The notes below the pieces were generated by a model. The model saw nothing but the letters and a program-made list of their open reading frames with translations. It was not told the origin of the DNA and searched no databases. The position numbers were made by a program, and so were the translations under genes. Below, in pieces: positions 1-64,000 of a stretch of 64,000 nucleotides of DNA (its first letter is position 1; every line of letters starts with the position of its first letter). Origin of the DNA: Tropicimonas isoalkanivorans (GTDB lineage Bacteria; Pseudomonadota; Alphaproteobacteria; Rhodobacterales; Rhodobacteraceae); NCBI RefSeq assembly GCF_900112335.1, contig NZ_FOLG01000004.1:124001-188000 (forward strand), read 5' to 3'.

Positions 1-48
1 ATCTGGAGCTGGGTCTGGGTGCGCCGGGGCTATCGCCTGAAGCCCTGA
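1..48 (+). CDS. 3' end of an unidentified protein (partial)
   Basis: Frame 1 is open from the first base and stops with TGA at 46-48. It encodes a 15-residue tail ending in RRGYRLKP. Nearly every codon ends in G or C, as in the real genes here, which is the main reason to think it is coding. The tail loosely resembles the C-terminal hairpin of OmpR-type winged-helix regulators, but 15 residues are too few to name a family. A short stem (GCCAGA/TCTGGC, 56-72) follows the stop. The rest of the gene lies upstream of the window. Confidence 0.4.
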   Translation: MWSWVWVRRGYRLKP

Positions 49-284
49 TCCTCGGGCCAGAAAGGCTCTGGCGTGGCGCGTGAATTCGCGCTATGCCGCC
101 TGTCATGGCGAGTCAAACCACATACGGCACCCTTCGGCACGTCCGACGTCGTCGCTGACCAGCCGCCCCAGCCCGGGCGCGGCTCCTGTCCGTGCGCCGC
201 CAGGCTCCCATCCACTGCCCCGACGCATTGACACGCCCCGACCCCTCGGGCACTTCTTCGCACTCCTGTTACGAGGCCGACCCA
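49..284. other. Intergenic leader upstream of argD
   Basis: This 236-base stretch separates the partial gene from argD. It holds a weak 6-bp hairpin at 56-72 without a T-run. Frames crossing it have poor codon bias, so I call no gene. A TTGACA-like hexamer lies near 225, but no convincing -10 follows. Confidence 0.4.
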
Positions 285-1469
285 ATGATCCCGTCGATCC
301 TGCCCACCTACAATCGTGCACCGCTTCACTTCGTGAAAGGCGAAGGCAGCTGGCTGATCGAGCGCGACGGTCGACGCTTCCTCGACCTCGGTGCCGGGAT
401 CGCGGTGAACGCGCTTGGCCATGCGCATCCCGCGCTGGTGGAGGCGCTCACGGAGCAGGCCGGCGCCCTGTGGCATATCTCGAACCTGTACCATGTGGAC
501 AAGCAGGCGGCCCTGGCCGACCGGCTGGTGGACCTGACCTTCGCCGACACCTGTTTCTTCACCAACTCCGGCACGGAGGCCTGTGAACTGGCGGTCAAGA
601 TGGCGCGCCGGTACTGGTACGCGCACGGCCGGCCGGAGCGGACGAAGATCCTGACCTTTGATGGCGCTTTCCACGGGCGGTCCACCGCAGCCATTGCCGC
701 TGTCGGCACGCCGAAAATGACCGAGGGCTTCGGTCCCCTGCTGCCCGGTTTCGTGCAGTTGCCCTTCGGGGATATCGAGGCGTTGGAAACCGCGCTGGAG
801 GACGCGGAGGTCGGGGCCGTGCTGATCGAGCCCATCCAGGGGGAGGGGGGCATCCGCAGCCTCGGCGACGACGCCCTGCGCAAGGTGCGCGCAGCCTGCG
901 ACGCGGCCGGAGCTCTGCTGATCCTGGATGAGGTGCAATGCGGCATGGGCCGGACCGGCCGCCTGTTTGCCCACGAATGGGCCGGGATCACGCCCGACAT
1001 CATGATGGTGGCCAAGGGCATCGGCGGCGGCTTCCCACTGGGCGCGGTGCTCGCGACCGAGGAGGCGGCCGCCCCCATGACCGCAGGCACGCACGGCTCC
1101 ACCTATGGCGGTAACCCCCTCGGCTGCGCCGTGGGGCTGGCCGTCGTCGACATCGTCGCCGATCCCGCGTTCCTGTCGGAGGTCTCGCGGAAGGCGACCG
1201 CGCTGCGCCAGGGGCTCGAAAGCCTCGTCGCCTCCCACCCGGACGTCTTCGAAAGCGTGCGCGGGGAGGGCCTGATGCTCGGCCTGCGATGCCGCCTGCC
1301 GGCCACGGATGTGGTGCAGGCAGGTTACGCGGAGGACCTGCTGGTCATCCCCGCGGCCGACAATGTCGTGCGGCTGCTGCCCGCGCTCAACATTCCCGAA
1401 GCCGAGATCGCGGAGGCGCTCGCGCGCCTCGAAAAAACCGCCACCCGTGCCGCGGCCAAGGCCGCGTGA
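285..1469 (+). CDS. argD: Acetylornithine/succinyldiaminopimelate aminotransferase family (ArgD)
   Basis: PLP-dependent class III aminotransferase, 394 aa. It is expected to convert N-acetylglutamate semialdehyde to N-acetylornithine in arginine synthesis. The phosphate-cup segment [15 protein letters not shown] begins near residue 93, the cofactor aspartate lies in [14 protein letters not shown] (about 212-225), and the Schiff-base lysine is K244 in [11 protein letters not shown]. The ATG at 285 gives the usual family start ([12 protein letters not shown]); the longer open frame from 192 has no family match in its added residues. argF follows 112 bases downstream, which supports arginine rather than another class III role. 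Some ArgD enzymes also act on succinyl-diaminopimelate precursors. Confidence 0.95.
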
Positions 1470-1486
1470 GCGATCCGATGCGTCTT

Positions 1487-1506
1487 GTGTCCAGAAATAT
1501 CCTCGG
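1487..1506 (+). repeat. Dispersed intergenic motif B (GTGTC..AAATATCC), copy 1
   Basis: A 20-base motif just after argD, GTGTCCAGAAATATCCTCGG. A related copy lies at 7870-7889 (15 of 20 bases identical by eye). Both copies follow the end of a plus-strand gene and sit directly before a strong inverted repeat. It looks like a small dispersed intergenic element; its function is unknown. Confidence 0.45.
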
Positions 1507-1510
1507 GGGG

Positions 1511-1534
1511 CGCCCCGGATGACCATCCGGGGCG
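1511..1534. repeat. GC-rich hairpin between argD and argF
   Basis: A perfect inverted repeat with 11-base arms CGCCCCGGATG/CATCCGGGGCG and a 2-base centre, 47 bases before the argF start. There is no T-run after it, so it is not a classical terminator. It may modulate read-through from argD to argF, protect the transcript end, or belong to the repeat unit that starts at 1487. Confidence 0.5.
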
Positions 1535-1581
1535 GCGGGGGGCAGACAGCCTCCCGGCCCCCTTTCCAGAAAGACCGACCG

Positions 1582-2508
1582 ATGTCTCATTTCCTCGATA
1601 TCCACACCACGGACCCCGCCGACCTCCGGACGATGATCGACACTGCCCGCGCCATGAAGGACGCGCGCAACGGCCGCCCGAAGGCTGCGCCCGACGACGA
1701 CCAGCCGCTCTCAGGCCACATGGTCGCGCTGATCTTCGAGAAGCCCTCCACCCGAACCCGCGTCTCCTTCGACGTTGGCGTGCGGCAACTCGGCGGGCAG
1801 ACGATGGTTCTTTCCGGCAGCGACATGCAGCTCGGTCATGGCGAGACGATCCAGGACACCGCGCGCGTGCTCTCCCGCTACGTTGACATGATCATGATCC
1901 GCACCTTCGAGGAGGTGACGCTGCTGGAGCTTGCAGAGGCGGCGACCGTTCCGGTCATCAATGGGCTGACCAACCGTTCCCACCCGTGCCAGATCATGGC
2001 CGATATCCTTACCTTCGAGGAACACCGCGGCCCGATCGCGGGCAAAAAGGTGGTTTGGTCCGGCGACGGCAACAACGTCTGTGCCTCCTTCCTCCACGCC
2101 GCAGGGCAGTTCGGCTTCGACCTTACGTTCACCGGACCGCCCACGCTGGACCCGGAGCCGGAGTTCGTGGGCTTCGCCCGCGGCAAGGGCGTGACGGTGG
2201 AGATCGAGCGTGACCCATTCAAGGCCGTCCAAGGCGCCGACCTGGTTGTCACGGACACCTGGCTTTCCATGCACGATTCCATGTCCGCCCAGGAACGGCG
2301 CCACAATCAGCTCCGCCCCTACCAGGTGAACGAACGGCTGATGACGGCCGCCGGCCCGCAGGCGCTCTTCATGCACTGCCTGCCCGCACATCGGGACGAG
2401 GAGGCCACGAGCGAGGTGATGGACGGGCCGCAGTCGGTGATCTTCGACGAGGCGGAGAACCGTCTGCACGCCCAGAAGGCGATCATGCGCTGGTGCGTCG
2501 GCACCTGA
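1582..2508 (+). CDS. argF: Ornithine carbamoyltransferase
   Basis: Cytosolic enzyme joining carbamoyl phosphate to ornithine to give citrulline; 308 aa, normal for the family. The carbamoyl-phosphate motif STRTR is at residues 56-60, HPCQ at 134-137 and HCLPAHR at 265-271, all intact. The ATG at 1582 gives the family start [11 protein letters not shown]; the open frame runs back into argD but those residues are not family sequence. It is co-directional with argD, and the two probably form one transcription unit. It ends 3 bases before the convergent MmcQ-like gene. Confidence 0.96.
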
Positions 2509-2511
2509 GCG

Positions 2512-2856
2512 TCAGGCGTCTGGCAGCGCGGCCCTGACCTTCTTCGGCAAGGCGGCGCGGATCAGGTCATAGGAGACCCGCAGCCGGTGCGCGGCCTCCT
2601 CGGCCTCCACCGTGTCGAAGGGCACCAGCACCCAGGAGCGGTGGAAGTAGGGGGCCTTCTCGAAGGGCCCCACCTCTTTCAGCATCTCGGCCGTCTCGAC
2701 GTCCGCGCATTTGACGATGACGCCCCGATTGTCCGAACCGAGCGTGGCGAAGATCTTGCCGCCGACCTTCCACACCTCCGTGCCCGGCCCGAAGGGCTCG
2801 CTGAGGTCGGCCCCCGGCAGGGCGGCGCAGAGGGCGTTGACGGTTTCACGGTCCAT
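2512..2856 (-). CDS. MmcQ/YjbR family DNA-binding-like protein
   Basis: A 114-aa protein with the MmcQ/YjbR fold pattern: an N-terminal helix (VNALCAALPGADLSEPFGPG), then WKVGGKIFATL, an aspartate-rich middle and the C-terminal SYDLIRAALPKKVRAAL. Members have a CyaY-like fold and are often labelled DNA-binding without a proven role. It is convergent with argF, with 3 bases between the stops, and appears to be a single-gene unit. The function remains open. Confidence 0.85.
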   Translation of the reverse strand: MDRETVNALCAALPGADLSEPFGPGTEVWKVGGKIFATLGSDNRGVIVKCADVETAEMLKEVGPFEKAPYFHRSWVLVPFDTVEAEEAAHRLRVSYDLIRAALPKKVRAALPDA

Positions 2857-3073
2857 GGCCGCACTCTGCCTGTGCCCGGTCCGCCCGACAAGCCCGCAAG
2901 AAAGCGCTTGGCGGCGGCGGCGGGCGGCAGTATGAACCTCGCATGAACCGCAGCCGCATCATCATCTGCATCTGCATTACCCGCTGACATCGTCAGGCGG
3001 GCCGGTTCCTTCATTCCCTCTCCAGAGCGAAGCTGCTAGACCCGCCGGCGCTGCCGGAACGAGAGGATTGGGC

Positions 3074-4597
3074 ATGGCCGAGATCAGGCTCTGGAACACC
3101 AAGACGAAGCGGAAGGACCCGCTGGAACCGACGGTCACGCCGGGCAAGGTCTCCATGTACGTCTGCGGGCCGACGGTTTACGATCGGGCGCATATGGGCA
3201 ACGCGCGGCCGGCCATCGTCTTCGACGTCCTCGCCCGCCTGCTGCGGCACGTCTACGGGCCGGACAACGTGCGTTACGTGCGCAACCTGACGGATGTGGA
3301 CGACAAGATCATCCGGCGCGCCGAGGAAAGCGGCCGGGCCATCGACGAGATCACCGAAGAGACGATCCGCTGGTATCACGAAGACATGGCGGCCCTCGGC
3401 GTGCTGCCGCCGGACGAGGAGCCGCGGGCGACGCAATACATCGCGCAGATGATTGCCATGATCGAACGACTGATCGCTTCCGGCCACGCCTATGCCGCGG
3501 AGGGGCACGTGTTGTTCTCTGTCGAGAGCTATGCCGAATACGGCGCGTTGTCGGGCCGGTCGGTGGACGACATGATCGCCGGCGCCCGGGTGGAAGTCGC
3601 GCCCTACAAGAAGAACCCGATGGATTTCGTCCTCTGGAAGCCGTCGGAGCCGGATCTGCCGGGCTGGGACAGCCCGTGGGGGCGGGGGCGGCCGGGCTGG
3701 CACATCGAGTGCTCCGCCATGAGTGAGGCGCTCCTGGGGGAGAGCTTCGACATCCACGGCGGCGGCAACGACCTGATGTTCCCCCACCACGAGAACGAGA
3801 TCGCCCAAAGCCGCTGCGCCCACCCCGGCAGCGACTTCGCCCGGATCTGGATGCACAACGAGATGCTGCAGGTCGAGGGCAAGAAGATGTCGAAGTCGCT
3901 CGGCAACTTTTTCACGGTTCGCGATTTGCTGAATAGGTACTCCGCGCATCCATATCATATTCCGAATATGGGGCCGGCCATTCGTCTCAGGTTTCTGCAA
4001 ACGAGCTATCGCGATACCATCGACATTACCGACTACTCAATCGAGCAAGCGGCTGTCTGGCTCGGTCGGGCCTACGCAGCTTTGGATGATGAAAAAGAGC
4101 TGTGGGATGAGCAGGTAAACGACATCCTCCGAGGTTCCGATTTCATTGCCGCTTTGGCAGACGATCTCAATACGCATTTGGCCGTGACTAAACTACAGGA
4201 TCAAATCAAGCGAACCTTCCAGCGTACGCAAGCTGTACCGATCGGCTCCGGCGAGAACATTTACAAGACTGCAGAGCTAGACGAAGACGAACGCAACCAG
4301 CAGCGCCTCAAAGCTATGCTTCAGTTTCTTGGCTTCAATTTATCTGGTTTGCGGCAATTCCATCATCAGTCTCGACAAGATGATTTGAAGAGAGCCGTTT
4401 CCACCCGAGTTGAAGCGCTGATCCAAGCCTTGCTGCAAGAACGGCAAAAAGCCAGACAGAACAAAGACTTTGCGCGCGCTGATCAGCTCCGCGATGGGTT
4501 TAAAGAGGCTGGCTTGGTCGTAACGGACACGCCGACGGGTCCGGAGTGGGCAATGGGTGCGGACTTTGATCCGGAGAAACTCGAGGCCTTGAAATGA
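3074..4597 (+). CDS. cysS: Cysteinyl-tRNA synthetase (mosaic gene)
   Basis: Class Ia synthetase charging tRNA-Cys; 507 aa from the ATG at 3074 (a TTG two codons earlier is possible). Zinc ligand C31 lies in YVCGPTVY, the HIGH-equivalent HMGN is at 40-43 and KMSKS at 271-275. The catalytic half has very high GC. Just after KMSKS (from about 3915) the composition drops to roughly 50% GC and codon use changes, and this persists to the stop and into the spacer. The C-terminal helical and anticodon-binding part begins with [19 protein letters not shown], unlike the usual Rhodobacterales continuation as I remember it. The frame is intact, so the product is probably functional. The simplest reading is homologous replacement of the 3' third by foreign cysS DNA. 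Confidence 0.93.
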
Positions 4598-4690
4598 AGA
4601 CGTGGAAAGAGACAGCCAAGGCCTTTGGTCGGGCGCTGCCCTTTCGTCAGTGTGACAGCCCGGCGTCGGTACGGGTGGCAATGTCGGAAT

Positions 4691-4714
4691 GGGTATTTGT
4701 GGACCAACAAGAAG
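4691..4714 (+). repeat. Dispersed 22-nt motif A, variant next to cimA start
   Basis: GGGTATTTG...CCAACAAGAAG (24 bases here, two more than the other copies), ending 10 bases before the cimA ATG. The purine-rich end (AACAAGAAGAGG) overlaps the place where a ribosome binding site is expected. Other copies lie at 12627-12648, 25094-25115 and the paired 29877-29898/29918-29939. Confidence 0.5.
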
Positions 4715-4724
4715 AGGCCACCCA

Positions 4725-6350
4725 ATGAGCAAGGAACGGCTTTACCTGTTCGACACGACCTTGCGGGACGGGCAGCAGACGCAAGGGGTGCAGTTCAGCC
4801 TTGAGGACAAGTACGAGATCGCGCAGGCGTTGGACGACCTGGGCATCGACTACATCGAGGGCGGCTGGCCCGGGGCAAACCCCACGGACAGCGAGTTCTT
4901 CGACAAGGCGCCGGAGATGCGGAACGCGACGTTCCTCGCCTTTGGGATGACCAAGCGGGCCGGGCGGTCTGCAGCCAATGACGAGGTGCTTGCGGGCGTG
5001 GTGAATGCGGGGACGCCCGCGGTCTGTCTCGTGGGCAAGAGCCACGATTTCCACGTGACCACCGCGCTCGGAGTGACGCTGGACGAGAACGTGGCTGCCA
5101 TTGCCGACAGTCTGTCCCATCTGGTGGGCCTCGGCCGCGAAGCGATGTACGACGCCGAGCATTTCTTCGACGGCTACAAGGCGAACCCGGAGTATGCGCT
5201 CGCTTGCCTGCATGCGGCGCTGGAGGCCGGGGCACGCTGGGTGGTGCTGTGCGACACCAACGGCGGCACGCTCCCGGCGGAGATCTATGCCATCACGAAG
5301 GCGGTGATCGATAGCGGCGTGCCGGGGGACAGGCTCGGCATCCATACCCACAACGACACGGGCAATGCCGTCGCGGGCTCGCTTGCGGCCATCGACGCCG
5401 GGGCGCGGCAGGTGCAGGGCACGCTCAACGGGTTGGGGGAGCGTTGTGGAAATGCCAACCTGATCACCCTGATCCCGACGCTTTTGTTGAAGGAGCCTTA
5501 TGCGAGCCGGTTCGAGACGGGCATCAGCCGGGACGGACTGGCGCGGCTCACCCGGGTCAGCCGCATGATGGATGACGTGCTGAACCGCGTGCCTTTCCGA
5601 AGCGCGCCCTATGTCGGCGCGTCTGCTTTCGCGCACAAGGCGGGGCTGCATGCGTCGGCGATGCTGAAGGACCCTTCGACCTACGAGCACATCGACCCGG
5701 CGCTCGTGGGCAACGCCCGTATCATTCCGATGTCCAACCAGGCGGGCCAGTCGAACCTGCGCAAGCGCCTCGCGGATGCCGGGATCGAGGTCGCGAAAGG
5801 TGACCCTGCTCTCGGGCGCATCCTCGACCTGGTGAAGGCGCGGGAGTCGGCGGGTTACTCCTACGACACGGCGCAGGCGAGCTTCGAGATCTTGGCGCGG
5901 CGGGAACTGGGGCAACTGCCGTCGTTCTTCCGGATAGACCGCTACAGGGTCGTCGTAGAGCGGCGGAAGAACCGGCTGGGAGAAACGATTTCGCTGTCGG
6001 AGGCGGTGGTGGTGCTCTGGATCGGCGACGAGAAGCGGCTGTCGGTGTCGGAATCGCTGGACCCGAGCGGTTCGGACCGCGGCCCGGTCAACGCGCTTTC
6101 GCGCGCGCTGGCGAAGGACCTCGGGCCGCTTCAGCCCTATATCGAGGACATGAAGCTGGTCGACTTCAAGGTGCGGATCACCAACGGTGGCACGGAGGCC
6201 GTGACCCGTGTCATCATAGACAGCGAGGACAGCGCCGGGCGGCGGTGGTCGACGGTGGGTGTGTCTGCCAACATAGTGGATGCCTCGTTCGAGGCGCTGC
6301 TGGAAGCGGTCCAGTGGAAACTGCTGCGGGACGGCGCGCCCGCGGCCTGA
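4725..6350 (+). CDS. cimA: Citramalate synthase (CimA type)
   Basis: DRE-TIM metallolyase of the LeuA/CimA family, 541 aa. It is expected to condense acetyl-CoA with pyruvate to (R)-citramalate, the first step of the threonine-independent route to isoleucine. The metal and substrate motif DTTLRDGQQTQG begins at residue 10, and the metal ligands HTHND start at H207. A C-terminal LeuA-type regulatory domain (about 390-530) suggests feedback control, likely by isoleucine. The ATG at 4725 fits the family start SKERLYLFDTTLRDG. The methyltransferase follows after 10 bases. Confidence 0.9.
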   Translation: MSKERLYLFDTTLRDGQQTQGVQFSLEDKYEIAQALDDLGIDYIEGGWPGANPTDSEFFDKAPEMRNATFLAFGMTKRAGRSAANDEVLAGVVNAGTPAVCLVGKSHDFHVTTALGVTLDENVAAIADSLSHLVGLGREAMYDAEHFFDGYKANPEYALACLHAALEAGARWVVLCDTNGGTLPAEIYAITKAVIDSGVPGDRLGIHTHNDTGNAVAGSLAAIDAGARQVQGTLNGLGERCGNANLITLIPTLLLKEPYASRFETGISRDGLARLTRVSRMMDDVLNRVPFRSAPYVGASAFAHKAGLHASAMLKDPSTYEHIDPALVGNARIIPMSNQAGQSNLRKRLADAGIEVAKGDPALGRILDLVKARESAGYSYDTAQASFEILARRELGQLPSFFRIDRYRVVVERRKNRLGETISLSEAVVVLWIGDEKRLSVSESLDPSGSDRGPVNALSRALAKDLGPLQPYIEDMKLVDFKVRITNGGTEAVTRVIIDSEDSAGRRWSTVGVSANIVDASFEALLEAVQWKLLRDGAPAA

Positions 6351-6360
6351 GGAGCAATCG

Positions 6361-7080
6361 ATGGATTGGGAGGCGTTCTCCACCCTGCATGACGGTCTCG
6401 ACCGCGAGGGGCCGGGGTGCGCGGACGACGTGCGGTGGGCTGTCGGCATGGCCGGAACGCATGGCGAGGCGCGGGTGCTGGATGCCGGCTGTGGGCCGGG
6501 TGCCGATACTGAGACGCTGGCGCACGAATTGCCGGAGGCCTGGATCGACGCGGTCGATTTACATGCCCCCTTCGCCGCGGCCACCGCGGCCCGGTGTTCC
6601 CGATTCGGCCCGCGTGTGAAAGCCTGGCAGGGCGATATGGCGAAGGTTGCCGGTCCTTACGATCTGATCTGGTGTGCCGGGGCGATGTACTTCCTGGGCG
6701 TGACCGAGGGGCTCGGGGCTTTCCGGGGCATGCTCACCCGTGCCGGGCGGGTCGCCTTCTCCGAGCCAGTGCTGCTGTCGGACAAGGAGCCGCCGGAGGT
6801 TCATGCGTTCTGGAGCGACTACCCACAGATCACCGACCGGGCAGGCGTCGAAGACAGGATTGCGGCTGCGGGGTATCGCACCCTGGGCACGCGGCTCGTG
6901 ATTGGCGCACCGTGGGAAGCCTATTACGCCCCGCTCGAACGTCGCATCGCGGACTTGCGGTCGGCCGGACCTTCCTCTGCGCTCGACGCGGCACTGAAGC
7001 GGGAGGAGGCGGAAATCGCGGCGTGGCGTGCGGCGCCGGATCGGATCGCCTACCTTCTCTCGGTCGTGGAACCCGCATGA
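6361..7080 (+). CDS. Class I SAM-dependent methyltransferase
   Basis: A 239-aa soluble protein with the SAM-binding motif VLDAGCGPGADTETL (about 39-53) and a motif II-like DLIWCAGAMYFLG near 101-113. The substrate cannot be told. A good ribosome site (AGGAG) precedes the ATG at 6361. The stop overlaps the next gene's start (ATGA), so the two are probably translationally coupled, and cimA is only 10 bases upstream. The start lies well downstream of the beginning of the open frame, whose extra codons overlap cimA. Confidence 0.85.
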   Translation: MDWEAFSTLHDGLDREGPGCADDVRWAVGMAGTHGEARVLDAGCGPGADTETLAHELPEAWIDAVDLHAPFAAATAARCSRFGPRVKAWQGDMAKVAGPYDLIWCAGAMYFLGVTEGLGAFRGMLTRAGRVAFSEPVLLSDKEPPEVHAFWSDYPQITDRAGVEDRIAAAGYRTLGTRLVIGAPWEAYYAPLERRIADLRSAGPSSALDAALKREEAEIAAWRAAPDRIAYLLSVVEPA

Positions 7081-7847
7081 GCCTTGCCACCTGTGCAGAG
7101 ATCGTCCAGAGGGGCGACCCGGATCGCTTTCTGTCCGCGATGGCCGCCCCGATTGAGGCGCGCTCCGTGCTTTTGCCGCTCTACGCCTTCAACGTGGAGG
7201 TCGCACGTTTACCATGGATCAGCCCGGAGCCGATGATCTGCGAGATGCGGCTGCAATGGTGGCGCGACACACTGGCCCGGATTGGCGATGGCGAGACGGT
7301 GGCAGCGCATGACGTCGCGGCGCCTCTGGCGCGTGTGGTGCACGACCGGCACGTGCCGATGGATGTTCTGGACCGGCTGGTCGTGGCCCGCCAGTGGGAC
7401 ATATACCGCGACCCGTTCGAGAACGACGCCGCGTTGCATGACTACATCGATGCAACGGCTGCCGGCCTAACATGGGCTGCGGCCTTGGCGCTCGGTGCGC
7501 CGGCCGATGGGGAGCCGGCAATCCGGGATGCAGGCTGGGCGGCAGGGCTGGCGACGTATCTGCGCGCGGTTCCCGAGCTCACGGCACGGGGCCGAAAACC
7601 GCTTCCGAACGCGCAACCAGAAGCGGTCGCGCAATTGGCCCGCCTGGGTCTGAACCGGCTGAAGGCCGCCCGGCGCGCGGAAATTCCACGTGCGGCCTAT
7701 CCGGCCCTGCGCGCGGGCTGGCGCGCGGGAGAGACTCTTTCCAGAGCCCATAAAGCGCCAATACGCGTCCCCCAGGGGTCGCTGGCGGAAAGCGAATTCT
7801 CCCGCCGCGCGGGGCTGATGTGGCGAACAGCTCTCGGCCGCTGGTAA
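7077..7847 (+). CDS. Squalene/phytoene synthase-fold protein, NDUFAF6-like
   Basis: A 256-aa protein of the squalene/phytoene synthase superfamily (LLPLYAFNVEVARL, then MRLQWWRDTL, then YLRAVPELTARGRKPLP). Catalytic members carry two Asp-rich motifs for Mg-diphosphate. Here the first site reads FNVEVARL and the second lacks the Asp pair, so prenyl transfer is unlikely. The pattern fits the NDUFAF6 group, implicated in respiratory complex I assembly in mitochondria and widespread in alphaproteobacteria. It overlaps the methyltransferase stop by 4 bases. Carotenoid or hopanoid synthesis seems unlikely because no such genes are nearby. Confidence 0.75.
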   Translation: MSLATCAEIVQRGDPDRFLSAMAAPIEARSVLLPLYAFNVEVARLPWISPEPMICEMRLQWWRDTLARIGDGETVAAHDVAAPLARVVHDRHVPMDVLDRLVVARQWDIYRDPFENDAALHDYIDATAAGLTWAAALALGAPADGEPAIRDAGWAAGLATYLRAVPELTARGRKPLPNAQPEAVAQLARLGLNRLKAARRAEIPRAAYPALRAGWRAGETLSRAHKAPIRVPQGSLAESEFSRRAGLMWRTALGRW

Positions 7848-7869
7848 GGTCGCGCCGCAAACTCTTCTG

Positions 7870-7889
7870 GTGTCTGAAAATATCCCCGC
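7870..7889 (+). repeat. Dispersed intergenic motif B, copy 2
   Basis: GTGTCTGAAAATATCCCCGC, related to 1487-1506. It lies 22 bases past a plus-strand stop and 8 bases before a perfect palindrome, the same arrangement as copy 1. Confidence 0.45.
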
Positions 7890-7897
7890 CGGAGGCA

Positions 7898-7919
7898 CGA
7901 ATTTTCGGCCGAAAATTCG
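7898..7919. terminator. Perfect 22-nt palindrome between convergent genes
   Basis: CGAATTTTCGG and its exact complement, centred at 7908/7909, in the 98-base gap between the convergent NDUFAF6-like gene and the MFS gene. The symmetrical T and A runs on the arms fit a bidirectional transcription end site. A similar but imperfect hairpin follows iscR at 18459-18480. Confidence 0.5.
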
Positions 7920-7945
7920 CCGCGCGCCAGAGGCGTGCGTCCCTG

Positions 7946-9163
7946 TCACTCCTCAGGTTTGAGGGTCAGCCAGATCAGCGCGCCGCCCGCGAGCGCCAGG
8001 AAGGGAACCATGGCGAGGTTGACGGAGACCCATCCTTGCTGGGCGTCTCCGCCTGTACAATTCATCAACCCGCCGGAGACCAGCGACGCAAGCGCCACCA
8101 TGCCGAAGACCAGCATGTCGTTCATCCCCTGCACTCGCCCTGCTTCCGCAGGGGAATGAGCCTCCGACAGCATAGCCGTGGCGCCGATGAAGCCGAAGTT
8201 CCAGCCGATGCCAAGCAGGATCAGGGCGAGGTAGAAATTTCCCAGGTCAACGCCCGACAGGGCCACAACGCCCGACCCGGCAAGAATGACAAGCCCGAAG
8301 GAAATGATCGGGCGCGTCCCGAACCGGGCAAGCAGGTGCCCTGTGAAGAAGGACGGGGCAAACATCGCCAAGACATGGGCGGTGATGACGAACCCGGCCG
8401 TATCCGTCTCGTAGCCGCAACCCACCACCGCAAGCGGCGTGGAGGTCATCACCAGGCTCATCAAAGCGTAGGAGACCATGCCACAGATGATCGCGACGAG
8501 GATCACCGGGTCGCGCAACAATTCCATTCGGCTGCGTCCGGTCGGTGTGCCGGCAACCGGGCGCGGAGGGGTGGGGATGTCGAGGAAGACGAACAGGACC
8601 ATGCCGATCAGGCAGATGGCGATGGCGGCATAGTACGTGCCGAGGAAGGGCACCACGTAGGCATCGGCGAGCTGGGTACCGAGCGTCGGCCCGATGACCG
8701 CCGAGACGAGACCCGATGCCATCACGTAGGAAATTGCCTTTGGCCGAAACGCATCCGATGCCGTATCGGCGGCGGCGAACCTGTAAAAGCCTTGGGCCGA
8801 GATGTAGATGCCGCTGATGAAGGACCCGAGCAGGAACAGACCGAAGCTGTCGAGCCAGAGCGCCCGGGCCGAGATCGCCGCGCCAAGCGCCCCGCCGATC
8901 GCGCCAACGAAGAAGCCCGTACGCCGACCGGCCACCTGCATGAGCGAGGCAAGCCAGGGCGCCGTCACCATCGAACCGATCACGATCATGGAAAGCGGCA
9001 GCGTGCCGAGGCACGGGTTTGGCGCCACCATCACGCCGGCCAGACCGGCCACGGTGGAGATCATCACCATCTGCGACCCGAGAACGGCCTGGGCCGCCAC
9101 GAGAATCCACACGTTGCGCCGGGCGCGGGAATCGTCTTCGGGTTGGATCGCATTGTCTGCCAT
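7946..9163 (-). CDS. Major facilitator superfamily transporter
   Basis: About 405 aa with roughly 12 hydrophobic segments. MFS features include the loop after helix 2 (MQVAGRRTGFFVG, a motif A variant) and a long central loop near DIPTPPRPVAGTP. I set the start at MADNAIQPED; a start 12 codons further up (MPFIRNGG) is possible, and neither has a strong ribosome site. The substrate is unknown; the fold resembles drug/H+ antiporters of the YbfB/NNP-like kind. It is a single gene, divergent from the glycosylase (154 bases between starts) and convergent with the NDUFAF6-like gene. Confidence 0.85.
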   Translation of the reverse strand: MADNAIQPEDDSRARRNVWILVAAQAVLGSQMVMISTVAGLAGVMVAPNPCLGTLPLSMIVIGSMVTAPWLASLMQVAGRRTGFFVGAIGGALGAAISARALWLDSFGLFLLGSFISGIYISAQGFYRFAAADTASDAFRPKAISYVMASGLVSAVIGPTLGTQLADAYVVPFLGTYYAAIAICLIGMVLFVFLDIPTPPRPVAGTPTGRSRMELLRDPVILVAIICGMVSYALMSLVMTSTPLAVVGCGYETDTAGFVITAHVLAMFAPSFFTGHLLARFGTRPIISFGLVILAGSGVVALSGVDLGNFYLALILLGIGWNFGFIGATAMLSEAHSPAEAGRVQGMNDMLVFGMVALASLVSGGLMNCTGGDAQQGWVSVNLAMVPFLALAGGALIWLTLKPEE

Positions 9164-9317
9164 GATCTCGCCCATGCCCCCGTTTCGGATGAAGGGCAAG
9201 AGGCCTCATTCCCGTCCGGGCCGGGAATCCGATTGCCCCGATCCCGCTGGGCAGTAGGGTCGAAGGCGGACGGGCGCGGCACGCGCGATGTGCCGCTCGC
9301 AGGAGAGACATGACGCC

Positions 9318-9953
9318 ATGGACCAAGTTGGCCGCATCATCGAGACGCCCGCATGTGTGGCAGAGGGAGCAGACTGGCTCGCCCGGGCCGAACCGCGCTT
9401 CGCCGATGCCCTGTCCCGTACCGGCCCGCTGCCCCTGCGCCGGCGGCGGGACGGGTTCGAGGCGCTGCTTTCGGCCATCGTAAGCCAGCAGGTGTCCGTT
9501 GCCTCCGCCGATGCGATCTGGGCGCGCTTGAAGGCAGCACGCCTGACCGGGCCGCGCAAGGTTCTGTGGGCCACCGAGGCCGACCTGCGCGCCTGCGGGC
9601 TCAGCCGGCAGAAGATCCGCTACGCGAAGGCGCTGGCCGAGGCACGGCTGGACTATGCCGCCCTGCGCACCGCCCCCGAGGAGGAGGTGATCGAAACCCT
9701 CGTGACCGTCCCCGGCATCGGCCGCTGGACGGCGGAGATCTATGCCATGTTCTCGCTCGGGCGCGCCGATGTCTTCGCGCCGGGGGACCTCGCCCTTCAG
9801 GAATCCGTCCGGATGCTATTCGAGCTCGATGGGCGCCCGAGTGAAAAGGCGCTTCGCGAGATGGCCTGCGCCTGGAGCCCATGGCGCGGGGTCGCCGCAC
9901 GGCTTCTCTGGGCCTATTTTCGCGTCGCCAAGAGCCGCGAGGGCATCCGCTGA
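9318..9953 (+). CDS. DNA-3-methyladenine glycosylase 2 family (AlkA-like)
   Basis: A 211-aa HhH-GPD base-excision glycosylase that would remove alkylated purines. The helix-hairpin-helix LVTVPGIGRWTAEIYAMF is followed by the catalytic aspartate in VFAPGDLALQ, typical of AlkA. It lacks the E. coli AlkA N-terminal domain, as do many alphaproteobacterial forms. AGGAGAGAC ends 8 bases before the ATG at 9318, which fixes this start. The esterase gene lies 76 bases downstream. Confidence 0.9.
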   Translation: MDQVGRIIETPACVAEGADWLARAEPRFADALSRTGPLPLRRRRDGFEALLSAIVSQQVSVASADAIWARLKAARLTGPRKVLWATEADLRACGLSRQKIRYAKALAEARLDYAALRTAPEEEVIETLVTVPGIGRWTAEIYAMFSLGRADVFAPGDLALQESVRMLFELDGRPSEKALREMACAWSPWRGVAARLLWAYFRVAKSREGIR

Positions 9954-10029
9954 CCCGCCGGCTCTGGCCAATCCACGCTCCAGCCGGTAGGAGCCAGAAG
10001 GGAAGGCAGACAGCACGGAGCAGGCAATT

Positions 10030-10701
10030 ATGGCGCGGGAACTGACATTCGGGCGCAAGGGCGCGGCCCGTGGCGAGGCAAAACAGGTCGTCATCTTCGT
10101 CCACGGATACGGCGCGGATGGCAACGACCTGCTGGGGCTTGCAGATCCGTTGCTGCCGCATCTTCCCGACACCGCCTTCTACGCGCCGAACGCACCTGAG
10201 CCCTGCGTCGGCAACCCCTTCGGCTTCCAGTGGTTCCCGATCCCGTGGCTCGACGGGTCCCCGGAGGCGGACGCCAAGGCGTCCATGGCCGCGTCCGCCG
10301 AGGACCTCAATGCCTTTATCGACAAGGTGCTTCAGGACGAGGGCCTGCCTGCCGACCGGCTGGTGCTGTTCGGGTTCAGCCAGGGCACGATGATGTGCCT
10401 TCACGTGGCTCCCCGCCGCGACGAGCCGATTGCGGCCCTTGTGGGGTTTTCCGGGCGGCTGCTGGAGCCGGAGTCGTTGGCGGGCGAAACGAAGGTCAAA
10501 ATGCCGGTTCTTCTGGTGCATGGCGACCAGGACGACATGGTGCCGTTCGCTTCCCTCCAGGAAGCCGCGGACGCGATGGTTTCGGCGGGTTTCGAGACAT
10601 ATGCCTTCGTCATGAAAGGCACCGGCCACGGGATCGCACCAGACGGGCTGGGGCAGGCTGTCGGTTTCATGCGGCTGAAGCTCGGCCTCGAACAGGGCTG
10701 A
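10030..10701 (+). CDS. Carboxylesterase/phospholipase-type alpha/beta hydrolase
   Basis: A 223-aa serine hydrolase of the dienelactone-hydrolase/YpfH-like group. The nucleophile is in GFSQG, the acid in VHGDQDDMVP and the histidine in GTGHGI, so the triad is complete. HGYGADGNDLLGL early in the chain is the usual oxyanion-loop region. No signal peptide is seen, so it is cytosolic. The substrate is unknown; members cleave short acyl or thioester bonds. It is co-directional with the AlkA gene. Confidence 0.88.
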   Translation: MARELTFGRKGAARGEAKQVVIFVHGYGADGNDLLGLADPLLPHLPDTAFYAPNAPEPCVGNPFGFQWFPIPWLDGSPEADAKASMAASAEDLNAFIDKVLQDEGLPADRLVLFGFSQGTMMCLHVAPRRDEPIAALVGFSGRLLEPESLAGETKVKMPVLLVHGDQDDMVPFASLQEAADAMVSAGFETYAFVMKGTGHGIAPDGLGQAVGFMRLKLGLEQG

Positions 10702-10861
10702 GTCGCTTTCATTTTCGCGAGCGACCGCCCGATCGGCGCCTGACGAACAGGCTGCCCAGCAATGTGGCACGCCGGATGGATCCGCCCGAAGTGGGAGGCG
10801 ATGTCACGCGTCTGTCATTGTCCCAAGGTACCCAAACGGCACCTCCACCGTATGGCGGGGG

Positions 10862-10920
10862 TTGTCAGGCGTGAAACGCCACATATAGTCGATCTCGAAC
10901 TGGGGCGGGGTGTCCCGCCC
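10862..10920 (+). promoter_or_regulatory. Putative promoter and leader hairpin of the HNH gene
   Basis: A TTGTCA box at 10862-10867 and TATAGT at 10884-10889 with a 16-base spacer form a plausible sigma-70-type promoter. A 7-bp GC stem (GGGCGGG/CCCGCCC, 10903-10920, loop GTGT) lies in the leader, about 46 bases before the start. This is inferred from sequence only. Confidence 0.3.
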
Positions 10921-10966
10921 TGGCTCTAGAACCGAGCAGGCAGGGCAGGGGCGGAGTCACTTCACG

Positions 10967-11551
10967 ATGGACGGCGATTTCAGAACACATTTCGTACGGG
11001 AACCGAACAACCTCAGGCACCATCCGGCACTGGTGCTGAACGCGGATTACCGGCCGCTGTCCTACTATCCGCTGTCACTTTGGCCCTGGCAGGAAGCGAT
11101 AAAGGCGGCCTGGCTCGACAGGGTAGATATCGTGGCCGAATACGACGAGGTCGTCAGAAGCCCCTCCACCACCATTCGAATACCCTCCGTTGTGGTCCTC
11201 AAAGATTACGTCAAACCCCAGAAGCGCGTGGCTTTCACGCGCTTCAATTTGTTTCTGAGGGACGAATTCCGCTGCCAGTACTGCGGCGCGACCGGGGACC
11301 TTACATTCGATCACGTCGTGCCCCGCGCCCGCGGCGGCATCACCAGTTGGGAAAACGTGGTCGCGGCCTGCTCTTGCTGCAATCTCCGCAAGGGGTCCAA
11401 GTCGCTGAGGCAGGCAGGCATGAGCCTTATCAAGCCGCCACGCCGTCCGGGCGCGGAGGAGCTGCGCAACACCGGGCGCAAGTTCCCCCCTAACCACCTG
11501 CACCAGAGCTGGCGCGACTTCCTCTACTGGGACGCTGAACTGGAGGCGTGA
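10967..11551 (+). CDS. HNH endonuclease family protein
   Basis: A 194-aa protein with a C-terminal HNH domain. The zinc knuckle begins C103QYC106G, the catalytic region is FDHVVPRARGG (His116) and the second cysteine pair is in AACSCCNLRKGSK. The N-terminal half (LVLNADYRPLSYYPLSLWPW) is the conserved lead-in of a widespread family of chromosomal HNH proteins of unknown role; it is not a homing endonuclease sitting in an intron. The ATG at 10967, preceded by GGCGGAG, is preferred over an in-frame ATG 19 codons earlier. A housekeeping repair or RNA role is possible but not shown. Confidence 0.88.
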   Translation: MDGDFRTHFVREPNNLRHHPALVLNADYRPLSYYPLSLWPWQEAIKAAWLDRVDIVAEYDEVVRSPSTTIRIPSVVVLKDYVKPQKRVAFTRFNLFLRDEFRCQYCGATGDLTFDHVVPRARGGITSWENVVAACSCCNLRKGSKSLRQAGMSLIKPPRRPGAEELRNTGRKFPPNHLHQSWRDFLYWDAELEA

Positions 11552-11561
11552 AGCCCGTCGG

Positions 11562-11897
11562 CTAATGCGTGGTCGTCTGGGAGAAAAGCTGGATGACCGC
11601 CACGCCCGTGACGATCAGCGCGAGGCCGAGCACGGCGGGCGCGTCGAGCCTTTGCTTGAACGCAACGAAGCCCACAACCGTGATCAGCACCATGCCGAGC
11701 CCCGACCAGATCGCATAGGCGACCCCGACCGGGATGATCTTCATCGCCGTCGACAGGAGGTAGACCGAGATCGAATAGGCGCCGATCATCACCAGCGTCG
11801 GCAGCAGGCGCGAGAGCTGTTGGCTGGCCTGAAGGGCGGCCGTTCCGATGACCTCGGTCACGATGGCGCCGATCAGCGCGACGACATGGGCTGGCAT
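11562..11897 (-). CDS. Small multidrug resistance (SMR/DMT) efflux protein
   Basis: A 111-aa four-helix inner-membrane protein. The essential helix-1 glutamate is present (VTEVIGTAALQAS) and the SMR signature IPVGVAYAIWSGLGMVLITV is intact. It would export cationic drugs or guanidinium-type ions by proton antiport as a dimer. The start at MPAHVVALIG matches the family length. It lies 7 bases downstream of the YitT gene and is probably co-transcribed with it. Confidence 0.92.
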   Translation of the reverse strand: MPAHVVALIGAIVTEVIGTAALQASQQLSRLLPTLVMIGAYSISVYLLSTAMKIIPVGVAYAIWSGLGMVLITVVGFVAFKQRLDAPAVLGLALIVTGVAVIQLFSQTTTH

Positions 11898-11904
11898 GTG
11901 AACC

Positions 11905-12534
11905 TCACGTGGCAATGTAACGGTCTCGCCGGTGGTTGAAGGCGATGACGCCATTCAGGATCACCGCGCCAAACAGGGAATAGGCGACAACCCGACCCGG
12001 TAACAGAAGAAACGCCACCCCGAACAGCAGCACATCGATCACGAGTTGCACGTAGCCGGCCTTGATCCCCAGCCGGTCCTGCGCCAGCAACGCCACCACG
12101 CCAAGCCCGCCCAAGCTGCCGCGATGCCGAAAGATGGCGAGGAGCCCCAAACCCGTCAGCGCCCCGAAGATCATCGTCCCGAGCACCGGAGTGACGGACT
12201 CGATCGTCAGCCAACGAGGAATGAGCTCCACCAGAACGGACAGTGACAGCACGCAGCCGAGGGACTTCAGCGTGAACTCCATCCCCATCCGTCGCCACGC
12301 CAGCCAGTAGAACGGCAGGTTGATGACGGCAAAGACCCAGCCGAACGGCCAACCGCTCAGATAGGAGATGATGAGCGCCACCCCTGCCGTCTGCCCGGTG
12401 ATGAAGCCCAGGTGCGACAGGAACACCAGGCCGAGGGCGCAAATGAAAACGCCAATCGCCAGCCCCTGCGCGTCGTCCACAGGTGTGTGCCGGACCGCCT
12501 CGGGATCGGGCGGCGTCAGGATCGGGGTGGGCAT
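11905..12534 (-). CDS. YitT family membrane protein
   Basis: A 209-aa polytopic protein of the YitT/DUF161 type. GFITGQTAGVALIISYLSG, WVFAVINLPFYWLAW and FRHRGSLGGLGVVALL are family-like stretches, and five to six membrane segments are expected. The transport role of the family is unproven. It shares an apparent two-gene unit with the downstream SMR exporter. Confidence 0.85.
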   Translation of the reverse strand: MPTPILTPPDPEAVRHTPVDDAQGLAIGVFICALGLVFLSHLGFITGQTAGVALIISYLSGWPFGWVFAVINLPFYWLAWRRMGMEFTLKSLGCVLSLSVLVELIPRWLTIESVTPVLGTMIFGALTGLGLLAIFRHRGSLGGLGVVALLAQDRLGIKAGYVQLVIDVLLFGVAFLLLPGRVVAYSLFGAVILNGVIAFNHRRDRYIAT

Positions 12535-12626
12535 GGATCAGGCTCCGGTTCATTGACGCGCCCGCCCAAACCTCGGTGGCCCGAACCGGCGGGCAGCGGG
12601 CCGCCGGACAGACAGCGCACCCTGCG

Positions 12627-12648
12627 CTTCTTGTTGGCGAAAATACCC
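12627..12648 (-). repeat. Dispersed 22-nt motif A in the spacer upstream of yitT
   Basis: CTTCTTGTTGG...AAATACCC, the reverse orientation of motif A. It is the only recognisable element in the 297-base gap 12535-12831 between the YitT gene and icd. Confidence 0.5.
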
Positions 12649-12831
12649 AATTCCCCGGCCTGCCACCTGCGCGGGGCGTCCGCTGAAGTGCGCCACCGCC
12701 TACCACGGGCGACCGGGAACAGGGAGATGACCTCGCGTTTCGCTATGCAGAGATCGCGCCCCTGCCCGCAAATTGCGCGGAAGGGCATGCAGACGCACGC
12801 CCCTCGCTCAAACCCTGCGCGATCCGGCGCC

Positions 12832-14046
12832 TCAGCCGGCCAGCGCCTTGTTCAGGTTCTCGTCGATCTTCTCCAGGAAGCCCATCGTCGTCAGCCACCC
12901 CTGGTCGGGGCCGACCAGCAGCGCGAGGTCCTTGGTCATGAAGCCGTCCTCGACCGTTTCCACGATCACCTTTTCCAGCGTGGAGGCGAAGGACATCAGG
13001 GCGATGTTCTCGTCCAGTTTGGCCCGGTGCTTCAGACCACCGGTCCAGGCGAAGATCGACGCGATGGAGTTGGTCGATGTCTGCTGCCCCGCCTGGTGCT
13101 GGCGGTAGTGCCGCGTGACCGTGCCATGGGCGGCCTCGGCCTCCACAATCTTGCCGTCGGGCGTCATGAGTTGCGAGGTCATGAGCCCCAGCGAGCCGAA
13201 GCCCTGAGCAACGGTGTCGGACTGCACGTCGCCATCGTAGTTTTTGGTCGCCCAGACGAAGCCGCCGTTCCATTTCATGCAGCAGGCGACCATGTCGTCG
13301 ATCAGTCGGTGCTCGTACCAGATGCCCTTCTCCTTGAACTTCTCGGCAAAGTCTTCGTCAAAAACCTGCTGGAACAGCTCAAGGAACCGGCCGTCGTACT
13401 GTTTGAGGATGGTATTCTTAGTTGAGAGGTAGACCGGCCAGCCCAGGTGCAGGCCGTAGTTGAACGACGCGCGGGCGAAATCCCGGATCGAGTCATCGAG
13501 GTTGTACATGCCCATGAAGACGCCGGAGGAGGGCGCCTGGTAGACCTCTTCCTCGATCACCGTGCCGTCGTCGCCGACGAACTTCATCGACAGCTTGCCG
13601 GAGCCGGGGAACTTGAAATCGGTCGCGCGGTATTGGTCGCCGAAGGCATGGCGGCCGATCACGATGGGTCTGGTCCAGCCCGGCACCAAGCGCGGCACGT
13701 TGCGGCATATGATGGGCTGGCGGAACACCACGCCGCCAAGGATGTTGCGGATCGTCCCGTTGGGCGAGCGCCACATCTTCTTCAGGCCGAACTCCTCCAC
13801 ACGGGCCTCGTCCGGGGTGATCGTGGCGCATTTGACCGCACAGCCCACTTCCTTGGTCTTCTCGGCGGCGTCGATCGTGATCTGGTCGTCGGTGCGGTCG
13901 CGCTCCTCGATCCCCAGGTCATAGTAGAGAAGGTCGATGTCCAGATAGGGCAGGATCAGCTTTTCCTTGATGAACTGCCAGATGATGCGGGTCATCTCGT
14001 CGCCGTCCATTTCGACGATGGGATTGTCGACCTTGATCTTGGTCAT
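12832..14046 (-). CDS. icd: NADP-dependent isocitrate dehydrogenase
   Basis: A 404-aa TCA-cycle enzyme converting isocitrate to 2-oxoglutarate and NADPH. It is the eukaryote-like homodimeric type common in alphaproteobacteria, not the E. coli type. Family segments include [16 protein letters not shown] at the N-terminus, [11 protein letters not shown] in the substrate loop, and [16 protein letters not shown] near the NADP site. It has its own upstream region (202 bases, shared with the divergent HlyD gene). Confidence 0.97.
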
Positions 14047-14131
14047 GGGGCCTCTCTTTCAGGCTGCGGAATGAATCGAAGTCTGCCTGCGTGATACCGC
14101 AAAGCGCTGCATCTGCAAATATGGTATGCGA

Positions 14132-14141
14132 ATGTATACAA
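14132..14141. promoter_or_regulatory. GTATAC-centred near-palindrome upstream of icd
   Basis: ATGTATACAA lies about 85 bases before the icd start, in the divergent gap with the HlyD gene. This resembles half-sites of GntR-type regulators. The surrounding 40 bases are AT-rich, as expected of a promoter. The regulator is unknown, and chance occurrence cannot be excluded. Confidence 0.25.
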
Positions 14142-14248
14142 GAATTCCGCACGCCGGCCTCTCCAGACGACACTGATCCCGCCTGGATGACAGGATCCCG
14201 CGAATGTGATTGGGTAAGACGTGTCGGTCACGGAGGCTGGAACCCTCG

Positions 14249-15313
14249 ATGAAAACGGTCATTCGCATCGTTCTCCTGCTGTCGATCCTCGTTTTCGTCT
14301 GGTATCTCGCTGCGGATCGGATGACGCCGTTTACGTCGAACGCGCGCGTGAAGGCCGTGATCACGCCCGTCGTGCCGCAGGTCTCCGGGGCACTGGTGGA
14401 GGTGCCGGCCGCCAATGGGCAGTTGGTCGAGACGGGCGAGGTGCTTGCCCGGATCGATGCGCGTCCCTATCGGATTGCGTTGGAGGCGGCACGGGCGCAG
14501 CTTGACGCGGCCGTCCAATCGATCGGCGCAAGTTCAGCCGACGTGGCGGCGGCGCAGGCGGCGGTGAGCAGCATCACGGCCGAGCTGGAAAATATCCGCC
14601 TGCAAACCGCACGGGTGTTCGAGCTGGAGCGAAAGGGTCTGATTTCGGTCTCCCGTGGCGACGAGGCGCGGGCGGCTCTGTCCGACGGGGAAAGCCGCCT
14701 CGCCGGCGCGGAGGCCGATCTGGCGCGGGCGAGGCAACAGCTTGGCCCCGAGGGGAAGGACAACCCGGCCATCCGGCAAGCGCTTGCGGCTGTCTCCAAG
14801 GCCGAACTCGATCTGGAATGGACCGAACTGGTTGCCCCGACCGCAGGCGCCGTGAGTGACCTTGGCGTCGCTGCGGGTGCCTATGCCAAGGCGGGAAGCC
14901 CCATCATGACCTTCGTCGATACCGAGGACGTCTGGGTGGAAGCCTATCTGACCGAAAACAACATGGGCCACCTCAGTGTCGGCGACCCGGTGGAGGTGAC
15001 GTTGGACGTTCAGCCGGGTCGCGTGTTGCGGGGAAGGGTCGAAAGCTTCTCCGGCGCGGTGTCCATCGGCAACGAGACACAACCCGGTGGCCTGGCCGCG
15101 CCGCCCCGGTCGACCGGCTGGATGCGCGCCCCTCAACGCTTTCCGGTTCGGATCGTCCTGCCCGGATACGAGACGGGCGACCCGGCCGACGACGTGATTT
15201 TCCAATTTAACGGGCAGGCGGATGTGCTTGTCTATGCGACGGAAAATTCGATCCTGAATGCCCTCGGATGGGCCTATGTTCGGGCGCTTTCCTGGCTCTC
15301 CTATGCCTATTGA
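14249..15313 (+). CDS. HlyD-family membrane fusion / secretion protein
   Basis: A 354-aa periplasmic adaptor with one N-terminal membrane helix (VIRIVLLLSILVFVWYLA). Lipoyl-like half motifs (VKAVITPVVPQVSGALVEV; LVETGEVLARIDARPY) flank a long coiled coil (about 75-190), and a C-terminal beta-barrel follows. The architecture matches EmrA/AaeA-type adaptors. The next gene, a DUF2955 membrane protein, begins about 10 bases after the stop, so the two form an export pair. No outer-membrane channel is encoded nearby, so a TolC homologue elsewhere is presumed. Confidence 0.88.
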   Translation: MKTVIRIVLLLSILVFVWYLAADRMTPFTSNARVKAVITPVVPQVSGALVEVPAANGQLVETGEVLARIDARPYRIALEAARAQLDAAVQSIGASSADVAAAQAAVSSITAELENIRLQTARVFELERKGLISVSRGDEARAALSDGESRLAGAEADLARARQQLGPEGKDNPAIRQALAAVSKAELDLEWTELVAPTAGAVSDLGVAAGAYAKAGSPIMTFVDTEDVWVEAYLTENNMGHLSVGDPVEVTLDVQPGRVLRGRVESFSGAVSIGNETQPGGLAAPPRSTGWMRAPQRFPVRIVLPGYETGDPADDVIFQFNGQADVLVYATENSILNALGWAYVRALSWLSYAY

Positions 15314-15323
15314 GGACCGACGA

Positions 15324-16379
15324 ATGGCCCTCCGGCTGGCACTCGGGCCGGCGGCGCTCTTCGTGCTGGGGATGGCATATGCCTGGCCGCTGGCTTTTGT
15401 GGCTGCGGTGCTGTCCATCCTTCTGCTCCAGGCACCGGCGCCACCGTCGCTGCGGGCCGGCGGTGCGCTGGTGGCAACGGCGGCGGGGTTGATGCTGGCT
15501 GCCTGGGTCGTCTTCACGGTGCTCCAGTGGTTCCCCGCGCTCTATATGGTGGCGGTCGCACTCTGGGTTGTCGGCGCCTTCAACCTCTCGGTAAATGGCC
15601 GGTCGCCGTTGCTCGTGGTGCTCTCCCTATTTGCCGGGCTTCTGATCCCACTCCTGGTCAAGACCTCGCCGCAACTGGCCTTGCTCGTGGCGGCTTGGCT
15701 GCCGCTCAACCTCGCCATTGCCGTCTTCGCTACTCAGGCGATGTTCGTCGTCCTGCCGGCATCGCAACGGACCCGAGCCAAAGCTGCCGGGACGGCCTCG
15801 GGCCAGCCCGCCTTCGATCCCGAGCGGCGGCTGGTGCGAATGTCGCTGGTGACGCTGCCCTATGTCCTCGTGTTCTTCCTGACGGACGGCGGTGCCGTGC
15901 TCACGTTGCTCATCGTCGCTCTCCTGACGCAACAGCTCGCCGCGAGCACCCTGGCAGGTCCGAAAGTCGCCGGCTCCATGCTGGTCTCCAACGTGATCGG
16001 TGGGCTGGCGGCTCTCGTTTGCTACGAACTCGTGGTGATGGCGCCCTTTTTCCCGTTCATGGCCCTCGTGACCCTTCTTGCATGCCTCGTGCTCGGAACC
16101 TGGAGCGCGAGCGGCCGGCAGGACGCCGCTCTGGCGGGGTCGGCGATGTCGACCATGCTCATTCTTTTCGGCGGCGCAATGGCGCCGTTTGCAGAGGACA
16201 CGTCGGTCGCAATGGGGACCCGACTGCTTCAGGTGGGGATGGCGCTGGCTTGGGTCCTTAGCGCCTTTGTCGTGGTGGACGTGCTTTTGCCGGAGCGGAG
16301 TCGCGCGTTGCCTAACTGGCGAAATAGCCTGCGACGCGGGCGCGGACGTGCCGCCAGAGCGCCGGGGCCCCCCGGTTGA
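15324..16379 (+). CDS. DUF2955 family membrane protein (AaeB-like exporter)
   Basis: About 351 aa with two clusters of membrane segments split by a charged loop (RTRAKAAGTASGQPAFDPERR), as in aromatic-acid/FUSC-type exporters. I chose the ATG at 15324 because GAGGA sits 8 bases upstream; an earlier ATG at 15303 overlaps the HlyD stop but has no ribosome site. Paired with the HlyD protein it likely exports small organic acids or toxic compounds. Its 3' end overlaps the convergent HD gene by 68 bases. Confidence 0.82.
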   Translation: MALRLALGPAALFVLGMAYAWPLAFVAAVLSILLLQAPAPPSLRAGGALVATAAGLMLAAWVVFTVLQWFPALYMVAVALWVVGAFNLSVNGRSPLLVVLSLFAGLLIPLLVKTSPQLALLVAAWLPLNLAIAVFATQAMFVVLPASQRTRAKAAGTASGQPAFDPERRLVRMSLVTLPYVLVFFLTDGGAVLTLLIVALLTQQLAASTLAGPKVAGSMLVSNVIGGLAALVCYELVVMAPFFPFMALVTLLACLVLGTWSASGRQDAALAGSAMSTMLILFGGAMAPFAEDTSVAMGTRLLQVGMALAWVLSAFVVVDVLLPERSRALPNWRNSLRRGRGRAARAPGPPG

Positions 16380-16902
16380 CCTTGGTGCCGACACGGGCGT
16401 CGATCTGCTCCATCGTTACGTGGTAGTCGATCCAGCTCCCTCCTCCGTTGGCGAGGTTCAGCAGCAGCGGCTGCACGCGGTCGATGGACTTCGCAAATAC
16501 GGCATCGGGGGTCTGGGCGGCCTCGAACTCCTCCCAAAGCGCGCGAAACTCGGCACCCTGTTCGGCGGGAAGCAAGCCGAAGATCCGCTCTGCCGCGACC
16601 CGTTCCTTGGCCGCCTGCGCCTCGGAATCGTGGACGAGGTGGATTGGCACGTCCCCGGCGTCGATCTCGACGATGTCGTGCAGCAGGAGCATCCGGATCA
16701 CCCGGTCGATCCGTACGTCCGGCCCGGCCTGATCGACAAGCACCATGGCGTACATCGCCAAGTGCCAGGAATGCTCGGCCGAATTCTCCGGGCGGGAGTT
16801 GTCGCAGATGGGCGTGGCCCTGAGAACGCCCTTCAGCCGGTCGATTTCCTGCAGAAACGCGATCTGTGAGGCCAGGGCCTCGTTTGCGAGATCAGGAGTC
16901 AT
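16312..16902 (-). CDS. HD-domain hydrolase, YfbR/HDDC2-like
   Basis: A 196-aa metal-dependent phosphohydrolase with H..HD..D signature residues: NSAEHSWHLAMYA, then LLLHDIVEIDAGD. This group includes 5'-deoxynucleotidases (YfbR, HDDC2), so nucleotide salvage is likely. The start at MTPDLANEAL overlaps the upstream small gene by 11 bases, indicating coupling. The last 68 bases overlap the convergent DUF2955 gene in antisense. Confidence 0.88.
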   Translation of the reverse strand: MTPDLANEALASQIAFLQEIDRLKGVLRATPICDNSRPENSAEHSWHLAMYAMVLVDQAGPDVRIDRVIRMLLLHDIVEIDAGDVPIHLVHDSEAQAAKERVAAERIFGLLPAEQGAEFRALWEEFEAAQTPDAVFAKSIDRVQPLLLNLANGGGSWIDYHVTMEQIDARVGTKVNRGAPALWRHVRARVAGYFAS

Positions 16903-17122
16903 CGTCGTTTTCCACCTGCCGCACCCGGTTTTCCAGGAATTGTCGCGCACGCTTCTCCGCCAACCGCATCCGGATGGAGGTCAAATAGGCCTCCTCCATC
17001 GTGGTCGACGTGGCTCCAAGCTGCTTGGCGACCTCAGTGATGAGGTCTTCCCGCCCCAGCCTGTCCGCCTCTTCGATCGTGTCTTTCGCCAAACCGTCGG
17101 CGAGGTCTTCGAGAACACCCAT
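16892..17122 (-). CDS. Small conserved protein of unknown function
   Basis: A 76-aa acidic, helical protein (MGVLEDLADGLAKDTIEEAD start, ENDDDS end) with no membrane segment and no recognised domain. Heptad-like spacing suggests a helical bundle. It lies 9 bases downstream of the alpha/beta hydrolase gene and overlaps the HD gene start, so the three are probably one unit. Confidence 0.65.
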   Translation of the reverse strand: MGVLEDLADGLAKDTIEEADRLGREDLITEVAKQLGATSTTMEEAYLTSIRMRLAEKRARQFLENRVRQVENDDDS

Positions 17123-17131
17123 GCGCCGTCC

Positions 17132-17785
17132 TCAGCGCGTCGATTCGGTCAACCGCCGGCGCACGTAGGTCTCGACGTGCTCCAGCATGGGCTCCATGTG
17201 AGGATCCTCGAAGAAGTGACCGGCGCCCTCCATCTCCTCGTGGGTGATGGTGATGCCCTTCTGCTCGTGCAGCTTGGAAACCAGGGCCTGGGTGTCTTTC
17301 GGCGGGGCGACGCGGTCGGCCGAGCCATTGATGATCAGGCCGGAGGACGGGCAGGGAGCGAGGAACGAGAAGTCGTACATGTTGGCGGGCGGGCTGACGG
17401 AAATGAAGCCAGTGATCTCAGGCCGGCGCATCAGGAGTTGCATCCCGATCCATGCGCCGAAGGAGAAGCCCGCAACCCAGCAATGCTTGGCGTTCTGGTT
17501 CATGGACTGCAGGTAGTCCAGCGCGGCCGCCGCGTCGGACAGCTCGCCGACCCCCTGGTCGTATTCGCCCTGCGACCGGCCCACGCCGCGGAAGTTGAAG
17601 CGCAGGACCGTGAAGCCCATCCGGTGGAAGCAGTAGTGCAGGTTGTAGACGACCTTGTTGTTCATCGTGCCCCCGAACTGCGGATGGGGGTGCAGAATGA
17701 TCGCGATCGGCGCGTCCTTTTCCTTCTGCGGGTGATAGCGGCCTTCCAGCCGTCCTTCGGGTCCGGGGAAGATCACCTCGGGCAT
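17132..17785 (-). CDS. Alpha/beta hydrolase
   Basis: A 217-aa hydrolase of the short dienelactone-hydrolase-like group. Nucleophile GFSFGA, acid NGSADRVAP and His GAGHFF are all present, after the conserved HPHPQFGGTMNN and NFRGVGRSQG. In Rhodobacterales this type often lies near iscR, and here it is divergent from iscR across a 166-base gap. The substrate is unknown. Confidence 0.88.
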   Translation of the reverse strand: MPEVIFPGPEGRLEGRYHPQKEKDAPIAIILHPHPQFGGTMNNKVVYNLHYCFHRMGFTVLRFNFRGVGRSQGEYDQGVGELSDAAAALDYLQSMNQNAKHCWVAGFSFGAWIGMQLLMRRPEITGFISVSPPANMYDFSFLAPCPSSGLIINGSADRVAPPKDTQALVSKLHEQKGITITHEEMEGAGHFFEDPHMEPMLEHVETYVRRRLTESTR

Positions 17786-17832
17786 CGCGTGCCTCTTTCC
17801 TTTCTGGCCCGCGTTTGCGACATCGCTGTGCG

Positions 17833-17861
17833 TTGACGCTTTCTGACAGGCAACGTAAAAA
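17833..17861 (+). promoter_or_regulatory. Putative iscR promoter
   Basis: TTGACG at 17833-17838 and TAAAAA at 17856-17861 with a 17-base spacer, about 90 bases upstream of the iscR GTG. It sits in the AT-richer part of the divergent gap. An autoregulatory IscR site may overlap it, but no clear palindrome was found. Confidence 0.35.
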
Positions 17862-17951
17862 CTTCTGTCCTATGGACCGCGTATATCTGCGGGGCGAGTG
17901 GCAGTTAAGCTGCCCTATCGCCCACGTCAAGATTTTGGGGGAGGTCGCGCC

Positions 17952-18419
17952 GTGAAACTGAGCACAAAGGGGCGCTACGCGATGGTGGCATTGACCGACC
18001 TCGCGCTTGCGCCGGAAGGGGACCTGGTGACGCTCTCCGAAATCAGCGAGCGGCAGGACATCTCGCTGCCCTATCTGGAACAGCTCTTCGTGAAGCTCCG
18101 GCGTGCTGGGCTGGTGGACTCCGTGCGTGGCCCGGGCGGCGGCTATCGGCTTGGCCGACCGGCCGAAAAGATCCGGGTGTCGGACGTGCTGACGGCGGTG
18201 GACGAGACAGTGAGCGCCTTGCACACCGGCGCCGGCGCCAAGGGCGGGGTCTCCGGCAGCCGGGCGCAGTCGCTCAACAACCGGCTGTGGGAGGGGCTGT
18301 CGGCGCACGTCTACGTGTTCCTCCACCAAGCGCGGCTGTCCGACGTGGTCGGCAACGACCTCGCCCCCTGTCCGGCCGTGCCGTCGCTGTTTCAGGTCCA
18401 GGACGACTATCCGGCGTGA
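17952..18419 (+). CDS. iscR: Rrf2-family iron-sulfur regulator IscR
   Basis: A 155-aa winged-helix regulator (MKLSTKGRYAMVALTDLAL; recognition region PYLEQLFVKLRRAGLV; wing GPGGGYRLG). The E. coli-type cluster ligands CX5CX5C are missing: the region reads TGAGAKGGVSGSRAQSLNN. One cysteine remains, C140 in APCPAVPSLF. Rhodobacter sphaeroides IscR is known to lack two of the three cysteines and bind its cluster unusually, and this protein fits that type. A GTG start with an upstream GGGGGAGG is used. No suf or isc assembly genes follow; coaBC is next. Confidence 0.9.
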   Translation: MKLSTKGRYAMVALTDLALAPEGDLVTLSEISERQDISLPYLEQLFVKLRRAGLVDSVRGPGGGYRLGRPAEKIRVSDVLTAVDETVSALHTGAGAKGGVSGSRAQSLNNRLWEGLSAHVYVFLHQARLSDVVGNDLAPCPAVPSLFQVQDDYPA

Positions 18420-18458
18420 TGCGCGCCCCTGCGGAGGCTGACGCACGGTCGGGACGGA

Positions 18459-18480
18459 GGCGATTTTTCAGTCGAAAAGT
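18459..18480. repeat. Hairpin after iscR resembling the 7898-7919 palindrome
   Basis: CGATTTTTC and GAAAAGTCG arms, one mismatch, around a 4-base loop, 39 bases after the iscR stop. The arms resemble those of the perfect palindrome at 7898-7919. It could be a transcription end site or another copy of that element. Confidence 0.4.
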
Positions 18481-18597
18481 CGTTCACTCTTGGCTTGAGC
18501 GACAGTGTGGGTCGGAAGGCGGTGCCACCGGGTGACGGGTTGTCAGCCCGCGCGGCTCTGAATACACCCGAACGGGAAAGCGGAAAGAGGCGGGCGC

Positions 18598-19794
18598 ATG
18601 GGAACCGGCAAGCGTATCCTGTTGATCATCGGCGGCGGTATCGCGGCCTTCAAGTCGCTCGATCTCATCCGCCGCCTACGTGAGCGCGGGTTCGAGGTGA
18701 CCCCGGTACTGACGCCCGCGGCCGAGCAGTTCGTCACGCCCCTCAGCGCCGCCGCCCTGGCCTCCCGGAAGGTCTATCGCGATCTCTTCGATCTCACCGA
18801 CGAGGCGGAGATGGGCCATATCGAGTTGAGCCGGTCGGCAGACCTCATCGTCGTGGCCCCCGCGACCGCCGACCTGATGGCCAAGATGGCGCAGGGTCTG
18901 GCCAACGATCTCGCCTCCACCCTTCTTCTGGCGACGGACACACCGGTTCTGATCGCGCCCGCGATGAATGTGCGGATGTGGGAGCACCCCGCGACCCGTC
19001 GCAACCTCGCGACGTTGCACGGCGACGGCGTGCGGACGGTCGGCCCAGACGAGGGCCCCATGGCCTGTGGCGAATTCGGGTTCGGCCGGATGGCGGAGGT
19101 TCCGCAAATCGTGGCCGCGGTGGAGGGCGCGCTGTCCTCGGGGCCGCTCACCGGCAGGCACGTGATCGTCACGTCCGGCCCCACCCATGAGCCCATAGAT
19201 CCGGTCCGATACATCGCGAACCGGTCGTCCGGAGCACAAGGCACGGCCATTGCGGCGGCGCTTGCGGGGCTTGGGGCACGCGTCACCTTCGTCTCCGGCC
19301 CGGCGACGGTGCCGCCGCCGAACGGCGTCGATGTGGTGCAGGTGGAGACGGCGCAGCAGATGCGCGACGCGGTGATGGCCGCACTTCCGGCCGACGCAGG
19401 TGTCTTCGCCGCCGCCGTGGCGGACTGGCGGGTGGCGAATGCCGCCGGGCGGAAGATGAAGAAGGACGGGACCGGCAATCCCCCCGCGCTGGAGTTCGTG
19501 GAGAACCCGGACCTCCTGGCCGAAGTTTCGCGGCTGGAGACCGACCGACCAAGGCTGGTGGTGGGGTTTGCTGCCGAGACAAACGACGTGGTCGCCCACG
19601 CAACGGCGAAGCGAGACCGAAAAGGGTGCGACTGGATTCTCGCGAACGACGTCTCGGAAGCCACGGGAATCATGGGCGGAAACGAGAACGAGGTCACGCT
19701 GATAACTGCCGGCGGGGCGGAGACATGGCCGCGCATGGGGAAAGGGGACGTCGCTCGGCGGCTGGCGGAGCGGATCGCGGAGGGCCTGTCGTGA
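18598..19794 (+). CDS. coaBC: Bifunctional phosphopantothenoylcysteine synthase/decarboxylase
   Basis: A 398-aa fusion enzyme making 4'-phosphopantetheine for coenzyme A. The N-terminal flavoprotein half (1-180) carries the PAMNVRMWEHPATRRN motif and the decarboxylase active-site region. The C-terminal ligase half (about 190-398) has TSGPTHEPIDPVRYIANRSSG and a KMKKDG motif. The stop overlaps the dut start (GTGA), so coaBC, dut and the ThiF-like gene are an overlapping operon. Confidence 0.96.
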   Translation: MGTGKRILLIIGGGIAAFKSLDLIRRLRERGFEVTPVLTPAAEQFVTPLSAAALASRKVYRDLFDLTDEAEMGHIELSRSADLIVVAPATADLMAKMAQGLANDLASTLLLATDTPVLIAPAMNVRMWEHPATRRNLATLHGDGVRTVGPDEGPMACGEFGFGRMAEVPQIVAAVEGALSSGPLTGRHVIVTSGPTHEPIDPVRYIANRSSGAQGTAIAAALAGLGARVTFVSGPATVPPPNGVDVVQVETAQQMRDAVMAALPADAGVFAAAVADWRVANAAGRKMKKDGTGNPPALEFVENPDLLAEVSRLETDRPRLVVGFAAETNDVVAHATAKRDRKGCDWILANDVSEATGIMGGNENEVTLITAGGAETWPRMGKGDVARRLAERIAEGLS

Positions 19795-20258
19795 GCGTGC
19801 TGGTGAAAGTTCTGCGGGAGGATTGGGCGGACCCCGATGTTGCCTTGCCGGCCTACGAGACGCCGGGCGCGGCGGGGGCCGATCTCCGGGCGAACTTCCC
19901 TGCCGGGGAGCGGTCGGCCGGTGTCACGTTGCAGCCCCTTGAACGGCGGATCATTCCCAGTGGCCTTCGGGTGGAGGTTCCGGACGGGTACGAGATGCAG
20001 ATCCGCCCGCGGTCCGGTCTCGCATTGCGCCACGGCATTACGCTGCCCAATACCCCGGGCACAATCGACAGCGATTACCGGGGCCCGCTCGGCATTCTGC
20101 TCGTCAACCTTGGGACCGAGCCCTACACGATCCACCACGGGGACCGGGTCGCCCAGGCGATCGTTGCGCCGGTGGTTCAGGCGCGTTTCGACATCGCGGA
20201 GGGGCTGGAGACCAGTGCTCGGGGCGAGGGCGGGTTCGGCTCGACCGGGCGCGGCTGA
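19791..20258 (+). CDS. dut: dUTP diphosphatase
   Basis: A 155-aa trimeric dUTPase that hydrolyses dUTP to dUMP. The five motifs are visible: AGADLRA, PRSGLALRHGIT, NTPGTIDSDYRG, GDRVAQAIVAPV and the C-terminal GEGGFGSTGRG that closes over substrate. The GTG start at 19791 overlaps the coaBC stop by 4 bases; longer in-frame starts run through coaBC and are rejected. The ThiF-like gene begins on the last base of the stop codon. Confidence 0.96.
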   Translation: MSVLVKVLREDWADPDVALPAYETPGAAGADLRANFPAGERSAGVTLQPLERRIIPSGLRVEVPDGYEMQIRPRSGLALRHGITLPNTPGTIDSDYRGPLGILLVNLGTEPYTIHHGDRVAQAIVAPVVQARFDIAEGLETSARGEGGFGSTGRG

Positions 20259-21298
20259 TGGTGCTGGTCCTCCTCCTCGCTGCCGTTCTCTGGGGCGTCG
20301 GTGCGCTGATGGGGGCCCCGCGGCGGCTGCGGTGGACGATGATAGGCGTTCTCTATCTCGCTGTTCTTATTGAGCATTTGGTCCTGCCCGTGGGAAATCC
20401 CCTGCGGGAAGCCACGGGCGGCTCTGCGTCGCCGTGGTTGCTGTTCGGCGGATTTGCCGCGCTGGCGGTGATCTATGCCGCCGGCATTCGCTGGCTGAAG
20501 GCACGCGCTGCGCCGTCGCCAGCCCCGGCACACGCGCCCACCGTCGGGACCTATGCGGAGGGGGAACTGGAGCGCTATGCCCGCCACATCATGCTCCGCG
20601 AGATCGGCGGCCCCGGGCAGACGCGTCTGCGCAAGGCGCGCGTGCTGGTCGTCGGCGCGGGTGGGCTCGGCTCTCCGGCGTTGCTGTACCTGGCCGCGGC
20701 AGGGGTGGGCACCATCGGGGTCATCGACGGCGACACGGTCGACGCCTCGAACCTGCAGCGGCAGATCGCGCATCGCGAAGAAGACCTGGGCGTTCCCAAG
20801 GTCTTTTCCGCCGCCCGCGCAATGTCGGCACGGAACCCCTTCGTCACCGTGAAACCGTACCACCGGGAATTGACCGATGAGATTGCCGCGGAGTTGTTCG
20901 CGGACTACGACCTCGTCCTAGACGGAACCGACAATTTCCGAACCCGGTATCTCTCCAACCGGGCCGCGGTGGCGGCCGGCATACCACTCGTCTCCGGTGC
21001 CCTGAGCCAGTGGGAAGGCCAACTCAGTGTCTTCGATCCGGCTCGTGGCGGCCCCTGCTACCAATGCGTCTTTCCGCAAGCCCCCGCGCCCGGTCTCGCG
21101 CCCTCCTGCGCCGAAGCGGGTGTGTTCAGCCCATTGCCGGGTGTCGTGGGCGCGATGATGGCCGTGGAGGCGATGAAGGTTCTGACCGATGCTGGCACGT
21201 CCATGCGGGGGCGCATGTTGATCTACGACGCCCTCTATGGCGAGAGCCGGCAGATCGCCCTCACACGCCGCGCGGATTGCCCGGTCTGCGGAGGCTGA
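20258..21298 (+). CDS. HesA/MoeB/ThiF-family adenylyltransferase with membrane N-terminus
   Basis: 346 aa. Residues 1-90 hold about three hydrophobic segments (VLVLLLAAVLWGVGALMG; MIGVLYLAVLIEHLVL; WLLFGGFAALAVIYAAG). A complete E1-like domain follows: GAGGLGSPALLYLAAAGVG nucleotide loop, DASNLQRQ, zinc cysteines CYQC and CPVC, and a candidate catalytic cysteine in LAPSCAEAGV. There is no C-terminal rhodanese domain. It would adenylate the C-terminus of a MoaD/ThiS-like carrier for molybdopterin or thiamine sulfur transfer, but from the membrane face. It overlaps dut by one base. Which carrier it serves is unknown. Confidence 0.82.
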   Translation: MVLVLLLAAVLWGVGALMGAPRRLRWTMIGVLYLAVLIEHLVLPVGNPLREATGGSASPWLLFGGFAALAVIYAAGIRWLKARAAPSPAPAHAPTVGTYAEGELERYARHIMLREIGGPGQTRLRKARVLVVGAGGLGSPALLYLAAAGVGTIGVIDGDTVDASNLQRQIAHREEDLGVPKVFSAARAMSARNPFVTVKPYHRELTDEIAAELFADYDLVLDGTDNFRTRYLSNRAAVAAGIPLVSGALSQWEGQLSVFDPARGGPCYQCVFPQAPAPGLAPSCAEAGVFSPLPGVVGAMMAVEAMKVLTDAGTSMRGRMLIYDALYGESRQIALTRRADCPVCGG

Positions 21299-21581
21299 GG
21301 CGAGCCCAAGCCGAATTGCAAGGGTTTGGTGCGCCTGCATACAGGCTTGAGCCCTCCAGAACCGCGCTCTTTTGTGGCGGCTGCAGCGGTTCGAGCGCGT
21401 TCGAAACTTGCGTCCGGGCGAAGGCGTCTATTGCCGTCACGCGCTCTTCGTCGTTTTTCGTCAGAAACAGAAACTCTACGCGACCATCATTGGCGGTTTG
21501 TCGAACGACATCCCCGGAGTCGGACAGCTTGCGAAGCATTCCACTGACGCTGGATTTATCAAGATGCGCCGAGGTCCACGA
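21261..21581 (-). pseudogene. MarR-family regulator remnant
   Basis: On the minus strand, reading from the in-frame stop at 21584-21582, the frame gives HLDKSSVSGMLRKLSDSGDV followed by R..NDGRVEFLFLTKNDEER, the recognition helix and wing of a MarR protein. The N-terminal dimerisation and first HTH helices are missing. The far end runs into the antisense of the ThiF-like gene, so the C-terminus is cut as well. A frameshift just upstream may hide a few more residues (EVIVDLGA in another frame). GC is clearly lower than in neighbours. I read it as a decayed fragment, not a working gene. Confidence 0.55.
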
Positions 21582-21720
21582 TCACTTCAAAGGGACCTAC
21601 GCAGCGAAGTCTGGACAGAAGGCCTCTACAGTTCTTCAGTTGTGTTCTTCTTCACTTCTATAACGAAGTGTTGACTTTGTTGCTGAATCGATTTAGCTCC
21701 TTCCTTGGGGAGGAGTGGCC
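21582..21720. promoter_or_regulatory. AT-rich upstream region of the GntR gene
   Basis: The 422-base gap 21299-21720 holds the MarR remnant in its first part. This remaining part is AT-rich (AGTTGTGTTC, then TATAACGAAGTGTTGACTTTGTTGC). It probably contains the promoter of the GntR gene, with TTGACT near 21671 as a candidate -35 box. GGGGAGGAG at 21707-21715 is the ribosome binding site for the GTG at 21721. Confidence 0.35.
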
Positions 21721-22452
21721 GTGACATCACGTGACAGACTTGAGGAAGACAGCCGCCTGCCGGCGTATCTGCGGCTCCGCGACCGTATCGCTGAGCGCAT
21801 TGCAGCCGGCGAGTGGACTGCGGAGGACGCGTTGCCATCGGAGAACATCCTCTCCCGTGAAGAGGGTCTTTCGGTCGGCACAGTGCGAAAGGCGCTGCAG
21901 CAGCTGGTTGCCGAAGGGCTTCTGGAACGCCGCCAGGGGGCGGGAACCTTTCTGCGCAAACCTGCCTTCGAGCCGACCCTTTTCCGATTTTTCGCGCTGC
22001 AGGGCGCAGATCGCACCAAGACGATCCCGGTAAGCCGCCTCGTTGCCCGCAGCGTGCAGAACGCTCCCGAAGAAGCTGCCGAGGTTCTCGGTACGACGGA
22101 CTGCATTCGTATCGACCGTGTGCGGCTGCTGCAAGACCAGCCGATCCTTTCCGAAGAGATCTGGCTCCCGCGCGAACGCTTTGAAGGCATCGAGACCGTT
22201 CCAGAGGTTGAGATCGGTCCGTTGCTCTATCCCTTCTACCTCGAGCGATTTGGCGCCTTCGTCGCCCATGCCGAGGACGAGGTGAGTTTTGCCAGCCCGC
22301 CGAAGGCCGTTGCCAAGCGCCTGGGTCTTGCGGCCGGAGAGTTCGTCGCGGTGATCGAGCGCACGGCCTTTGGCCTCGACGGCAGACCAATCGAATGGCG
22401 CAGGTCGATGGGGCCTGCGCGCAGCTTCCGCTACCGAAGTCGCATCGGCTGA
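21721..22452 (+). CDS. GntR-family regulator, HutC/UbiC-transcription-regulator type
   Basis: About 243 aa. The N-terminal winged helix (LRLRDRIAERIAAGEW, LPSENILSREEGLSVGTVRK, GLLERRQGAGTFL) is joined to a UTRA ligand domain (about 80-240; LGTTDCIRIDRVRL, EEIWLPRERF, AVIERTAFGLDGRPIEW). UTRA domains bind small metabolites such as sugars, amino or organic acids. A strong ribosome site precedes GTG 21721 (GTG 21715 is an alternative). It probably controls the amidohydrolase and transporter that follow in the same direction. Confidence 0.9.
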   Translation: MTSRDRLEEDSRLPAYLRLRDRIAERIAAGEWTAEDALPSENILSREEGLSVGTVRKALQQLVAEGLLERRQGAGTFLRKPAFEPTLFRFFALQGADRTKTIPVSRLVARSVQNAPEEAAEVLGTTDCIRIDRVRLLQDQPILSEEIWLPRERFEGIETVPEVEIGPLLYPFYLERFGAFVAHAEDEVSFASPPKAVAKRLGLAAGEFVAVIERTAFGLDGRPIEWRRSMGPARSFRYRSRIG

Positions 22453-22603
22453 CGACTTTCCTGGTCCGCGGCATCCTGCAACCGACCACCTCATAGGGCT
22501 CGCGCGCGTCCCTCGTCGCTCGCGCCCCGCTCCCTCGCCTCCTCCGTGGACCTCACCTTCCACGGGGCCGGCACACTATTGCGCACGACCAGAAGGATCC
22601 CGC

Positions 22604-23425
22604 ATGACAACCAGCGCACTTATCACCGGCATTGACGCTCACGCACACATTTTCGATCCAGATGCGCCAATGGTTCCCGGCCGCCGCTATTCGCCAACGT
22701 ACGTTGCATCGGTCACGGCGTGGCTGACCCATATGGAGACGGCAAAAATCAGTCACGGGGTCCTGATTCAGCCAAGCTTCTACGGAATCGACAACGGTCT
22801 GATCGCGGAGGCACTTGCCGAATACCCCCAACGCCTACGTGGGATTGCCGTGGTCGATCCGACCCTGACGGATGCCGCGCTGGAAAAGCTCGACGCGCAA
22901 GGCTTTGTCGGCGCACGGCTGAACCTCGTTGGGAAAGAGCTCGAAGACTATTCAAACGCTGCGTGGCAGCGCTTCTTTCGCCGTTTGGCCGAAATCGGCT
23001 GGCAGGTCGAGATCCAGCGCGCGTTCGAGGATTTCGCGTCCATTCTGCCCGCTATCGCACCTTCTGGTTGCCCAGTGATGATCGACCATTTCGGCCTGCC
23101 GAAGGGGGGGATCGATCTCGCGAACCCGGCCCACGTGGCGGTCCTCGACGCTCTACGTGCCGCGCCCGACGCCTGGGTGAAGCTCTCCGCCCCTTATCGC
23201 AGCAGCCAGACTGCCGTCCAGGCTGCCGCATCTCTGGTGCATCTGCGCAATGCTCTCGGCGGGATGGACCGCTTCGTCTGGGGCAGCGACTGGCCGCACA
23301 CCCAGCATGAAACCGCCACCAACTATGCCGAACAGGTCGAGCGGCTGACAACCCTGGTCTCCCATCCTGCCGACCGGCACCGGATTCTCGTCGACAACCC
23401 GGCGGCGCTGTTCCGCTTCACTTGA
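22604..23425 (+). CDS. Amidohydrolase family protein, LigI/dicarboxylate-lactonase-like
   Basis: A 273-aa TIM-barrel hydrolase. DAHAHIFDPDAPMVPGRRY at the N-terminus gives the HxH metal or substrate histidines; IDHFGLPKGG and the C-terminal WGSDWPHTQHE provide the later His and Asp. This arrangement resembles 2-pyrone-4,6-dicarboxylate lactonase (LigI) and related lactone hydrolases. The neighbouring MatC-type transporter suggests a dicarboxylate or its lactone as substrate. AGAAGGA precedes the ATG at 22604. The transporter starts 28 bases downstream. Confidence 0.85.
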   Translation: MTTSALITGIDAHAHIFDPDAPMVPGRRYSPTYVASVTAWLTHMETAKISHGVLIQPSFYGIDNGLIAEALAEYPQRLRGIAVVDPTLTDAALEKLDAQGFVGARLNLVGKELEDYSNAAWQRFFRRLAEIGWQVEIQRAFEDFASILPAIAPSGCPVMIDHFGLPKGGIDLANPAHVAVLDALRAAPDAWVKLSAPYRSSQTAVQAAASLVHLRNALGGMDRFVWGSDWPHTQHETATNYAEQVERLTTLVSHPADRHRILVDNPAALFRFT

Positions 23426-23453
23426 TACCGCCCACGAGACCAGGGAGGAAACC

Positions 23454-24749
23454 ATGAGTCTCATCACTGTGCTGGCCATCGCCGCCGCCATCGTCCTGGG
23501 TTACAGGACACGCATCAACATTGGCCTCTTCGCCATTGCCTTCGCCTATATCATCGGGGCCTTCCTGATGGGGCTGAAACCCTCCGAGATCATCGCCATG
23601 TGGCCGTTGAAGATCTTCTTCGTGATCTTCTCGGTCTGCCTCTTCTACAGCTTTGCCATGACCAATGGCACGCTCGAGAAATTGGCCGGGCACCTGCTTT
23701 ACGTCTGCCGCAACGCGCCCTGGATGCTCCCCTACGCAGTCTTCATGACCGCCACGGTGATCGCGGCAATGGGCGCGGGCTACTACACCGTCCTTGCCTT
23801 CATGGCTCCCATCACCTTGCTGCTTTGCCGACGCACCGGCCTCGACCTGATCCTTGGCGGCATGGCCGTGAACTACGGCGCACTCGGCGGCGCCAACTTC
23901 ATGTCGAGCCAGTCGGGCATCATCTTCCGTGGTCTCATGACCAATGCGGGGGTCGACCCAAATACCGCCTTCGTCAACACCGTGTCGATCTTCCTCGCAA
24001 CCTTCCTGCTGCCGTTGGTTGTGATCACGCTTCTGCTCTTCGTGACCGGGAAACGAAACGGGCCGATTGGACAGATGGAAATCGACCGGCCCGATCCGCT
24101 GGATCTCAAGCAGCGCCAAACCCTGTGGCTGACGCTCACCATGATGGCGATCGTGCTCGCTGCGCCGTTGGCGAACCTTGCCCTGCCGCAAAACGAGACG
24201 GTCCACTTCATCAACTCGAAGATTGACATCGGGCTCATCGCCAGCGTTTTTTCGATTATTGCGCTCATGCTGAAGCTCGGAGACGAACGCAAAGCCATTG
24301 CGTCGTTGCCCTGGCCGACGTTGATCATGATCTGCGGCATGGGCATGCTGATCTCGGTGGCGATCAAAGCCGGCACCATTGACGAACTTGCGGCCTGGAT
24401 CAGCGGAACCATCCCGCCTGTCCTCGTGCCGCTCAGCTTCGGAATCGTGGCGGCAATCATGTCGCTTTTCGCCTCGACATTGGGAGTGGTCACGCCTGCA
24501 CTTTTCCCGATGGTACCGCCATTGGCAGCGCAGCTCGGGATCAACCCGATGCTGATGTTCACAGCCATCGTGGTGGGCGCACAAGCGACATCGATTTCGC
24601 CCTTTTCCTCGGGGGGCAGCCTGATCCTCGGTTCGGCGCCGGATGCCGAGATGCGCAACAGCCTCTTCTCCCGGCTGCTACTGCGCGCAGCGCCAATTGG
24701 CTTTATCTCAGCCATGCTGCTCAACGTGGCGCTGACCTTCTTGCTCTGA
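23454..24749 (+). CDS. MatC/SLC13-like dicarboxylate transporter
   Basis: A 431-aa polytopic membrane protein with about 11 segments in two similar halves. The N-terminus (NIGLFAIAFAYIIGAFLMG) and MAVNYGALGGANFMSSQSG fit the MatC dicarboxylate-carrier N-terminal family, and ATSISPFSSGGSLIL is the matching re-entrant loop of the second half. Uptake of a C3-C6 dicarboxylate is likely. AGGGAGGAAAC precedes the ATG. It is the last gene of the GntR-amidohydrolase-transporter set. Confidence 0.85.
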   Translation: MSLITVLAIAAAIVLGYRTRINIGLFAIAFAYIIGAFLMGLKPSEIIAMWPLKIFFVIFSVCLFYSFAMTNGTLEKLAGHLLYVCRNAPWMLPYAVFMTATVIAAMGAGYYTVLAFMAPITLLLCRRTGLDLILGGMAVNYGALGGANFMSSQSGIIFRGLMTNAGVDPNTAFVNTVSIFLATFLLPLVVITLLLFVTGKRNGPIGQMEIDRPDPLDLKQRQTLWLTLTMMAIVLAAPLANLALPQNETVHFINSKIDIGLIASVFSIIALMLKLGDERKAIASLPWPTLIMICGMGMLISVAIKAGTIDELAAWISGTIPPVLVPLSFGIVAAIMSLFASTLGVVTPALFPMVPPLAAQLGINPMLMFTAIVVGAQATSISPFSSGGSLILGSAPDAEMRNSLFSRLLLRAAPIGFISAMLLNVALTFLL

Positions 24750-25204
24750 CGGCGAGCAGTCCTGGGCGTCGCTGCAAGACGCGCGCCCGGGACTATATCT
24801 CTTCGCTATCCAGATCCCCGGCCAAGGTGCCGATACAGGCCAAGAGAGCCCCCGCGCTTCGGCAAACGGCGCCCCAAAACTTTAATCGCTTCCATGACTC
24901 CCCGCATGCGCGAAGCGCCCTGTTCCTCAGGACGTCGAGCCAGCGCATCTCCCGGTGGCGAAGCTTTTCCAAACAGCACTGCCTTCGGCTGTCCTCTCTG
25001 TTAAATCCATATCCCGGAAAGGTGACTGGGTTCCTCCCTGACGTCAGGCCGAGACGGAAGACCTTGCTCTCTGCGACGGGACCGGCGCCCCGGGGGTATT
25101 TGCGCCAACAAGAAGACCGGGAGCGGCCCGTCGCGCATCGCATGTCTCTCAGAGTTTGTTTTCTGCCTCTGCGGTCCCTAGCTATGCGGTAAAAGGAGAT
25201 CGCC
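24750..25204. other. Non-coding gap after the transporter
   Basis: 455 bases between the MatC-type transporter and the M3 peptidase. A weak GCGTC/GACGC stem (24766-24782) may end the transporter transcript. A motif A copy lies at 25094-25115. Frames crossing the gap on both strands have unbiased codons and no family match. AAAGGAGATCGCC at the end is the ribosome site of the peptidase gene. Confidence 0.5.
25094..25115 (+). repeat. Dispersed 22-nt motif A upstream of the M3 peptidase gene
   Basis: GGGTATTTGCG followed by CCAACAAGAAG, 89 bases before the peptidase start, preceded by a GC-rich GGCGCCCCGG stretch. It is in the same orientation as the copy before cimA. Confidence 0.5.
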
Positions 25205-27232
25205 ATGACGAACCCATTGCTGGCCGAACGCACTCAGCCTTTCGAGCTGCCGAATTTCGATGCCGTGACGGACGGGGATTTTGCCCCGGCCTTCGAGACG
25301 GCCCTTGCGGCGGCGCGCGCCGAGATCGATGCCATCGCCCATTGCCCCGAACCCGCGACATTCGCCAACACGATCGAGGCGTTGGAACTGGCAGGGAAGG
25401 AGCTGAGCGATGTGCTTTCGGTGTTCTACCTGCTGTCCAGTGTCGATTCGACGCCCGAGCGCGAGGCGTTGCAGCGCGATTTCTCGCCGCGACTTGCCGA
25501 GTATTCGACCGACGTCGCCCTGAACGAAGCGCTCTATGCCCGGGTGGAGGCGCTCTGGCAGCAGCGGGAAGACCTGGGGCTGACGGAAGAACAAAACCGC
25601 GTGCTTTACCTTTCGCACCGCAGCTTCCTCCGTGCGGGGGCGGCTCTGGACGAGGAGGGGCGGGCGCGACTGCGCGAGATCAATACGCGGCTGGCGGAAC
25701 TGGGGACGTCCTTCGGCCAGAACCTGCTGGCGGATGAGCGGGACTGGTTCATGGACCTCGACGCTGCGGCGCTGAAAGGCTTGCCTGCGTTCGTGGCCGA
25801 TGCCGCCCGCGCTGCCGGCGAGGAGAGGGGCGCGGAGGGGCCGATCGTGACGCTCTCGCGCTCGCTGATCGTTCCGTTCCTGCAGTTCTCGCCCCGTCGC
25901 GACATGCGCGAGAAGGCCTACGAGGCATGGACCTCCCGTGGCGCAAATGGCGGTGAGACGGACAACCGTGCCCTGGCGGCCGAGATGCTGCGCTTGCGGG
26001 CGGAGCAGGCGGCATTGTTGGGGTACGACTCCTATGCGGCTTACAAATTGGAAACCGAAATGGCCCGCACGCCCGAGCGCGTGCGCGAACTCCTGATGGC
26101 GGTCTGGGAACCCGCGAAGGCCCGCGCGGATGGCGATGCCGCCTGGCTGGAGCGGATGCTGGTGGCCGACGGGGAGGACATGCCGCTGCGGCCGTGGGAC
26201 TGGCGCTACTACGCCGAGAAACGGCGCAAGGCGGAGCACGACCTGGACGAGACCGAGCTGAAACCCTTCCTGCAACTCGACCGTATGATCGAAGCCGCCT
26301 TTGCCTGCGCGACACGCCTGTTCGGGCTGGAGTTCTTGCCGCTCGACGTGCCCTTGCACCATCCGGACGCGCGCGCTTGGGAGGTCCGGCGCGACGGACA
26401 GCACCTGGCGGTTTTCATAGGCGACTACTTCGCCCGGTCCGGCAAGCGGTCGGGCGCATGGTGTACGGCGCTGCGCAGCCAGCAGAAGCTCGCTGGCGAC
26501 ATCCGCCCGCATGTGCTCAACGTCTGCAACTTCGCCAAACCCGCCAAGGGTGCGCCGGCGCTGCTCTCCTACGACGATGCGCGCACGCTGTTCCACGAGT
26601 TCGGGCATGCGCTGCACCAGATGCTCAGTAACGTGACCTACGAAAGCATCTCCGGCACCTCGGTGTCCCGCGATTTCGTGGAGCTGCCGAGCCAGCTCTT
26701 CGAGCACTGGCTGGAAGTGCCCGAAGTGCTTGCCGAGTTCGCCACCCATGCGGATACGGGCGAACGCATGCCCGAGGAAATGCTCGAGCGCGTCCGCGCC
26801 GCGGCGATCTTCGACATGGGGTTCCAGACGGTCGAATACGTGGCCTCCGCCATTGTCGATCTGGAGTTCCACGACGGTCCGCCGCCGGCGGACCCGATGC
26901 AGAAGCAAGCCGAAGTGTTGGAGCGGATCGGCATGCCGGAGGCCATCCGCATGCGCCACGCCACGCCGCATTTCGCGCATGTCTTCTCGGGCGGCTACTA
27001 TGCCTCGGCCTACTACAGCTACATGTGGTCGGAGGTCATGGACGCAGACGCTTTCGCCGCCTTCGAGGAGGCCGGAAGCCCGTTCGACCCGGAGACGGCA
27101 GAATCGCTGGAGGCCAACGTCCTCTCGTCGGGCGGATCGCAGGAACCGGACGTGCTCTACCGGGCGTTTCGCGGGCGACTGCCCGGCGTGGAGGCGCTGC
27201 TCAAGGGGCGGGGGCTTGCGCCTGCGGCCTGA
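25205..27232 (+). CDS. M3 family metallopeptidase (oligopeptidase A / Dcp-like)
   Basis: A 675-aa cytosolic zinc peptidase that degrades short peptides. The zinc motif HEFGH is at 464-468 and the distal glutamate is in the following ESISGTSVSRDFVELPSQ region (Glu of VELPSQ). The length and the N-terminal helical NPLLAERTQPFELPNFDAV match oligopeptidase A/dipeptidyl carboxypeptidase. The last 32 bases overlap the convergent CDF gene. A strong AGGAG precedes the ATG. Confidence 0.94.
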   Translation: MTNPLLAERTQPFELPNFDAVTDGDFAPAFETALAAARAEIDAIAHCPEPATFANTIEALELAGKELSDVLSVFYLLSSVDSTPEREALQRDFSPRLAEYSTDVALNEALYARVEALWQQREDLGLTEEQNRVLYLSHRSFLRAGAALDEEGRARLREINTRLAELGTSFGQNLLADERDWFMDLDAAALKGLPAFVADAARAAGEERGAEGPIVTLSRSLIVPFLQFSPRRDMREKAYEAWTSRGANGGETDNRALAAEMLRLRAEQAALLGYDSYAAYKLETEMARTPERVRELLMAVWEPAKARADGDAAWLERMLVADGEDMPLRPWDWRYYAEKRRKAEHDLDETELKPFLQLDRMIEAAFACATRLFGLEFLPLDVPLHHPDARAWEVRRDGQHLAVFIGDYFARSGKRSGAWCTALRSQQKLAGDIRPHVLNVCNFAKPAKGAPALLSYDDARTLFHEFGHALHQMLSNVTYESISGTSVSRDFVELPSQLFEHWLEVPEVLAEFATHADTGERMPEEMLERVRAAAIFDMGFQTVEYVASAIVDLEFHDGPPPADPMQKQAEVLERIGMPEAIRMRHATPHFAHVFSGGYYASAYYSYMWSEVMDADAFAAFEEAGSPFDPETAESLEANVLSSGGSQEPDVLYRAFRGRLPGVEALLKGRGLAPAA

Positions 27233-28118
27233 GCGCGCCGGGGTCCCGGACGGGATCGTGGTGGATGATGACATCGGCCTGGGGGTAGGCGCGCAGGATC
27301 GCGTGCCGCAGCCCGGCGCCAATGTCATGTGCTTCCGTCAGCGGCAGGCGCCCGTCAATCTCCACATGGATGTTGACGAAGAGCCGATGGCCGGACGAAC
27401 GCGTCCGAAGGTCGTGAAACCCGTTCAGGCCCGGCCAGGTTTCGGCAAGGGCCGCGATGTTGGAGACGATTTCGGGATCTGCTTCCCGGTCCATCAGCGC
27501 GTCCCAGGCCCCGCGTCCGATTCCAAAAGCCCCGACCACGAGCAAACCTGCCGTGGCGACGGCCACGGCGCTGTCGATGGACGTCAGGCCGAAGTGGGCC
27601 GAGGCCCAGAGCGACAGGATGGCGCCGACGTTGGGGATCAGGTCACTCAGGTAATGGAGCGAATCCGCGCTGACGACGCGGCTGCCGGTTCGACGCGTGA
27701 CATACCGCTGCCAGACAAGGAGTGCGACGGTAAGCAGGATAGAGATGACCATGACGGTGATCCCCTCCCGTTCAGCGTCTAAAGGCGGAGGCGTGTGGCT
27801 CATCAGCCGTCCGATCCCTGCGGCCCCGATGACCCCGGCCGCGACGATCAGGAACAACGCTTGCCCGAGCGCGGCGAGGTCTTCGGCCGAACTGTGCCCG
27901 AATCCGTGGTCCTCGTCTGGCGGGCGGGCCGCGTAGAGGATGGCGGCCAACCCGGCGAGCGACATCATCAGATCGATCGCGCTGTCGGCGAGAGAAGCGG
28001 CAATTGTCAGGGCCCCGGTCGCGCCGAGAGCCCAGAGCTTCAGGCCCACGAGCGTAAGGGCCACACTCAGGGATGCCGCGGCGGCGGAGACATTGAGGCG
28101 TGTGTTCTGAGCAGTCAT
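27201..28118 (-). CDS. Cation diffusion facilitator (CDF) metal exporter
   Basis: A 305-aa inner-membrane Zn/Fe/Mn-type antiporter. Six membrane helices carry the site A residues in SLADSAIDLMMS and SLHYLSDLIPNV (Asp or His pairs). HGFGHSSAEDLAAL is the CDF cytoplasmic loop, and the C-terminal domain (about 215-300) has metal-binding HHDPV. The second DxxxD helix reads HYLSD, which suggests Zn, Fe or Mn preference rather than Co/Ni. The 3' end overlaps the M3 gene in antisense. Confidence 0.92.
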   Translation of the reverse strand: MTAQNTRLNVSAAAASLSVALTLVGLKLWALGATGALTIAASLADSAIDLMMSLAGLAAILYAARPPDEDHGFGHSSAEDLAALGQALFLIVAAGVIGAAGIGRLMSHTPPPLDAEREGITVMVISILLTVALLVWQRYVTRRTGSRVVSADSLHYLSDLIPNVGAILSLWASAHFGLTSIDSAVAVATAGLLVVGAFGIGRGAWDALMDREADPEIVSNIAALAETWPGLNGFHDLRTRSSGHRLFVNIHVEIDGRLPLTEAHDIGAGLRHAILRAYPQADVIIHHDPVRDPGALRPQAQAPAP

Positions 28119-28209
28119 GGGAGCGCGCGTGGAAAGGACGCGCCCTCCCTATCCCGAAGTCTCCTCTGGGTGCAATGGCGGGCGCGTGCGTGCCTACATT
28201 CTGGCCGTG

Positions 28210-28752
28210 CTACTCCCGGACCTCGCCGGCATCCACGCCCCACAGGCTGGCCTTTCGCGCCCAGCCCTTTTCCCCGTCGGCCGAGATTCGGCACCAGTCC
28301 ACCGAGCATTCCCCCAGCCGCGCGATCACCCCGAGTTCGGCACGGGCCACCACCGGCGAATTCTCGGAGGCCTGCGCGTGCAGCGCCAGCATGTCCTGCT
28401 CTACCAGCACCGTTCGCACGCCCGACAAGAGGGAATAGTGCATCCAGCCGCCGGCGCCGTCACGGTCGCGCACCCGCCGCCAATGGCCGAATTCGGCTGT
28501 CACCTGCAGCGGCATGGCACGCCGCTTGTAGACCCAGTCTATGCGATGGCTGAGGGAGGGGCCGCGGCGTGCGTTCCCCTCTGCCGACTTCAACGACACA
28601 TAGCGCGGCAGCGGCAGGTTCGTGACAGAACCGCGCAGCGGCTCAGTCTGATCGGCCAAAGCCTGGCCGCAGACAGCCGCATAAACGACGCTGATCGTTG
28701 CAAGAATCCGAAACAGGCCCCGGAGCCGGGGCGCCCGTACCTGAAAATCCAT
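28210..28752 (-). CDS. SH3-like domain exported protein
   Basis: 180 aa with a signal sequence (LFRILATISVVYAAVCGQALA). The rest is two bacterial SH3-like repeats, the first starting VSLKSAEGNARRGPSLSHRI and the second around LVEQDMLALHAQASENSPVV; GVIARLGECSVDWCRI is the closing strand pair. It is probably periplasmic and cell-wall related, as for other such proteins in alphaproteobacteria. It is a single gene, divergent from the hydroxyacid dehydrogenase. Confidence 0.82.
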   Translation of the reverse strand: MDFQVRAPRLRGLFRILATISVVYAAVCGQALADQTEPLRGSVTNLPLPRYVSLKSAEGNARRGPSLSHRIDWVYKRRAMPLQVTAEFGHWRRVRDRDGAGGWMHYSLLSGVRTVLVEQDMLALHAQASENSPVVARAELGVIARLGECSVDWCRISADGEKGWARKASLWGVDAGEVRE

Positions 28753-28855
28753 ACCGTTTTTTACCGCTCGTATCTGGGGGGTGCTTGTCGCCCGCTGCTT
28801 TGGCGGCCAATGTGCCAGTCAGCAGGATCGCAGGGAAGATGTGAGGAGGGTTTCC

Positions 28856-29842
28856 ATGACCAAGCAGCGGCTCAGTGTTGTCGTGACGCGACGGTTGCCG
28901 GAGGTGGTGGAGGCCCGGCTGGCAGAACTCTTCGATGCCGAGCTTTGCACCGAAGACAGGCCCATGAGCCGCGACGAGCTTATCGCCGCGATGTGCCGCG
29001 CAGATGTTCTGGTCCCCACGATCACGGACCGCATCGATGCCGCGATGCTCGCCCATGCCGGTGAACGCGTGAAGCTGATCGCCAATTACGGCGCCGGGGT
29101 CGACAACATCGATGTCATGAGCGCCCGCCAGCGGGGGGTCCTCGTGACAAACACCCCCGCCGTTGCCACCGAAGACACCGCCGACATGACAATGGCGCTG
29201 ATCCTCGCCGTAACGCGCCGCATTCCGGAAGGACTGGCGGTCATGCAGGCCGGGCGCTGGAAGGGCTGGGCGCCCACCGCCTTCCTCGGCGGCCGGCTCG
29301 GAGGGCGGCGCCTGGGGATTCTCGGCATGGGCCGGATCGGGCAGGCCGTCGCGCGGCGGGCCAACATCTTCGGCATGCAAGTGCACTATCACAACCGCCG
29401 CCGCCTCCGTCCCGAGGTCGAGCAGGAACTCGGCGCGACCTATTGGGAGAGCCTCGACCAGATGGTCAGCCGGATGGACGTGATTTCCGTGAACTGCCCC
29501 CATACGCCGTCGACCTTCCACCTGATGAATGCCCGACGACTGAAGTTGATGAAACCCACTGCCGTCCTTGTGAACACATCTCGCGGCGAGGTCGTGGACG
29601 AGAACGCCCTCACGCGGATGCTGCGGTCCGGTGAAATCGCTGGCGCGGGGCTCGACGTCTACGAACACGGCGCGGAGATCAATCCGCGGCTGCGGGACCT
29701 CGACAATGTCGTCCTGCTTCCCCAGATGGGCTCCGCCACCGTCGAAGGCCGGATCGAGATGGGAGAGAAGGTCATCATCAACATCAAGACGTATGATGAC
29801 GGCCACCGCCCGCCCGATCTCGTGGTGCCGTCCATGCTCTGA
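28856..29842 (+). CDS. D-2-hydroxyacid dehydrogenase (glyoxylate/hydroxypyruvate reductase family)
   Basis: 328 aa, NAD(P)-binding Rossmann motif LGILGMGRIGQAVARR, substrate loop NYGAGVDNIDV and catalytic arginine in VNTSRGEVVDENA. The expected catalytic His of the family (LLPHxGSAT) is Gln290 here (LLPQMGSAT; codon CAG at 29723-29725). Otherwise it looks like the glyoxylate/glycerate reductases of Rhodobacterales, ending DGHRPPDLVVPSML. If the substitution is real the enzyme may be slow or altered. The start has GAGGAGGG upstream. Confidence 0.88.
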   Translation: MTKQRLSVVVTRRLPEVVEARLAELFDAELCTEDRPMSRDELIAAMCRADVLVPTITDRIDAAMLAHAGERVKLIANYGAGVDNIDVMSARQRGVLVTNTPAVATEDTADMTMALILAVTRRIPEGLAVMQAGRWKGWAPTAFLGGRLGGRRLGILGMGRIGQAVARRANIFGMQVHYHNRRRLRPEVEQELGATYWESLDQMVSRMDVISVNCPHTPSTFHLMNARRLKLMKPTAVLVNTSRGEVVDENALTRMLRSGEIAGAGLDVYEHGAEINPRLRDLDNVVLLPQMGSATVEGRIEMGEKVIINIKTYDDGHRPPDLVVPSML

Positions 29843-29876
29843 CCCAGGCCGAGCGCTACCTTCGGGCGCCGGAATT

Positions 29877-29939
29877 GGGTATTTTTACCAACAAGAAGTA
29901 TGGGCGCGCGCCCGGGGCTTCTTGTTGGTAAAAATACCC
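29877..29939. repeat. Perfect inverted pair of 22-nt motif A
   Basis: The left arm at 29877-29898 (GGGTATTTTTACC..AAGAAG) is exactly complementary to the right arm at 29918-29939. The 19-base spacer contains the palindrome GGGCGCGCGCCC. This makes a hairpin with 22 paired bases between the convergent dehydrogenase and helicase genes. It could act as a bidirectional transcription terminator, or be two facing copies of a small mobile or recombination element. Single copies occur at 4691, 12627 and 25094. Confidence 0.6.
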
Positions 29940-29989
29940 CTTTCGGGACATATCCGCCAAGATCAGCCGGTCGTCATTGGCCGTACGGG

Positions 29990-32398
29990 TCAGTCCTGAA
30001 GGCCTGCCACCTGCATGAGCCGCGCGGCCTCTTCGGCCACCAGGCGTTCCTGTCCGGCGCCCGCCACCGGCACCTTTCCGACTTCCAGCAACATCGGCGC
30101 GGCCAAGGGGCTAACGCGGTCCAGGCGTATGAGGTCGATGCGCCCTTCGATACGCTCGATCATGTGCTCGATCCGTCCGAAGTCCACCAGGCCACGCATG
30201 GCCTCTTCCCGTGTAATCTGCATCAACAGGTGGTCGGGGTCGTACCTGGCGAGCGTGTCGTAGAGGATGTCGGACGAAAAGGTGGCCTGCCGGCCATTCT
30301 TCCGAGCAGAGGGTGTATTGCGCTCGATCAATCCGGCGATCGTGGCGCTGGCCCGGAAGGTTCGCTTCATTACTGCGTTGCCTGCCAGCCAGGTTTCGAG
30401 GCCGTCGAGCAGCGTCTCCCGAGCGAAGAGGGCGGCTGCGTCGCGAAGCGGCTCTAGCCCCCAGATCAGGGTGGCATAATCTGTCGCGACGAAGCCGAGC
30501 GGGTTCAGCCCATTGTCTTCCATCCGCCGTGTCAGCAGCAGGCCCAGCGTCTGTTGCGCGTTCCGGCCGGCGAAGCCGTAGACGCAGGTGTGTTCGCGCC
30601 CGTCGTGGGGAAAGCTCTCGACCAGCAGCCGGTCACGGCGGGGCAGGCGGGACACGTCGCGTTGTAGTTTGAGCCAGTCCCGGGTGTGCTCTGGCAACTC
30701 CGGCCAGTCCTGCTGCTGAAACATCCTCAGGATCCGGTCCTGAAGGCGGGTGGAACTGGCGAACTTGGTTCCCATGAAGACTGCGACCTTGGGTTTGCGG
30801 GAGGCGTGTCGCGTGACTTCGACCGTCAGTTCCCGCAGGCCTTCGTAGCGCACGATCTGGCCGCCAATCAGGAATGTGTCGCCCGGCGTGAGGGAGGCTG
30901 CGAACCCTTCCTCCACTTCGCCGAGGGGACGCCCACCGCGGCCCTTCAGGCGGACCTTGAGCGTGTCGGTGTCCTGAATGGTGCCGATATTCATCCGGAT
31001 GCGCTGCGCGGCGCGGGGGTCTCGCAGGTGCCAGTGTCCATCGGGGCGCTGTTTTAGTCTTTGCCACCGGTCATAGGCCCGCAGGGCATATCCGCCGGTC
31101 GCGCAAAAGCTCAGGCAGGCGTCGAACTCTGGCCGGGTGAGATTTGCGTAGGGGCCTGCTGTCGTCATCTCGGCGAACAGGTCGTCGGCGGAGAATGGTC
31201 CGGCGCAGGCGGCGATCAGGATGTGCTGGCAGAGCACGTCGCGGGGGCCGGGTCCGCGAGGCTCGCCGTCGAGGTCGTGCTCCATCACCGCCTCGAGCGC
31301 GGCCTGGCATTCGACGATCTCGAAGCGGTTGGCTGGTACGAGGAGCGCCTTGGAGGGCGCGCTGTAACGGTGGTTGGCGCGGCCGATCCGCTGCACCAGC
31401 CGCTTGACGTTCTTGGGCGCGCCGACCTGGATTACGAGGTCCACGTCGCCCCAGTCAATGCCGAGGTCGAGGGAGCCGGTGCAGACGATGGCCCGGAGGT
31501 CTCCGGCCACCATCGCGGCCTCCACCCGTTCGCGTTGTTCGCGGGCAAGGGAGCCGTGGTGGATGCCGATCGGCAGGCCCTCTTCGTTGGCGAGCCACAG
31601 GTGGTGAAAGAAGATCTCCGCCTGGGCGCGGGTGTTGTGGAAGATCAGCGTCGTTCGGTGGCGACGCACCTGCTCCAGCACGGCCGGGATGGCATGGACG
31701 CCGCCGCCGCCGGCCCAAGGTGGGGGGGTGTCGGTTTCCAGCATGGCGATGTCCGGAGCTGGGCCCGGATCGGCCTGGAGGATCTCCACCGGGTCGGGGT
31801 GGCGCGCCATGAAGCGGCCGATGGACTCCGGGTCGTCGACGGTGGCCGAGAGGCCGACGCGGCGCAGGCCGGGGGCGAACTTCTCGAGCTGGGCGAGGGC
31901 GAGCATCAACTGGTCACCCCGCTTGGATTCGGAGAGCGCGTGGATCTCGTCGAGGACGACGCGGGAGAGGCCGGCGAACATCTTTGGGGCGTCCTCGTAG
32001 GAGGTGAGGAGCGCCAGCGACTCGGGGGTGGTCAGCAGGATGTGGGGTGGGTCGGCGCGCTGGCGCTTCTTTCGGCTGGCCGGGGTGTCGCCGGTGCGGT
32101 CCTCGATCCGGATCGGCAGACCCATCTCGGCGACCGGGATCGAGAGGTTACGGCGGATGTCGGCGGCCAGCGCCTTGAGGGGGGAGACGTAGAGGGTGTG
32201 GAGCCCGGCGTGCGTTCCGTCGGCGAGTTCGATCAGGCTGGGGAGGAAGCCGGCCAGGGTCTTGCCGCCGCCGGTGGGGGCGACGAGCAGCAGGGCGGGG
32301 GCGTCGGCCCGGTCCAGCATGGCCTGCTGGTGCGGGTGGACCTGCCAGCCGCGGGCGGCGAACCAGTCCGCGAAAAGGGGAGGAAGGGGGGCGGGCAT
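29990..32398 (-). CDS. Lhr-type DEXH-box helicase (ligase-associated type)
   Basis: About 802 aa superfamily 2 DNA helicase. Walker A is VAPTGGGKTLAGFLPSL, the DExH box is VVLDEIHALSESKRGDQ, motif III is GLSATVDD and motif VI is QRIGRANHR. The long C-terminal region (from about 420) is the Lhr winged-helix and core extension. Such proteins act in DNA damage repair and often sit beside an ATP-dependent ligase and an MPE-type nuclease; neither is encoded in this window. I chose ATG 32398 (PAPLPPLFADWF); longer starts add proline-rich sequence with no family match. Confidence 0.9.
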   Translation of the reverse strand: MPAPLPPLFADWFAARGWQVHPHQQAMLDRADAPALLLVAPTGGGKTLAGFLPSLIELADGTHAGLHTLYVSPLKALAADIRRNLSIPVAEMGLPIRIEDRTGDTPASRKKRQRADPPHILLTTPESLALLTSYEDAPKMFAGLSRVVLDEIHALSESKRGDQLMLALAQLEKFAPGLRRVGLSATVDDPESIGRFMARHPDPVEILQADPGPAPDIAMLETDTPPPWAGGGGVHAIPAVLEQVRRHRTTLIFHNTRAQAEIFFHHLWLANEEGLPIGIHHGSLAREQRERVEAAMVAGDLRAIVCTGSLDLGIDWGDVDLVIQVGAPKNVKRLVQRIGRANHRYSAPSKALLVPANRFEIVECQAALEAVMEHDLDGEPRGPGPRDVLCQHILIAACAGPFSADDLFAEMTTAGPYANLTRPEFDACLSFCATGGYALRAYDRWQRLKQRPDGHWHLRDPRAAQRIRMNIGTIQDTDTLKVRLKGRGGRPLGEVEEGFAASLTPGDTFLIGGQIVRYEGLRELTVEVTRHASRKPKVAVFMGTKFASSTRLQDRILRMFQQQDWPELPEHTRDWLKLQRDVSRLPRRDRLLVESFPHDGREHTCVYGFAGRNAQQTLGLLLTRRMEDNGLNPLGFVATDYATLIWGLEPLRDAAALFARETLLDGLETWLAGNAVMKRTFRASATIAGLIERNTPSARKNGRQATFSSDILYDTLARYDPDHLLMQITREEAMRGLVDFGRIEHMIERIEGRIDLIRLDRVSPLAAPMLLEVGKVPVAGAGQERLVAEEAARLMQVAGLQD

Positions 32399-32915
32399 GG
32401 GGGCACTGTAGCCTCGGGGGGCGGGGGCATCCATATCTGGGTGGGACAGGCTCCGTCCCATGCGTGGGACGGGCGGTGGGATGAGGGATTTCAATGGGTT
32501 GCGGGGGCGGATTAACGAATTGTTCAGACGTGGCAGGCGGTCCGGGGGGCGTGTCGGCGGAGAAACGCGCCGTCCCGTCCGCGCCACGTCGGTCTGCGGG
32601 CCGAGCGCAAGACCCTTCCCGCTGACACGCTTAAGCGCTTTTCCGACCTCACAGACAGTCGTTGCAAGGGAGGGATCTTGACCGCTGGCAACCTGACATT
32701 GGGCACGGCGGCCGGGACGAATCTCATCCCAGCGGACGAAGCAGCCGGAGCGCCTGCAAAGCTACCTGTGGTTGTGCATGGCGCTCGGACCGCGCGCGGG
32801 GATTGTTGGATGCGACAAATAACTGTAGTGTCGACAGCTAAATTCGGTTCACGGTGCGCCGGCTGAAATCCAGCTACAATCGGTCCGGCCTGCCAAGGGT
32901 GTGTTAGGGGGGGAA
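32399..32915. other. Gene-poor 517-base region upstream of the lipoprotein
   Basis: It contains GTCCCA-TGCG-TGGGAC (hairpin, 32455-32470) and TTAA-N7-TTCA at 32512-32526, one base off the CtrA consensus TTAA-N7-TTAA. A TTG codon at 32678 with AAGGGAGGGA just upstream opens a frame of 62 codons. The last 60 bases before the lipoprotein are AT-richer. I see no gene with good codon bias. Confidence 0.4.
32678..32866 (+). CDS. Possible small TTG-initiated ORF
   Basis: A 62-aa frame beginning at TTG (TAGNLTLGTAAGTNLIPADE) with a strong ribosome-site-like AAGGGAGGGA 4-5 bases upstream. There is no recognisable domain, and codon bias fades toward the end. It could be a small protein or the decayed start of a longer secreted protein. 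I include it only because of the ribosome site. Confidence 0.22.
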   Translation: MTAGNLTLGTAAGTNLIPADEAAGAPAKLPVVVHGARTARGDCWMRQITVVSTAKFGSRCAG

Positions 32916-33656
32916 ATGCGACTGCTCGTCATCACTTCGCTGGTCGCTGTTGTGGGGTGCGCACAGACGTCACGACAAGCGTCCGAAATCGAGTTCCTGG
33001 AGCAACTCGACTCCCGAATTGAGACGGACAGCGAATGCGATTTGCGTTCGTACATCAGGTCTCAACCCTGGGCGCTGCAAAGAAACGATGAGCTTGCCGA
33101 GGTTCTGAACCAATTTCTTTCTCAGTCGCGACACTCCTGCGCTGCGGGAGGCGCAACCGGTTCAGACGGCGGCGCCACGTCCCAATTGAGAGAGGCGCTC
33201 TCGACGATTGAGCCGGGGGCCAGTGAATCCTCCGTTCCGGCAGGCCGGAAGCCGGTTTCCAGAAACACACCAATTGATACCGCTCCTGCGGGCACTGCAG
33301 GCACGACCCCGCCGACGGCACCGTCCCGTGGATCGTCCACGCCGCCAAGCGCGACACCAGTTTCCGACACAGCACCAGTAGCTACCGATCCTGGGGGGAA
33401 TTCACGCCCCACGACGCCGCCGGCAAAATCCGTGGATCAGCCGACTGGCAGCGATCGGAAAAGTGATACGGAAGACACCTCGTCCGACGGTCAGGGCACG
33501 TCCGAAGACACGGGCAGCTCGAAGGGCAAGGGCAACTCCGAAGACAAAGGCAATTCCAACGGCAAGGGCGGCTCCAAGAGCAAGGACAGTTCGAAAGACG
33601 AGAACAAGTCCAAGGGCAATGACAATTCCAAGGGGAATGGGAACGCTAAGAAATAG
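32916..33656 (+). CDS. Lipoprotein with long Gly/Ser/Lys/Asn low-complexity tail
   Basis: A 246-aa protein. The signal peptide ends in a lipobox (LVAVVGC, Cys at about 15), then a helical domain (about 20-80; IEFLEQLDSRIETDSECD). A Pro/Thr/Ser linker follows (95-180), and the tail (about 190-246) is built of short units such as GKGNSEDKGNS and SKSKDSSKDENK. Only the first part could fold; the tail resembles wall-spanning or sticky linkers. Composition differs from neighbours (lower GC). AGGGGGGGAA is the ribosome site. No family is recognised. Confidence 0.7.
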   Translation: MRLLVITSLVAVVGCAQTSRQASEIEFLEQLDSRIETDSECDLRSYIRSQPWALQRNDELAEVLNQFLSQSRHSCAAGGATGSDGGATSQLREALSTIEPGASESSVPAGRKPVSRNTPIDTAPAGTAGTTPPTAPSRGSSTPPSATPVSDTAPVATDPGGNSRPTTPPAKSVDQPTGSDRKSDTEDTSSDGQGTSEDTGSSKGKGNSEDKGNSNGKGGSKSKDSSKDENKSKGNDNSKGNGNAKK

Positions 33657-34000
33657 CGTGCGGTCCCGTTAACGAGGTCAAAACGGCATCTTCGCTCGCC
33701 CCCCGGGGGGGCAGTCTCCAAGGCACGCTACAGTCGGATCGTAGCGCCGCCTTCCTTGTTGCAGCGCGGCTTTCGGTCAAACCGATGTCTTTGTTTCAGG
33801 CGCGCGTGCCCGATGGGGAGACATTCTGGACTGGGCTTTCCTCAGCGTCTCGTCACACGGTTGTCGACTGGCGGCTTCCGGGGTGACGGCACGTCCCAAG
33901 ACCCAACTTTACCGGAGCCAATTCGTGCGGGTGGCATTCGATTGACTGCCGCGCGGCCCGGGCTGGTCGCCCGGGTTTGGCTGTGTGGGGTGGGGCGGCG
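33657..34000. other. Gap between lipoprotein and OmpA-like gene
   Basis: 344 bases between two gene 3' ends. A GCCCCCC/GGGGGGC palindrome at 33698-33712 (40 bases after the lipoprotein stop) may help end transcription. Frames through this region have no family match. Nothing else is seen. Confidence 0.4.
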
Positions 34001-34963
34001 TTACTCTGGCAGGCGTTCCACCAGCTCGACGCGGCGGTTCATTTGCCGGCCGGCGTCGTTTTCGTTGGAGGCCAGCGGCGCGAGCGGGCCGACGCCGCCG
34101 GATTGCAGGCGCGCGGGGTCGATGCCGTAGCTGTCGGTCAGCGCCTGGACGACGGCGGCCGCGCGGTCGGCCGAGAGCTTGAGGTTCATCTCGAACCCGC
34201 CGGTGTCGTCAGTGTGCCCGACGATGTAGAAGGTGCCGTCGCGATCCTGCAGCACGCTGGCGATGGTCTCCAGGGAGCCGGCCGAGCTGGGCCGGATGAC
34301 GGCGCTGCCGGTGTCGAACTGGACGCCGTAGAGGATTGCCTTGCCCGCGTCCTCGATCTCGGAGGTGAGGCTCTCGGCGCTGATCGTCACGGTATCGTCG
34401 GCCATGGCCGCGGCGGTCGCCTCCTCCATCATGTAAATCCGGGCCTGGCGGCTCATGATCAGGGTAAAGACGGTTTCCTGCCCCTGCTGCGTGCGCTTGG
34501 CGGAGATGTAATGCGCGGGAAAGATGGCCACTTTCTGCACGTCGAGCGCGGCGTTGCGCTGAGGGGCGTCGATGCGGGGATAGCCGCGGTTTTGCAGTCG
34601 GTTGGCCTCGAAGACCGCGGTGAGGGCCTTCTCATCGGGCGAGAACTGCGGCATGTCGGCATTGACGAGCAGGGTGAAGCCCGCCTCCTCGAGCGCGCGT
34701 TCGAAGCTGCGCTGGATCTCCAGCGGGGCCTTGCCTTCCGGCCAGCGGGCGACGCCGACGCGGAGCTGGCCCTCGATGGCGTCCGTTTCGGAGGCGGCAC
34801 CGTCGAGCTTGGTCAGATAGGTGAGCCGGTCGAATTCGACGGCGTGTTGCGCGATGTAGTCGGACCCTGCGAAGGGCTGGACGACGGTCGCCTCCTGCGC
34901 GGCAACGGGCGCGGCGGCCAGAAAGAGTGCGGTAGCAAGGGCGAGGCAGGGTCTTCCGGGCAT
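34001..34963 (-). CDS. OmpA-family protein with DUF4892-like N-terminal domain
   Basis: A 320-aa exported protein. Signal peptide LALATALFLAAAPVAAQ; residues 25-190 form a DUF4892-like region (FAGSDYIAQHAVEFDRLTYL). The OmpA peptidoglycan-binding domain (about 205-318) follows, with VQFDTGSAVIRPSS, VGHTDDTGGFEMNLKLSADR and GVGPLAPLASNENDAGRQMN. It anchors the outer membrane to peptidoglycan. It is the last of the minus-strand run that starts at the Flp genes, but is 127 bases away from the AAA gene, so a link to the pilus is only a suggestion. Confidence 0.88.
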   Translation of the reverse strand: MPGRPCLALATALFLAAAPVAAQEATVVQPFAGSDYIAQHAVEFDRLTYLTKLDGAASETDAIEGQLRVGVARWPEGKAPLEIQRSFERALEEAGFTLLVNADMPQFSPDEKALTAVFEANRLQNRGYPRIDAPQRNAALDVQKVAIFPAHYISAKRTQQGQETVFTLIMSRQARIYMMEEATAAAMADDTVTISAESLTSEIEDAGKAILYGVQFDTGSAVIRPSSAGSLETIASVLQDRDGTFYIVGHTDDTGGFEMNLKLSADRAAAVVQALTDSYGIDPARLQSGGVGPLAPLASNENDAGRQMNRRVELVERLPE

Positions 34964-35090
34964 CAGTCGTCGCTCCGTTTGCGGGGAGGGGAATGGTGCG
35001 GTGATCCCCGAAAGCTAAGCCGGCGGGGCGGCACGTCCAGCGGCGGCGGGCCCGGGCCCTGCCAAGGACCGCGGGCTGTGACGGCGCGCC

Positions 35091-36401
35091 TCAGTGTTCG
35101 ATATGCTCTTCCTTGACGAACATGTTCTCCCATGCCCGGTCGATCAGTTGCGGCGTCATCTGCCGCGGGATGCCTTCGAAATCGCAGGTGGCGATCATCT
35201 GGTCGATCAGGAAGATCGGCTGGTAGTTGGCATAGACGTTGTCGATGGTGGGATACTTGTGCTTGAGCAGGTGGATCAGCGCGTCCTGGTCCAACGGCAT
35301 CTTCCGCTTCTTCGCGACCATGGCGAAGATCTTCAGGAAGTCCTCCTGATCCGGCCCGTCGATCTTGATCTTGAAGAAGATCCGGCGCAGGGCCGCCTTG
35401 TCGAAGATCTCGTTGGGGTGGAAGTTGGTGGAGAAGATCACCAGCGTGTCGAACGGCACCTCGAACTTCTCGCCCGATTGCAGGGCAAGGATGTCGCGGC
35501 TCTCCTCCAGCGGAACGATCCAGCGGTTGACCAGCGCCTGCGGCGGTTCCGCCTGGCGGCCGAGGTCGTCCACGATGAAGATGCCGCCGGTCGACTTGAG
35601 CTGCAACGGCGCCTGGTAGGTGCGCGCGGTGGGGTTGTAGACGAGGTCCAGCATCGAGAGCGACAGCTCACCGCCGGTCACCACCGTTGGCCGCTCGCAG
35701 CGCACGTAGCGCGTGTCGAACCGGTTGTTGGAGCGGCGCAGGACGGTGGGGTCGTCCACCTGCTCCTCGGCGGCGGTGTGCACGATGGGGTCGTAGACGG
35801 TGATGACCTGGCCGGCGTATTCGATCGCGCGCGGGATGTAGATCTTGTCCCCCATGGCGTCGCGTATGCCGTTGGAGATGGAGGACTTACCGTTGCCCGG
35901 GGGGCCGTACATGAGGATCGAGCGGCCAGCGGATACCGCCGGGCCGAGCTGGTTCAGCAGGTCCGCCGGCAGGATCAGATGCCCCATGGCGGCGGTGAGC
36001 TGGTCCCGGGTGATCTGGATGTTGCGGATCGACTGGCGCTTCACCTGTTCGGCGTAGACCTCCAGCGGGACCGGCATGGCGCCGTAGTACTCCGACTGCG
36101 ACAGCGCATCCAGCGCCCGCGCCTTGCCCGCGTCGGTAAGCTGGTAGCCCATCTCGGTGCCGGAGTTGGCCAGCAGGGTGCCCGTCGCCTCGATCAGCTT
36201 CTGCTCGCGCCCGATGTCGACCAGTTCTTGCGCAACCGGGACCGGAAGGCAGATGGCACGCGCGATTTCGCTGACCTGTTCGGCATTCTTGCGGAACATC
36301 GTTTTCAACACGATGTCCCGCATCATGACGAGCGGGAGCTTCATTTCTTCAAGCCGCCGCGGCGCCGGCGGCGCCACCACATTGCCGATTTCCACGTTCA
36401 T
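35091..36401 (-). CDS. AAA ATPase with N-terminal winged-helix region
   Basis: 436 aa. An N-terminal region (about 20-140) contains winged-helix-like sequence (IARAICLPVPVAQELVDIG). An AAA core follows with Walker A MYGPPGNGKSSISNGI, Walker B GGIFIVDDLG and sensor IFSTNFHPNEIF. The arginine-finger region is AALRRIFFKIKI. Similar ATPases occur near tad loci in alphaproteobacteria, but their role is not established; remodelling or gene control is possible. It precedes the OmpA-like gene in the same direction. Confidence 0.82.
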   Translation of the reverse strand: MNVEIGNVVAPPAPRRLEEMKLPLVMMRDIVLKTMFRKNAEQVSEIARAICLPVPVAQELVDIGREQKLIEATGTLLANSGTEMGYQLTDAGKARALDALSQSEYYGAMPVPLEVYAEQVKRQSIRNIQITRDQLTAAMGHLILPADLLNQLGPAVSAGRSILMYGPPGNGKSSISNGIRDAMGDKIYIPRAIEYAGQVITVYDPIVHTAAEEQVDDPTVLRRSNNRFDTRYVRCERPTVVTGGELSLSMLDLVYNPTARTYQAPLQLKSTGGIFIVDDLGRQAEPPQALVNRWIVPLEESRDILALQSGEKFEVPFDTLVIFSTNFHPNEIFDKAALRRIFFKIKIDGPDQEDFLKIFAMVAKKRKMPLDQDALIHLLKHKYPTIDNVYANYQPIFLIDQMIATCDFEGIPRQMTPQLIDRAWENMFVKEEHIEH

Positions 36402-36532
36402 GACGTCACTGGTCCATTCGCCTCATGCATTTTTGCCGATTTCGCCCGGAATTCGACATTAACGCCTGTCATTGCACAGACAGTCGCAAAACTGCCGCGC
36501 TATTGTGGCCAAAAAATGGAAAGAGAGCAGTG

Positions 36533-38158
36533 ATGAAAAGACGGGACGCGGCCCTGCTGGGGGCCTTCCTTGTCCTGGTGTGGGCGGGGCTGAGCGCGGT
36601 GCTTTTGGCGAAGGGCGGGATCTACATCGCCAAGCACGACGGCGACACGGTCCACCTGTTCGACATCGTGTTACGGGAAGCCGCGGGGGAGTGGCCGCAT
36701 CTCGATTTCATGACCCCGCTGGGGTACTTGGCCACCGCCCCCATCGCCCTGTTCGTGGCGCTCGGATTTCCGGCGGGGATGGCATTTCTGCTGGGGCAGG
36801 TGCTGGTCGGTGCGATTCTGCTGCTCCCGGTCTGGTGGGTGGGGGTATCCCGGTTGCAGACCGCCTGGGCAATGGTCCTCGGTGCGATCTGCACGGTTCT
36901 GGCGCTGGCGATGGTGCATGGAGAGCCGGAGCCGTTGCTGTCGGTCTCAATGCATTACAACCGGTGGGCCTGGGCGCTGGCGTTCCCGGCGATCGCGACG
37001 GCGATCCTGGAGCCGGTGAACCGACGCTCGCAGGTGGCGGACGGGTTGGTGATAGGCCTTGCGGTGATGGCTCTCGCGCTCATCAAGGTCACCTATGTGG
37101 TTGCCTTCGCGCCAACGATCCTGGTGGCGCTGCTGTTGCGGCGCGCGTGGATGACGATTGGGGTGGCGTGCCTTGCGGCTCTGGCCGGTGTGGCCGTTCT
37201 GACGCTGGCGGCGGGCCCGGCATTCTGGCCGGCCTACCTGGAAGATCTGCTGACGGTCGCGACATCCGAAAGCCGCCGCCGGCCCGGACACAAGCTGACC
37301 GGCGTGGTGGCCGCGCCCGCCTATCTGGGCGGGTCGTTTGCGGCGGTGATCAGCGTCATCCTGCTTCGGCAGGCGGGACGGGCAAGGGAGGGGCTTTTGC
37401 TGCTGCTGCTGCTCCCCGGGTTTTTCTACGTGACCTATCAGAACTACGGCAACGACCCCCAGTGGCTCTATCTGCTGGCGGTGCTGCTGTTCGCGTTGCG
37501 TCCTCCGGCCGGCACCGTGAACGCGATGGGATGGGATATGCGGCAGGCAGTGTCGTTGGCCGGTGCCTCTGTCCTGATGCTCGGTCTGCCGTCCGCGTTG
37601 AACCTAACCTTCAGCCCGTTCCGCCACCTCGCGGTCGACGTGTCCAATCACGACGCGCTGTCCGAAACCTTGGCAGACGTTTTTGTGAAAGCTGAAACGA
37701 CTGTTCAGGCTTGGGGGATGGTCGAGCTACCTTTTGCGCGGGAGGAGGCGCCGGACGGCGGAGAGGACGCCGAAATTGCGATATTGAACGGCGAGATCCT
37801 TCCGAATTGCGAAGTTCTCAGTGGCCTCAGGGTGGCATACGCAGGCATCGCCAAGGACCTGGAGGCAGCCGGGTACAGAGGCGCGGCGATCTACAAGGCG
37901 GACCTGCTGTCTGGCCTCTGGCTATTCGGGGATTTCAAGCGGCTCAAAGGGGCGGCGCCTTGGCTGTACGACGGACTTCCGGGAATTGACGCGGCAGACT
38001 ATGTGGTGGTGCCGCTCTGCCCGGTGTACTCGAAAAGCCGTGCCGGCGTTCTCAAACATCTGGCGGAGGAGGGCTATGGGCTCACAGAGGTTCGCCGGAC
38101 GCCCAATTACGTGCTGCTAGAGCTTCAGGCGCCGGCGGCGGCTCCGAGCGAGAGGTAG
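36533..38158 (+). CDS. Polytopic membrane protein, possible GT-C type glycosyltransferase
   Basis: 541 aa with about 10-11 hydrophobic segments in residues 1-390 and a soluble C-terminal domain (about 400-541). The first periplasmic loop KHDGDTVHLFDIVLREAAGE carries paired acidic residues, as in PMT/ArnT-like GT-C enzymes. No close family is recognised. It faces the tad genes and its last 34 bases overlap the prepilin peptidase gene in antisense. A role in surface glycans is inferred from topology only. Confidence 0.65.
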   Translation: MKRRDAALLGAFLVLVWAGLSAVLLAKGGIYIAKHDGDTVHLFDIVLREAAGEWPHLDFMTPLGYLATAPIALFVALGFPAGMAFLLGQVLVGAILLLPVWWVGVSRLQTAWAMVLGAICTVLALAMVHGEPEPLLSVSMHYNRWAWALAFPAIATAILEPVNRRSQVADGLVIGLAVMALALIKVTYVVAFAPTILVALLLRRAWMTIGVACLAALAGVAVLTLAAGPAFWPAYLEDLLTVATSESRRRPGHKLTGVVAAPAYLGGSFAAVISVILLRQAGRAREGLLLLLLLPGFFYVTYQNYGNDPQWLYLLAVLLFALRPPAGTVNAMGWDMRQAVSLAGASVLMLGLPSALNLTFSPFRHLAVDVSNHDALSETLADVFVKAETTVQAWGMVELPFAREEAPDGGEDAEIAILNGEILPNCEVLSGLRVAYAGIAKDLEAAGYRGAAIYKADLLSGLWLFGDFKRLKGAAPWLYDGLPGIDAADYVVVPLCPVYSKSRAGVLKHLAEEGYGLTEVRRTPNYVLLELQAPAAAPSER

Positions 38159-38628
38159 ATGATCAGCAGGCTCCCCAGGGCGAGGCCCATCGGGAAATCC
38201 TTGCTGCGCTGCCAGCTCTCCCAGTGAGGCACGGCCGCGCGGACCGCTGGCATCGCCCGGGCAGCACGGTGACAGGCGAAGGCGACGATCACGAGGACCG
38301 CGAAGAGATAGCAGACGATGGCAAAGTCGCCGAGCGCGATGAAGGGCGCCATTGCGGCCGCGAATTTCGCGTCCCCCGCGCCGAGGAGGCCCGCCATGTT
38401 CATCAGGAACCCGATCACAAGGATGACCGCCAGGTGCAGCCAGCGCCAGGCGTAGACGTCGAGCGGCAGGACGAAGAGGCCCACGACGGCGTAAACCGCC
38501 ACGAGGGCGGCCACTGCCTTGTTGGGGATCTTCATAAAGGCCATGTCGTTCCAGGCCACCCACAGACCGATGGGAACCGCGAAGGGCAGGAACCACGTCG
38601 CGGCGCTGGCCGATATCTCCAGGCTCAT
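38125..38628 (-). CDS. cpaA: Prepilin peptidase (CpaA/TadV type)
   Basis: A 167-aa inner-membrane aspartyl protease with the GxGD motif in LLGAGDAKFAAAM (second aspartate) and an earlier aspartate in VAWNDMAFMKIPN. It would process the Flp pilins after their conserved Gly. The N-methylation domain of PilD is absent, as in the CpaA/TadV class. It lies 7 bases downstream of tadD and ends inside the convergent membrane-protein gene. Confidence 0.9.
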   Translation of the reverse strand: MSLEISASAATWFLPFAVPIGLWVAWNDMAFMKIPNKAVAALVAVYAVVGLFVLPLDVYAWRWLHLAVILVIGFLMNMAGLLGAGDAKFAAAMAPFIALGDFAIVCYLFAVLVIVAFACHRAARAMPAVRAAVPHWESWQRSKDFPMGLALGSLLIIYLSLGAAAGA

Positions 38629-38635
38629 CGTTGCC

Positions 38636-39487
38636 TTACTCGGCGGGCCCGAGCGCCTCGAGGCTGTTCACGGCCGCCTCGAAATGCTGCGGGTTGGTGT
38701 CGATCGCGTCCTGCAGAAGCGAGCGGCCGATGCTGACGTCGCCCTGCTTGATCGCGGCCAGCGCCATCGTGTGGAGCAGTTGCGAGCGTTCCACCTGCGT
38801 CATCTCGAAGATCGGCATCTGGTAGTTGCGCTGCGCGCCGCGGGCCAGGATCAGGTTGTTCTTGGCGGTGAAGAGGCGCGGATCGTACTGGATCGCCTCG
38901 CCGAAGAGCCGCTCGGCCTCCCGGTAGTCGCCGCGGCTGAGCTTGGAATAGCCCCAGTTGTTTAGCACGGAGGAGGGCTTGGTGGTCAGGCCGACGGCGG
39001 TTTCATAGAAGCTGTCGGACTTCTTCCACTCCTCGTTCTTGTCGGCGATCATGGCCTCGAGCTTGTAACGGTCGAACGTCTCGTAGGTCGGCGGCACGGC
39101 GTCGAGCACCTGCTCGGCCCGGTCCCAGTTGCCCGCGCGGATCAGCGCGTCGGCGTAGTCGACCTGGTCGGCGTTCGTCGCCTCGGGGTGCTTGACGACC
39201 TTGGACCAGGCGGCGGCGGCCTCGGTGTTGTGCTTGGCGCGCACGAGGCTCTTGGCGAGGTTACGCTGCAGGTCGATCCGGTCGGGATGCTCCGCCGAGG
39301 TCCGTTTGAAATAGTTCACCGCCTCGTTGGCGTCCGCGACCGACAGCATGATGTCGCTGAGGTCGTTGTCCTCGATGGCGTTGACGGACTGGATTGCCCG
39401 GTCGACTTCGCTTTCCTTGTTTTTTTCACAAGCGGAAAGGGCCACGGCGCTGCCCAGGCACAGCATGAGTAGGGTAGGTCGGCGCAT
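38636..39487 (-). CDS. tadD: TPR lipoprotein, TadD-like
   Basis: A 283-aa lipoprotein: signal LMLCLGSAVALSAC with the acylated Cys at about 19, then a series of TPR-like helices (ANEAVNYFKRTSAEHPDR; NLAKSLVRAKHNTEAAAAWS; LNNWGYSKLSRGDYREAERL). TadD acts as a pilotin-like factor for the CpaC secretin and is needed for Flp assembly. It starts 29 bases after the upstream TPR gene and shares its general design. Confidence 0.87.
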   Translation of the reverse strand: MRRPTLLMLCLGSAVALSACEKNKESEVDRAIQSVNAIEDNDLSDIMLSVADANEAVNYFKRTSAEHPDRIDLQRNLAKSLVRAKHNTEAAAAWSKVVKHPEATNADQVDYADALIRAGNWDRAEQVLDAVPPTYETFDRYKLEAMIADKNEEWKKSDSFYETAVGLTTKPSSVLNNWGYSKLSRGDYREAERLFGEAIQYDPRLFTAKNNLILARGAQRNYQMPIFEMTQVERSQLLHTMALAAIKQGDVSIGRSLLQDAIDTNPQHFEAAVNSLEALGPAE

Positions 39488-39515
39488 TTTTGCGTCCTTT
39501 ACTGCTCGATCTGCC

Positions 39516-40115
39516 TCAGGGTGTGCTCAGGATGCGGTATGTGCCGCTCCCCCGGCGCACCAACTCGAAGGTATTCGTGTTTTCTGCAGTGTAAGCAGGA
39601 TTCTGCAAATTTTCGAGCGCGGCGCTCAGGTTTTCGCGGATTTCGGCACTTTGGCCACTGTCGAGCGCGAAGGCGGTCTGGAAGACCCGCGCGGCCTCGC
39701 CGACTTCGCCGCGTTCCACGAGAACGACGCCGAGGTTGTTCCAGGCGGGCGCAAATGTCTCGTCCTCTTCGATGGCGCGGCGTAGGAGCTTCTCGGCCTG
39801 CCCGAGGCGCCCGAGCTTTAGGTTCGCGGAGCCGAGCGCGGAGAGCACGTCGACGTTCAATCCATAATCGGCGGCGGCCCGCAGGTATTCCTTCAGCGCG
39901 AGTTCGTACTCGCCGGCTTCCATCAGCCGGTGGCCGACGACGAGCCCGTCGACGGCGGTTTCCGTTCCCTGAACCCCCTTTGGCAGGGCCGGACCCTGGT
40001 TCAGCGGCTGCAGGCGCTCGTCGTCCTTGTCGCACGCAGACACGGCGAGGCAGAGCGCACAGACGAGGGCAGACAGGCGCTGCGTGGGGCGGCCCTGATG
40101 GCGATTAGCTGGCAT
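39516..40115 (-). CDS. TPR lipoprotein of the tad locus
   Basis: 199 aa. The signal ends with LCLAVSAC (lipobox), then TPR helices (LVVGHRLMEAGEYELALKEY; LSALGSANLKLGRLGQAEKL; PAWNNLGVVLVERGEVGEAARV). It is similar in layout to the next gene, and may be a TadD paralogue or a partner. The start at MPANRHQG gives a complete signal sequence; a longer frame adds non-family residues. Confidence 0.84.
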   Translation of the reverse strand: MPANRHQGRPTQRLSALVCALCLAVSACDKDDERLQPLNQGPALPKGVQGTETAVDGLVVGHRLMEAGEYELALKEYLRAAADYGLNVDVLSALGSANLKLGRLGQAEKLLRRAIEEDETFAPAWNNLGVVLVERGEVGEAARVFQTAFALDSGQSAEIRENLSAALENLQNPAYTAENTNTFELVRRGSGTYRILSTP

Positions 40116-40247
40116 CGTGGGACACTTTTGCCCGAACGCGTGGCGTCTCCAAGGGGGCTTCGGGAACGATTGCGCGATGAGGGCGAGGTGTGGCAAATGC
40201 GACGCCGCGCCCGGGTGCATGGGCGCGGGGGCGCGGTGCGTGTGACC

Positions 40248-41243
40248 TCAGAAGTTCGAGGCGGAGAGCGTCTGGACGATCTGGTAGATCGACGGGCCGA
40301 TGAGGATGATGAGCAGAGGCGGCACGGTGAACAGCATCGTCCCGAGCGTCAGCTTCGTCGGCAACACGTTGGCCTTTTCCTCGGCGCGCATCACCCGCTT
40401 GTCTCGCATCTCCGATGCATAGACCCGCAGCGCCTCGGCGATGGACGTGCCGAAGCTGGCGGACTGGATCAGGACCGTGACGAAGGAGGACACGTCCGGG
40501 ACGCCCGCGCGTTCGGCCATGTCCTTGAGAACCTGCACCTTCTCCTTGCCGGCCTTCATCTCGTTGGCGACCGTCTCGAATTCATCGGCCAAAGCGGGGA
40601 AGCCTGCGCGGAGTTCCTTGGAGACACGGACGATCGATTGCTCAAGCGACTGACCCGCCTCGACGCAGACGAGCATCATGTCCAGCGAGTCCGGGAAGCC
40701 GTTGGTGATCTCCTGCTGCCGGTTCTGTAGCCGCCGATTCACCCAGTATTTCGGAATGTAGTAACCGATGCAGCCCGGAATGAGGACCGACAGAACGAGG
40801 GCGTGAGTCGTGATCTCGCCGGTGGCGGAACTCACGATAGCGTAGAGGACCCCGAACAGGAGGAAGGTGATCCCGAGCGCGAACTGGGCGAAGTAGAACG
40901 TCCGCACCGCGGATTTGGAGCGATAGCCGGCCCGCAGCATCTTCATTCGGGCCGAGCTCATCTCTTCCTCGTCCTGCGGTTCGAGGAAGTTGGCGTACTT
41001 GTCCAGCTTGGCCGTCTTGCCGGTGTCGTAGCGCAGGGCTGCCTTGCCGGTCTTGTCGTTGCTCGCGGACCGGTGGTGCGAGGTCTGCGATTTCAGCTTG
41101 TCCAGGGGGTCCGCCTGGCGCTTGAGCAGGACCGGAAGCGTCAGCAAGATCAGCAGCAGGCCGAGCGCGCCGACGGCGTAGAGTGGGCCGAGTTCGCCGA
41201 AGCGATCGATCAGCCAGTCGTTGGCGGCGATGAGGAGTTCCAT
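40248..41243 (-). CDS. tadC: Tad inner-membrane platform protein TadC
   Basis: A 331-aa type II secretion F-domain protein. The F domain (about 170-300; FPDSLDMMLVCVEAGQSLEQ, then FASEMRD-like helices) is flanked by membrane segments near residues 15-35, 120-165 and 300-325. It forms the platform with TadB that drives pilin polymerisation by CpaF. It begins 9 bases after tadB. Confidence 0.92.
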   Translation of the reverse strand: MELLIAANDWLIDRFGELGPLYAVGALGLLLILLTLPVLLKRQADPLDKLKSQTSHHRSASNDKTGKAALRYDTGKTAKLDKYANFLEPQDEEEMSSARMKMLRAGYRSKSAVRTFYFAQFALGITFLLFGVLYAIVSSATGEITTHALVLSVLIPGCIGYYIPKYWVNRRLQNRQQEITNGFPDSLDMMLVCVEAGQSLEQSIVRVSKELRAGFPALADEFETVANEMKAGKEKVQVLKDMAERAGVPDVSSFVTVLIQSASFGTSIAEALRVYASEMRDKRVMRAEEKANVLPTKLTLGTMLFTVPPLLIILIGPSIYQIVQTLSASNF

Positions 41244-41252
41244 GGATGCCTC

Positions 41253-42221
41253 TCAGACCTTGATGTTGACCATGATCTTCATGAAGATCACATTGATGAC
41301 GAGGAACGTCCCCACGACGAGGCAGGCCGGGATGAACACGGCGGTGTCCTTCACGTCCGCGTAGTAGTCCGGCTGGATCACGTTGATGCCCACGAGGGCG
41401 AGAATGGGGAAGACCGACAGGAACATCCCAGACCACTTCGCCTCCGCCGTGATCGCCTTGACGCGGCGGAACAGCTTGAAGCGGGCCCGGATCACCTTGG
41501 CCAACCCGTCGAGGATTTCCGCCAGGTTACCGCCTGACTGCTGTTGGATCGTCACCGCCACCGCGAGGAAGCGAAGGTCCTGCATGTCCATCCGCTCGGC
41601 AAGCGACTTCAGGCTTTCGGATATGTCCCGTCCATAGGCGCTCTCGTCGGCGATAACGCCGAATTCGCTGCCCAGCGGGTCCGGTACTTCGCGGGCCACG
41701 ATGTTGACGGCGGAGGAGAAGGGATGGCCGACGCGCAGGCTGCGCACCATCAGCTCCACCGCATCCGGAAGCTGCTCCTCGATCAGGCCGAGGCGCTTCT
41801 TGGCCTTGTTGTTGACCCAGACGTAGACGCCGCCGACACCCATGGCCAGCGCCACCACGACGCGCACCGCGAGGCCCGCCTCCGTCGCCACGGTCAGACC
41901 GACGAAGGCCACGCCCGACAGCACGCCCATGACCATCATGAGCTGGTTGGGTGAGAAGGCGATGTTGGCCTTCTGTGCCTTGTCCGCCAGGATCGAGTAG
42001 AGCGGAATGCCCCGGGAATTGACGTGCTGGCTCATCTCCTTGCGGAGCTGTTCGAGCACTTCTTCGCGCCCGCCGCCCTTTTCCAGGAGTTCGAGCCGGC
42101 GGTTGACCTTGTTGTTCAGGCTGATCGATTTGCCGAACGCGGTGAGGTAGAGCCCCTCGACCAGGACCAGGACGGCAACGAAGATGAGTCCGTAGATAAG
42201 CGGCTCGGCCGAGATCTGCAT
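41253..42221 (-). CDS. tadB: Tad inner-membrane platform protein TadB
   Basis: A 322-aa paralogue of TadC with the F domain LPDAVELMVRSLRVGHPFSS, DISESLKSLAERMD and GNLAEILDGLAKVIRAR. Membrane segments are at about 5-25, 105-150 and 265-320. It starts 6 bases after the cpaF stop, so cpaF-tadB-tadC are tightly coupled. Confidence 0.93.
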   Translation of the reverse strand: MQISAEPLIYGLIFVAVLVLVEGLYLTAFGKSISLNNKVNRRLELLEKGGGREEVLEQLRKEMSQHVNSRGIPLYSILADKAQKANIAFSPNQLMMVMGVLSGVAFVGLTVATEAGLAVRVVVALAMGVGGVYVWVNNKAKKRLGLIEEQLPDAVELMVRSLRVGHPFSSAVNIVAREVPDPLGSEFGVIADESAYGRDISESLKSLAERMDMQDLRFLAVAVTIQQQSGGNLAEILDGLAKVIRARFKLFRRVKAITAEAKWSGMFLSVFPILALVGINVIQPDYYADVKDTAVFIPACLVVGTFLVINVIFMKIMVNIKV

Positions 42222-42227
42222 GTGCGT

Positions 42228-43679
<1,452 letters not shown>

Positions 43680-43709
43680 TCTGACTCTGGCCTCAGTAGG
43701 GGAATGTCG

Positions 43710-44957
43710 TCAGCCTGCCTCGACCTCGCTCGCGATAAGTTCGTGCAGCGAAGCGGCGACCTTGGCGATTTCCTTGCGGAGCGGGTTCTTTCCCGCGTTT
43801 TCGGACAGGGGCAGGCCGTGGTCGCAGGCCTGGGAAATCTGTTTCTGCCCGTCGGGGAGCATCAGTTCGATGTCGATATCGAGGCTCTCGGCCATGCGCT
43901 TCACGCGGGCCTTGCCTTGCAGGTCCGTGTAACGCGGCGAGCGGTTCAGGGCGAACCGCATCTTCTCGTAGGGCAGATCCTCGCTTTTCAGCAGGCGCAC
44001 GAACCGCAACGCGTTCTGGGCCGACCGCATGTCGAGTTCCATCACTGCGAAATAGACGTTCGCGTGACCCAGGACCGTTTCCGTCCAGGACACGAGGGTC
44101 TTGGGCATGTCGATCACGACCACGTCGAAATTGGCGCGGGCCATGTCGAGCAGGGCGGCAATATCGTCCGGGCCGACCAGATCCAAGGGCAGCATGTCCG
44201 CGGGGGCGGTGAGCACGTGGAGCCGCTCGCCGAACACCTGCATCGCCTGCAGGAAGCTCTCCGTGTCCATCGTCGGGATGTCGGACAGCAGCTCGTAGAC
44301 GAGGTCGCGGCGCGGCAGGTCGAGGTAGGTCGAGGTTGAGCCGGTCTGGAAATCGAGATCGAGCAGGCAGACGCTGGGCCCGTTCTTCTTGTCCTTGATG
44401 GCCAGTTCCCAGGCCAGGTTAACCGCGAAGGTGGTCGCGCCGACGCCGCCCGCAAGCCCGTGCACCGCGAAAATAGCACCTTCGCGGCCGGTCTGGGTGC
44501 CGTGTGCGAAGGATGCCGGATCGCCGGGTGGCATCATGGGGCGTGGATCGGGCACGCGCAGGCGGGCGATGGCCTCGCGCAACGCGCCTTCGGGCAGGGG
44601 ATAGGGCAGGAAGTCCGTCGCGCCGGATCGCAGAAGGCGGTGGAGAACGGAGGGGCTCACGTCTTCGGCGATCACGATGACCTTGACCCCGCGATTGCCG
44701 GCCATGGTGATCAGTTCGCCGATCCGGACCAGGTTCCCCTCGTCCTGGGCGTTCATCGCGATGGCGAGAAACTCCAGCGCGTCCGCATCGGGTTGTTCGA
44801 GAAAGGCGATGGCATCGTCGAAGGAAAGGTCCCCCCAGCCCTCGCCAAGCTCCGTTTCCATATCCTCAATCAGCAGATCGAAGTCCTGGACGTCGCGGCT
44901 GACAGTGCAGGCGACCACGGGGGCGGGCTCAGTTTGCAATGCCACACTACTTGTCAT
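43710..44957 (-). CDS. cpaE: Pilus-localisation ATPase CpaE/TadZ
   Basis: A 415-aa protein with an N-terminal receiver-like domain (about 15-135) lacking a typical phosphorylation site. The ParA/MinD-like ATPase domain (about 150-400) carries the deviant Walker A HGLAGGVGATTFAVNLAW and the switch VVVIDMPKTLVSWT. TadZ proteins direct the Tad machine to a pole. I chose MTSSVALQ as the start, after AAGGGCGAGAG; an ATG six codons earlier is possible. Confidence 0.9.
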   Translation of the reverse strand: MTSSVALQTEPAPVVACTVSRDVQDFDLLIEDMETELGEGWGDLSFDDAIAFLEQPDADALEFLAIAMNAQDEGNLVRIGELITMAGNRGVKVIVIAEDVSPSVLHRLLRSGATDFLPYPLPEGALREAIARLRVPDPRPMMPPGDPASFAHGTQTGREGAIFAVHGLAGGVGATTFAVNLAWELAIKDKKNGPSVCLLDLDFQTGSTSTYLDLPRRDLVYELLSDIPTMDTESFLQAMQVFGERLHVLTAPADMLPLDLVGPDDIAALLDMARANFDVVVIDMPKTLVSWTETVLGHANVYFAVMELDMRSAQNALRFVRLLKSEDLPYEKMRFALNRSPRYTDLQGKARVKRMAESLDIDIELMLPDGQKQISQACDHGLPLSENAGKNPLRKEIAKVAASLHELIASEVEAG

Positions 44958-45267
44958 ACGTCTCTCGCCCTTCATCAGAAAACGCGCCCGGTCCGGCTCT
45001 CGCAAAGGCCGTTTGGTTCGCGAAAAGGCCCCGGCAGCGTCGCTCGTGCCTGCGTACCGCACGCACTACTCCTGAGCGTCTGTTTGTTAGGAAAACCGGG
45101 CGAAAGTGAGGCCACATTGTCGAATTTGTGCGAATATGACCCCCTGTGGTCGGGGAACGGAGCTTCTGTTTCTGAGCGCGAACAAGTGCGGGACGGGGCG
45201 CCAAAACGCCGACGGCGCCGCCTTTTCAGACGACGCCGTGACCGTAGGTAGGTTGGTGGTGGTGGTT
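44958..45267. other. 310-base gap between cpaE and the small lipoprotein
   Basis: This gap breaks the otherwise tight tad cluster. It contains GGCGCC repeats (around 45197-45224) that could form a stem, and no open frame with family resemblance. In some tad loci an extra OmpA-like gene lies between the secretin and cpaE genes, so this could be the place of a lost gene; I see no remnant. It may instead hold a promoter for cpaE. Confidence 0.35.
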
Positions 45268-45582
45268 CTAATTGCTGATCCGCGCCGACCGGATGATGGC
45301 TGGCGGAGTTTCCGTCGCACTGTCCACGGCCTCCCGGTAGGCGAAGAGAGCGTACTTGCCGTCCTGCCGGCGACCCGGGCAAGCCGCGGAAAGCGGCTGG
45401 CCGTATTTCTCGATGGTCACCGGGGTGACCTTCCGGCAGGTCATGGCGAGCTGATTGTTCATCGTCGCGTTGCCGAATTCGCCCTGGTCGAGGAAAGCGC
45501 CGGCTTCCTCGTTCCAGTACGAGACGCAACCGGACAGGACGAGCGCGGTGCCGAGGGCGGCAAGGGTGAGGGGGGTTTTCAT
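45268..45582 (-). CDS. Small lipoprotein of the tad locus (CpaD-position)
   Basis: 104 aa: signal LTLAALGTALVLSGC with lipobox, then a soluble region with two further Cys (AMTCRKVTP, SAACPGRR) that may pair. It starts 5 bases after the secretin gene stop, where CpaD/RcpB-like accessory proteins sit, but is much shorter than CpaD and shows no clear CpaD motif. GGAGTGAGAG precedes the ATG. The longer open frame is antisense-like sequence and is rejected. Confidence 0.72.
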   Translation of the reverse strand: MKTPLTLAALGTALVLSGCVSYWNEEAGAFLDQGEFGNATMNNQLAMTCRKVTPVTIEKYGQPLSAACPGRRQDGKYALFAYREAVDSATETPPAIIRSARISN

Positions 45583-45587
45583 CTCTC

Positions 45588-46991
45588 TCACTCCATCACG
45601 TAGCCGTAGGAACCGGTGAAGTCCTGCCGGGCTACCTCGCCGGCACCGCCGGTGATGGGCCGACTGGTCACCGCCGTGATGCCCCGCATGAACAGCTGGT
45701 TCTCGGAGGGAGGGCGGACACGGTCGGTCGGCAGTGCGAGGGCATCGCCCCGTGTCGGCGTCACGAGGTGCGCCGTGACGATGATGACCAGTTCGGACTG
45801 CTCGCGCTGGTAGTCCGCGCTGCGGAACAGCGCGCCGAGCACCGGCACATCGCCGAGCCACGGAACCTGGGTCGAGAGGTCGGCGAAGTCGTCCTGCAGC
45901 AGGCCGGCGATGGCGAAGCTTTCGCCGTCACGCAGTTCCACGGTGCTCTGGGCGTTGCGGGTGGAGAAACCGGAAATCGAGAAGCCCGCGTCGGTGATGC
46001 CGATCGACGTGTCGATCTGGCTGACCTCGGCCTTCAGGTTCAGGTTGATGTTCTCTCCGATGACCCGCGGCGTCATGTTCAGCACGATACCGAAGGGTTT
46101 GTAGAAGACGGTAACATTCCCGTCGTCGTCCCGCGAGGGCACCGGGTACTCGCCGCCCGCCAGGAAGCTGGCCGCCTGGCCGGAGAGCGCGGTGAGGTTC
46201 GGTTCCGCAAGGGTCCTGACGAAGCCTTTGGATTCAAGGGCTTCGATGAGAACTGCGAATTCGACGTCGCCGTAGCCGAAGCCGACTTGTAGCGCACCCG
46301 AGGTGTCGGCGTCGAGGATCACGCCATCGGACGTGTCGCCGAGGTAGGCGCCGGTGCCGCCTTGGTAGCCGATGCTGCCGTTGTCGGCGGTGCCCTTGAG
46401 CGAGGTGGAGAAGCCGAGCGATTTGCGAACGGACCGGCTCATCTCGGCGAACCGGACCTTCATCATCACCTGTTGCGTGCCGCCGACCATCATCAGGTTG
46501 GACACCCGATCCGGGGCATAGCGATTCGCAAGGTCGATCGCCCGGTCGATGGCCTGGGCGCTGGTGACGGTCCCCGACAGCACAATGCCGTCGTTGGCGG
46601 GCCGGACCTCGATGGCCTCTCCGGGCAGAACCTCCCGGAGCCGCTCCTTCAATTCGCCGACATCGGCGGTCACCTGGACCTCGACGTTGGTAATCAGCGA
46701 TCCGTCCGGCGCGAGAAGCGTCAGCGTCGTCCGGCCCGGCGCCTTGCCGAGGACATAGATCGACTGCTCCGAGAGCGTCGAGATGTCAGCAATGCCGGGG
46801 TTTGCGATGGAAAGTTCGGCGAAAGCGATGTCGCTTTCGACCACTACGGCCCTGTTCATGGGGACCTTCAGGGCACGTTGGACCGTGCCGCCAGAGACCC
46901 GCAGGGTCTCGGCCATTGCCGGGGGAACATAGGCTGCACTGGCAAATGCAAGGCCGAGAAGACCCGCTCGCACAAGCGTCTTGACTGTCAT
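45588..46991 (-). CDS. cpaC: Tad secretin CpaC/RcpA
   Basis: A 467-aa outer-membrane channel: signal GLLGLAFASAAYVPPAMA, N-terminal domain (about 25-110; VVVESDIAFAELSIANPGI), a BON-like segment (about 115-180; EVRPANDGIVLSGTVTS), then the secretin domain (about 220-420) with GFGYGDVEFAVLIEALESKG, LTALSGQAASFLAGGEYPVP and VELRDGESFAIAGLLQDD. It forms the exit pore for the Flp pilus, helped by the lipoproteins downstream. Confidence 0.95.
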   Translation of the reverse strand: MTVKTLVRAGLLGLAFASAAYVPPAMAETLRVSGGTVQRALKVPMNRAVVVESDIAFAELSIANPGIADISTLSEQSIYVLGKAPGRTTLTLLAPDGSLITNVEVQVTADVGELKERLREVLPGEAIEVRPANDGIVLSGTVTSAQAIDRAIDLANRYAPDRVSNLMMVGGTQQVMMKVRFAEMSRSVRKSLGFSTSLKGTADNGSIGYQGGTGAYLGDTSDGVILDADTSGALQVGFGYGDVEFAVLIEALESKGFVRTLAEPNLTALSGQAASFLAGGEYPVPSRDDDGNVTVFYKPFGIVLNMTPRVIGENINLNLKAEVSQIDTSIGITDAGFSISGFSTRNAQSTVELRDGESFAIAGLLQDDFADLSTQVPWLGDVPVLGALFRSADYQREQSELVIIVTAHLVTPTRGDALALPTDRVRPPSENQLFMRGITAVTSRPITGGAGEVARQDFTGSYGYVME

Positions 46992-47195
46992 GGTGACCCT
47001 GCCTCTCGATCACGTCAATTAAGCGGGTCTTCCGCCCGCATCTCGGGCCACAGTGCATTCGATTGCAATTTATTGCAAGAATCAGGGCGTTGTGGAGGGA
47101 ATCTTATGTAGTGAACCCGCAACAGTTTTCAGACTGTCGCGGGCTCACATAAGCAGGGCAGAGGGGTGCGGCGCGCTGTTCCGGCGCCCGGGCCG

Positions 47196-48080
47196 TCAGT
47201 TGACGCAGGGGATTTCCTGTTCGATCACCTCGGCACCGCGGCGGATCTTGGTCGTGCAGACCTGCTTTTGCAGGATCACCTCGGGCGCCTTGTCCACCAG
47301 GCCCAGCAGTGCTTTCTGATCCACCTGGCTCACTTGCGCCACGGTATCGTCCTTCGCGCCGACGAGCGACAGGGTCAGCCGGCCAGTGGACTGCGCCTGC
47401 GCCAGGGCCGCGACCTGCTGCGGCGACGCTTCGATCGTCACGGTGCGCGCGATGACGGGAGACACACGTGCCGTGTCCGAAATCTGGTCCACCGCGATCA
47501 GCTTGACGTTGGTCTCGATCAGCTTGGTGATGTCGCCGTAATTCTGCGAGTTGGTCGAGGCATTGCCCGTCCAGTAGACGTCCACCCGGTCGCCCGGCCG
47601 CAGGAAGCCGGACACGCCGGAGGTCACGTCGACGCGGATCGCGAAGGCCCGCATGCCCTTGCTGAGCCGCGACGTGATCCCGGCATCCTCGCCCGGCTCC
47701 GTCACCTTGGAGGCCAGCAGCGGCTCGAAGGTTTTCATCGAATCGATCACGAAGCGATCCGGCATGCCGGTGGGAAACAGCAGGTTGGCGTCCCGCACGT
47801 CGGTATCCTCGAACTCGGACACGTCGCGCACGAAGGCGCCGGCGGGCACGCTGTCCTTCTGCCAGCGCACCCACTTTACATCTTCCTTCGTGAGTTCCTG
47901 GCCATACTCCTTGTCCGACAACATCACGACGACGTCCACCATGGGCGGCGCATCTCTCTGCGCGGCCAGCAAGGCATCCCGTTCCGCGCTCATGTTCGAC
48001 ATGAAGTTTTGCGCCGTATAGACAGCGAAACCGGCAAGCGCGATGCCGACGACAAGGACGATTGCAAAGATGATCCGCAT
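47196..48080 (-). CDS. cpaB: Pilus assembly protein CpaB/RcpC
   Basis: 294 aa with one N-terminal membrane helix (IIFAIVLVVGIALAGFAVY). A SAF domain (about 45-120; YGQELTKEDVKWVRW) and RcpC-type C-terminal region (KGMRAFAIRVDVTSGVSGFL; PGDRVDVYWTG) follow. It is thought to interact with the secretin at the periplasmic side. A C-terminal tail has two Cys (KQVCTTKIRRG, IPCVN). It precedes cpaC by 204 bases. Confidence 0.92.
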   Translation of the reverse strand: MRIIFAIVLVVGIALAGFAVYTAQNFMSNMSAERDALLAAQRDAPPMVDVVVMLSDKEYGQELTKEDVKWVRWQKDSVPAGAFVRDVSEFEDTDVRDANLLFPTGMPDRFVIDSMKTFEPLLASKVTEPGEDAGITSRLSKGMRAFAIRVDVTSGVSGFLRPGDRVDVYWTGNASTNSQNYGDITKLIETNVKLIAVDQISDTARVSPVIARTVTIEASPQQVAALAQAQSTGRLTLSLVGAKDDTVAQVSQVDQKALLGLVDKAPEVILQKQVCTTKIRRGAEVIEQEIPCVN

Positions 48081-48272
48081 GTCGTGCCCTTTCCCGTATT
48101 CTTTCTGGCAGGTCTACAAAATGCTCCTGCGCCAAGGCTGTTTCGACCTTCGTTCAGCAATGAGGCAGAAGCGTGGCCGCTGGATGGAGCGGTCGTGAAA
48201 CTGTCGACGCTCCCGGTGTTGATCGGGGCCAGGGGGTTCGACTGTGGCTCAGGGGGAGCGGTTCGGGACCGG

Positions 48273-48455
48273 TCACTCGGAAATCTGCGAGTCCGACACC
48301 ACCGGCGGCACTTGGCTTGCCTGGTGGCCATCGCCGCCGAGAAACATGCTGGTGGCCCCCAGGGCCAGGGCAACGGCACCGGCCGTGAGCACGATCCAGT
48401 CCAGTGTCACCGATCCAGTGTTCTCGCCGGGCAGATCTTCGGTCGATCGGACCAT
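48273..48455 (-). CDS. Second, divergent Flp-type pilin
   Basis: 60 aa: MVRSTEDLPGENTGSVTLDW, then a hydrophobic stretch IVLTAGAVALALGATSMFLGG and a polar tail. Alignment by eye with the 48691-48885 pilin keeps the S/AVTxDWxVLTA core and hydrophobic spacing, but the N-terminal leader is shorter and the Glu-Tyr-type motif is absent in both. A strong ribosome site (AGGAG, 7-base spacing) supports it. It may be a minor pilin or a degraded copy. Confidence 0.68.
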   Translation of the reverse strand: MVRSTEDLPGENTGSVTLDWIVLTAGAVALALGATSMFLGGDGHQASQVPPVVSDSQISE

Positions 48456-48690
48456 TACTGAGCTCCTGTTCCTTGGTGGTGGCTGACGGCGGTGGGCCCC
48501 TCGCGGCCGGGGCGTCTTACGTGTCGCGCAGCAATGTGACGAAATCGGGGGCGAGAGCAGGACGAAGACCTGACTTTTGAAAAATGTGCCCCGGGTCGCT
48601 GGCTTTTTTAAAAATGCTTGTGAAAACGCGAAAGTCGCGCCCACCAAATGGACGCGACTCTCGATCCGAACTGTCCGGGTGTTCGGACTA

Positions 48691-48885
48691 TCAGAAGGTC
48701 GTCTTGATCGTCTGGGCGCTGAGGCTGGTGTCGATCTTTTTGGAGACGTTTTCCACGCCACCGGAAACGGCTGCCAGCACGGCGATGCCGAGGCCAACGA
48801 TGGCGGCGGTCAGCACGACCCAGTCAACGGTCACGGCGCCGTCTTCGTCGTTGCGGAAGGTCTTGATCAGATTGAAGAGTTTCAT
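48691..48885 (-). CDS. flp: Flp/Fap-type major pilin
   Basis: 64 aa: a charged leader (MKLFNLIKTFRNDEDGA), then GAVTVDWVVLTAAIVGLGI, a hydrophobic helix as in Flp pilins, and a Lys/Asp tail (VENVSKKIDTSLSAQTI). Cleavage by CpaA is expected after the leader Gly, near DEDG/A. CGGAG lies 8 bases before the ATG. Its position at the 5' end of the locus and next to a second pilin supports the major-subunit role. Confidence 0.85.
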   Translation of the reverse strand: MKLFNLIKTFRNDEDGAVTVDWVVLTAAIVGLGIAVLAAVSGGVENVSKKIDTSLSAQTIKTTF

Positions 48886-49219
48886 CGGTACACTCCGAAA
48901 GGTGGTTTCGCTCAGTTCTCGCCGTTCGGATCGCTGTGAGCCAGCCTCTCTTATGGCTCGCTCTCCGGTTGGCATGGGTACAATAAGCCTGTGGATTGGG
49001 GCGAGACTTTGGCGCCTATCGTTCCTTGTTGGTACATTGCCGGGTTTTCGTGAACGACGGATGCCGCAATGATTCAATTGGCCTGCAAGTCGGGTCCTAT
49101 CGCTGTGGCCGGTACGCGCAACTCTTAAAAAATGCTGCACAGAATCAGGGCTTGCGCTGGAGTCGCGGCCGTTCATCTGCGATTCTGCAAAAAACAATCA
49201 TACCGAGCAGGACACATCC
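48886..49219. promoter_or_regulatory. Divergent promoter region between flp and the lytic transglycosylase
   Basis: 334 bases between divergent starts. It is AT-richer than neighbours (for example CTCTTAAAAAATGCTGC near 49122-49138) and must hold the promoters for the pilus locus and for the transglycosylase. No sigma-54 pair (GG-N10-GC) or clear CtrA site is seen, and no gene has codon bias here. Confidence 0.4.
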
Positions 49220-50134
49220 ATGGCTTTCATTTCCCGTGCCGGCGGATGGGCGGCGATCATTGCGGCGGTGGCGGTCTGCGCGCCCGCGGCGGCCGAGGGC
49301 ATTCCTCCGGAGAAGGATTTCACCTTCAAACGGGTCAAGGTCGGCGCGCCGACGGCCGTGGGGCGGCGTATTCTCGTGCAGATCGACCCGCAGGAACAGG
49401 CGCGCCTGCTCGAACTCAACCCCGCCATTCCGCCGAAGCCCGACGTGCCTTGGCCGACGGAGCCCGGCGCTGAGGGGGCGCCCGGTGCGGAGGCAGATGG
49501 CGCGCCAGCAACGGTCGCGTCCTCCTACGACTGGTATTGGGACCTGATTTCGCCCAACCTGGCGGATGGCTCCTCGGGACGCATGGAGACCGCGCTGGCG
49601 GCGCTGCGGAACGGGCCGAACGGAACAGCGGTGCGCGCACCGCGGCTGGCCGCGTTGCAGGCCATCGCCGACGAGCACGGGGCCGCCATCCTGAAGGCCA
49701 CCGTCAACACGAAGGTCTCGCCTGCGCTCGCACTGGCGGTGATCGGCGTGGAAAGCGCGGGGCGGGCGGATGCCGTCAGTTCGGCCGGGGCAAGCGGACT
49801 GATGCAGCTCATGCCGGCCACCGCCGACCGATTCGGCGTGGCAGACCGCGCTGACCCGACTCAGAACATCGAGGGGGGCGTGGCCTATCTCGACTGGCTG
49901 TTGAAGCACTTCCAACGCGATCCGCTCCTGGCGCTGGCCGGCTACAACGCCGGCGAGAACGCGGTGCGCAAGCACCACGGCATCCCGCCCTACGCGGAGA
50001 CGCGCGACTACGTGCCGAAGGTTCTGGCGGCGTGGAACGTGGCCAAGGGGCTGTGCCTGTCGCCGCCGCAGCTCGTCTCCGACGGTTGCGTCTTCCGCAC
50101 CAGCCAGCAGACGGCTGCGCGCGTGGTGGACTGA
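49220..50134 (+). CDS. Lytic transglycosylase (SLT domain)
   Basis: 304 aa: signal region WAAIIAAVAVCAPAAAEG, a linker (about 60-95), and a C-terminal SLT domain (about 135-290). The catalytic Glu is in VIGVESAGRADAVSSAGA, and the GLMQLMPATADRFGV and AGYNAGENAVRKHHGI motifs are intact. It cleaves peptidoglycan; its place beside the pilus locus suggests it may open the wall for the machine, though it is divergent from it. Confidence 0.9.
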   Translation: MAFISRAGGWAAIIAAVAVCAPAAAEGIPPEKDFTFKRVKVGAPTAVGRRILVQIDPQEQARLLELNPAIPPKPDVPWPTEPGAEGAPGAEADGAPATVASSYDWYWDLISPNLADGSSGRMETALAALRNGPNGTAVRAPRLAALQAIADEHGAAILKATVNTKVSPALALAVIGVESAGRADAVSSAGASGLMQLMPATADRFGVADRADPTQNIEGGVAYLDWLLKHFQRDPLLALAGYNAGENAVRKHHGIPPYAETRDYVPKVLAAWNVAKGLCLSPPQLVSDGCVFRTSQQTAARVVD

Positions 50135-50172
50135 AGGGGCCGCCCCGAAGCGCGTCTTGCACCGGGCGCGGG

Positions 50173-50922
50173 TCAGATCGACATCTTCTTGAAGATCGGT
50201 TCGGGAATGGCCCGGATGATGGTCATGATGTAGCGCCAGAAGAACGGCGTATAGATAATGTTCTTGCGCTTCCGCTCGGCCTTCAGAATGGCGTCCGCCA
50301 CGGCCTCGGGCGGGGCGACGAGGAACATTCCGTCCAGCCCCCAGGTCATCGCCGTGTCGACGAAGCCCGGTTTCACTGTAACCGCGTGCGCGCCGGACCG
50401 GGTGAGGCGGTTGCGCAAGCCCGACATATAGGTGTGAAACCCGGCCTTGGCGGCGCCGTAGACGTAGTTTCCCACACGCCCCCTATCACCCGCGACGGAG
50501 CCGACCCCGACGATGGTGCCGCTGCCCCGCTCCTCCAGCATCGGCGCCAGAGCATGAATGAGGCGGGCGGGGCCGGTGAAGCTGTCGGTCACGACGCTGT
50601 CGATGAGGGACGGGTCCGAATCGATCAGGGCCTGCTCCGGCATGGAGCCGACGAAGACGGCGGCGTTGAGCGTGCCCTCGGCGGCGGCCATACGGGAGAG
50701 AATGGGCTCGAACGTGGCCGAATCGCGGGCGTCGAACCGTATCGGCTCCGCCCAGGCCGCGCCCCGATGCCGGCAGTCGGCGGCGGTGGCCTCCAGGTCG
50801 TCCATGTCGCGGCCGGCGAGCAGCAGGGCCGCCCCTCGCGCCGCCAGTTTGCGCGAGAGCGCACGGGCCATGGACGAGGTCGCCCCCAGGATCAACCAGC
50901 ATTCCTGTCGTGTCTCGGTCAT
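50173..50922 (-). CDS. SDR oxidoreductase, DprE2-like
   Basis: 249 aa. The N-terminal NAD(P) site reads LILGATSSMARALSRKLAARG, as in DprE2-type SDRs that have TS(S)xxA in place of TGxxxGxG. The catalytic Tyr and Lys are in YVYGAAKAGFHTY (YxxxK). DprE2 reduces decaprenyl-phospho-2-keto-ribose to the arabinose form. It overlaps the DprE1-like gene upstream by 4 bases (ATGA), strongly linking the two. The C-terminus has a hydrophobic stretch (FFWRYIMTIIRAIP) that may hold it at the membrane. Confidence 0.82.
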   Translation of the reverse strand: MTETRQECWLILGATSSMARALSRKLAARGAALLLAGRDMDDLEATAADCRHRGAAWAEPIRFDARDSATFEPILSRMAAAEGTLNAAVFVGSMPEQALIDSDPSLIDSVVTDSFTGPARLIHALAPMLEERGSGTIVGVGSVAGDRGRVGNYVYGAAKAGFHTYMSGLRNRLTRSGAHAVTVKPGFVDTAMTWGLDGMFLVAPPEAVADAILKAERKRKNIIYTPFFWRYIMTIIRAIPEPIFKKMSI

Positions 50923-52226
50923 TGAATCGTCCTCAACGCCAGCCGCCGAACGAGGTCGGTCTCGTACGCACCTTCCGGGTCTCGCGCGTTGACAAGTTCC
51001 GCCCAGGCCACGCGGTCGGGATACATGCGGTCCATCTGCTCCGGCTGCGCAAAGGCGTCCTTGGCGAGGTAGACACGGCCACCGGCCTCGTCGGCCATCG
51101 CGATCAGGCGGCGGATCATGCCGGGGGCTTCCTCGCGGGCCGGAAAATCGATGGCGAGCGTATAGCCCTCTGCCGGGAAGGACATCATGCCGGCCCGGCC
51201 GGGACCCATGCGCTTGAGCACTGCGAGAGGCGAGGCGAGGCCGGAGGCCGCCACCGCCGCCAGCATGTCGCGCAGGACGTCGCGCTCTGCGAGCGGCACC
51301 ACGCACTGGAACTGGTGGAAGCCGCGTTTGCCGTAAAGGCGGTTCCAGTCGTAAATCTTGTCGAGGGGGAAGAAGAAATCCTCCATCGGCTTGACCACCG
51401 TGCGGCCGCGCTCGGGAATTCGCCGGTAATAGGCCGCGTTGAACCCGCGCACGACGGTTCCGGCCAGAGCAAAGGGTGGCGCGTCGAAAGGCACGGTCCG
51501 CCCCCGTTTTGCCGGCGGGACAAGGCCGGCGCCGTTTTCCGCCTCTTCCAGGATGCCGCGCCCAAGGCTTGCTCCCGACGCCGTCGCGTCAATCCATCCG
51601 ACGGTGTAGGGCGCCTCCGAGACGTCCAGCAGGGAGAGATAGGTGTCCAGATCCGGCACGCGCCGTTCGGTGACCATCATCACCGGGCCCTTGATCCGCT
51701 GCATTTGCAGGCGCGCGGACCCGATGGGGCCGGTCTGCCCAATGCCGCCGACCGTCGCTTCGAAGAGCGGCTCCCCGGGGTGCACCTCGCTGCGGCCGTC
51801 CGGCTGGTGCAGGGTGAGGGAGGCGACATGCTGGCCGAAACTGCCCGCGTGGTGGTGGTTCTTGCCGTGGACGTCCATTCCGATCGCGCCGCCCACGGTG
51901 GCAAAGCCTGTGCCGGGAAGGACGGTGGGGAGCCAGCCGCGCGGGGCGAACAGGCGGACGATCTCGCTCAACTGGCAGCCGGCTTCGGCATCGAGCACGC
52001 CGGTGTCCGGATCGAAGCTCAGAATGCGGTCCAGCCGATCGGTCAGCACAGTGCGGCCGTGGCTGTTGAGGCAGGCGTCGGCATAGGACCGGCGCTGGCC
52101 GATGGCGGGGCAGGGGGAGTCGGCGGCGATCCGGTCCAGCGCGGAGGCCCGCTCCGGCCGGGCAAATTCGCCACGGGTCCGGTAGACCCGGCCCCATCCC
52201 CAGGCGTCAGTGGTTTTCCAGGTCAT
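50919..52226 (-). CDS. FAD-binding oxidoreductase, DprE1-like
   Basis: 435 aa. An N-terminal FAD domain (about 10-190) with RRSYADACLN, PGTGFATVGGAIGMDVHGKN and HHAGSFGQHV, the VGGAIGxDxHGKNHH pattern of DprE1-type oxidases. The C-terminal cap carries the substrate site (RGFNAAYYRRIPE; FHQFQCVVPL). DprE1 oxidises the 2'-OH of polyprenyl-phospho-ribose, the first half of an epimerisation to arabinose. The UPF0104-type gene overlaps its start by 20 bases, and the SDR gene its stop by 4. Confidence 0.85.
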   Translation of the reverse strand: MTWKTTDAWGWGRVYRTRGEFARPERASALDRIAADSPCPAIGQRRSYADACLNSHGRTVLTDRLDRILSFDPDTGVLDAEAGCQLSEIVRLFAPRGWLPTVLPGTGFATVGGAIGMDVHGKNHHHAGSFGQHVASLTLHQPDGRSEVHPGEPLFEATVGGIGQTGPIGSARLQMQRIKGPVMMVTERRVPDLDTYLSLLDVSEAPYTVGWIDATASGASLGRGILEEAENGAGLVPPAKRGRTVPFDAPPFALAGTVVRGFNAAYYRRIPERGRTVVKPMEDFFFPLDKIYDWNRLYGKRGFHQFQCVVPLAERDVLRDMLAAVAASGLASPLAVLKRMGPGRAGMMSFPAEGYTLAIDFPAREEAPGMIRRLIAMADEAGGRVYLAKDAFAQPEQMDRMYPDRVAWAELVNARDPEGAYETDLVRRLALRTIQ

Positions 52227-53220
52227 GCGCAGCCCTTTTCGACTGCCGTTCCGCCACGGGGAACAGCAGGAGCCCCAAGAGGATCGCGAACCAGAGGGTT
52301 GTCAACCGGATCACGGCGGTCGTGGGGACGGAAATTTCCAGTGGGACGCCCTGCAACTGCAGGAGCGCGATCATGGCTGCCTCCGCCCCGCCCATGCCGC
52401 CGGGGGCGCCGGTCAGTCCGCCGGCCAGGGTGGAGAAGACGAAGATGCCGATGGCGGTCCAAAGGCCCACATCCGCGCCCATCCAGCTGAGGAGGAGGAA
52501 GAACGCGACACCCTCCGCCAGCCAACCGGCCGCGCCCAGTGTCAGCGCGGCGGTCAGGGCGCCGGGGCTGGAGAAGGCGCGCAGTGCGCGGGCGGATTGG
52601 CGGAGCCGGCCGAAGGTGCGGGGCCACCGCCCGAGGGTCCGGTAGGCGCGCGTCACGCACCACGCGAGCAGGCGGGGGTGCGTGGCGACGTATGCCGCCG
52701 CCAGGGCCAGCAGGAGGACGGGGAGTGCCCCGGTGAGACCGATGGTGGAAAAGGTGACGGCGATGCCGAGCAGGATCGCCATGGCCGCGAGGTCGGCGGC
52801 GCGGTCCATCAGGACGAGTGGCGCGGTGCGCTCCGGCTCCCAGCCGGTCTCCCGCCGAATCCAGCGCAGACGGATCAGTTCGCCGACCCGGCCCGGCGTA
52901 ACGGTCATGGCAAACCCGCCGACGAAGTGGCGCAGGCTCTGAGACATGGTCGTGCGCAGGCCGAGCGTGCGGGTGAAGAGGTGCCAGCGGACAGCGCGCA
53001 ACAGGTAATTGACGAGCGACAACATCAGCAGGAGGCCGACCTGCGCCACTGTCAGAACGGCGAGCTGTGCAAGGCTTTCGTGCCATCCCGTCGCCGCGGC
53101 GAGGGTGCCGAGGCCAAGCAGGAACAGGCCCAGAAGCCCCGCCGCGATCACGCCGTCGCGCAGCCGGCTCGGTGGAGCGGCTGTAGCTGCGGGGGGTGTC
53201 GTGCTCGTTGCCTGTGTCAT
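52207..53220 (-). CDS. Lysylphosphatidylglycerol synthase TM-domain/UPF0104-type membrane protein
   Basis: 337 aa with about 8-9 membrane segments and the family motifs LRAVRWHLFTRTLGL, FVGGFAMTVTPGRVGELIRL and LTGAPGGMGGAEAAMIALL. Stand-alone members of this group (without the MprF catalytic domain) are thought to move lipids. Sharing an operon with the DprE1/DprE2-like genes suggests a lipid-linked sugar substrate. I start at the second ATG (MTQATSTT); a start 11 codons earlier is possible. Confidence 0.85.
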   Translation of the reverse strand: MTQATSTTPPAATAAPPSRLRDGVIAAGLLGLFLLGLGTLAAATGWHESLAQLAVLTVAQVGLLLMLSLVNYLLRAVRWHLFTRTLGLRTTMSQSLRHFVGGFAMTVTPGRVGELIRLRWIRRETGWEPERTAPLVLMDRAADLAAMAILLGIAVTFSTIGLTGALPVLLLALAAAYVATHPRLLAWCVTRAYRTLGRWPRTFGRLRQSARALRAFSSPGALTAALTLGAAGWLAEGVAFFLLLSWMGADVGLWTAIGIFVFSTLAGGLTGAPGGMGGAEAAMIALLQLQGVPLEISVPTTAVIRLTTLWFAILLGLLLFPVAERQSKRAAHDLENH

Positions 53221-53340
53221 TGGCGCCCGTGTAGCAACCGATTGGGGCGGCAATATGGAATTGTTTCCAATGGAACCGGGTGCGGCGGCGCGGTGTGAAA
53301 CCCGCTGGCCGGGGGCGGTCTGATCGCTTCACCCGCTGGG

Positions 53341-53370
53341 CCCGTACCGCCAGTGCACTGGCGGCACGGG
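53341..53370. terminator. 30-nt near-perfect palindrome downstream of scoB
   Basis: Arms of 15 bases (CCCGTACCGCCAGTG and CACTGGCGGCACGGG) with one mismatch, 56 bases after the scoB stop and upstream of the UPF0104 gene. The strong GC stem suggests a transcription end or mRNA-stabilising structure for the scoAB transcript; there is no T-run. It could also be an operator for the following operon. Confidence 0.5.
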
Positions 53371-53425
53371 AGATCATGGGAGCGTTCCTGTGTGTGGACG
53401 AGCCGCCACCGGAAACGCGGCCTCG

Positions 53426-54052
53426 TCAGACGACGGTGGCCTCCGTCGCGGCAACGATTTCCTCGCGCGTTACGCCGGGGGCGAGTTCCTGAACGTGCAG
53501 GCCACGGTGCGTCACGTCCAGCACGCCGAGGTTGGTGATGATCCGGTCGACCACGCCCTTGCCGGTGAGCGGCAGGGTGCAGCGGTGGAGTACCTTGCTC
53601 TCGCCCTTCTTGTTGGTGTGGTCCATCACGACGACCACGCGGCCGACGCCCGCGACGAGGTCCATCGCGCCGCCCATGCCCTTCACCAGCTTGCCGGGGA
53701 TCATCCAGTTCGCCAGGTCGCCGTTCTCCGCCACTTCCATCGCGCCGAGGATTGCCATGGCGATCTTGCCGCCGCGAATCATGCCGAAGCTGGTCGCGCT
53801 GTCGAAATAGGCGGTCTTGGGCAGTTCGGTGATCGTCTGCTTGCCGGCGTTGATGAGGTCCGGGTCCTCCTCGCCCTCATAGGGGAAGGGTCCCATGCCG
53901 AGCATGCCGTTTTCGGACTGAAGCGTCACCTCGACGCCCTCGGGGATGTAGTTGGCCACGAGCGTCGGGATGCCGATGCCGAGGTTGACGTACATGCCGT
54001 CTTCGAGTTCCTGCGCCGCCCGCGCGGCCATCTGGTTACGGTCCCAGGGCAT
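53426..54052 (-). CDS. scoB: 3-oxoacid CoA-transferase subunit B
   Basis: A 208-aa subunit of succinyl-CoA:3-ketoacid CoA transferase. The active-site Glu is in [31 protein letters not shown] and the C-terminal [12 protein letters not shown] region are family features. The start at MPWDRNQM overlaps the scoA stop by one base (TAATG). It lets the cell use acetoacetate or related 3-oxoacids. Confidence 0.95.
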
Positions 54053-54759
54053 TATGCGTCTTCCTTCTTGCGGGTGGTGCGCTGTTCGATGCGCTTTTCG
54101 TGCTCGCCCTGAATCAGGCGGTGGACGAAGATGCCAGGCAGGTGAATATTGTCCGGGTCGAGCGAGCCGGTCGGCACGATTTCCTCGACTTCCACGATGC
54201 AGACCTTGCCGCACATGGCCGCCGGCGGATTGAAGTTGCGGGCGGTCTTGCGGAAGATGAGGTTGCCGGTCGGGTCCGCTTTCCACGCTTTCACGATGGA
54301 AATGTCGGCGAAGATGCCCTCTTCGAGGATGTAGGTCTCGCCGTTGAAGTCCTTGTGCTCCTTGCCTTCGGCCACGACGGTGCCGACGCCGGTGCGGGTG
54401 TAGAACCCCGGAATGCCGCAGCCCGCCGCGCGCATGCGTTCTGCCAGCGTGCCTTGCGGGTTGAATTCAAGCTCCAGCTCTCCCGAGAGGTATTGGCGCA
54501 TGAACTCCGCGTTTTCGCCGACGTAGGACGACAACATCTTCTTGATCTGCCGGGTATCGAGCAGCTTGCCAAGGCCGAAGCCGTCGACGCCGCAGTTGTT
54601 CGACGCCACGGTCAGATCCTTGACGCCGCTTTCCACGATCGCGTCGATCAGCAGTTCCGGTATGCCGCAGAGGCCGAAGCCGCCCGCAGCGATCAGCATC
54701 CCGTCGTGCAAGAGCCCGTCCAGCGCCTCGGTGGCGCTGTCATATACTTTGTCCATCAA
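54052..54759 (-). CDS. scoA: 3-oxoacid CoA-transferase subunit A
   Basis: 235 aa. Family motifs include [34 protein letters not shown] and [18 protein letters not shown]. It pairs with scoB, whose start overlaps its stop. A MocR-type regulator gene lies upstream in the same direction, 93 bases away. Confidence 0.95.
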
Positions 54760-54852
54760 GAACCTCCCGTAATCCCTTCAAGTCGGAAGTTGTGCCGACA
54801 GGCGGCACGCGTGTCAAACGAATGCTGCAACGCGGCGCCACTATCGCCTGAG

Positions 54853-56250
54853 TCAGGCCGAGATCGCCTCGGGCGGATTGTCCAGGAGTTCGCGCAGGGT
54901 GGTCATGGCGGCCTCGAAGCGCTCCATCGGGATCTGCCCGTTGACCGCGATGCGGATGCAATGCGGCGCGCGGTCCTCGCGGAGGGTAAATTCCTCGGCG
55001 GACCTGATCTGGATCCCATGGCGTTCCGCGGCGAGCACGAATTCGGCGGCCCGCCAGCCGCGGGGGAGGGGGAGCCAGAGGAACGGCACGTCCTCGCGCC
55101 AGGTAATTTCATGCCTGCCCAGGGCATTCACTGCGGTCCGAATGTAGTCGCCCACCCGGTCGCGGACCTGCCCGGCGATCCGCCGGGTCTCCGGGTTGCC
55201 GAGGATGAGGCGCGCCATTTCGGCCAGGGGGCGGGCGAGGCCGAAGAACCCGTATTCGGCGGCGCGGCGCAGGTCGGCATACCGCCCCTCCGCGGCAACC
55301 GCGAAGCCGATGCGTAGCGCCGGCGTGATCGTCTTGGAAATGGAGGAGACATACCAGGCGCCTCCCGGCCAGAGCGCGCGGTAGCTGGGCGCGCGCGCAG
55401 GGCCGATGCGGTAGCAATCATCCTCCAGGATCTGCACGCCACCGGCGCGCTTGCAGGCCGCAACGATCTCCTCCCGTCGCTCCAGCGGCGTGTGGAGGCC
55501 GGTTGGATTGTGGACTTCGGCCGAGGTGCAGAGCATCTGCGCGCCGGTCCGCCGGGCGATCCGTTCGAGCTCTTCCGGGATCAGTCCCCGCTCGTCGGAG
55601 GGCACGCCGGCGACTTCAATCCGCAGCACCTCTGCGGCGCGCCGGAAGCCGGCATAGGAAAGCTCCTCGACCAGTATCACCGGCTGCGCCCCGCTGACGG
55701 CGGCTTGCAGGACCAGCGAAATAGCGCTCTGCCCGCCATGGCTGAGCACGACGTCCTTATGCCCGACCGGGCCCAGGGAGACATCCGAGAGCCAGTCGAT
55801 CACCGCCTCGCGGGCGGGCCGGAACCCTTCGCGGTTGGGGTATTCGACCAGATCCTCCTGTGGCCCCTCCGCCACGGCGCGCAACGCGTGCCGGATAGCG
55901 GCGACCTGGCCCATGTCCGGCAATGTCGGGCTGTAAAGGTTGATGTTGCCTGAGTCCTTCGGAAGCTTCCGGGTCCAGACATCGTCGGCGACGTTTCGAA
56001 ACTTCGGCGCAACGAAGGTGCCGCGCCCCACGACGGCCTCCAGCCGGCCGGCGTCAGTCAGGATCGAATAGGCGCGCGCGACCGTGCCTGGGGTCACGCC
56101 GAGCGCCCAGGCGAGCTGCCGGACCGGGGGAAGCTGGTGGCCGACGGGCAGGGTGCCCTTGTCCATCTCGGCGGTCAGGTGATCCGCCAGCGCCTTGTAC
56201 TTGGCCCGGCCGTCGAGCTGAACGCCCTCCGCCCATTTTGTATCCGACAC
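54853..56250 (-). CDS. MocR-type GntR regulator with aminotransferase domain
   Basis: 465 aa. An N-terminal winged helix (about 12-80; HLTAEMDKGTLPVGHQLPPV and LGVTPGTVARAYSIL) is followed by a class I aminotransferase domain (about 105-460). The PLP lysine lies in YVSSISKTITPALRIGF and the cofactor Asp/Tyr in the ILEDDCYRIGPA region. MocR proteins bind PLP and an amino compound to switch a nearby operon, often on a divergent gene. Here the divergent gene is a DUF1127 protein; downstream is scoAB, whose control is also possible. Confidence 0.9.
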   Translation of the reverse strand: MSDTKWAEGVQLDGRAKYKALADHLTAEMDKGTLPVGHQLPPVRQLAWALGVTPGTVARAYSILTDAGRLEAVVGRGTFVAPKFRNVADDVWTRKLPKDSGNINLYSPTLPDMGQVAAIRHALRAVAEGPQEDLVEYPNREGFRPAREAVIDWLSDVSLGPVGHKDVVLSHGGQSAISLVLQAAVSGAQPVILVEELSYAGFRRAAEVLRIEVAGVPSDERGLIPEELERIARRTGAQMLCTSAEVHNPTGLHTPLERREEIVAACKRAGGVQILEDDCYRIGPARAPSYRALWPGGAWYVSSISKTITPALRIGFAVAAEGRYADLRRAAEYGFFGLARPLAEMARLILGNPETRRIAGQVRDRVGDYIRTAVNALGRHEITWREDVPFLWLPLPRGWRAAEFVLAAERHGIQIRSAEEFTLREDRAPHCIRIAVNGQIPMERFEAAMTTLRELLDNPPEAISA

Positions 56251-56327
56251 AATACTCTCCTAGACCGGGGTACATTCCGAATGTATCCATTTTTGTATCG
56301 CATAATTTAAAATTGTGTCAATACAAT
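56236..56327. promoter_or_regulatory. Repeated TGTATC boxes in the MocR-DUF1127 divergent region
   Basis: TTTTGTATC occurs at 56236-56244 and 56291-56299, with a further TGTATC at 56282-56287. ACATT-CCG-AATGT (56272-56284) and ATTGT-N6-ACAAT (56312-56327) are inverted repeats. MocR regulators bind direct repeats between themselves and the target, so this cluster is a likely operator set. The region is AT-rich. The exact site is inferred. Confidence 0.5.
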
Positions 56328-56338
56328 AGGAGACTCCC

Positions 56339-56572
56339 ATGGCACAGTTCTCGCCCCCCTCCGACCCCAGGCTGGAAAGCCTGAGTGCCCGTCCATCGCT
56401 GCCGCTTCTGGCCGATCTCGCGCTCTGGGTGGCGACAGCCGTGGTCAAATGGGATTGTCGACAGCGATCGCGCCGCGCGTTGGCGCGGCTTTCGCCGGAG
56501 CACCTGAAGGATATCGGGATCACGCCGGACATGGCGGATCACGAGGTCAGAAAGCCCTTCTGGATCCCCTGA
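56339..56572 (+). CDS. DUF1127 small protein
   Basis: 77 aa. The C-terminal half has the DUF1127 pattern (RRALARLSPEHLKDIGITPDM), with an Arg-rich face typical of RNA-associated YjiS-like proteins. The N-terminal half has a hydrophobic stretch (LPLLADLALWVATAVVKW). AGGAG lies upstream of the ATG. It is divergent from the MocR gene. Confidence 0.85.
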   Translation: MAQFSPPSDPRLESLSARPSLPLLADLALWVATAVVKWDCRQRSRRALARLSPEHLKDIGITPDMADHEVRKPFWIP

Positions 56573-56617
56573 ATACGAAAGCGCCGGGCGATTTGCCCGG
56601 CGCAGTCGTCTCTTGGA

Positions 56618-59386
56618 TCATTTGCCCGCGTCGTCGCCTTCGGCCTTCGCGGCGGCCTTCTTGGCCGGTGCCTTTTTCCCCGAGGTCTTCTTGGCGGTGG
56701 ACTTCTTCGCGGCCGGCTTGTTGGCCGCGGTCTTCTTGGCCGGCGTCTTCTTCGCCGTGGATTTGCGGCCCTTGCCCTTCTTGGCCGCCTTCTCAGCGAT
56801 CAACTCCAACGCCTGTTCCATCGTGACCGATTGCGGCTCCGTGTCCTTGGGCAGGGTCGCGTTGATCTTTTCCCATTTCACGTAAGGCCCATAGCGGCCT
56901 TCCATGATGTTGATCGGTCCGCCGTCCGGGTGCTCGCCGAGTTCCTTCAACGGTTTCGCCGCCGCGCCACGACCGCCGCGGGCGGCCTTCTGCGCCAGCA
57001 CCTCGACCGCGCGGTTCATGCCGATCTCGAACACCTCGTCCACGTTCGGCAAGTTCGCATAGACCTTGCCATGCCGGACGTAGGGGCCGAAGCGCCCGAT
57101 GGCTGCCTCGATCATCTCGCCATCCTCGGGGTGCGGGCCGATCTGGCGGGGCAGGCTCAGAAGCGTCAGCGCCTTTTCGAGGTCCATCGCGTCGGCCGAC
57201 CACGTCTTGGGCAGGCTCGCGCGCGGCGGCTTGGGGGTTTCCTCGGTGGCATCTCCGCGTTGGACATAGGGCCCGAAACGGCCGTCCCGCAGGGTGATCT
57301 TGTCGTCGCCGTCATAGCCCAGCAGCTTGCCGTCGGGGCCGATGCCCGAGTCCTCCGTACCCGGCGGTCCGAAGGGGCGGGTGTAGCGGCATTCGGGGTA
57401 GTTCGAGCACCCGATGAAGGCGCCGCCCGAACGCGCCGTCCGCATCGACAGCCGACCGTTGCCGCAGACCGGGCAGGCCCGCGGGTCGCTGCCGTCGGCG
57501 GTGGGGGGGAAGAGGTGCGGCTCCAGCACCTCGTTGATCTTCTCCAGCACGTCGGTGATGCGGAGCTCCGACGTCTCGGCGATAGCGGCGGAGAAATCGC
57601 GCCAGAAACGCGCCAGAACGTCCTTGTAGTCCGCCTCTCCCGCGGACACGTGGTCGAGCTCTTCCTCCAGCCCGGCGGTGAAATCGTATCCCACGTATTT
57701 GCGGAAGTAGTTCATGAGGAAGGCGATCACGAGCCGCCCCTTGTCCTCGGGGATCAGGCGGTTCTTGTCCTTCCGCACGTAGCCGCGGTCCTGGATGGTC
57801 GTCACGATCGAGGCATAGGTGGAGGGCCGGCCGATGCCGAGTTCCTCCATCCGTTTCACCAGCGTCGCCTCGGTGTAGCGCGGCGGCGGCTGGGTGAAAT
57901 GCTGTAGGCCGAGCACGGCGCCGTCCGACGAAAGCAGGGCCGCGCCGTTGGACTGGATGTCCCCTTTGGACGAAGGGGCGCTCTCGACCACGTCGTCGCC
58001 ATCGGTCTTCGCACCTGCCTTGGCGAACTCCTCCTGCAAGCCGTCGGCCGCGGGTTTCGCGGGTTCGCCCTGCATGATCGAGGGCAGCCGGCGGTCGTCA
58101 TCATCCCCGCCGACGTCGTCGCGGCCTTCCTCGTAGACCTTCAGGAACCCGTCGAACAGCACGACCTGTCCAGTGGCGCGCAGGCCCACCTGACCGTCGT
58201 CGCTGGCGATCTCCACCGTGGTCCGCTCCAGCCGGGCGGCGGCCATCTGGCTTGCCAGTGTCCGTTTCCAGATCAGGTCGTAGAGCTTGCGCTGGTCGGC
58301 CTCCGAAATGCGCAGGCTGCCGGCGTCGCGGGTCATGTCCGTGGGGCGGATACATTCGTGCGCTTCCTGCGCGTTCTTGGCCTTGTTTTTGTACATGCGC
58401 GGGCTGTTGGGAACGTATTTCTCCCCGTAGCGCGCCTTGATCGCGTCGCGGGCGGCCATCACGGCCTCCGGCGCCATGTCGATGCCGTCGGTCCGCATGT
58501 AGGTGATGAGCCCCGCCTCGTAGAGACGCTGCGCGGCGTTCATCGTCTGGCGCGCGCCCATGCCGAACTTGCGGCTTGCCTCTTGTTGCAGGGTGGAGGT
58601 CATGAAGGGCGCGGAGGGGTTCCGGGTGGCGGGCTTGGCCTCCACCCCGGTGACGGAGAGCGCGCGGGAGGTGATCGCCTGCACCGCCAGTTCGGCCGCC
58701 GTCTCGTTGGCGAGGTCGAACTTGTCGAGTTTCTTGCCCGCGAGCGTCGTCAGGCGTGCCTCGAAGCGCTGGCCACGCGGAGTTTCGAGCAGCGCCTTGA
58801 CCGACCAGTATTCCTGCGGCTTGAACGCCTCGATCTCCATCTCGCGCTCGACGATCAGGCGCAGGCAGACCGACTGGACCCGCCCGGCGGACTTCGAGCC
58901 CGGCAGCTTGCGCCAGAGAACTGGGGAGAGGTTGAAGCCGACGAGGTAGTCCAGCGCCCGGCGGGCGAGGTAGGCCTCCACCAGCGGCTGGTCGACCTGG
59001 CGCGGTGATTTCATCGCCTCGGTGACGGCGCTCTTGGTGATCGCGTTGAAGACGACGCGCCGGACGTCCGTGTCTTTCCTGATGGCGCGGCGTTTGCGGA
59101 GCGTCTCTTCAAGGTGCCAGCTGATGGCCTCTCCCTCGCGGTCGGGGTCGGTTGCGAGGATCAGGGCGTTGTCGTCTTTCAGGGCGTCGGCAATGGCCTT
59201 CACATGCTTGCGAGAGTCGTTCGCGACCTCCCAGGTCATTTCGAATTCGTGATCCGTATCGACCGATCCGTCCTTGGGCGGCAAGTCGCGGACGTGGCCG
59301 TAGGAGGCCAGAACAACGTAATCGTCGCCCAGATATTTGTTGATTGTCTTGGCCTTGGCAGGCGATTCGACGACGACGACGGGCAT
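56618..59386 (-). CDS. topA: DNA topoisomerase I
   Basis: A 922-aa type IA topoisomerase. The Toprim domain includes LATDPDREGEAISWHL, the active-site Tyr is in GLITYMRTDGIDM, and the C-terminus holds a four-Cys zinc motif starting CPVCGNGRLSM with IGCSNYPECRY. Further repeats with GPYVxxG patterns follow (for example GRFGPYVRHG). The last about 60 residues are Lys/Ala/Pro-rich (AKKTPAKKTA, KKAPAKKAA), a DNA-binding tail common in such proteins. It relaxes negative supercoils. The start MPVVVVESPAKAKT is the family start. Confidence 0.97.
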   Translation of the reverse strand: MPVVVVESPAKAKTINKYLGDDYVVLASYGHVRDLPPKDGSVDTDHEFEMTWEVANDSRKHVKAIADALKDDNALILATDPDREGEAISWHLEETLRKRRAIRKDTDVRRVVFNAITKSAVTEAMKSPRQVDQPLVEAYLARRALDYLVGFNLSPVLWRKLPGSKSAGRVQSVCLRLIVEREMEIEAFKPQEYWSVKALLETPRGQRFEARLTTLAGKKLDKFDLANETAAELAVQAITSRALSVTGVEAKPATRNPSAPFMTSTLQQEASRKFGMGARQTMNAAQRLYEAGLITYMRTDGIDMAPEAVMAARDAIKARYGEKYVPNSPRMYKNKAKNAQEAHECIRPTDMTRDAGSLRISEADQRKLYDLIWKRTLASQMAAARLERTTVEIASDDGQVGLRATGQVVLFDGFLKVYEEGRDDVGGDDDDRRLPSIMQGEPAKPAADGLQEEFAKAGAKTDGDDVVESAPSSKGDIQSNGAALLSSDGAVLGLQHFTQPPPRYTEATLVKRMEELGIGRPSTYASIVTTIQDRGYVRKDKNRLIPEDKGRLVIAFLMNYFRKYVGYDFTAGLEEELDHVSAGEADYKDVLARFWRDFSAAIAETSELRITDVLEKINEVLEPHLFPPTADGSDPRACPVCGNGRLSMRTARSGGAFIGCSNYPECRYTRPFGPPGTEDSGIGPDGKLLGYDGDDKITLRDGRFGPYVQRGDATEETPKPPRASLPKTWSADAMDLEKALTLLSLPRQIGPHPEDGEMIEAAIGRFGPYVRHGKVYANLPNVDEVFEIGMNRAVEVLAQKAARGGRGAAAKPLKELGEHPDGGPINIMEGRYGPYVKWEKINATLPKDTEPQSVTMEQALELIAEKAAKKGKGRKSTAKKTPAKKTAANKPAAKKSTAKKTSGKKAPAKKAAAKAEGDDAGK

Positions 59387-59510
59387 TCGGAAAACTTTCG
59401 GAATAGGTGCGTTCGACTGGCGCGGGAACATGTGGTCGCGACGAGGGCTTGTCAATGCACCGGTGCAGCGGCGTTCTGACCGAGCGCCCTTCGGCCGTGG
59501 ACGGCGCCCC

Positions 59511-60692
59511 TCAAACGGCGCGCGTCAGCAGGCCACCGGGCTGCCGGACGACGGCCCCGTCCATTTCCAACGACAGCAGGTGCTCGGCGACCGCGGGCCC
59601 AGGAAGGGAGAGGTCGCGCAGGAGCTGGTCCTCCGCGAGGGGCGTCGGGCCGAGGAGGGACAGGATCCGCGCGCGGACGGCTTCAGTGCGCCCATGCTTG
59701 GAGGGTGTCGCGGCGGGCGGCGGCGACAGGAACAGGGGCGGCTGGGGTGCGGAGGGGCGACGGATCTGACGCGCGGGGGTTTGTCCTCCGGTGGCAGCGC
59801 GCGGCTGTTCGATGGTCCCGAGCGCTTCAAGGACGTCGCCCGCGCTCCGCACCAGCGGCGCTCCGTCGCGGATCAGCAGGTTGCAGCCGGAGGCGCGGGC
59901 GTCGAACGGATGGCCGGGCACCGCCAGCACGTCCCGGCCCTGATCGAGGGCGTCGCGGGCGGTGATCAGGCTGCCGGACTTCGCGGCGGCTTCGACCACG
60001 ACGACAGCGCGGGAGATCCCGGAGATGATCCGGTTGCGGCGCGGAAAGTGGCGCGCCTGCGGCCGCATGCCGGGCGGCATTTCCGACAGGATCAGGCCGC
60101 GCTCCGCGATCTGATGCGTCAGGTCCGTGTTCTCACGCGGGTAGATCACATCCACACCCCCGGCGACGACGGCAACGGTGCCGGTTGGCAGGGCGGCCGT
60201 GTGCACCTCCGCGTCGATGCCACGTGCGAGGCCGGAGGCGATGACCAGCCCGGCCTCCCCGAGACCGGCCGCGAGGACCCGGGCCATGCGGCGCCCGATG
60301 CTTGAGGCGTTACGGGCGCCCACGAGGGCCACCGTTGCCCGTGAGGTCAGCGCGACCTCTCCCCGTGCCCAGAGCATCGGTGGCGCATCGGGAAGCTCCG
60401 ACAGGGCGGGGGGATAGGCGGGATGGCCGATGAAGAGCGGCGTGGCGCCGGCGCGGCGTCCGGCCGCCAATTCCCGTTCGACCACGTCAATGGGGCAGGG
60501 GGCGTAACGCGCAACGCCCGCGGCGGCGGCGATCTGGGGCAGGGCCGCGAGAGCGGCGTCGGCATCGCCCGCGTGTTCGGCCATCAGGCGGTAGAAGGTG
60601 GAGGGACCCACGCGGTGGGAGCGCAAGAGACGAAGCCAGGTCAGTCGGGCGCCGTCCGTGGTGGGTGGTGCGAGGGAGGGTGGGGAAGACAT
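59511..60692 (-). CDS. dprA: DNA-processing protein DprA
   Basis: 393 aa. The Rossmann-like DprA core (about 75-300) includes ALVGARNASSIGRRMARVL, SGLARGIDAEVHTAAL and VVVEAAAKSGSLITAR. The C-terminal winged helix (about 330-390) ends VAEHLLSLEMDGAVVR. The N-terminal region (about 15-70) is a SAM-like segment. It loads RecA on incoming single-stranded DNA. It lies 124 bases upstream of topA, same direction. Confidence 0.95.
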   Translation of the reverse strand: MSSPPSLAPPTTDGARLTWLRLLRSHRVGPSTFYRLMAEHAGDADAALAALPQIAAAAGVARYAPCPIDVVERELAAGRRAGATPLFIGHPAYPPALSELPDAPPMLWARGEVALTSRATVALVGARNASSIGRRMARVLAAGLGEAGLVIASGLARGIDAEVHTAALPTGTVAVVAGGVDVIYPRENTDLTHQIAERGLILSEMPPGMRPQARHFPRRNRIISGISRAVVVVEAAAKSGSLITARDALDQGRDVLAVPGHPFDARASGCNLLIRDGAPLVRSAGDVLEALGTIEQPRAATGGQTPARQIRRPSAPQPPLFLSPPPAATPSKHGRTEAVRARILSLLGPTPLAEDQLLRDLSLPGPAVAEHLLSLEMDGAVVRQPGGLLTRAV

Positions 60693-60852
60693 CAGGTCCA
60701 GACCGTCGCCGTTTCGTCTCTTGCTGCATCATCGCTAGGGCGAAACGGTTAAGCGGCCGTAAATGCCGCCCGGTGGGCGACACTTTACAGTGGAGGGCAG
60801 GCGGGCGCTGAGGCGCAGTACCACCCGCCAGAGCGGCGGATGCGCCGCGGTG

Positions 60853-62286
60853 TCAGCCGGTCGCGGCGCCTCCGACGGTCAGCCCGCCGATCCGCAGGGT
60901 GGGCTGGCCCACGCACACCGGAACCCACTGGCCCGCCTTGCCGCAGTTGCCGATGCCGGGATCGAGCGCCATGTCGTTGCCGATGGCGGTGATTCGCTGC
61001 AGCGCCGTGGGGCCGTCCCCGATCAGCGTCGCACCCTTGACCGGCGCGCCGACCTTTCCGTCCTTCACGCGGTAGGCCTCCGTGCAGGAAAAGACGAATT
61101 TGCCATTCGTGATATCGACCTGCCCGCCACCGAAGCCGACGGCGTAGAGGCCGTCCTTCAGATCCGCGAGGATCTCGGCGGGGTTTGCGTCGCCGCCCAG
61201 CATGTAGGTGTTGGTCATTCGCGGCATCGGGGCGTGGGCATAACTCTCGCGCCGGCCGTTTCCGGTTGCGGACACGCCGGACAGCCGGGCGTTCTGCCGG
61301 TCCTGCATGAAGCCCACGAGCACACCGTCCTCGATCAGGACGTTGCGGCGCGAGGGCGTGCCCTCGTCGTCCACGGTGATCGAGCCGCGGCGGTCCGGAA
61401 TGGTGCCGTCGTCCAGAACGGTCACGCCGGGGGCGGCGATGCGCTGGCCCATGAGGCCTGCGAAGGCGGAGCTTCCCTTGCGATTGGCGTCGCCCTCCAG
61501 CCCGTGACCGATGGCCTCGTGCAGCAGGATGCCAGGCCAGCCCGGGCCAAGCACGACGTCCATCACCCCGGCGGGCGCGGGCTGAGCCTCCAGGTTGACC
61601 AGGGCGATCCGCAGTGCCTCGCGGGTGACGCCCTCCCAGTGGGCGCGGTCGAGCAGCCCATCGAGGCCTGCACGCCCGCCGCCGCCCATCCCGCCCTGTT
61701 CGCGCCGCCCGTCCTGCTCCACGATCACGCTCACGTTCAGGCGGGTCATCGGGCGGCTGTCCGCGACGATCGACCCGTCCGGGCGCAGGATCGTCACCTC
61801 CTGCAGGGACGCGGCGACAGTCGCCGAGACCTGAATGACGCGCGGGTCGAGATCCCGGGCGAAGGCGTCGATCTCGCGGAGGGTCTCGATCTTCACGGGG
61901 AAGGTCGCGTCGCCGATGGGATTTTCGTCCGAGTAGAGGCGCCGGTTCGTCGGCACCGGCCCGTCCGCCAGGGTGCCGCCGCCGTCGCCGACGGCCAGGC
62001 GCGCGGTCTTGGCGGCCCGCTTCAGTGCCGCTTCGCTGATCTCGGTGGAATGGGCGTACCCGGCCGTCTCGCCGCGCACGGCGCGCAGCCCGAAGCCTTC
62101 GGACGCGTCGTAGCTCGCCGTCTTCAGCCGCCCGTCGTCGAAGACCAGCGCCTCCGACCGCCGCCGCTCCAGGAAGATCTCGCCGTCGTCGGCCCCGTGG
62201 GTGGCATCGCGCAGGATGGCGAGCGCTGAGTCCTTATCGAGAAGCGTCTCGAACGGGCGGAAAGGTGCATTTTCGGTCGAGGTCAA
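60853..62286 (-). CDS. tldD: Metalloprotease TldD
   Basis: About 477 aa. The zinc motif HEAIGHGLEGD (HExxxH) is intact, and FLERRRSEALVFDDGRLKTA at the N-terminus matches TldD/PmbA. I favour a TTG start at 62286 because GGGAGA lies 8 bases upstream and it gives the family start (TSTENAPFRPFETLLDKD). The ATG at 62310 would add 8 residues but has no ribosome site. TldD/TldE processes modified peptides and toxin or antitoxin proteins; a PmbA/TldE partner is not in the window. Confidence 0.9.
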   Translation of the reverse strand: MTSTENAPFRPFETLLDKDSALAILRDATHGADDGEIFLERRRSEALVFDDGRLKTASYDASEGFGLRAVRGETAGYAHSTEISEAALKRAAKTARLAVGDGGGTLADGPVPTNRRLYSDENPIGDATFPVKIETLREIDAFARDLDPRVIQVSATVAASLQEVTILRPDGSIVADSRPMTRLNVSVIVEQDGRREQGGMGGGGRAGLDGLLDRAHWEGVTREALRIALVNLEAQPAPAGVMDVVLGPGWPGILLHEAIGHGLEGDANRKGSSAFAGLMGQRIAAPGVTVLDDGTIPDRRGSITVDDEGTPSRRNVLIEDGVLVGFMQDRQNARLSGVSATGNGRRESYAHAPMPRMTNTYMLGGDANPAEILADLKDGLYAVGFGGGQVDITNGKFVFSCTEAYRVKDGKVGAPVKGATLIGDGPTALQRITAIGNDMALDPGIGNCGKAGQWVPVCVGQPTLRIGGLTVGGAATG

Positions 62287-62365
62287 GGCGCGTCTCCCGC
62301 AGATCGACATATTCACAGATGACTTGTTGACCCAAATCACCGGCTTGTGCAGATTTTGGTAATAT

Positions 62366-62451
62366 GGTCTCTAGACCGGAGGACACAACGGGCTCTTTTC
62401 GCCCGGAGGCTTCGGCCGCCAGGGAGGGGACCCGTCTCGGCTTCGGCCGAG
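62366..62451 (+). promoter_or_regulatory. Structured leader of coxB
   Basis: Four inverted repeats in 86 bases: GGTCT/AGACC (62366-62377), CGGGC/GCCCG (62389-62405), GGC-TTCG-GCC (62408-62417) and CTCGGC-TTCG-GCCGAG (62436-62451). The last is a perfect stem with a stable TTCG loop ending 13 bases before the ATG, close to the ribosome site. It may affect translation or RNA stability. No terminator T-run follows. Confidence 0.45.
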
Positions 62452-62464
62452 TAGCGAACGGGAC

Positions 62465-63370
62465 ATGATATTGATGCGAATTTCGACGCTAAAAAGCGGC
62501 CTTTCGGCTGCCTTTGCCGGTCTGACCTTGGCTGGCGGCGCCCTTGCACAGGAGTCGACGGACGGGCTCGAGGTCATCGGAGCACCGACTCGGGGCGGCA
62601 TCGGCTTCCAGCCGGCCGTGACGGAGCTTTCCCGGGACATCCACTGGCTCGACGGGATGCTCCTCTACATCATCACCGCGATCTGCCTGTTCGTGCTCGC
62701 GCTCGTGCTGCTCGCCTTTGTCCGGTTCAACCGCGGCCGAAATCCCGAACCCGCGCGCTTCACCCACAATTCGCCGCTCGAGATCGCCTGGACGATCGTG
62801 CCCATCGTGATCCTGATCTTCATCGGCTCGTTCTCGCTGCCGGTGCTGTTCAAGCAGCAGATCATCCCGGAGGGCGACGTCACCATCAAGGCGATCGGCA
62901 ACCAGTGGTACTGGAGCTACGAATACCCCGACCACGAGTTCACCTTCGACAGCTACATGATTGGCTCGGCCTCGGACAACAAGCTGACGCCGGAAGTGGA
63001 AGCGCAGTTGCAGGAAGCCGGCTACAAGAAAGAGCATTTCCTGCTGGCGACAGATACCGCCATGGTCGTTCCCGTGAACAAGACCATCGTGGTTCAGGTT
63101 ACCGCGGCGGATGTGATCCACTCCTGGACGATCCCGGCCTTCGGGGTGAAGCAGGATGCCGTGCCGGGCCGCCTGGCGGAGCTGTGGTTCAAGCCGGAGA
63201 AGGAAGGGATCTACTTCGGCCAATGCTCGGAACTCTGCGGGATCTCCCACGCCTACATGCCGATCACGGTGAAGGTGGTGAGCCAGGAGGCCTACGATGC
63301 CTGGCTTGACGGCGCGATCGAGGAATACGCCGGCAAACCGCGCACCCTCGACGTCGCTTCGGCCGAGTGA
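62465..63370 (+). CDS. coxB: Cytochrome c oxidase subunit II
   Basis: 301 aa. Signal-type N-terminus (LSAAFAGLTLAGGALAQ), two membrane helices (LYIITAICLFVLALVLLAFV and IAWTIVPIVILIFIGSF), then the CuA domain. CuA ligands are C254, C258, H262 and M265 (GQCSELCGISHAYM), with the earlier His in DVIHSWTIP. NQWYWSYEYPD is the aromatic electron-entry stretch. It is the first gene of a cytochrome oxidase set with ctaB next. An in-frame ATG three codons on is an alternative start. Confidence 0.96.
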   Translation: MILMRISTLKSGLSAAFAGLTLAGGALAQESTDGLEVIGAPTRGGIGFQPAVTELSRDIHWLDGMLLYIITAICLFVLALVLLAFVRFNRGRNPEPARFTHNSPLEIAWTIVPIVILIFIGSFSLPVLFKQQIIPEGDVTIKAIGNQWYWSYEYPDHEFTFDSYMIGSASDNKLTPEVEAQLQEAGYKKEHFLLATDTAMVVPVNKTIVVQVTAADVIHSWTIPAFGVKQDAVPGRLAELWFKPEKEGIYFGQCSELCGISHAYMPITVKVVSQEAYDAWLDGAIEEYAGKPRTLDVASAE

Positions 63371-63399
63371 TCGCGCGTTTCGTCAGCCGCAGGTAACAG

Positions 63400-64000
63400 A
63401 TGTCCGACACCAGCGTTCATAGCATTCCCGGGACCACCGAGCCGGAGTTGAGGGACTACTTCGCCCTGCTCAAACCGCGGGTTATGTCGCTCGTCGTCTT
63501 CACGGCGCTTGTCGGGCTGCTCGTTGCGCCCATCCCTGTCCACCCGTTCCTCATCTTCACCTCGGTGCTCTTTATCGCCATCGGTGGCGGCGCATCGGGA
63601 GCGCTGAACATGTGGTGGGACGCGGACATCGACCGGATCATGCGGCGCACCCGAAAGCGCCCCATCCCGGCTGGACGGGTTAGCGAGGGCGAGGCGCTCG
63701 GGCTCGGCATCGCGCTTTCCGGGCTGTCGGTGATGATGCTGGCGCTGTCGGCGAACCTCGTCGCAGCCGGCCTGCTGGCCTTCACCATCTTCTTCTACGT
63801 CGTGATCTACTCGATGCTTCTGAAGCGGTGGACACCGCAGAACATCGTCATCGGCGGCGCCGCCGGGGCGTTCCCGCCGATGATCGGCTGGGCGGTGGCA
63901 ACGGGGGGCGTCTCCGTCGAATCGCTGCTCATGTTCATGCTGATCTTCATCTGGACGCCGCCGCATTTCTGGTCGCTCGCGCTTTTCATGAACAGTGATT
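63400..64000 (+). CDS. ctaB: Protoheme IX farnesyltransferase (partial, 5' end)
   Basis: Cut by the window end; 200 codons visible. UbiA-type motifs include [19 protein letters not shown] and the Asp-rich [19 protein letters not shown], and the pattern [11 protein letters not shown] of COX10/CyoE enzymes lies near the end. It makes heme O from heme B for oxidase assembly. The ATG at 63400 follows coxB by 29 bases. Confidence 0.95.

What the first reader, a model, noticed from the sequence alone, without database searches (positions are those of the whole stretch)
50173..53220. DprE1-like / DprE2-like pair in one overlapping operon with a UPF0104-type membrane protein
Seen: three minus-strand genes overlap (20 and 4 bases). 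The FAD oxidase has the VGGAIGxDxHGKNHH pattern of DprE1, the SDR has the DprE2-type LGATSSMA site and YxxxK, and the third is a stand-alone lysyl-PG-synthase-TM (UPF0104) protein. Known: in mycobacteria DprE1/DprE2 epimerise decaprenyl-phospho-ribose to arabinose, and rhizobial nod loci use related genes for D-arabinosylation of Nod factor. Inference: this bacterium epimerises a polyprenyl-linked pentose and the third protein moves it across the membrane. A complete pathway would also need a UbiA-type ribosyl-phosphate transferase and a glycosyltransferase; neither is here, so parts must lie elsewhere or the substrate differs.
Basis: partly seen in the sequence, partly recalled or inferred. 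Interest (0 to 1): 0.7.

Follow-up and report, generated by a model that had tools for sequence, protein, structure and literature searches.

The report
Arabinose-tagging pathway tied to Tad pili
A bacterium related to the Rhodobacter family appears to carry a mycobacterium-like route for making lipid-linked arabinose, with a matching sugar-transfer enzyme hidden inside its pilus gene cluster, which suggests that it decorates its Tad pili with arabinose; the chemistry is inferred from genes and not yet shown.

Summary
The three overlapping genes are real: UPF0104/PF03706 membrane protein (53220-52207), DprE1-like oxidase (52226-50919), DprE2-like reductase (50922-50173). (1) A HAD-UbiA polyprenyl-phosphoribose synthase lies on another contig; in 25 of 32 family genomes with this DprE1 type a homologue lies beside the trio or the adjoining tad genes, and 5 of the 7 without that copy carry an unlinked one. 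(2) A GT-C-fold glycosyltransferase (36533-38158, +) lies in this window, inside the Tad pilus locus: in 32 of 32 genomes with this DprE1 type, 4 of 88 others. Its presence needs at least six changes on a tad-gene tree. Its model resembles ArnT, AftA and AftD. No GtrA is in the genome; UPF0104 has the MprF flippase fold. Best reading: polyprenyl-phosphate ribose is epimerised to D-arabinofuranose, flipped by UPF0104 and transferred to a Tad-pilus component, probably Flp pilin, as TfpW does for Pseudomonas pilin. Against: three trio genomes lack an intact UPF0104 of this type; a pilin motif failed on held-out genomes. Sugar and acceptor are not shown. New variant of a known kind.

The parts
52207..53220 (-). 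UPF0104/PF03706 (LPG_synthase_TM) membrane protein, proposed flippase of polyprenyl-phosphate-arabinofuranose, 337 aa
   Evidence: PF03706 144 bits; AlphaFold model pLDDT 86.8, best six PDB fold matches all MprF, best E 5.6e-5
50919..52226 (-). DprE1-like FAD oxidase (polyprenyl-phosphoryl-ribose 2'-oxidase), 435 aa
   Evidence: PDB DprE1 1.6e-63; NF053785 340 bits, below its 500-bit cut-off
50173..50922 (-). DprE2-like SDR reductase, 249 aa, overlaps the oxidase gene by 4 bases
   Evidence: NF053786 165 bits and NF005489 262 bits, both below cut-off; start and overlap
36533..38158 (+). GT-C-fold membrane glycosyltransferase, 541 aa, no Pfam family; proposed periplasmic arabinofuranosyltransferase
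   Evidence: model pLDDT 92.8, Foldseek ArnT 9.6e-5, AftA 1.0e-3, AftD 5.1e-3; D38 and H41 invariant in 33 of 33; co-occurrence 32/32 against 4/88
48691..48885 (-). Flp-type pilin, 64 aa (MKLFNLIKTF...AVTVDWVVLTAA...), candidate acceptor
   Evidence: sequence reading; same kind found in relatives
48273..48455 (-). second Flp-like pilin, 60 aa, candidate acceptor
   Evidence: sequence reading
38125..38628 (-). prepilin-peptidase-like gene (TadV), one flank of the GT-C insertion
   Evidence: PF01478 23.9 bits, cut-off 26.5
35091..36401 (-). AAA-ATPase-like gene, other flank of the GT-C insertion (labelled TadZlike in my scripts)
   Evidence: only sub-threshold AAA matches; conserved neighbour
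38636..48080 (-). Tad pilus locus: lipoprotein-like gene, TPR gene, TadC, TadB, CpaF, CpaE-like, small lipoprotein-like gene, secretin, CpaB
   Evidence: Pfam, NCBIfam CpaB; lipoprotein-like genes by eye
49220..50134 (+). SLT transglycosylase gene; only 38 bases separate it from the SDR, at the place where many relatives carry the HAD-UbiA gene
   Evidence: comparison

Best explanation
The genome encodes a complete, physically scattered three-component pathway for extracytoplasmic arabinofuranosylation tied to the Tad (Flp) pilus. [quoted passage not shown] Step 2: the DprE1-like oxidase and DprE2-like reductase invert C2, giving polyprenyl-phosphate-D-arabinofuranose. Step 3: the UPF0104 protein flips it to the periplasmic side, taking the role that GtrA-type proteins have in other operons. 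Step 4: the GT-C protein encoded inside the tad locus transfers D-arabinofuranose to a Tad-pilus component, most likely the Flp pilin(s). Shown here: gene presence, families, folds, gene order, co-occurrence and repeated gain or loss. Inferred: every enzymatic activity, the sugar, the lipid and the acceptor.
For: Type-1 DprE1 and the tad-inserted GT-C: 32 of 32 against 4 of 88 in 120 family genomes (Fisher 4e-25, not corrected for ancestry). Of the four exceptions, G019 has the SDR and HAD-UbiA at a contig start and G112 has a HAD-UbiA-GtrA-DprE1-SDR operon instead and no UPF0104 of this type: the GT-C stayed while the donor set differs. The GT-C label needs 7 changes, at least 6 forced by starred branches, on a tree of proteins from the tad locus, 27 rows with and 20 without (quick method, two long branches). 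In 34 of 36 GT-C genomes it lies beside the same ATPase-like gene, in 31 of these also beside TadV (and the window); none of 20 fetched tad loci without the type-1 trio has it (both flanks visible in 16). HAD-UbiA (E <= 1e-25) in 30 of 32 type-1 genomes, 7 of 7 type-2, 10 of 81 others; within the 32, an unlinked copy in 5 of 7 that lack the local copy against 3 of 25 that have it (Fisher 0.005); 20 local copies form one clade (100/100), unlinked ones are scattered. Both types match Rv3806c structures (9e-33, 1e-27) and pass the NF006088 cut-off. No GtrA in the genome. PF03706 genes beside UbiA and/or DprE1 genes in L180, L183, L184, L185, L195, L204; in L190 one protein joins a HAD phosphatase domain and a PF03706 domain, next to DprE1; G118 has HAD-UbiA, PF03706 and a PMT_2 protein in a row. 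Precedent: TfpW arabinosylation of type IVa pilin (passages) and DprE1/E2 in three-component systems (PMC11127046).
Against: DprE1 and DprE2 matches fall below the curated cut-offs of their models. Three type-1 trio genomes have no intact UPF0104 of this type: in G036 only its two ends remain beside DprE1, and none was found in the genomes of L162 and L173; so the UPF0104 gene is not always kept (present in 22 of 23 loci and 21 of 23). Two of 32 (G079, G117) show no HAD-UbiA at 1e-25; G117's gene order fits one deletion that took it with most tad genes and truncated the SDR. G102 and G113 have a GT-C relative away from tad and no trio. Tad itself is in 100 of 120 genomes, so presence of tad says little. 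A C-terminal pilin motif that separated genomes with and without the trio (17/24 against 1/20, chosen after looking) failed on held-out genomes (4/14 against 3/19); only a mild Ser/Thr excess in the last 12 residues held (0.301 against 0.187, p 0.024, ancestry not corrected). The GT-C has no sequence match in the PDB and TM-scores to ArnT/AftA are about 0.4.
Confidence: 0.64

Rival explanations
1. The pathway makes and exports arabinofuranose as above, but the GT-C decorates a surface polysaccharide or lipid (LPS, capsule), and its place in the tad locus is historical.
For: The prototype three-component pentofuranose systems modify O-antigens (PMC11127046); the tad locus could act as a landing site; the pilin motif test failed.
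Against: GT-C sits between the same two genes of the tad region in 31 of 36 GT-C genomes and comes and goes while the tad genes around it stay; its neighbours in the window are tad genes, the AAA-like gene and an OmpA-like gene.
Confidence: 0.22
2. The trio makes a different pentose (ribose or xylose configuration) or acts on another lipid-linked sugar; the DprE-like names mislead.
For: Both epimerase proteins score below the curated DprE1/DprE2 cut-offs.
Against: The nine best solved relatives are all DprE1; active-site stretches align, including the Lys in AKD and the HGKNHH loop; an oxidase and reductase pair with a Rv3806c-like synthase fits C2 inversion.
Confidence: 0.08
3. The UPF0104 protein is not the flippase (or not the only one) but a separate lipid transporter or helper, and flipping is done by another protein.
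For: Three trio genomes lack an intact UPF0104 of this type; the own genome has a second PF03706 protein at C28; [quoted passage not shown]
Against: PF03706 genes recur beside UbiA/DprE1 genes in alpha-, beta- and gammaproteobacterial records and none of the 13 of 80 loci with a GtrA hit has one; HAD-PF03706 fusion in L190; MprF fold; no GtrA in the genome.
Confidence: 0.25

Closest known systems
Pseudomonas Pa5196/PA7 type IVa pilin arabinosylation (TfpW with PSPA7_6245-6251)
   Same: donor genes in one place, GT-C enzyme encoded with the pilus genes; proposed sugar D-Araf (passages)
   Different: Tad (type IVc) pilus instead of type IVa; GT-C homology to TfpW not tested; UPF0104 in the operon; synthase unlinked in this genome
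Three-component pentofuranose systems (Citrobacter youngae O1/O2, GT136; PMC11127046)
   Same: HAD-UbiA-type synthase, epimerase, flippase, GT-C
   Different: UPF0104 in place of the small four-helix transporter; acceptor proposed to be a pilus; genes scattered
Mycobacterial DPA pathway (Rv3806c, Rv3807c, DprE1/DprE2, Rv3789, Emb/Aft)
   Same: homologous synthase and DprE1; GT-C model resembles AftA and AftD
   Different: HAD phosphatase fused to the synthase, other proposed flippase, no arabinan polymer implied
MprF flippase domain / UPF0104 (COG0392) family
   Same: PF03706, MprF fold; flippase activity was already proposed for all of COG0392 (PMC5898192 passages)
   Different: stand-alone and linked here to polyprenyl-phosphate-pentose genes

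Membership tests
DprE1 (NF053785) | curated model cut-off of 500 bits | tested here: not met
   340 bits over the whole length
DprE1 | nearest solved relatives are DprE1, whole length | tested here: met
   1.6e-63, residues 8-431
DprE1 | catalytic Lys (418 in M. tuberculosis, number recalled) and HGKNHH FAD loop | tested here: met
   aligned; K389 and H120 invariant in 26 of 26
DprE1 | oxidises polyprenyl-phosphoryl-ribose | not testable with these tools
   needs an enzyme assay
DprE2 (NF053786) | curated model cut-off of 250 bits | tested here: not met
   165 bits
DprE2 | gene paired with a DprE1 gene | tested here: met
   SDR beside DprE1 in 18 of 18 loci L026-L043
HAD-UbiA polyprenyl-phosphoribose synthase (NF006088) | curated cut-off of 351 bits and HAD plus UbiA domains | tested here: met
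   591 bits (own C38) and 505 bits (L030); domains for the own C38 copy
Three-component pentofuranose glycosylation system | synthase, flippase and GT-C genes in one genome | tested here: met
   activities untested
Three-component pentofuranose glycosylation system | GtrA/SMR-type small transporter as flippase (as in the prototypes) | tested here: not met
   no GtrA (PF04138) in the genome; other SMR families not searched
GT-C glycosyltransferases | GT-C fold with acidic residue in the first loop | tested here: met
   D38 after helix 1 invariant in 33 of 33, residue 36 Glu in at least 90% (Asp in the window protein)
TfpW pilin arabinosyltransferases | homology to TfpW | not tested
   TfpW sequence was not fetched
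TfpW-like pilin arabinosylation | pilin carries D-Araf | not testable with these tools
   needs mass spectrometry
UPF0104 / LPG_synthase_TM (PF03706) | Pfam gathering score and MprF flippase fold | tested here: met
   144 bits against 33.4; MprF best

The most novel reading that the evidence does not exclude
Many Rhodobacteraceae arabinofuranosylate their Tad (Flp) pili with a new GT-C family inserted in the tad locus, and UPF0104 proteins are a second, unrelated class of polyprenyl-phosphate-pentose flippases that stands in for GtrA in proteobacteria (and, fused to a HAD phosphatase, in a cyanobacterial record).
Probability: 0.5. Interest if true: 0.8.

Novelty: new variant of a known kind. 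Interest (0 to 1): 0.7.

Why it matters
It would make Tad pili, widespread adhesion and surface-sensing machines, a glycosylated structure in a large bacterial family, by a route so far known mainly from mycobacterial walls, O-antigens and one group of type IVa pili. In Pseudomonas such arabinose confers resistance to pilus-specific phages (passage in PMC12369383), so the on/off pattern among relatives could reflect phage pressure. It also gives a testable candidate for another class of polyprenyl-phosphate-sugar flippase: direct evidence is lacking for the flippases of these systems (PMC11127046), and natural UPF0104/GtrA differences between relatives offer a clean swap experiment.

Tried and rejected
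Own PMT_2 GT-C at C33 as the partner: set aside because a DPMS-like GT2 (named by eye) lies next to it, suggesting a hexose donor; its distribution was not surveyed. Co-occurrence of tad with the trio as evidence: weak, because tad secretin is in 100 of 120 genomes. Pilin C-terminal motif as an acceptor signature: found after looking, failed on held-out genomes. Decay of the pathway after tad loss in G117: rejected, its gene order fits one deletion. PDB profile search with the GT-C alignment: no meaningful hit. First pilin scan for an EY motif found nothing because these pilins read DW. A small SMR-type gene in place of the missing UPF0104 in L050, L162 and L173: looked for in the open frames, none evident; L050 holds only the ends of UPF0104.

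Literature: no paper joining Tad/Flp with arabinose or a tad glycosyltransferase in the listings of searches (no paper held 4 of 5 terms; 15 of 68 listed; 11 listed; 2 listed); PMC4471445, PMC8383342 and PMC13234629 were checked by term search. In the listings of searches I saw no title or start of abstract that joins UPF0104 with DprE1. The library holds open-licence papers only. The Nod-factor arabinosylation statement was checked only as a search listing. Papers seen: PMC11127046 (parts 1, 2, 4 of 8 and passages), PMC5898192, PMC11841053, PMC12369383, PMC4471445, PMC13234629 (passages), PMC8383342 (term search, no hits).

Full report
The observation. The three genes lie on the minus strand at 53220-52207 (UPF0104/PF03706), 52226-50919 (DprE1-like) and 50922-50173 (DprE2-like SDR), with ATG starts and overlaps of 20 and 4 bases. 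Pfam gives LPG_synthase_TM at 144 bits, FAD_binding_4 at 59.9 and adh_short at 95.2. The oxidase matches solved DprE1 structures over its whole length at 1.6e-63, while the best sugar-lactone oxidase model reaches only 25.9 bits. Both curated NCBIfam models, DprE1 (340 of 500 bits needed) and DprE2 (165 of 250), are missed, so these are DprE-like proteins by relationship and not members by that cut-off. In an alignment of 26 DprE1-like proteins of this type H120 (HGKNHH loop) and K389 (AKD) are invariant.

The survey set. I searched 120 genomes of the same family, own genome included. A DprE1 of this type (type 1) is in 32 (31 full length at 51-100% identity, one fragment in G069), a second type (40-46%) in 7, and 19 more give only weak matches that I did not count.

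The missing synthase. The own genome has three UbiA proteins; one, on contig C38, is a HAD-UbiA fusion. Its UbiA part matches the Rv3806c structure at 9e-33 and it passes the NF006088 cut-off with 591 bits. In 17 of 23 type-1 loci and 13 of 23 a HAD-UbiA gene stands convergent to the trio, between the SDR and an SLT transglycosylase gene where that is in view, on the side of the Tad locus (four loci repeat genomes of the survey). In the window only 38 bases separate SDR and SLT. In the survey a HAD-UbiA (E at most 1e-25) is found in 30 of 32 type-1 genomes, 7 of 7 type-2 and 10 of 81 others. By identity and position I assign a local copy to 25 of the 32. An unlinked copy is present in 5 of the 7 that lack the local one (own genome, G007, G063, G024, G116) and in 3 of the 25 that have it (G114, G070, G080) (Fisher 0.005); G079 and G117 have none. 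A tree of 39 HAD-UbiA proteins puts 20 local copies in one clade (100/100; G044's copy, from a genome without type-1 DprE1, lies inside it) and the eight unlinked ones in several places. This looks like replacement of the local synthase by other copies.

The missing glycosyltransferase. Annotating the window outside the stated coordinates showed a 541-residue membrane protein at 36533-38158 (+), opposite to the Tad genes, between an AAA-ATPase-like gene and a prepilin-peptidase-like gene. It has no Pfam family and no sequence match in the PDB. Its AlphaFold model (pLDDT 92.8) is closest to ArnT (9.6e-5), AftA (1.0e-3), ALG3 (2.4e-3) and AftD (5.1e-3) in Foldseek, enzymes known to use polyprenyl- or dolichyl-phosphate sugars; TM-scores are about 0.4, so this is a fold call. 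Residue D38 after helix 1 is invariant in 33 of 33.

Co-occurrence. In the same 120 genomes this GT-C is found in 36: 32 of 32 with type-1 DprE1 and 4 of 88 others (Fisher 4e-25, which ignores ancestry). The four are G019 (SDR and HAD-UbiA at a contig start), G112 (has the second donor operon, HAD-UbiA-GtrA-DprE1-SDR, and no UPF0104 of this type), G102 and G113 (33% and 31% identity, away from tad). In 34 of 36 it lies beside the ATPase-like gene, in 31 of them also beside TadV (and the window); 20 of 20 fetched tad loci from genomes without the type-1 trio (four of them type-2) lack it (both flanks are visible in 16). On a tree of proteins of the tad locus from 47 genomes (27 with GT-C, including G112 and G019; 20 without; G069 left out) the label needs 7 changes, at least 6 forced by well-supported branches, against 15.4 for shuffled labels (quick method, G101 and G093 on long branches). 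The trio and the GT-C are in most cases separated by most of the tad locus, so repeated joint presence is hard to explain by adjacency; exchange of the whole region by recombination is not fully excluded. In a sample of 289 genomes of the class only three matched at 1e-10: the own genome, and two of another family in part, so this GT-C family looks close to restricted to the family.

The flippase. The own genome has no GtrA (PF04138) and two PF03706 proteins. The UPF0104 model (pLDDT 86.8) matches only MprF convincingly: the six best PDB hits are all MprF, best 5.6e-5. A scan of named genomes kept 80 loci of a capped list. By tblastn with my queries, 23 are type-1 and 21 of these show the UPF0104 gene; of the other 57, 13 show GtrA beside DprE1 (for example L203, L211, L221, L223, L230, L232) and none of these a UPF0104 hit, 8 show a UPF0104 hit, and 36 show neither. 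Seven of the eight were confirmed as PF03706 (L180, L184, L185, L195, L204; L183, L190); L206's lies 5 kb off and was not scanned. In L195 (Paraperlucidibaca) DprE1, an SDR, a HAD phosphatase, an unassigned gene, UbiA, PF03706 and a PMT_2 GT-C follow one another. In L190 (a Leptolyngbya MAG) one 541-residue protein joins a HAD domain (134.7 bits) and a PF03706 domain (156.5 bits), right after DprE1: a fusion of the phosphatase step with the proposed flippase. G118 has HAD-UbiA, PF03706 and a PMT_2 protein in a row and no DprE1 match. Against this: in G036 the UPF0104 gene is reduced to its ends, and no UPF0104 of this type was found in the genomes of L162 (Pseudoruegeria) and L173 (Celeribacter neptunius). 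So either another protein can do the step or the pathway is broken there; G036 still has the GT-C, and the other two were not tested for it. A flippase role for the whole family was proposed earlier (PMC5898192 passages); linkage to polyprenyl-phosphate-pentose genes I did not see described in searches (listings).

The acceptor. Two Flp-type pilins lie at 48885-48691 and 48455-48273. I compared pilins of genomes with and without the trio. A C-terminal motif chosen after looking separated 17 of 24 from 1 of 20 genomes (L078 dropped, no pilin found in L028 and L036), but on held-out genomes it gave 4 of 14 against 3 of 19 (19 and 20 loci given, five and one without a pilin) and is rejected. Ser plus Thr in the last 12 residues was higher in both sets (0.291 against 0.191; 0.301 against 0.187, p 0.024), without correction for ancestry. 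The acceptor therefore rests on gene position and on the TfpW precedent: in Pseudomonas, pilins carry D-arabinofuranose added by the GT-C enzyme TfpW, with donor genes in a separate island (passages).

Verdict. The new points are that all parts exist in the genome, that the transferase is in the Tad locus, and that a UPF0104 protein stands where GtrA stands in other operons. I file it as a new variant of the three-component pentofuranose systems (PMC11127046, parts read), probably serving Tad pili. Activities, sugar and acceptor are inference.

Noticed in passing
window 50919-52226: The DprE1-like protein has Ala (A358, invariant in 26 of 26 of its type) where the mycobacterial enzyme has Cys in GWNVCVDFP, the residue known (recalled) as the benzothiazinone target.
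   Followed up: no
L190 4491-6116 (Leptolyngbya MAG): One protein with a HAD phosphatase domain and a PF03706 domain, directly after a DprE1 gene and near a UbiA gene.
   Followed up: partly
L067 8956-12863 (G118): HAD-UbiA, UPF0104 and a PMT_2 glycosyltransferase in a row with no DprE1 found: a candidate ribofuranose version with a UPF0104 flippase.
   Followed up: partly
L050 9052-9526 (G036); L162 and L173 before position 10001: Trio loci with a broken UPF0104 (G036) or none of this type (Pseudoruegeria, Celeribacter neptunius).
   Followed up: partly
L072 8197-11267 (G044); L073 (G087): HAD-UbiA near a GtrA gene (PF04138 39.3 bits) and an NAD-dependent epimerase (PF01370 132.7 bits) in L072, the like by eye in L073: perhaps a xylofuranose-type system.
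   Followed up: partly
L116 4023-5237 (G117): Gene order that fits one deletion joining the SDR gene to a tad lipoprotein gene, with HAD-UbiA, SLT, secretin and motor genes gone; the SDR is truncated.
   Followed up: partly
L004 10260-12059: A gene with sub-cut-off similarity to sucrose phosphorylase (194.8 of 334.4 bits) follows the unlinked HAD-UbiA gene by 21 bases in the own genome.
   Followed up: no
L114 5473-7119 (G057): A second copy of the tad GT-C family in one genome, with no tad gene found beside it.
   Followed up: no
window 48273-48885: The Flp pilins read VDW/LDW where many Flp pilins have an EY pair (recalled), which makes a plain EY search miss them.
   Followed up: partly
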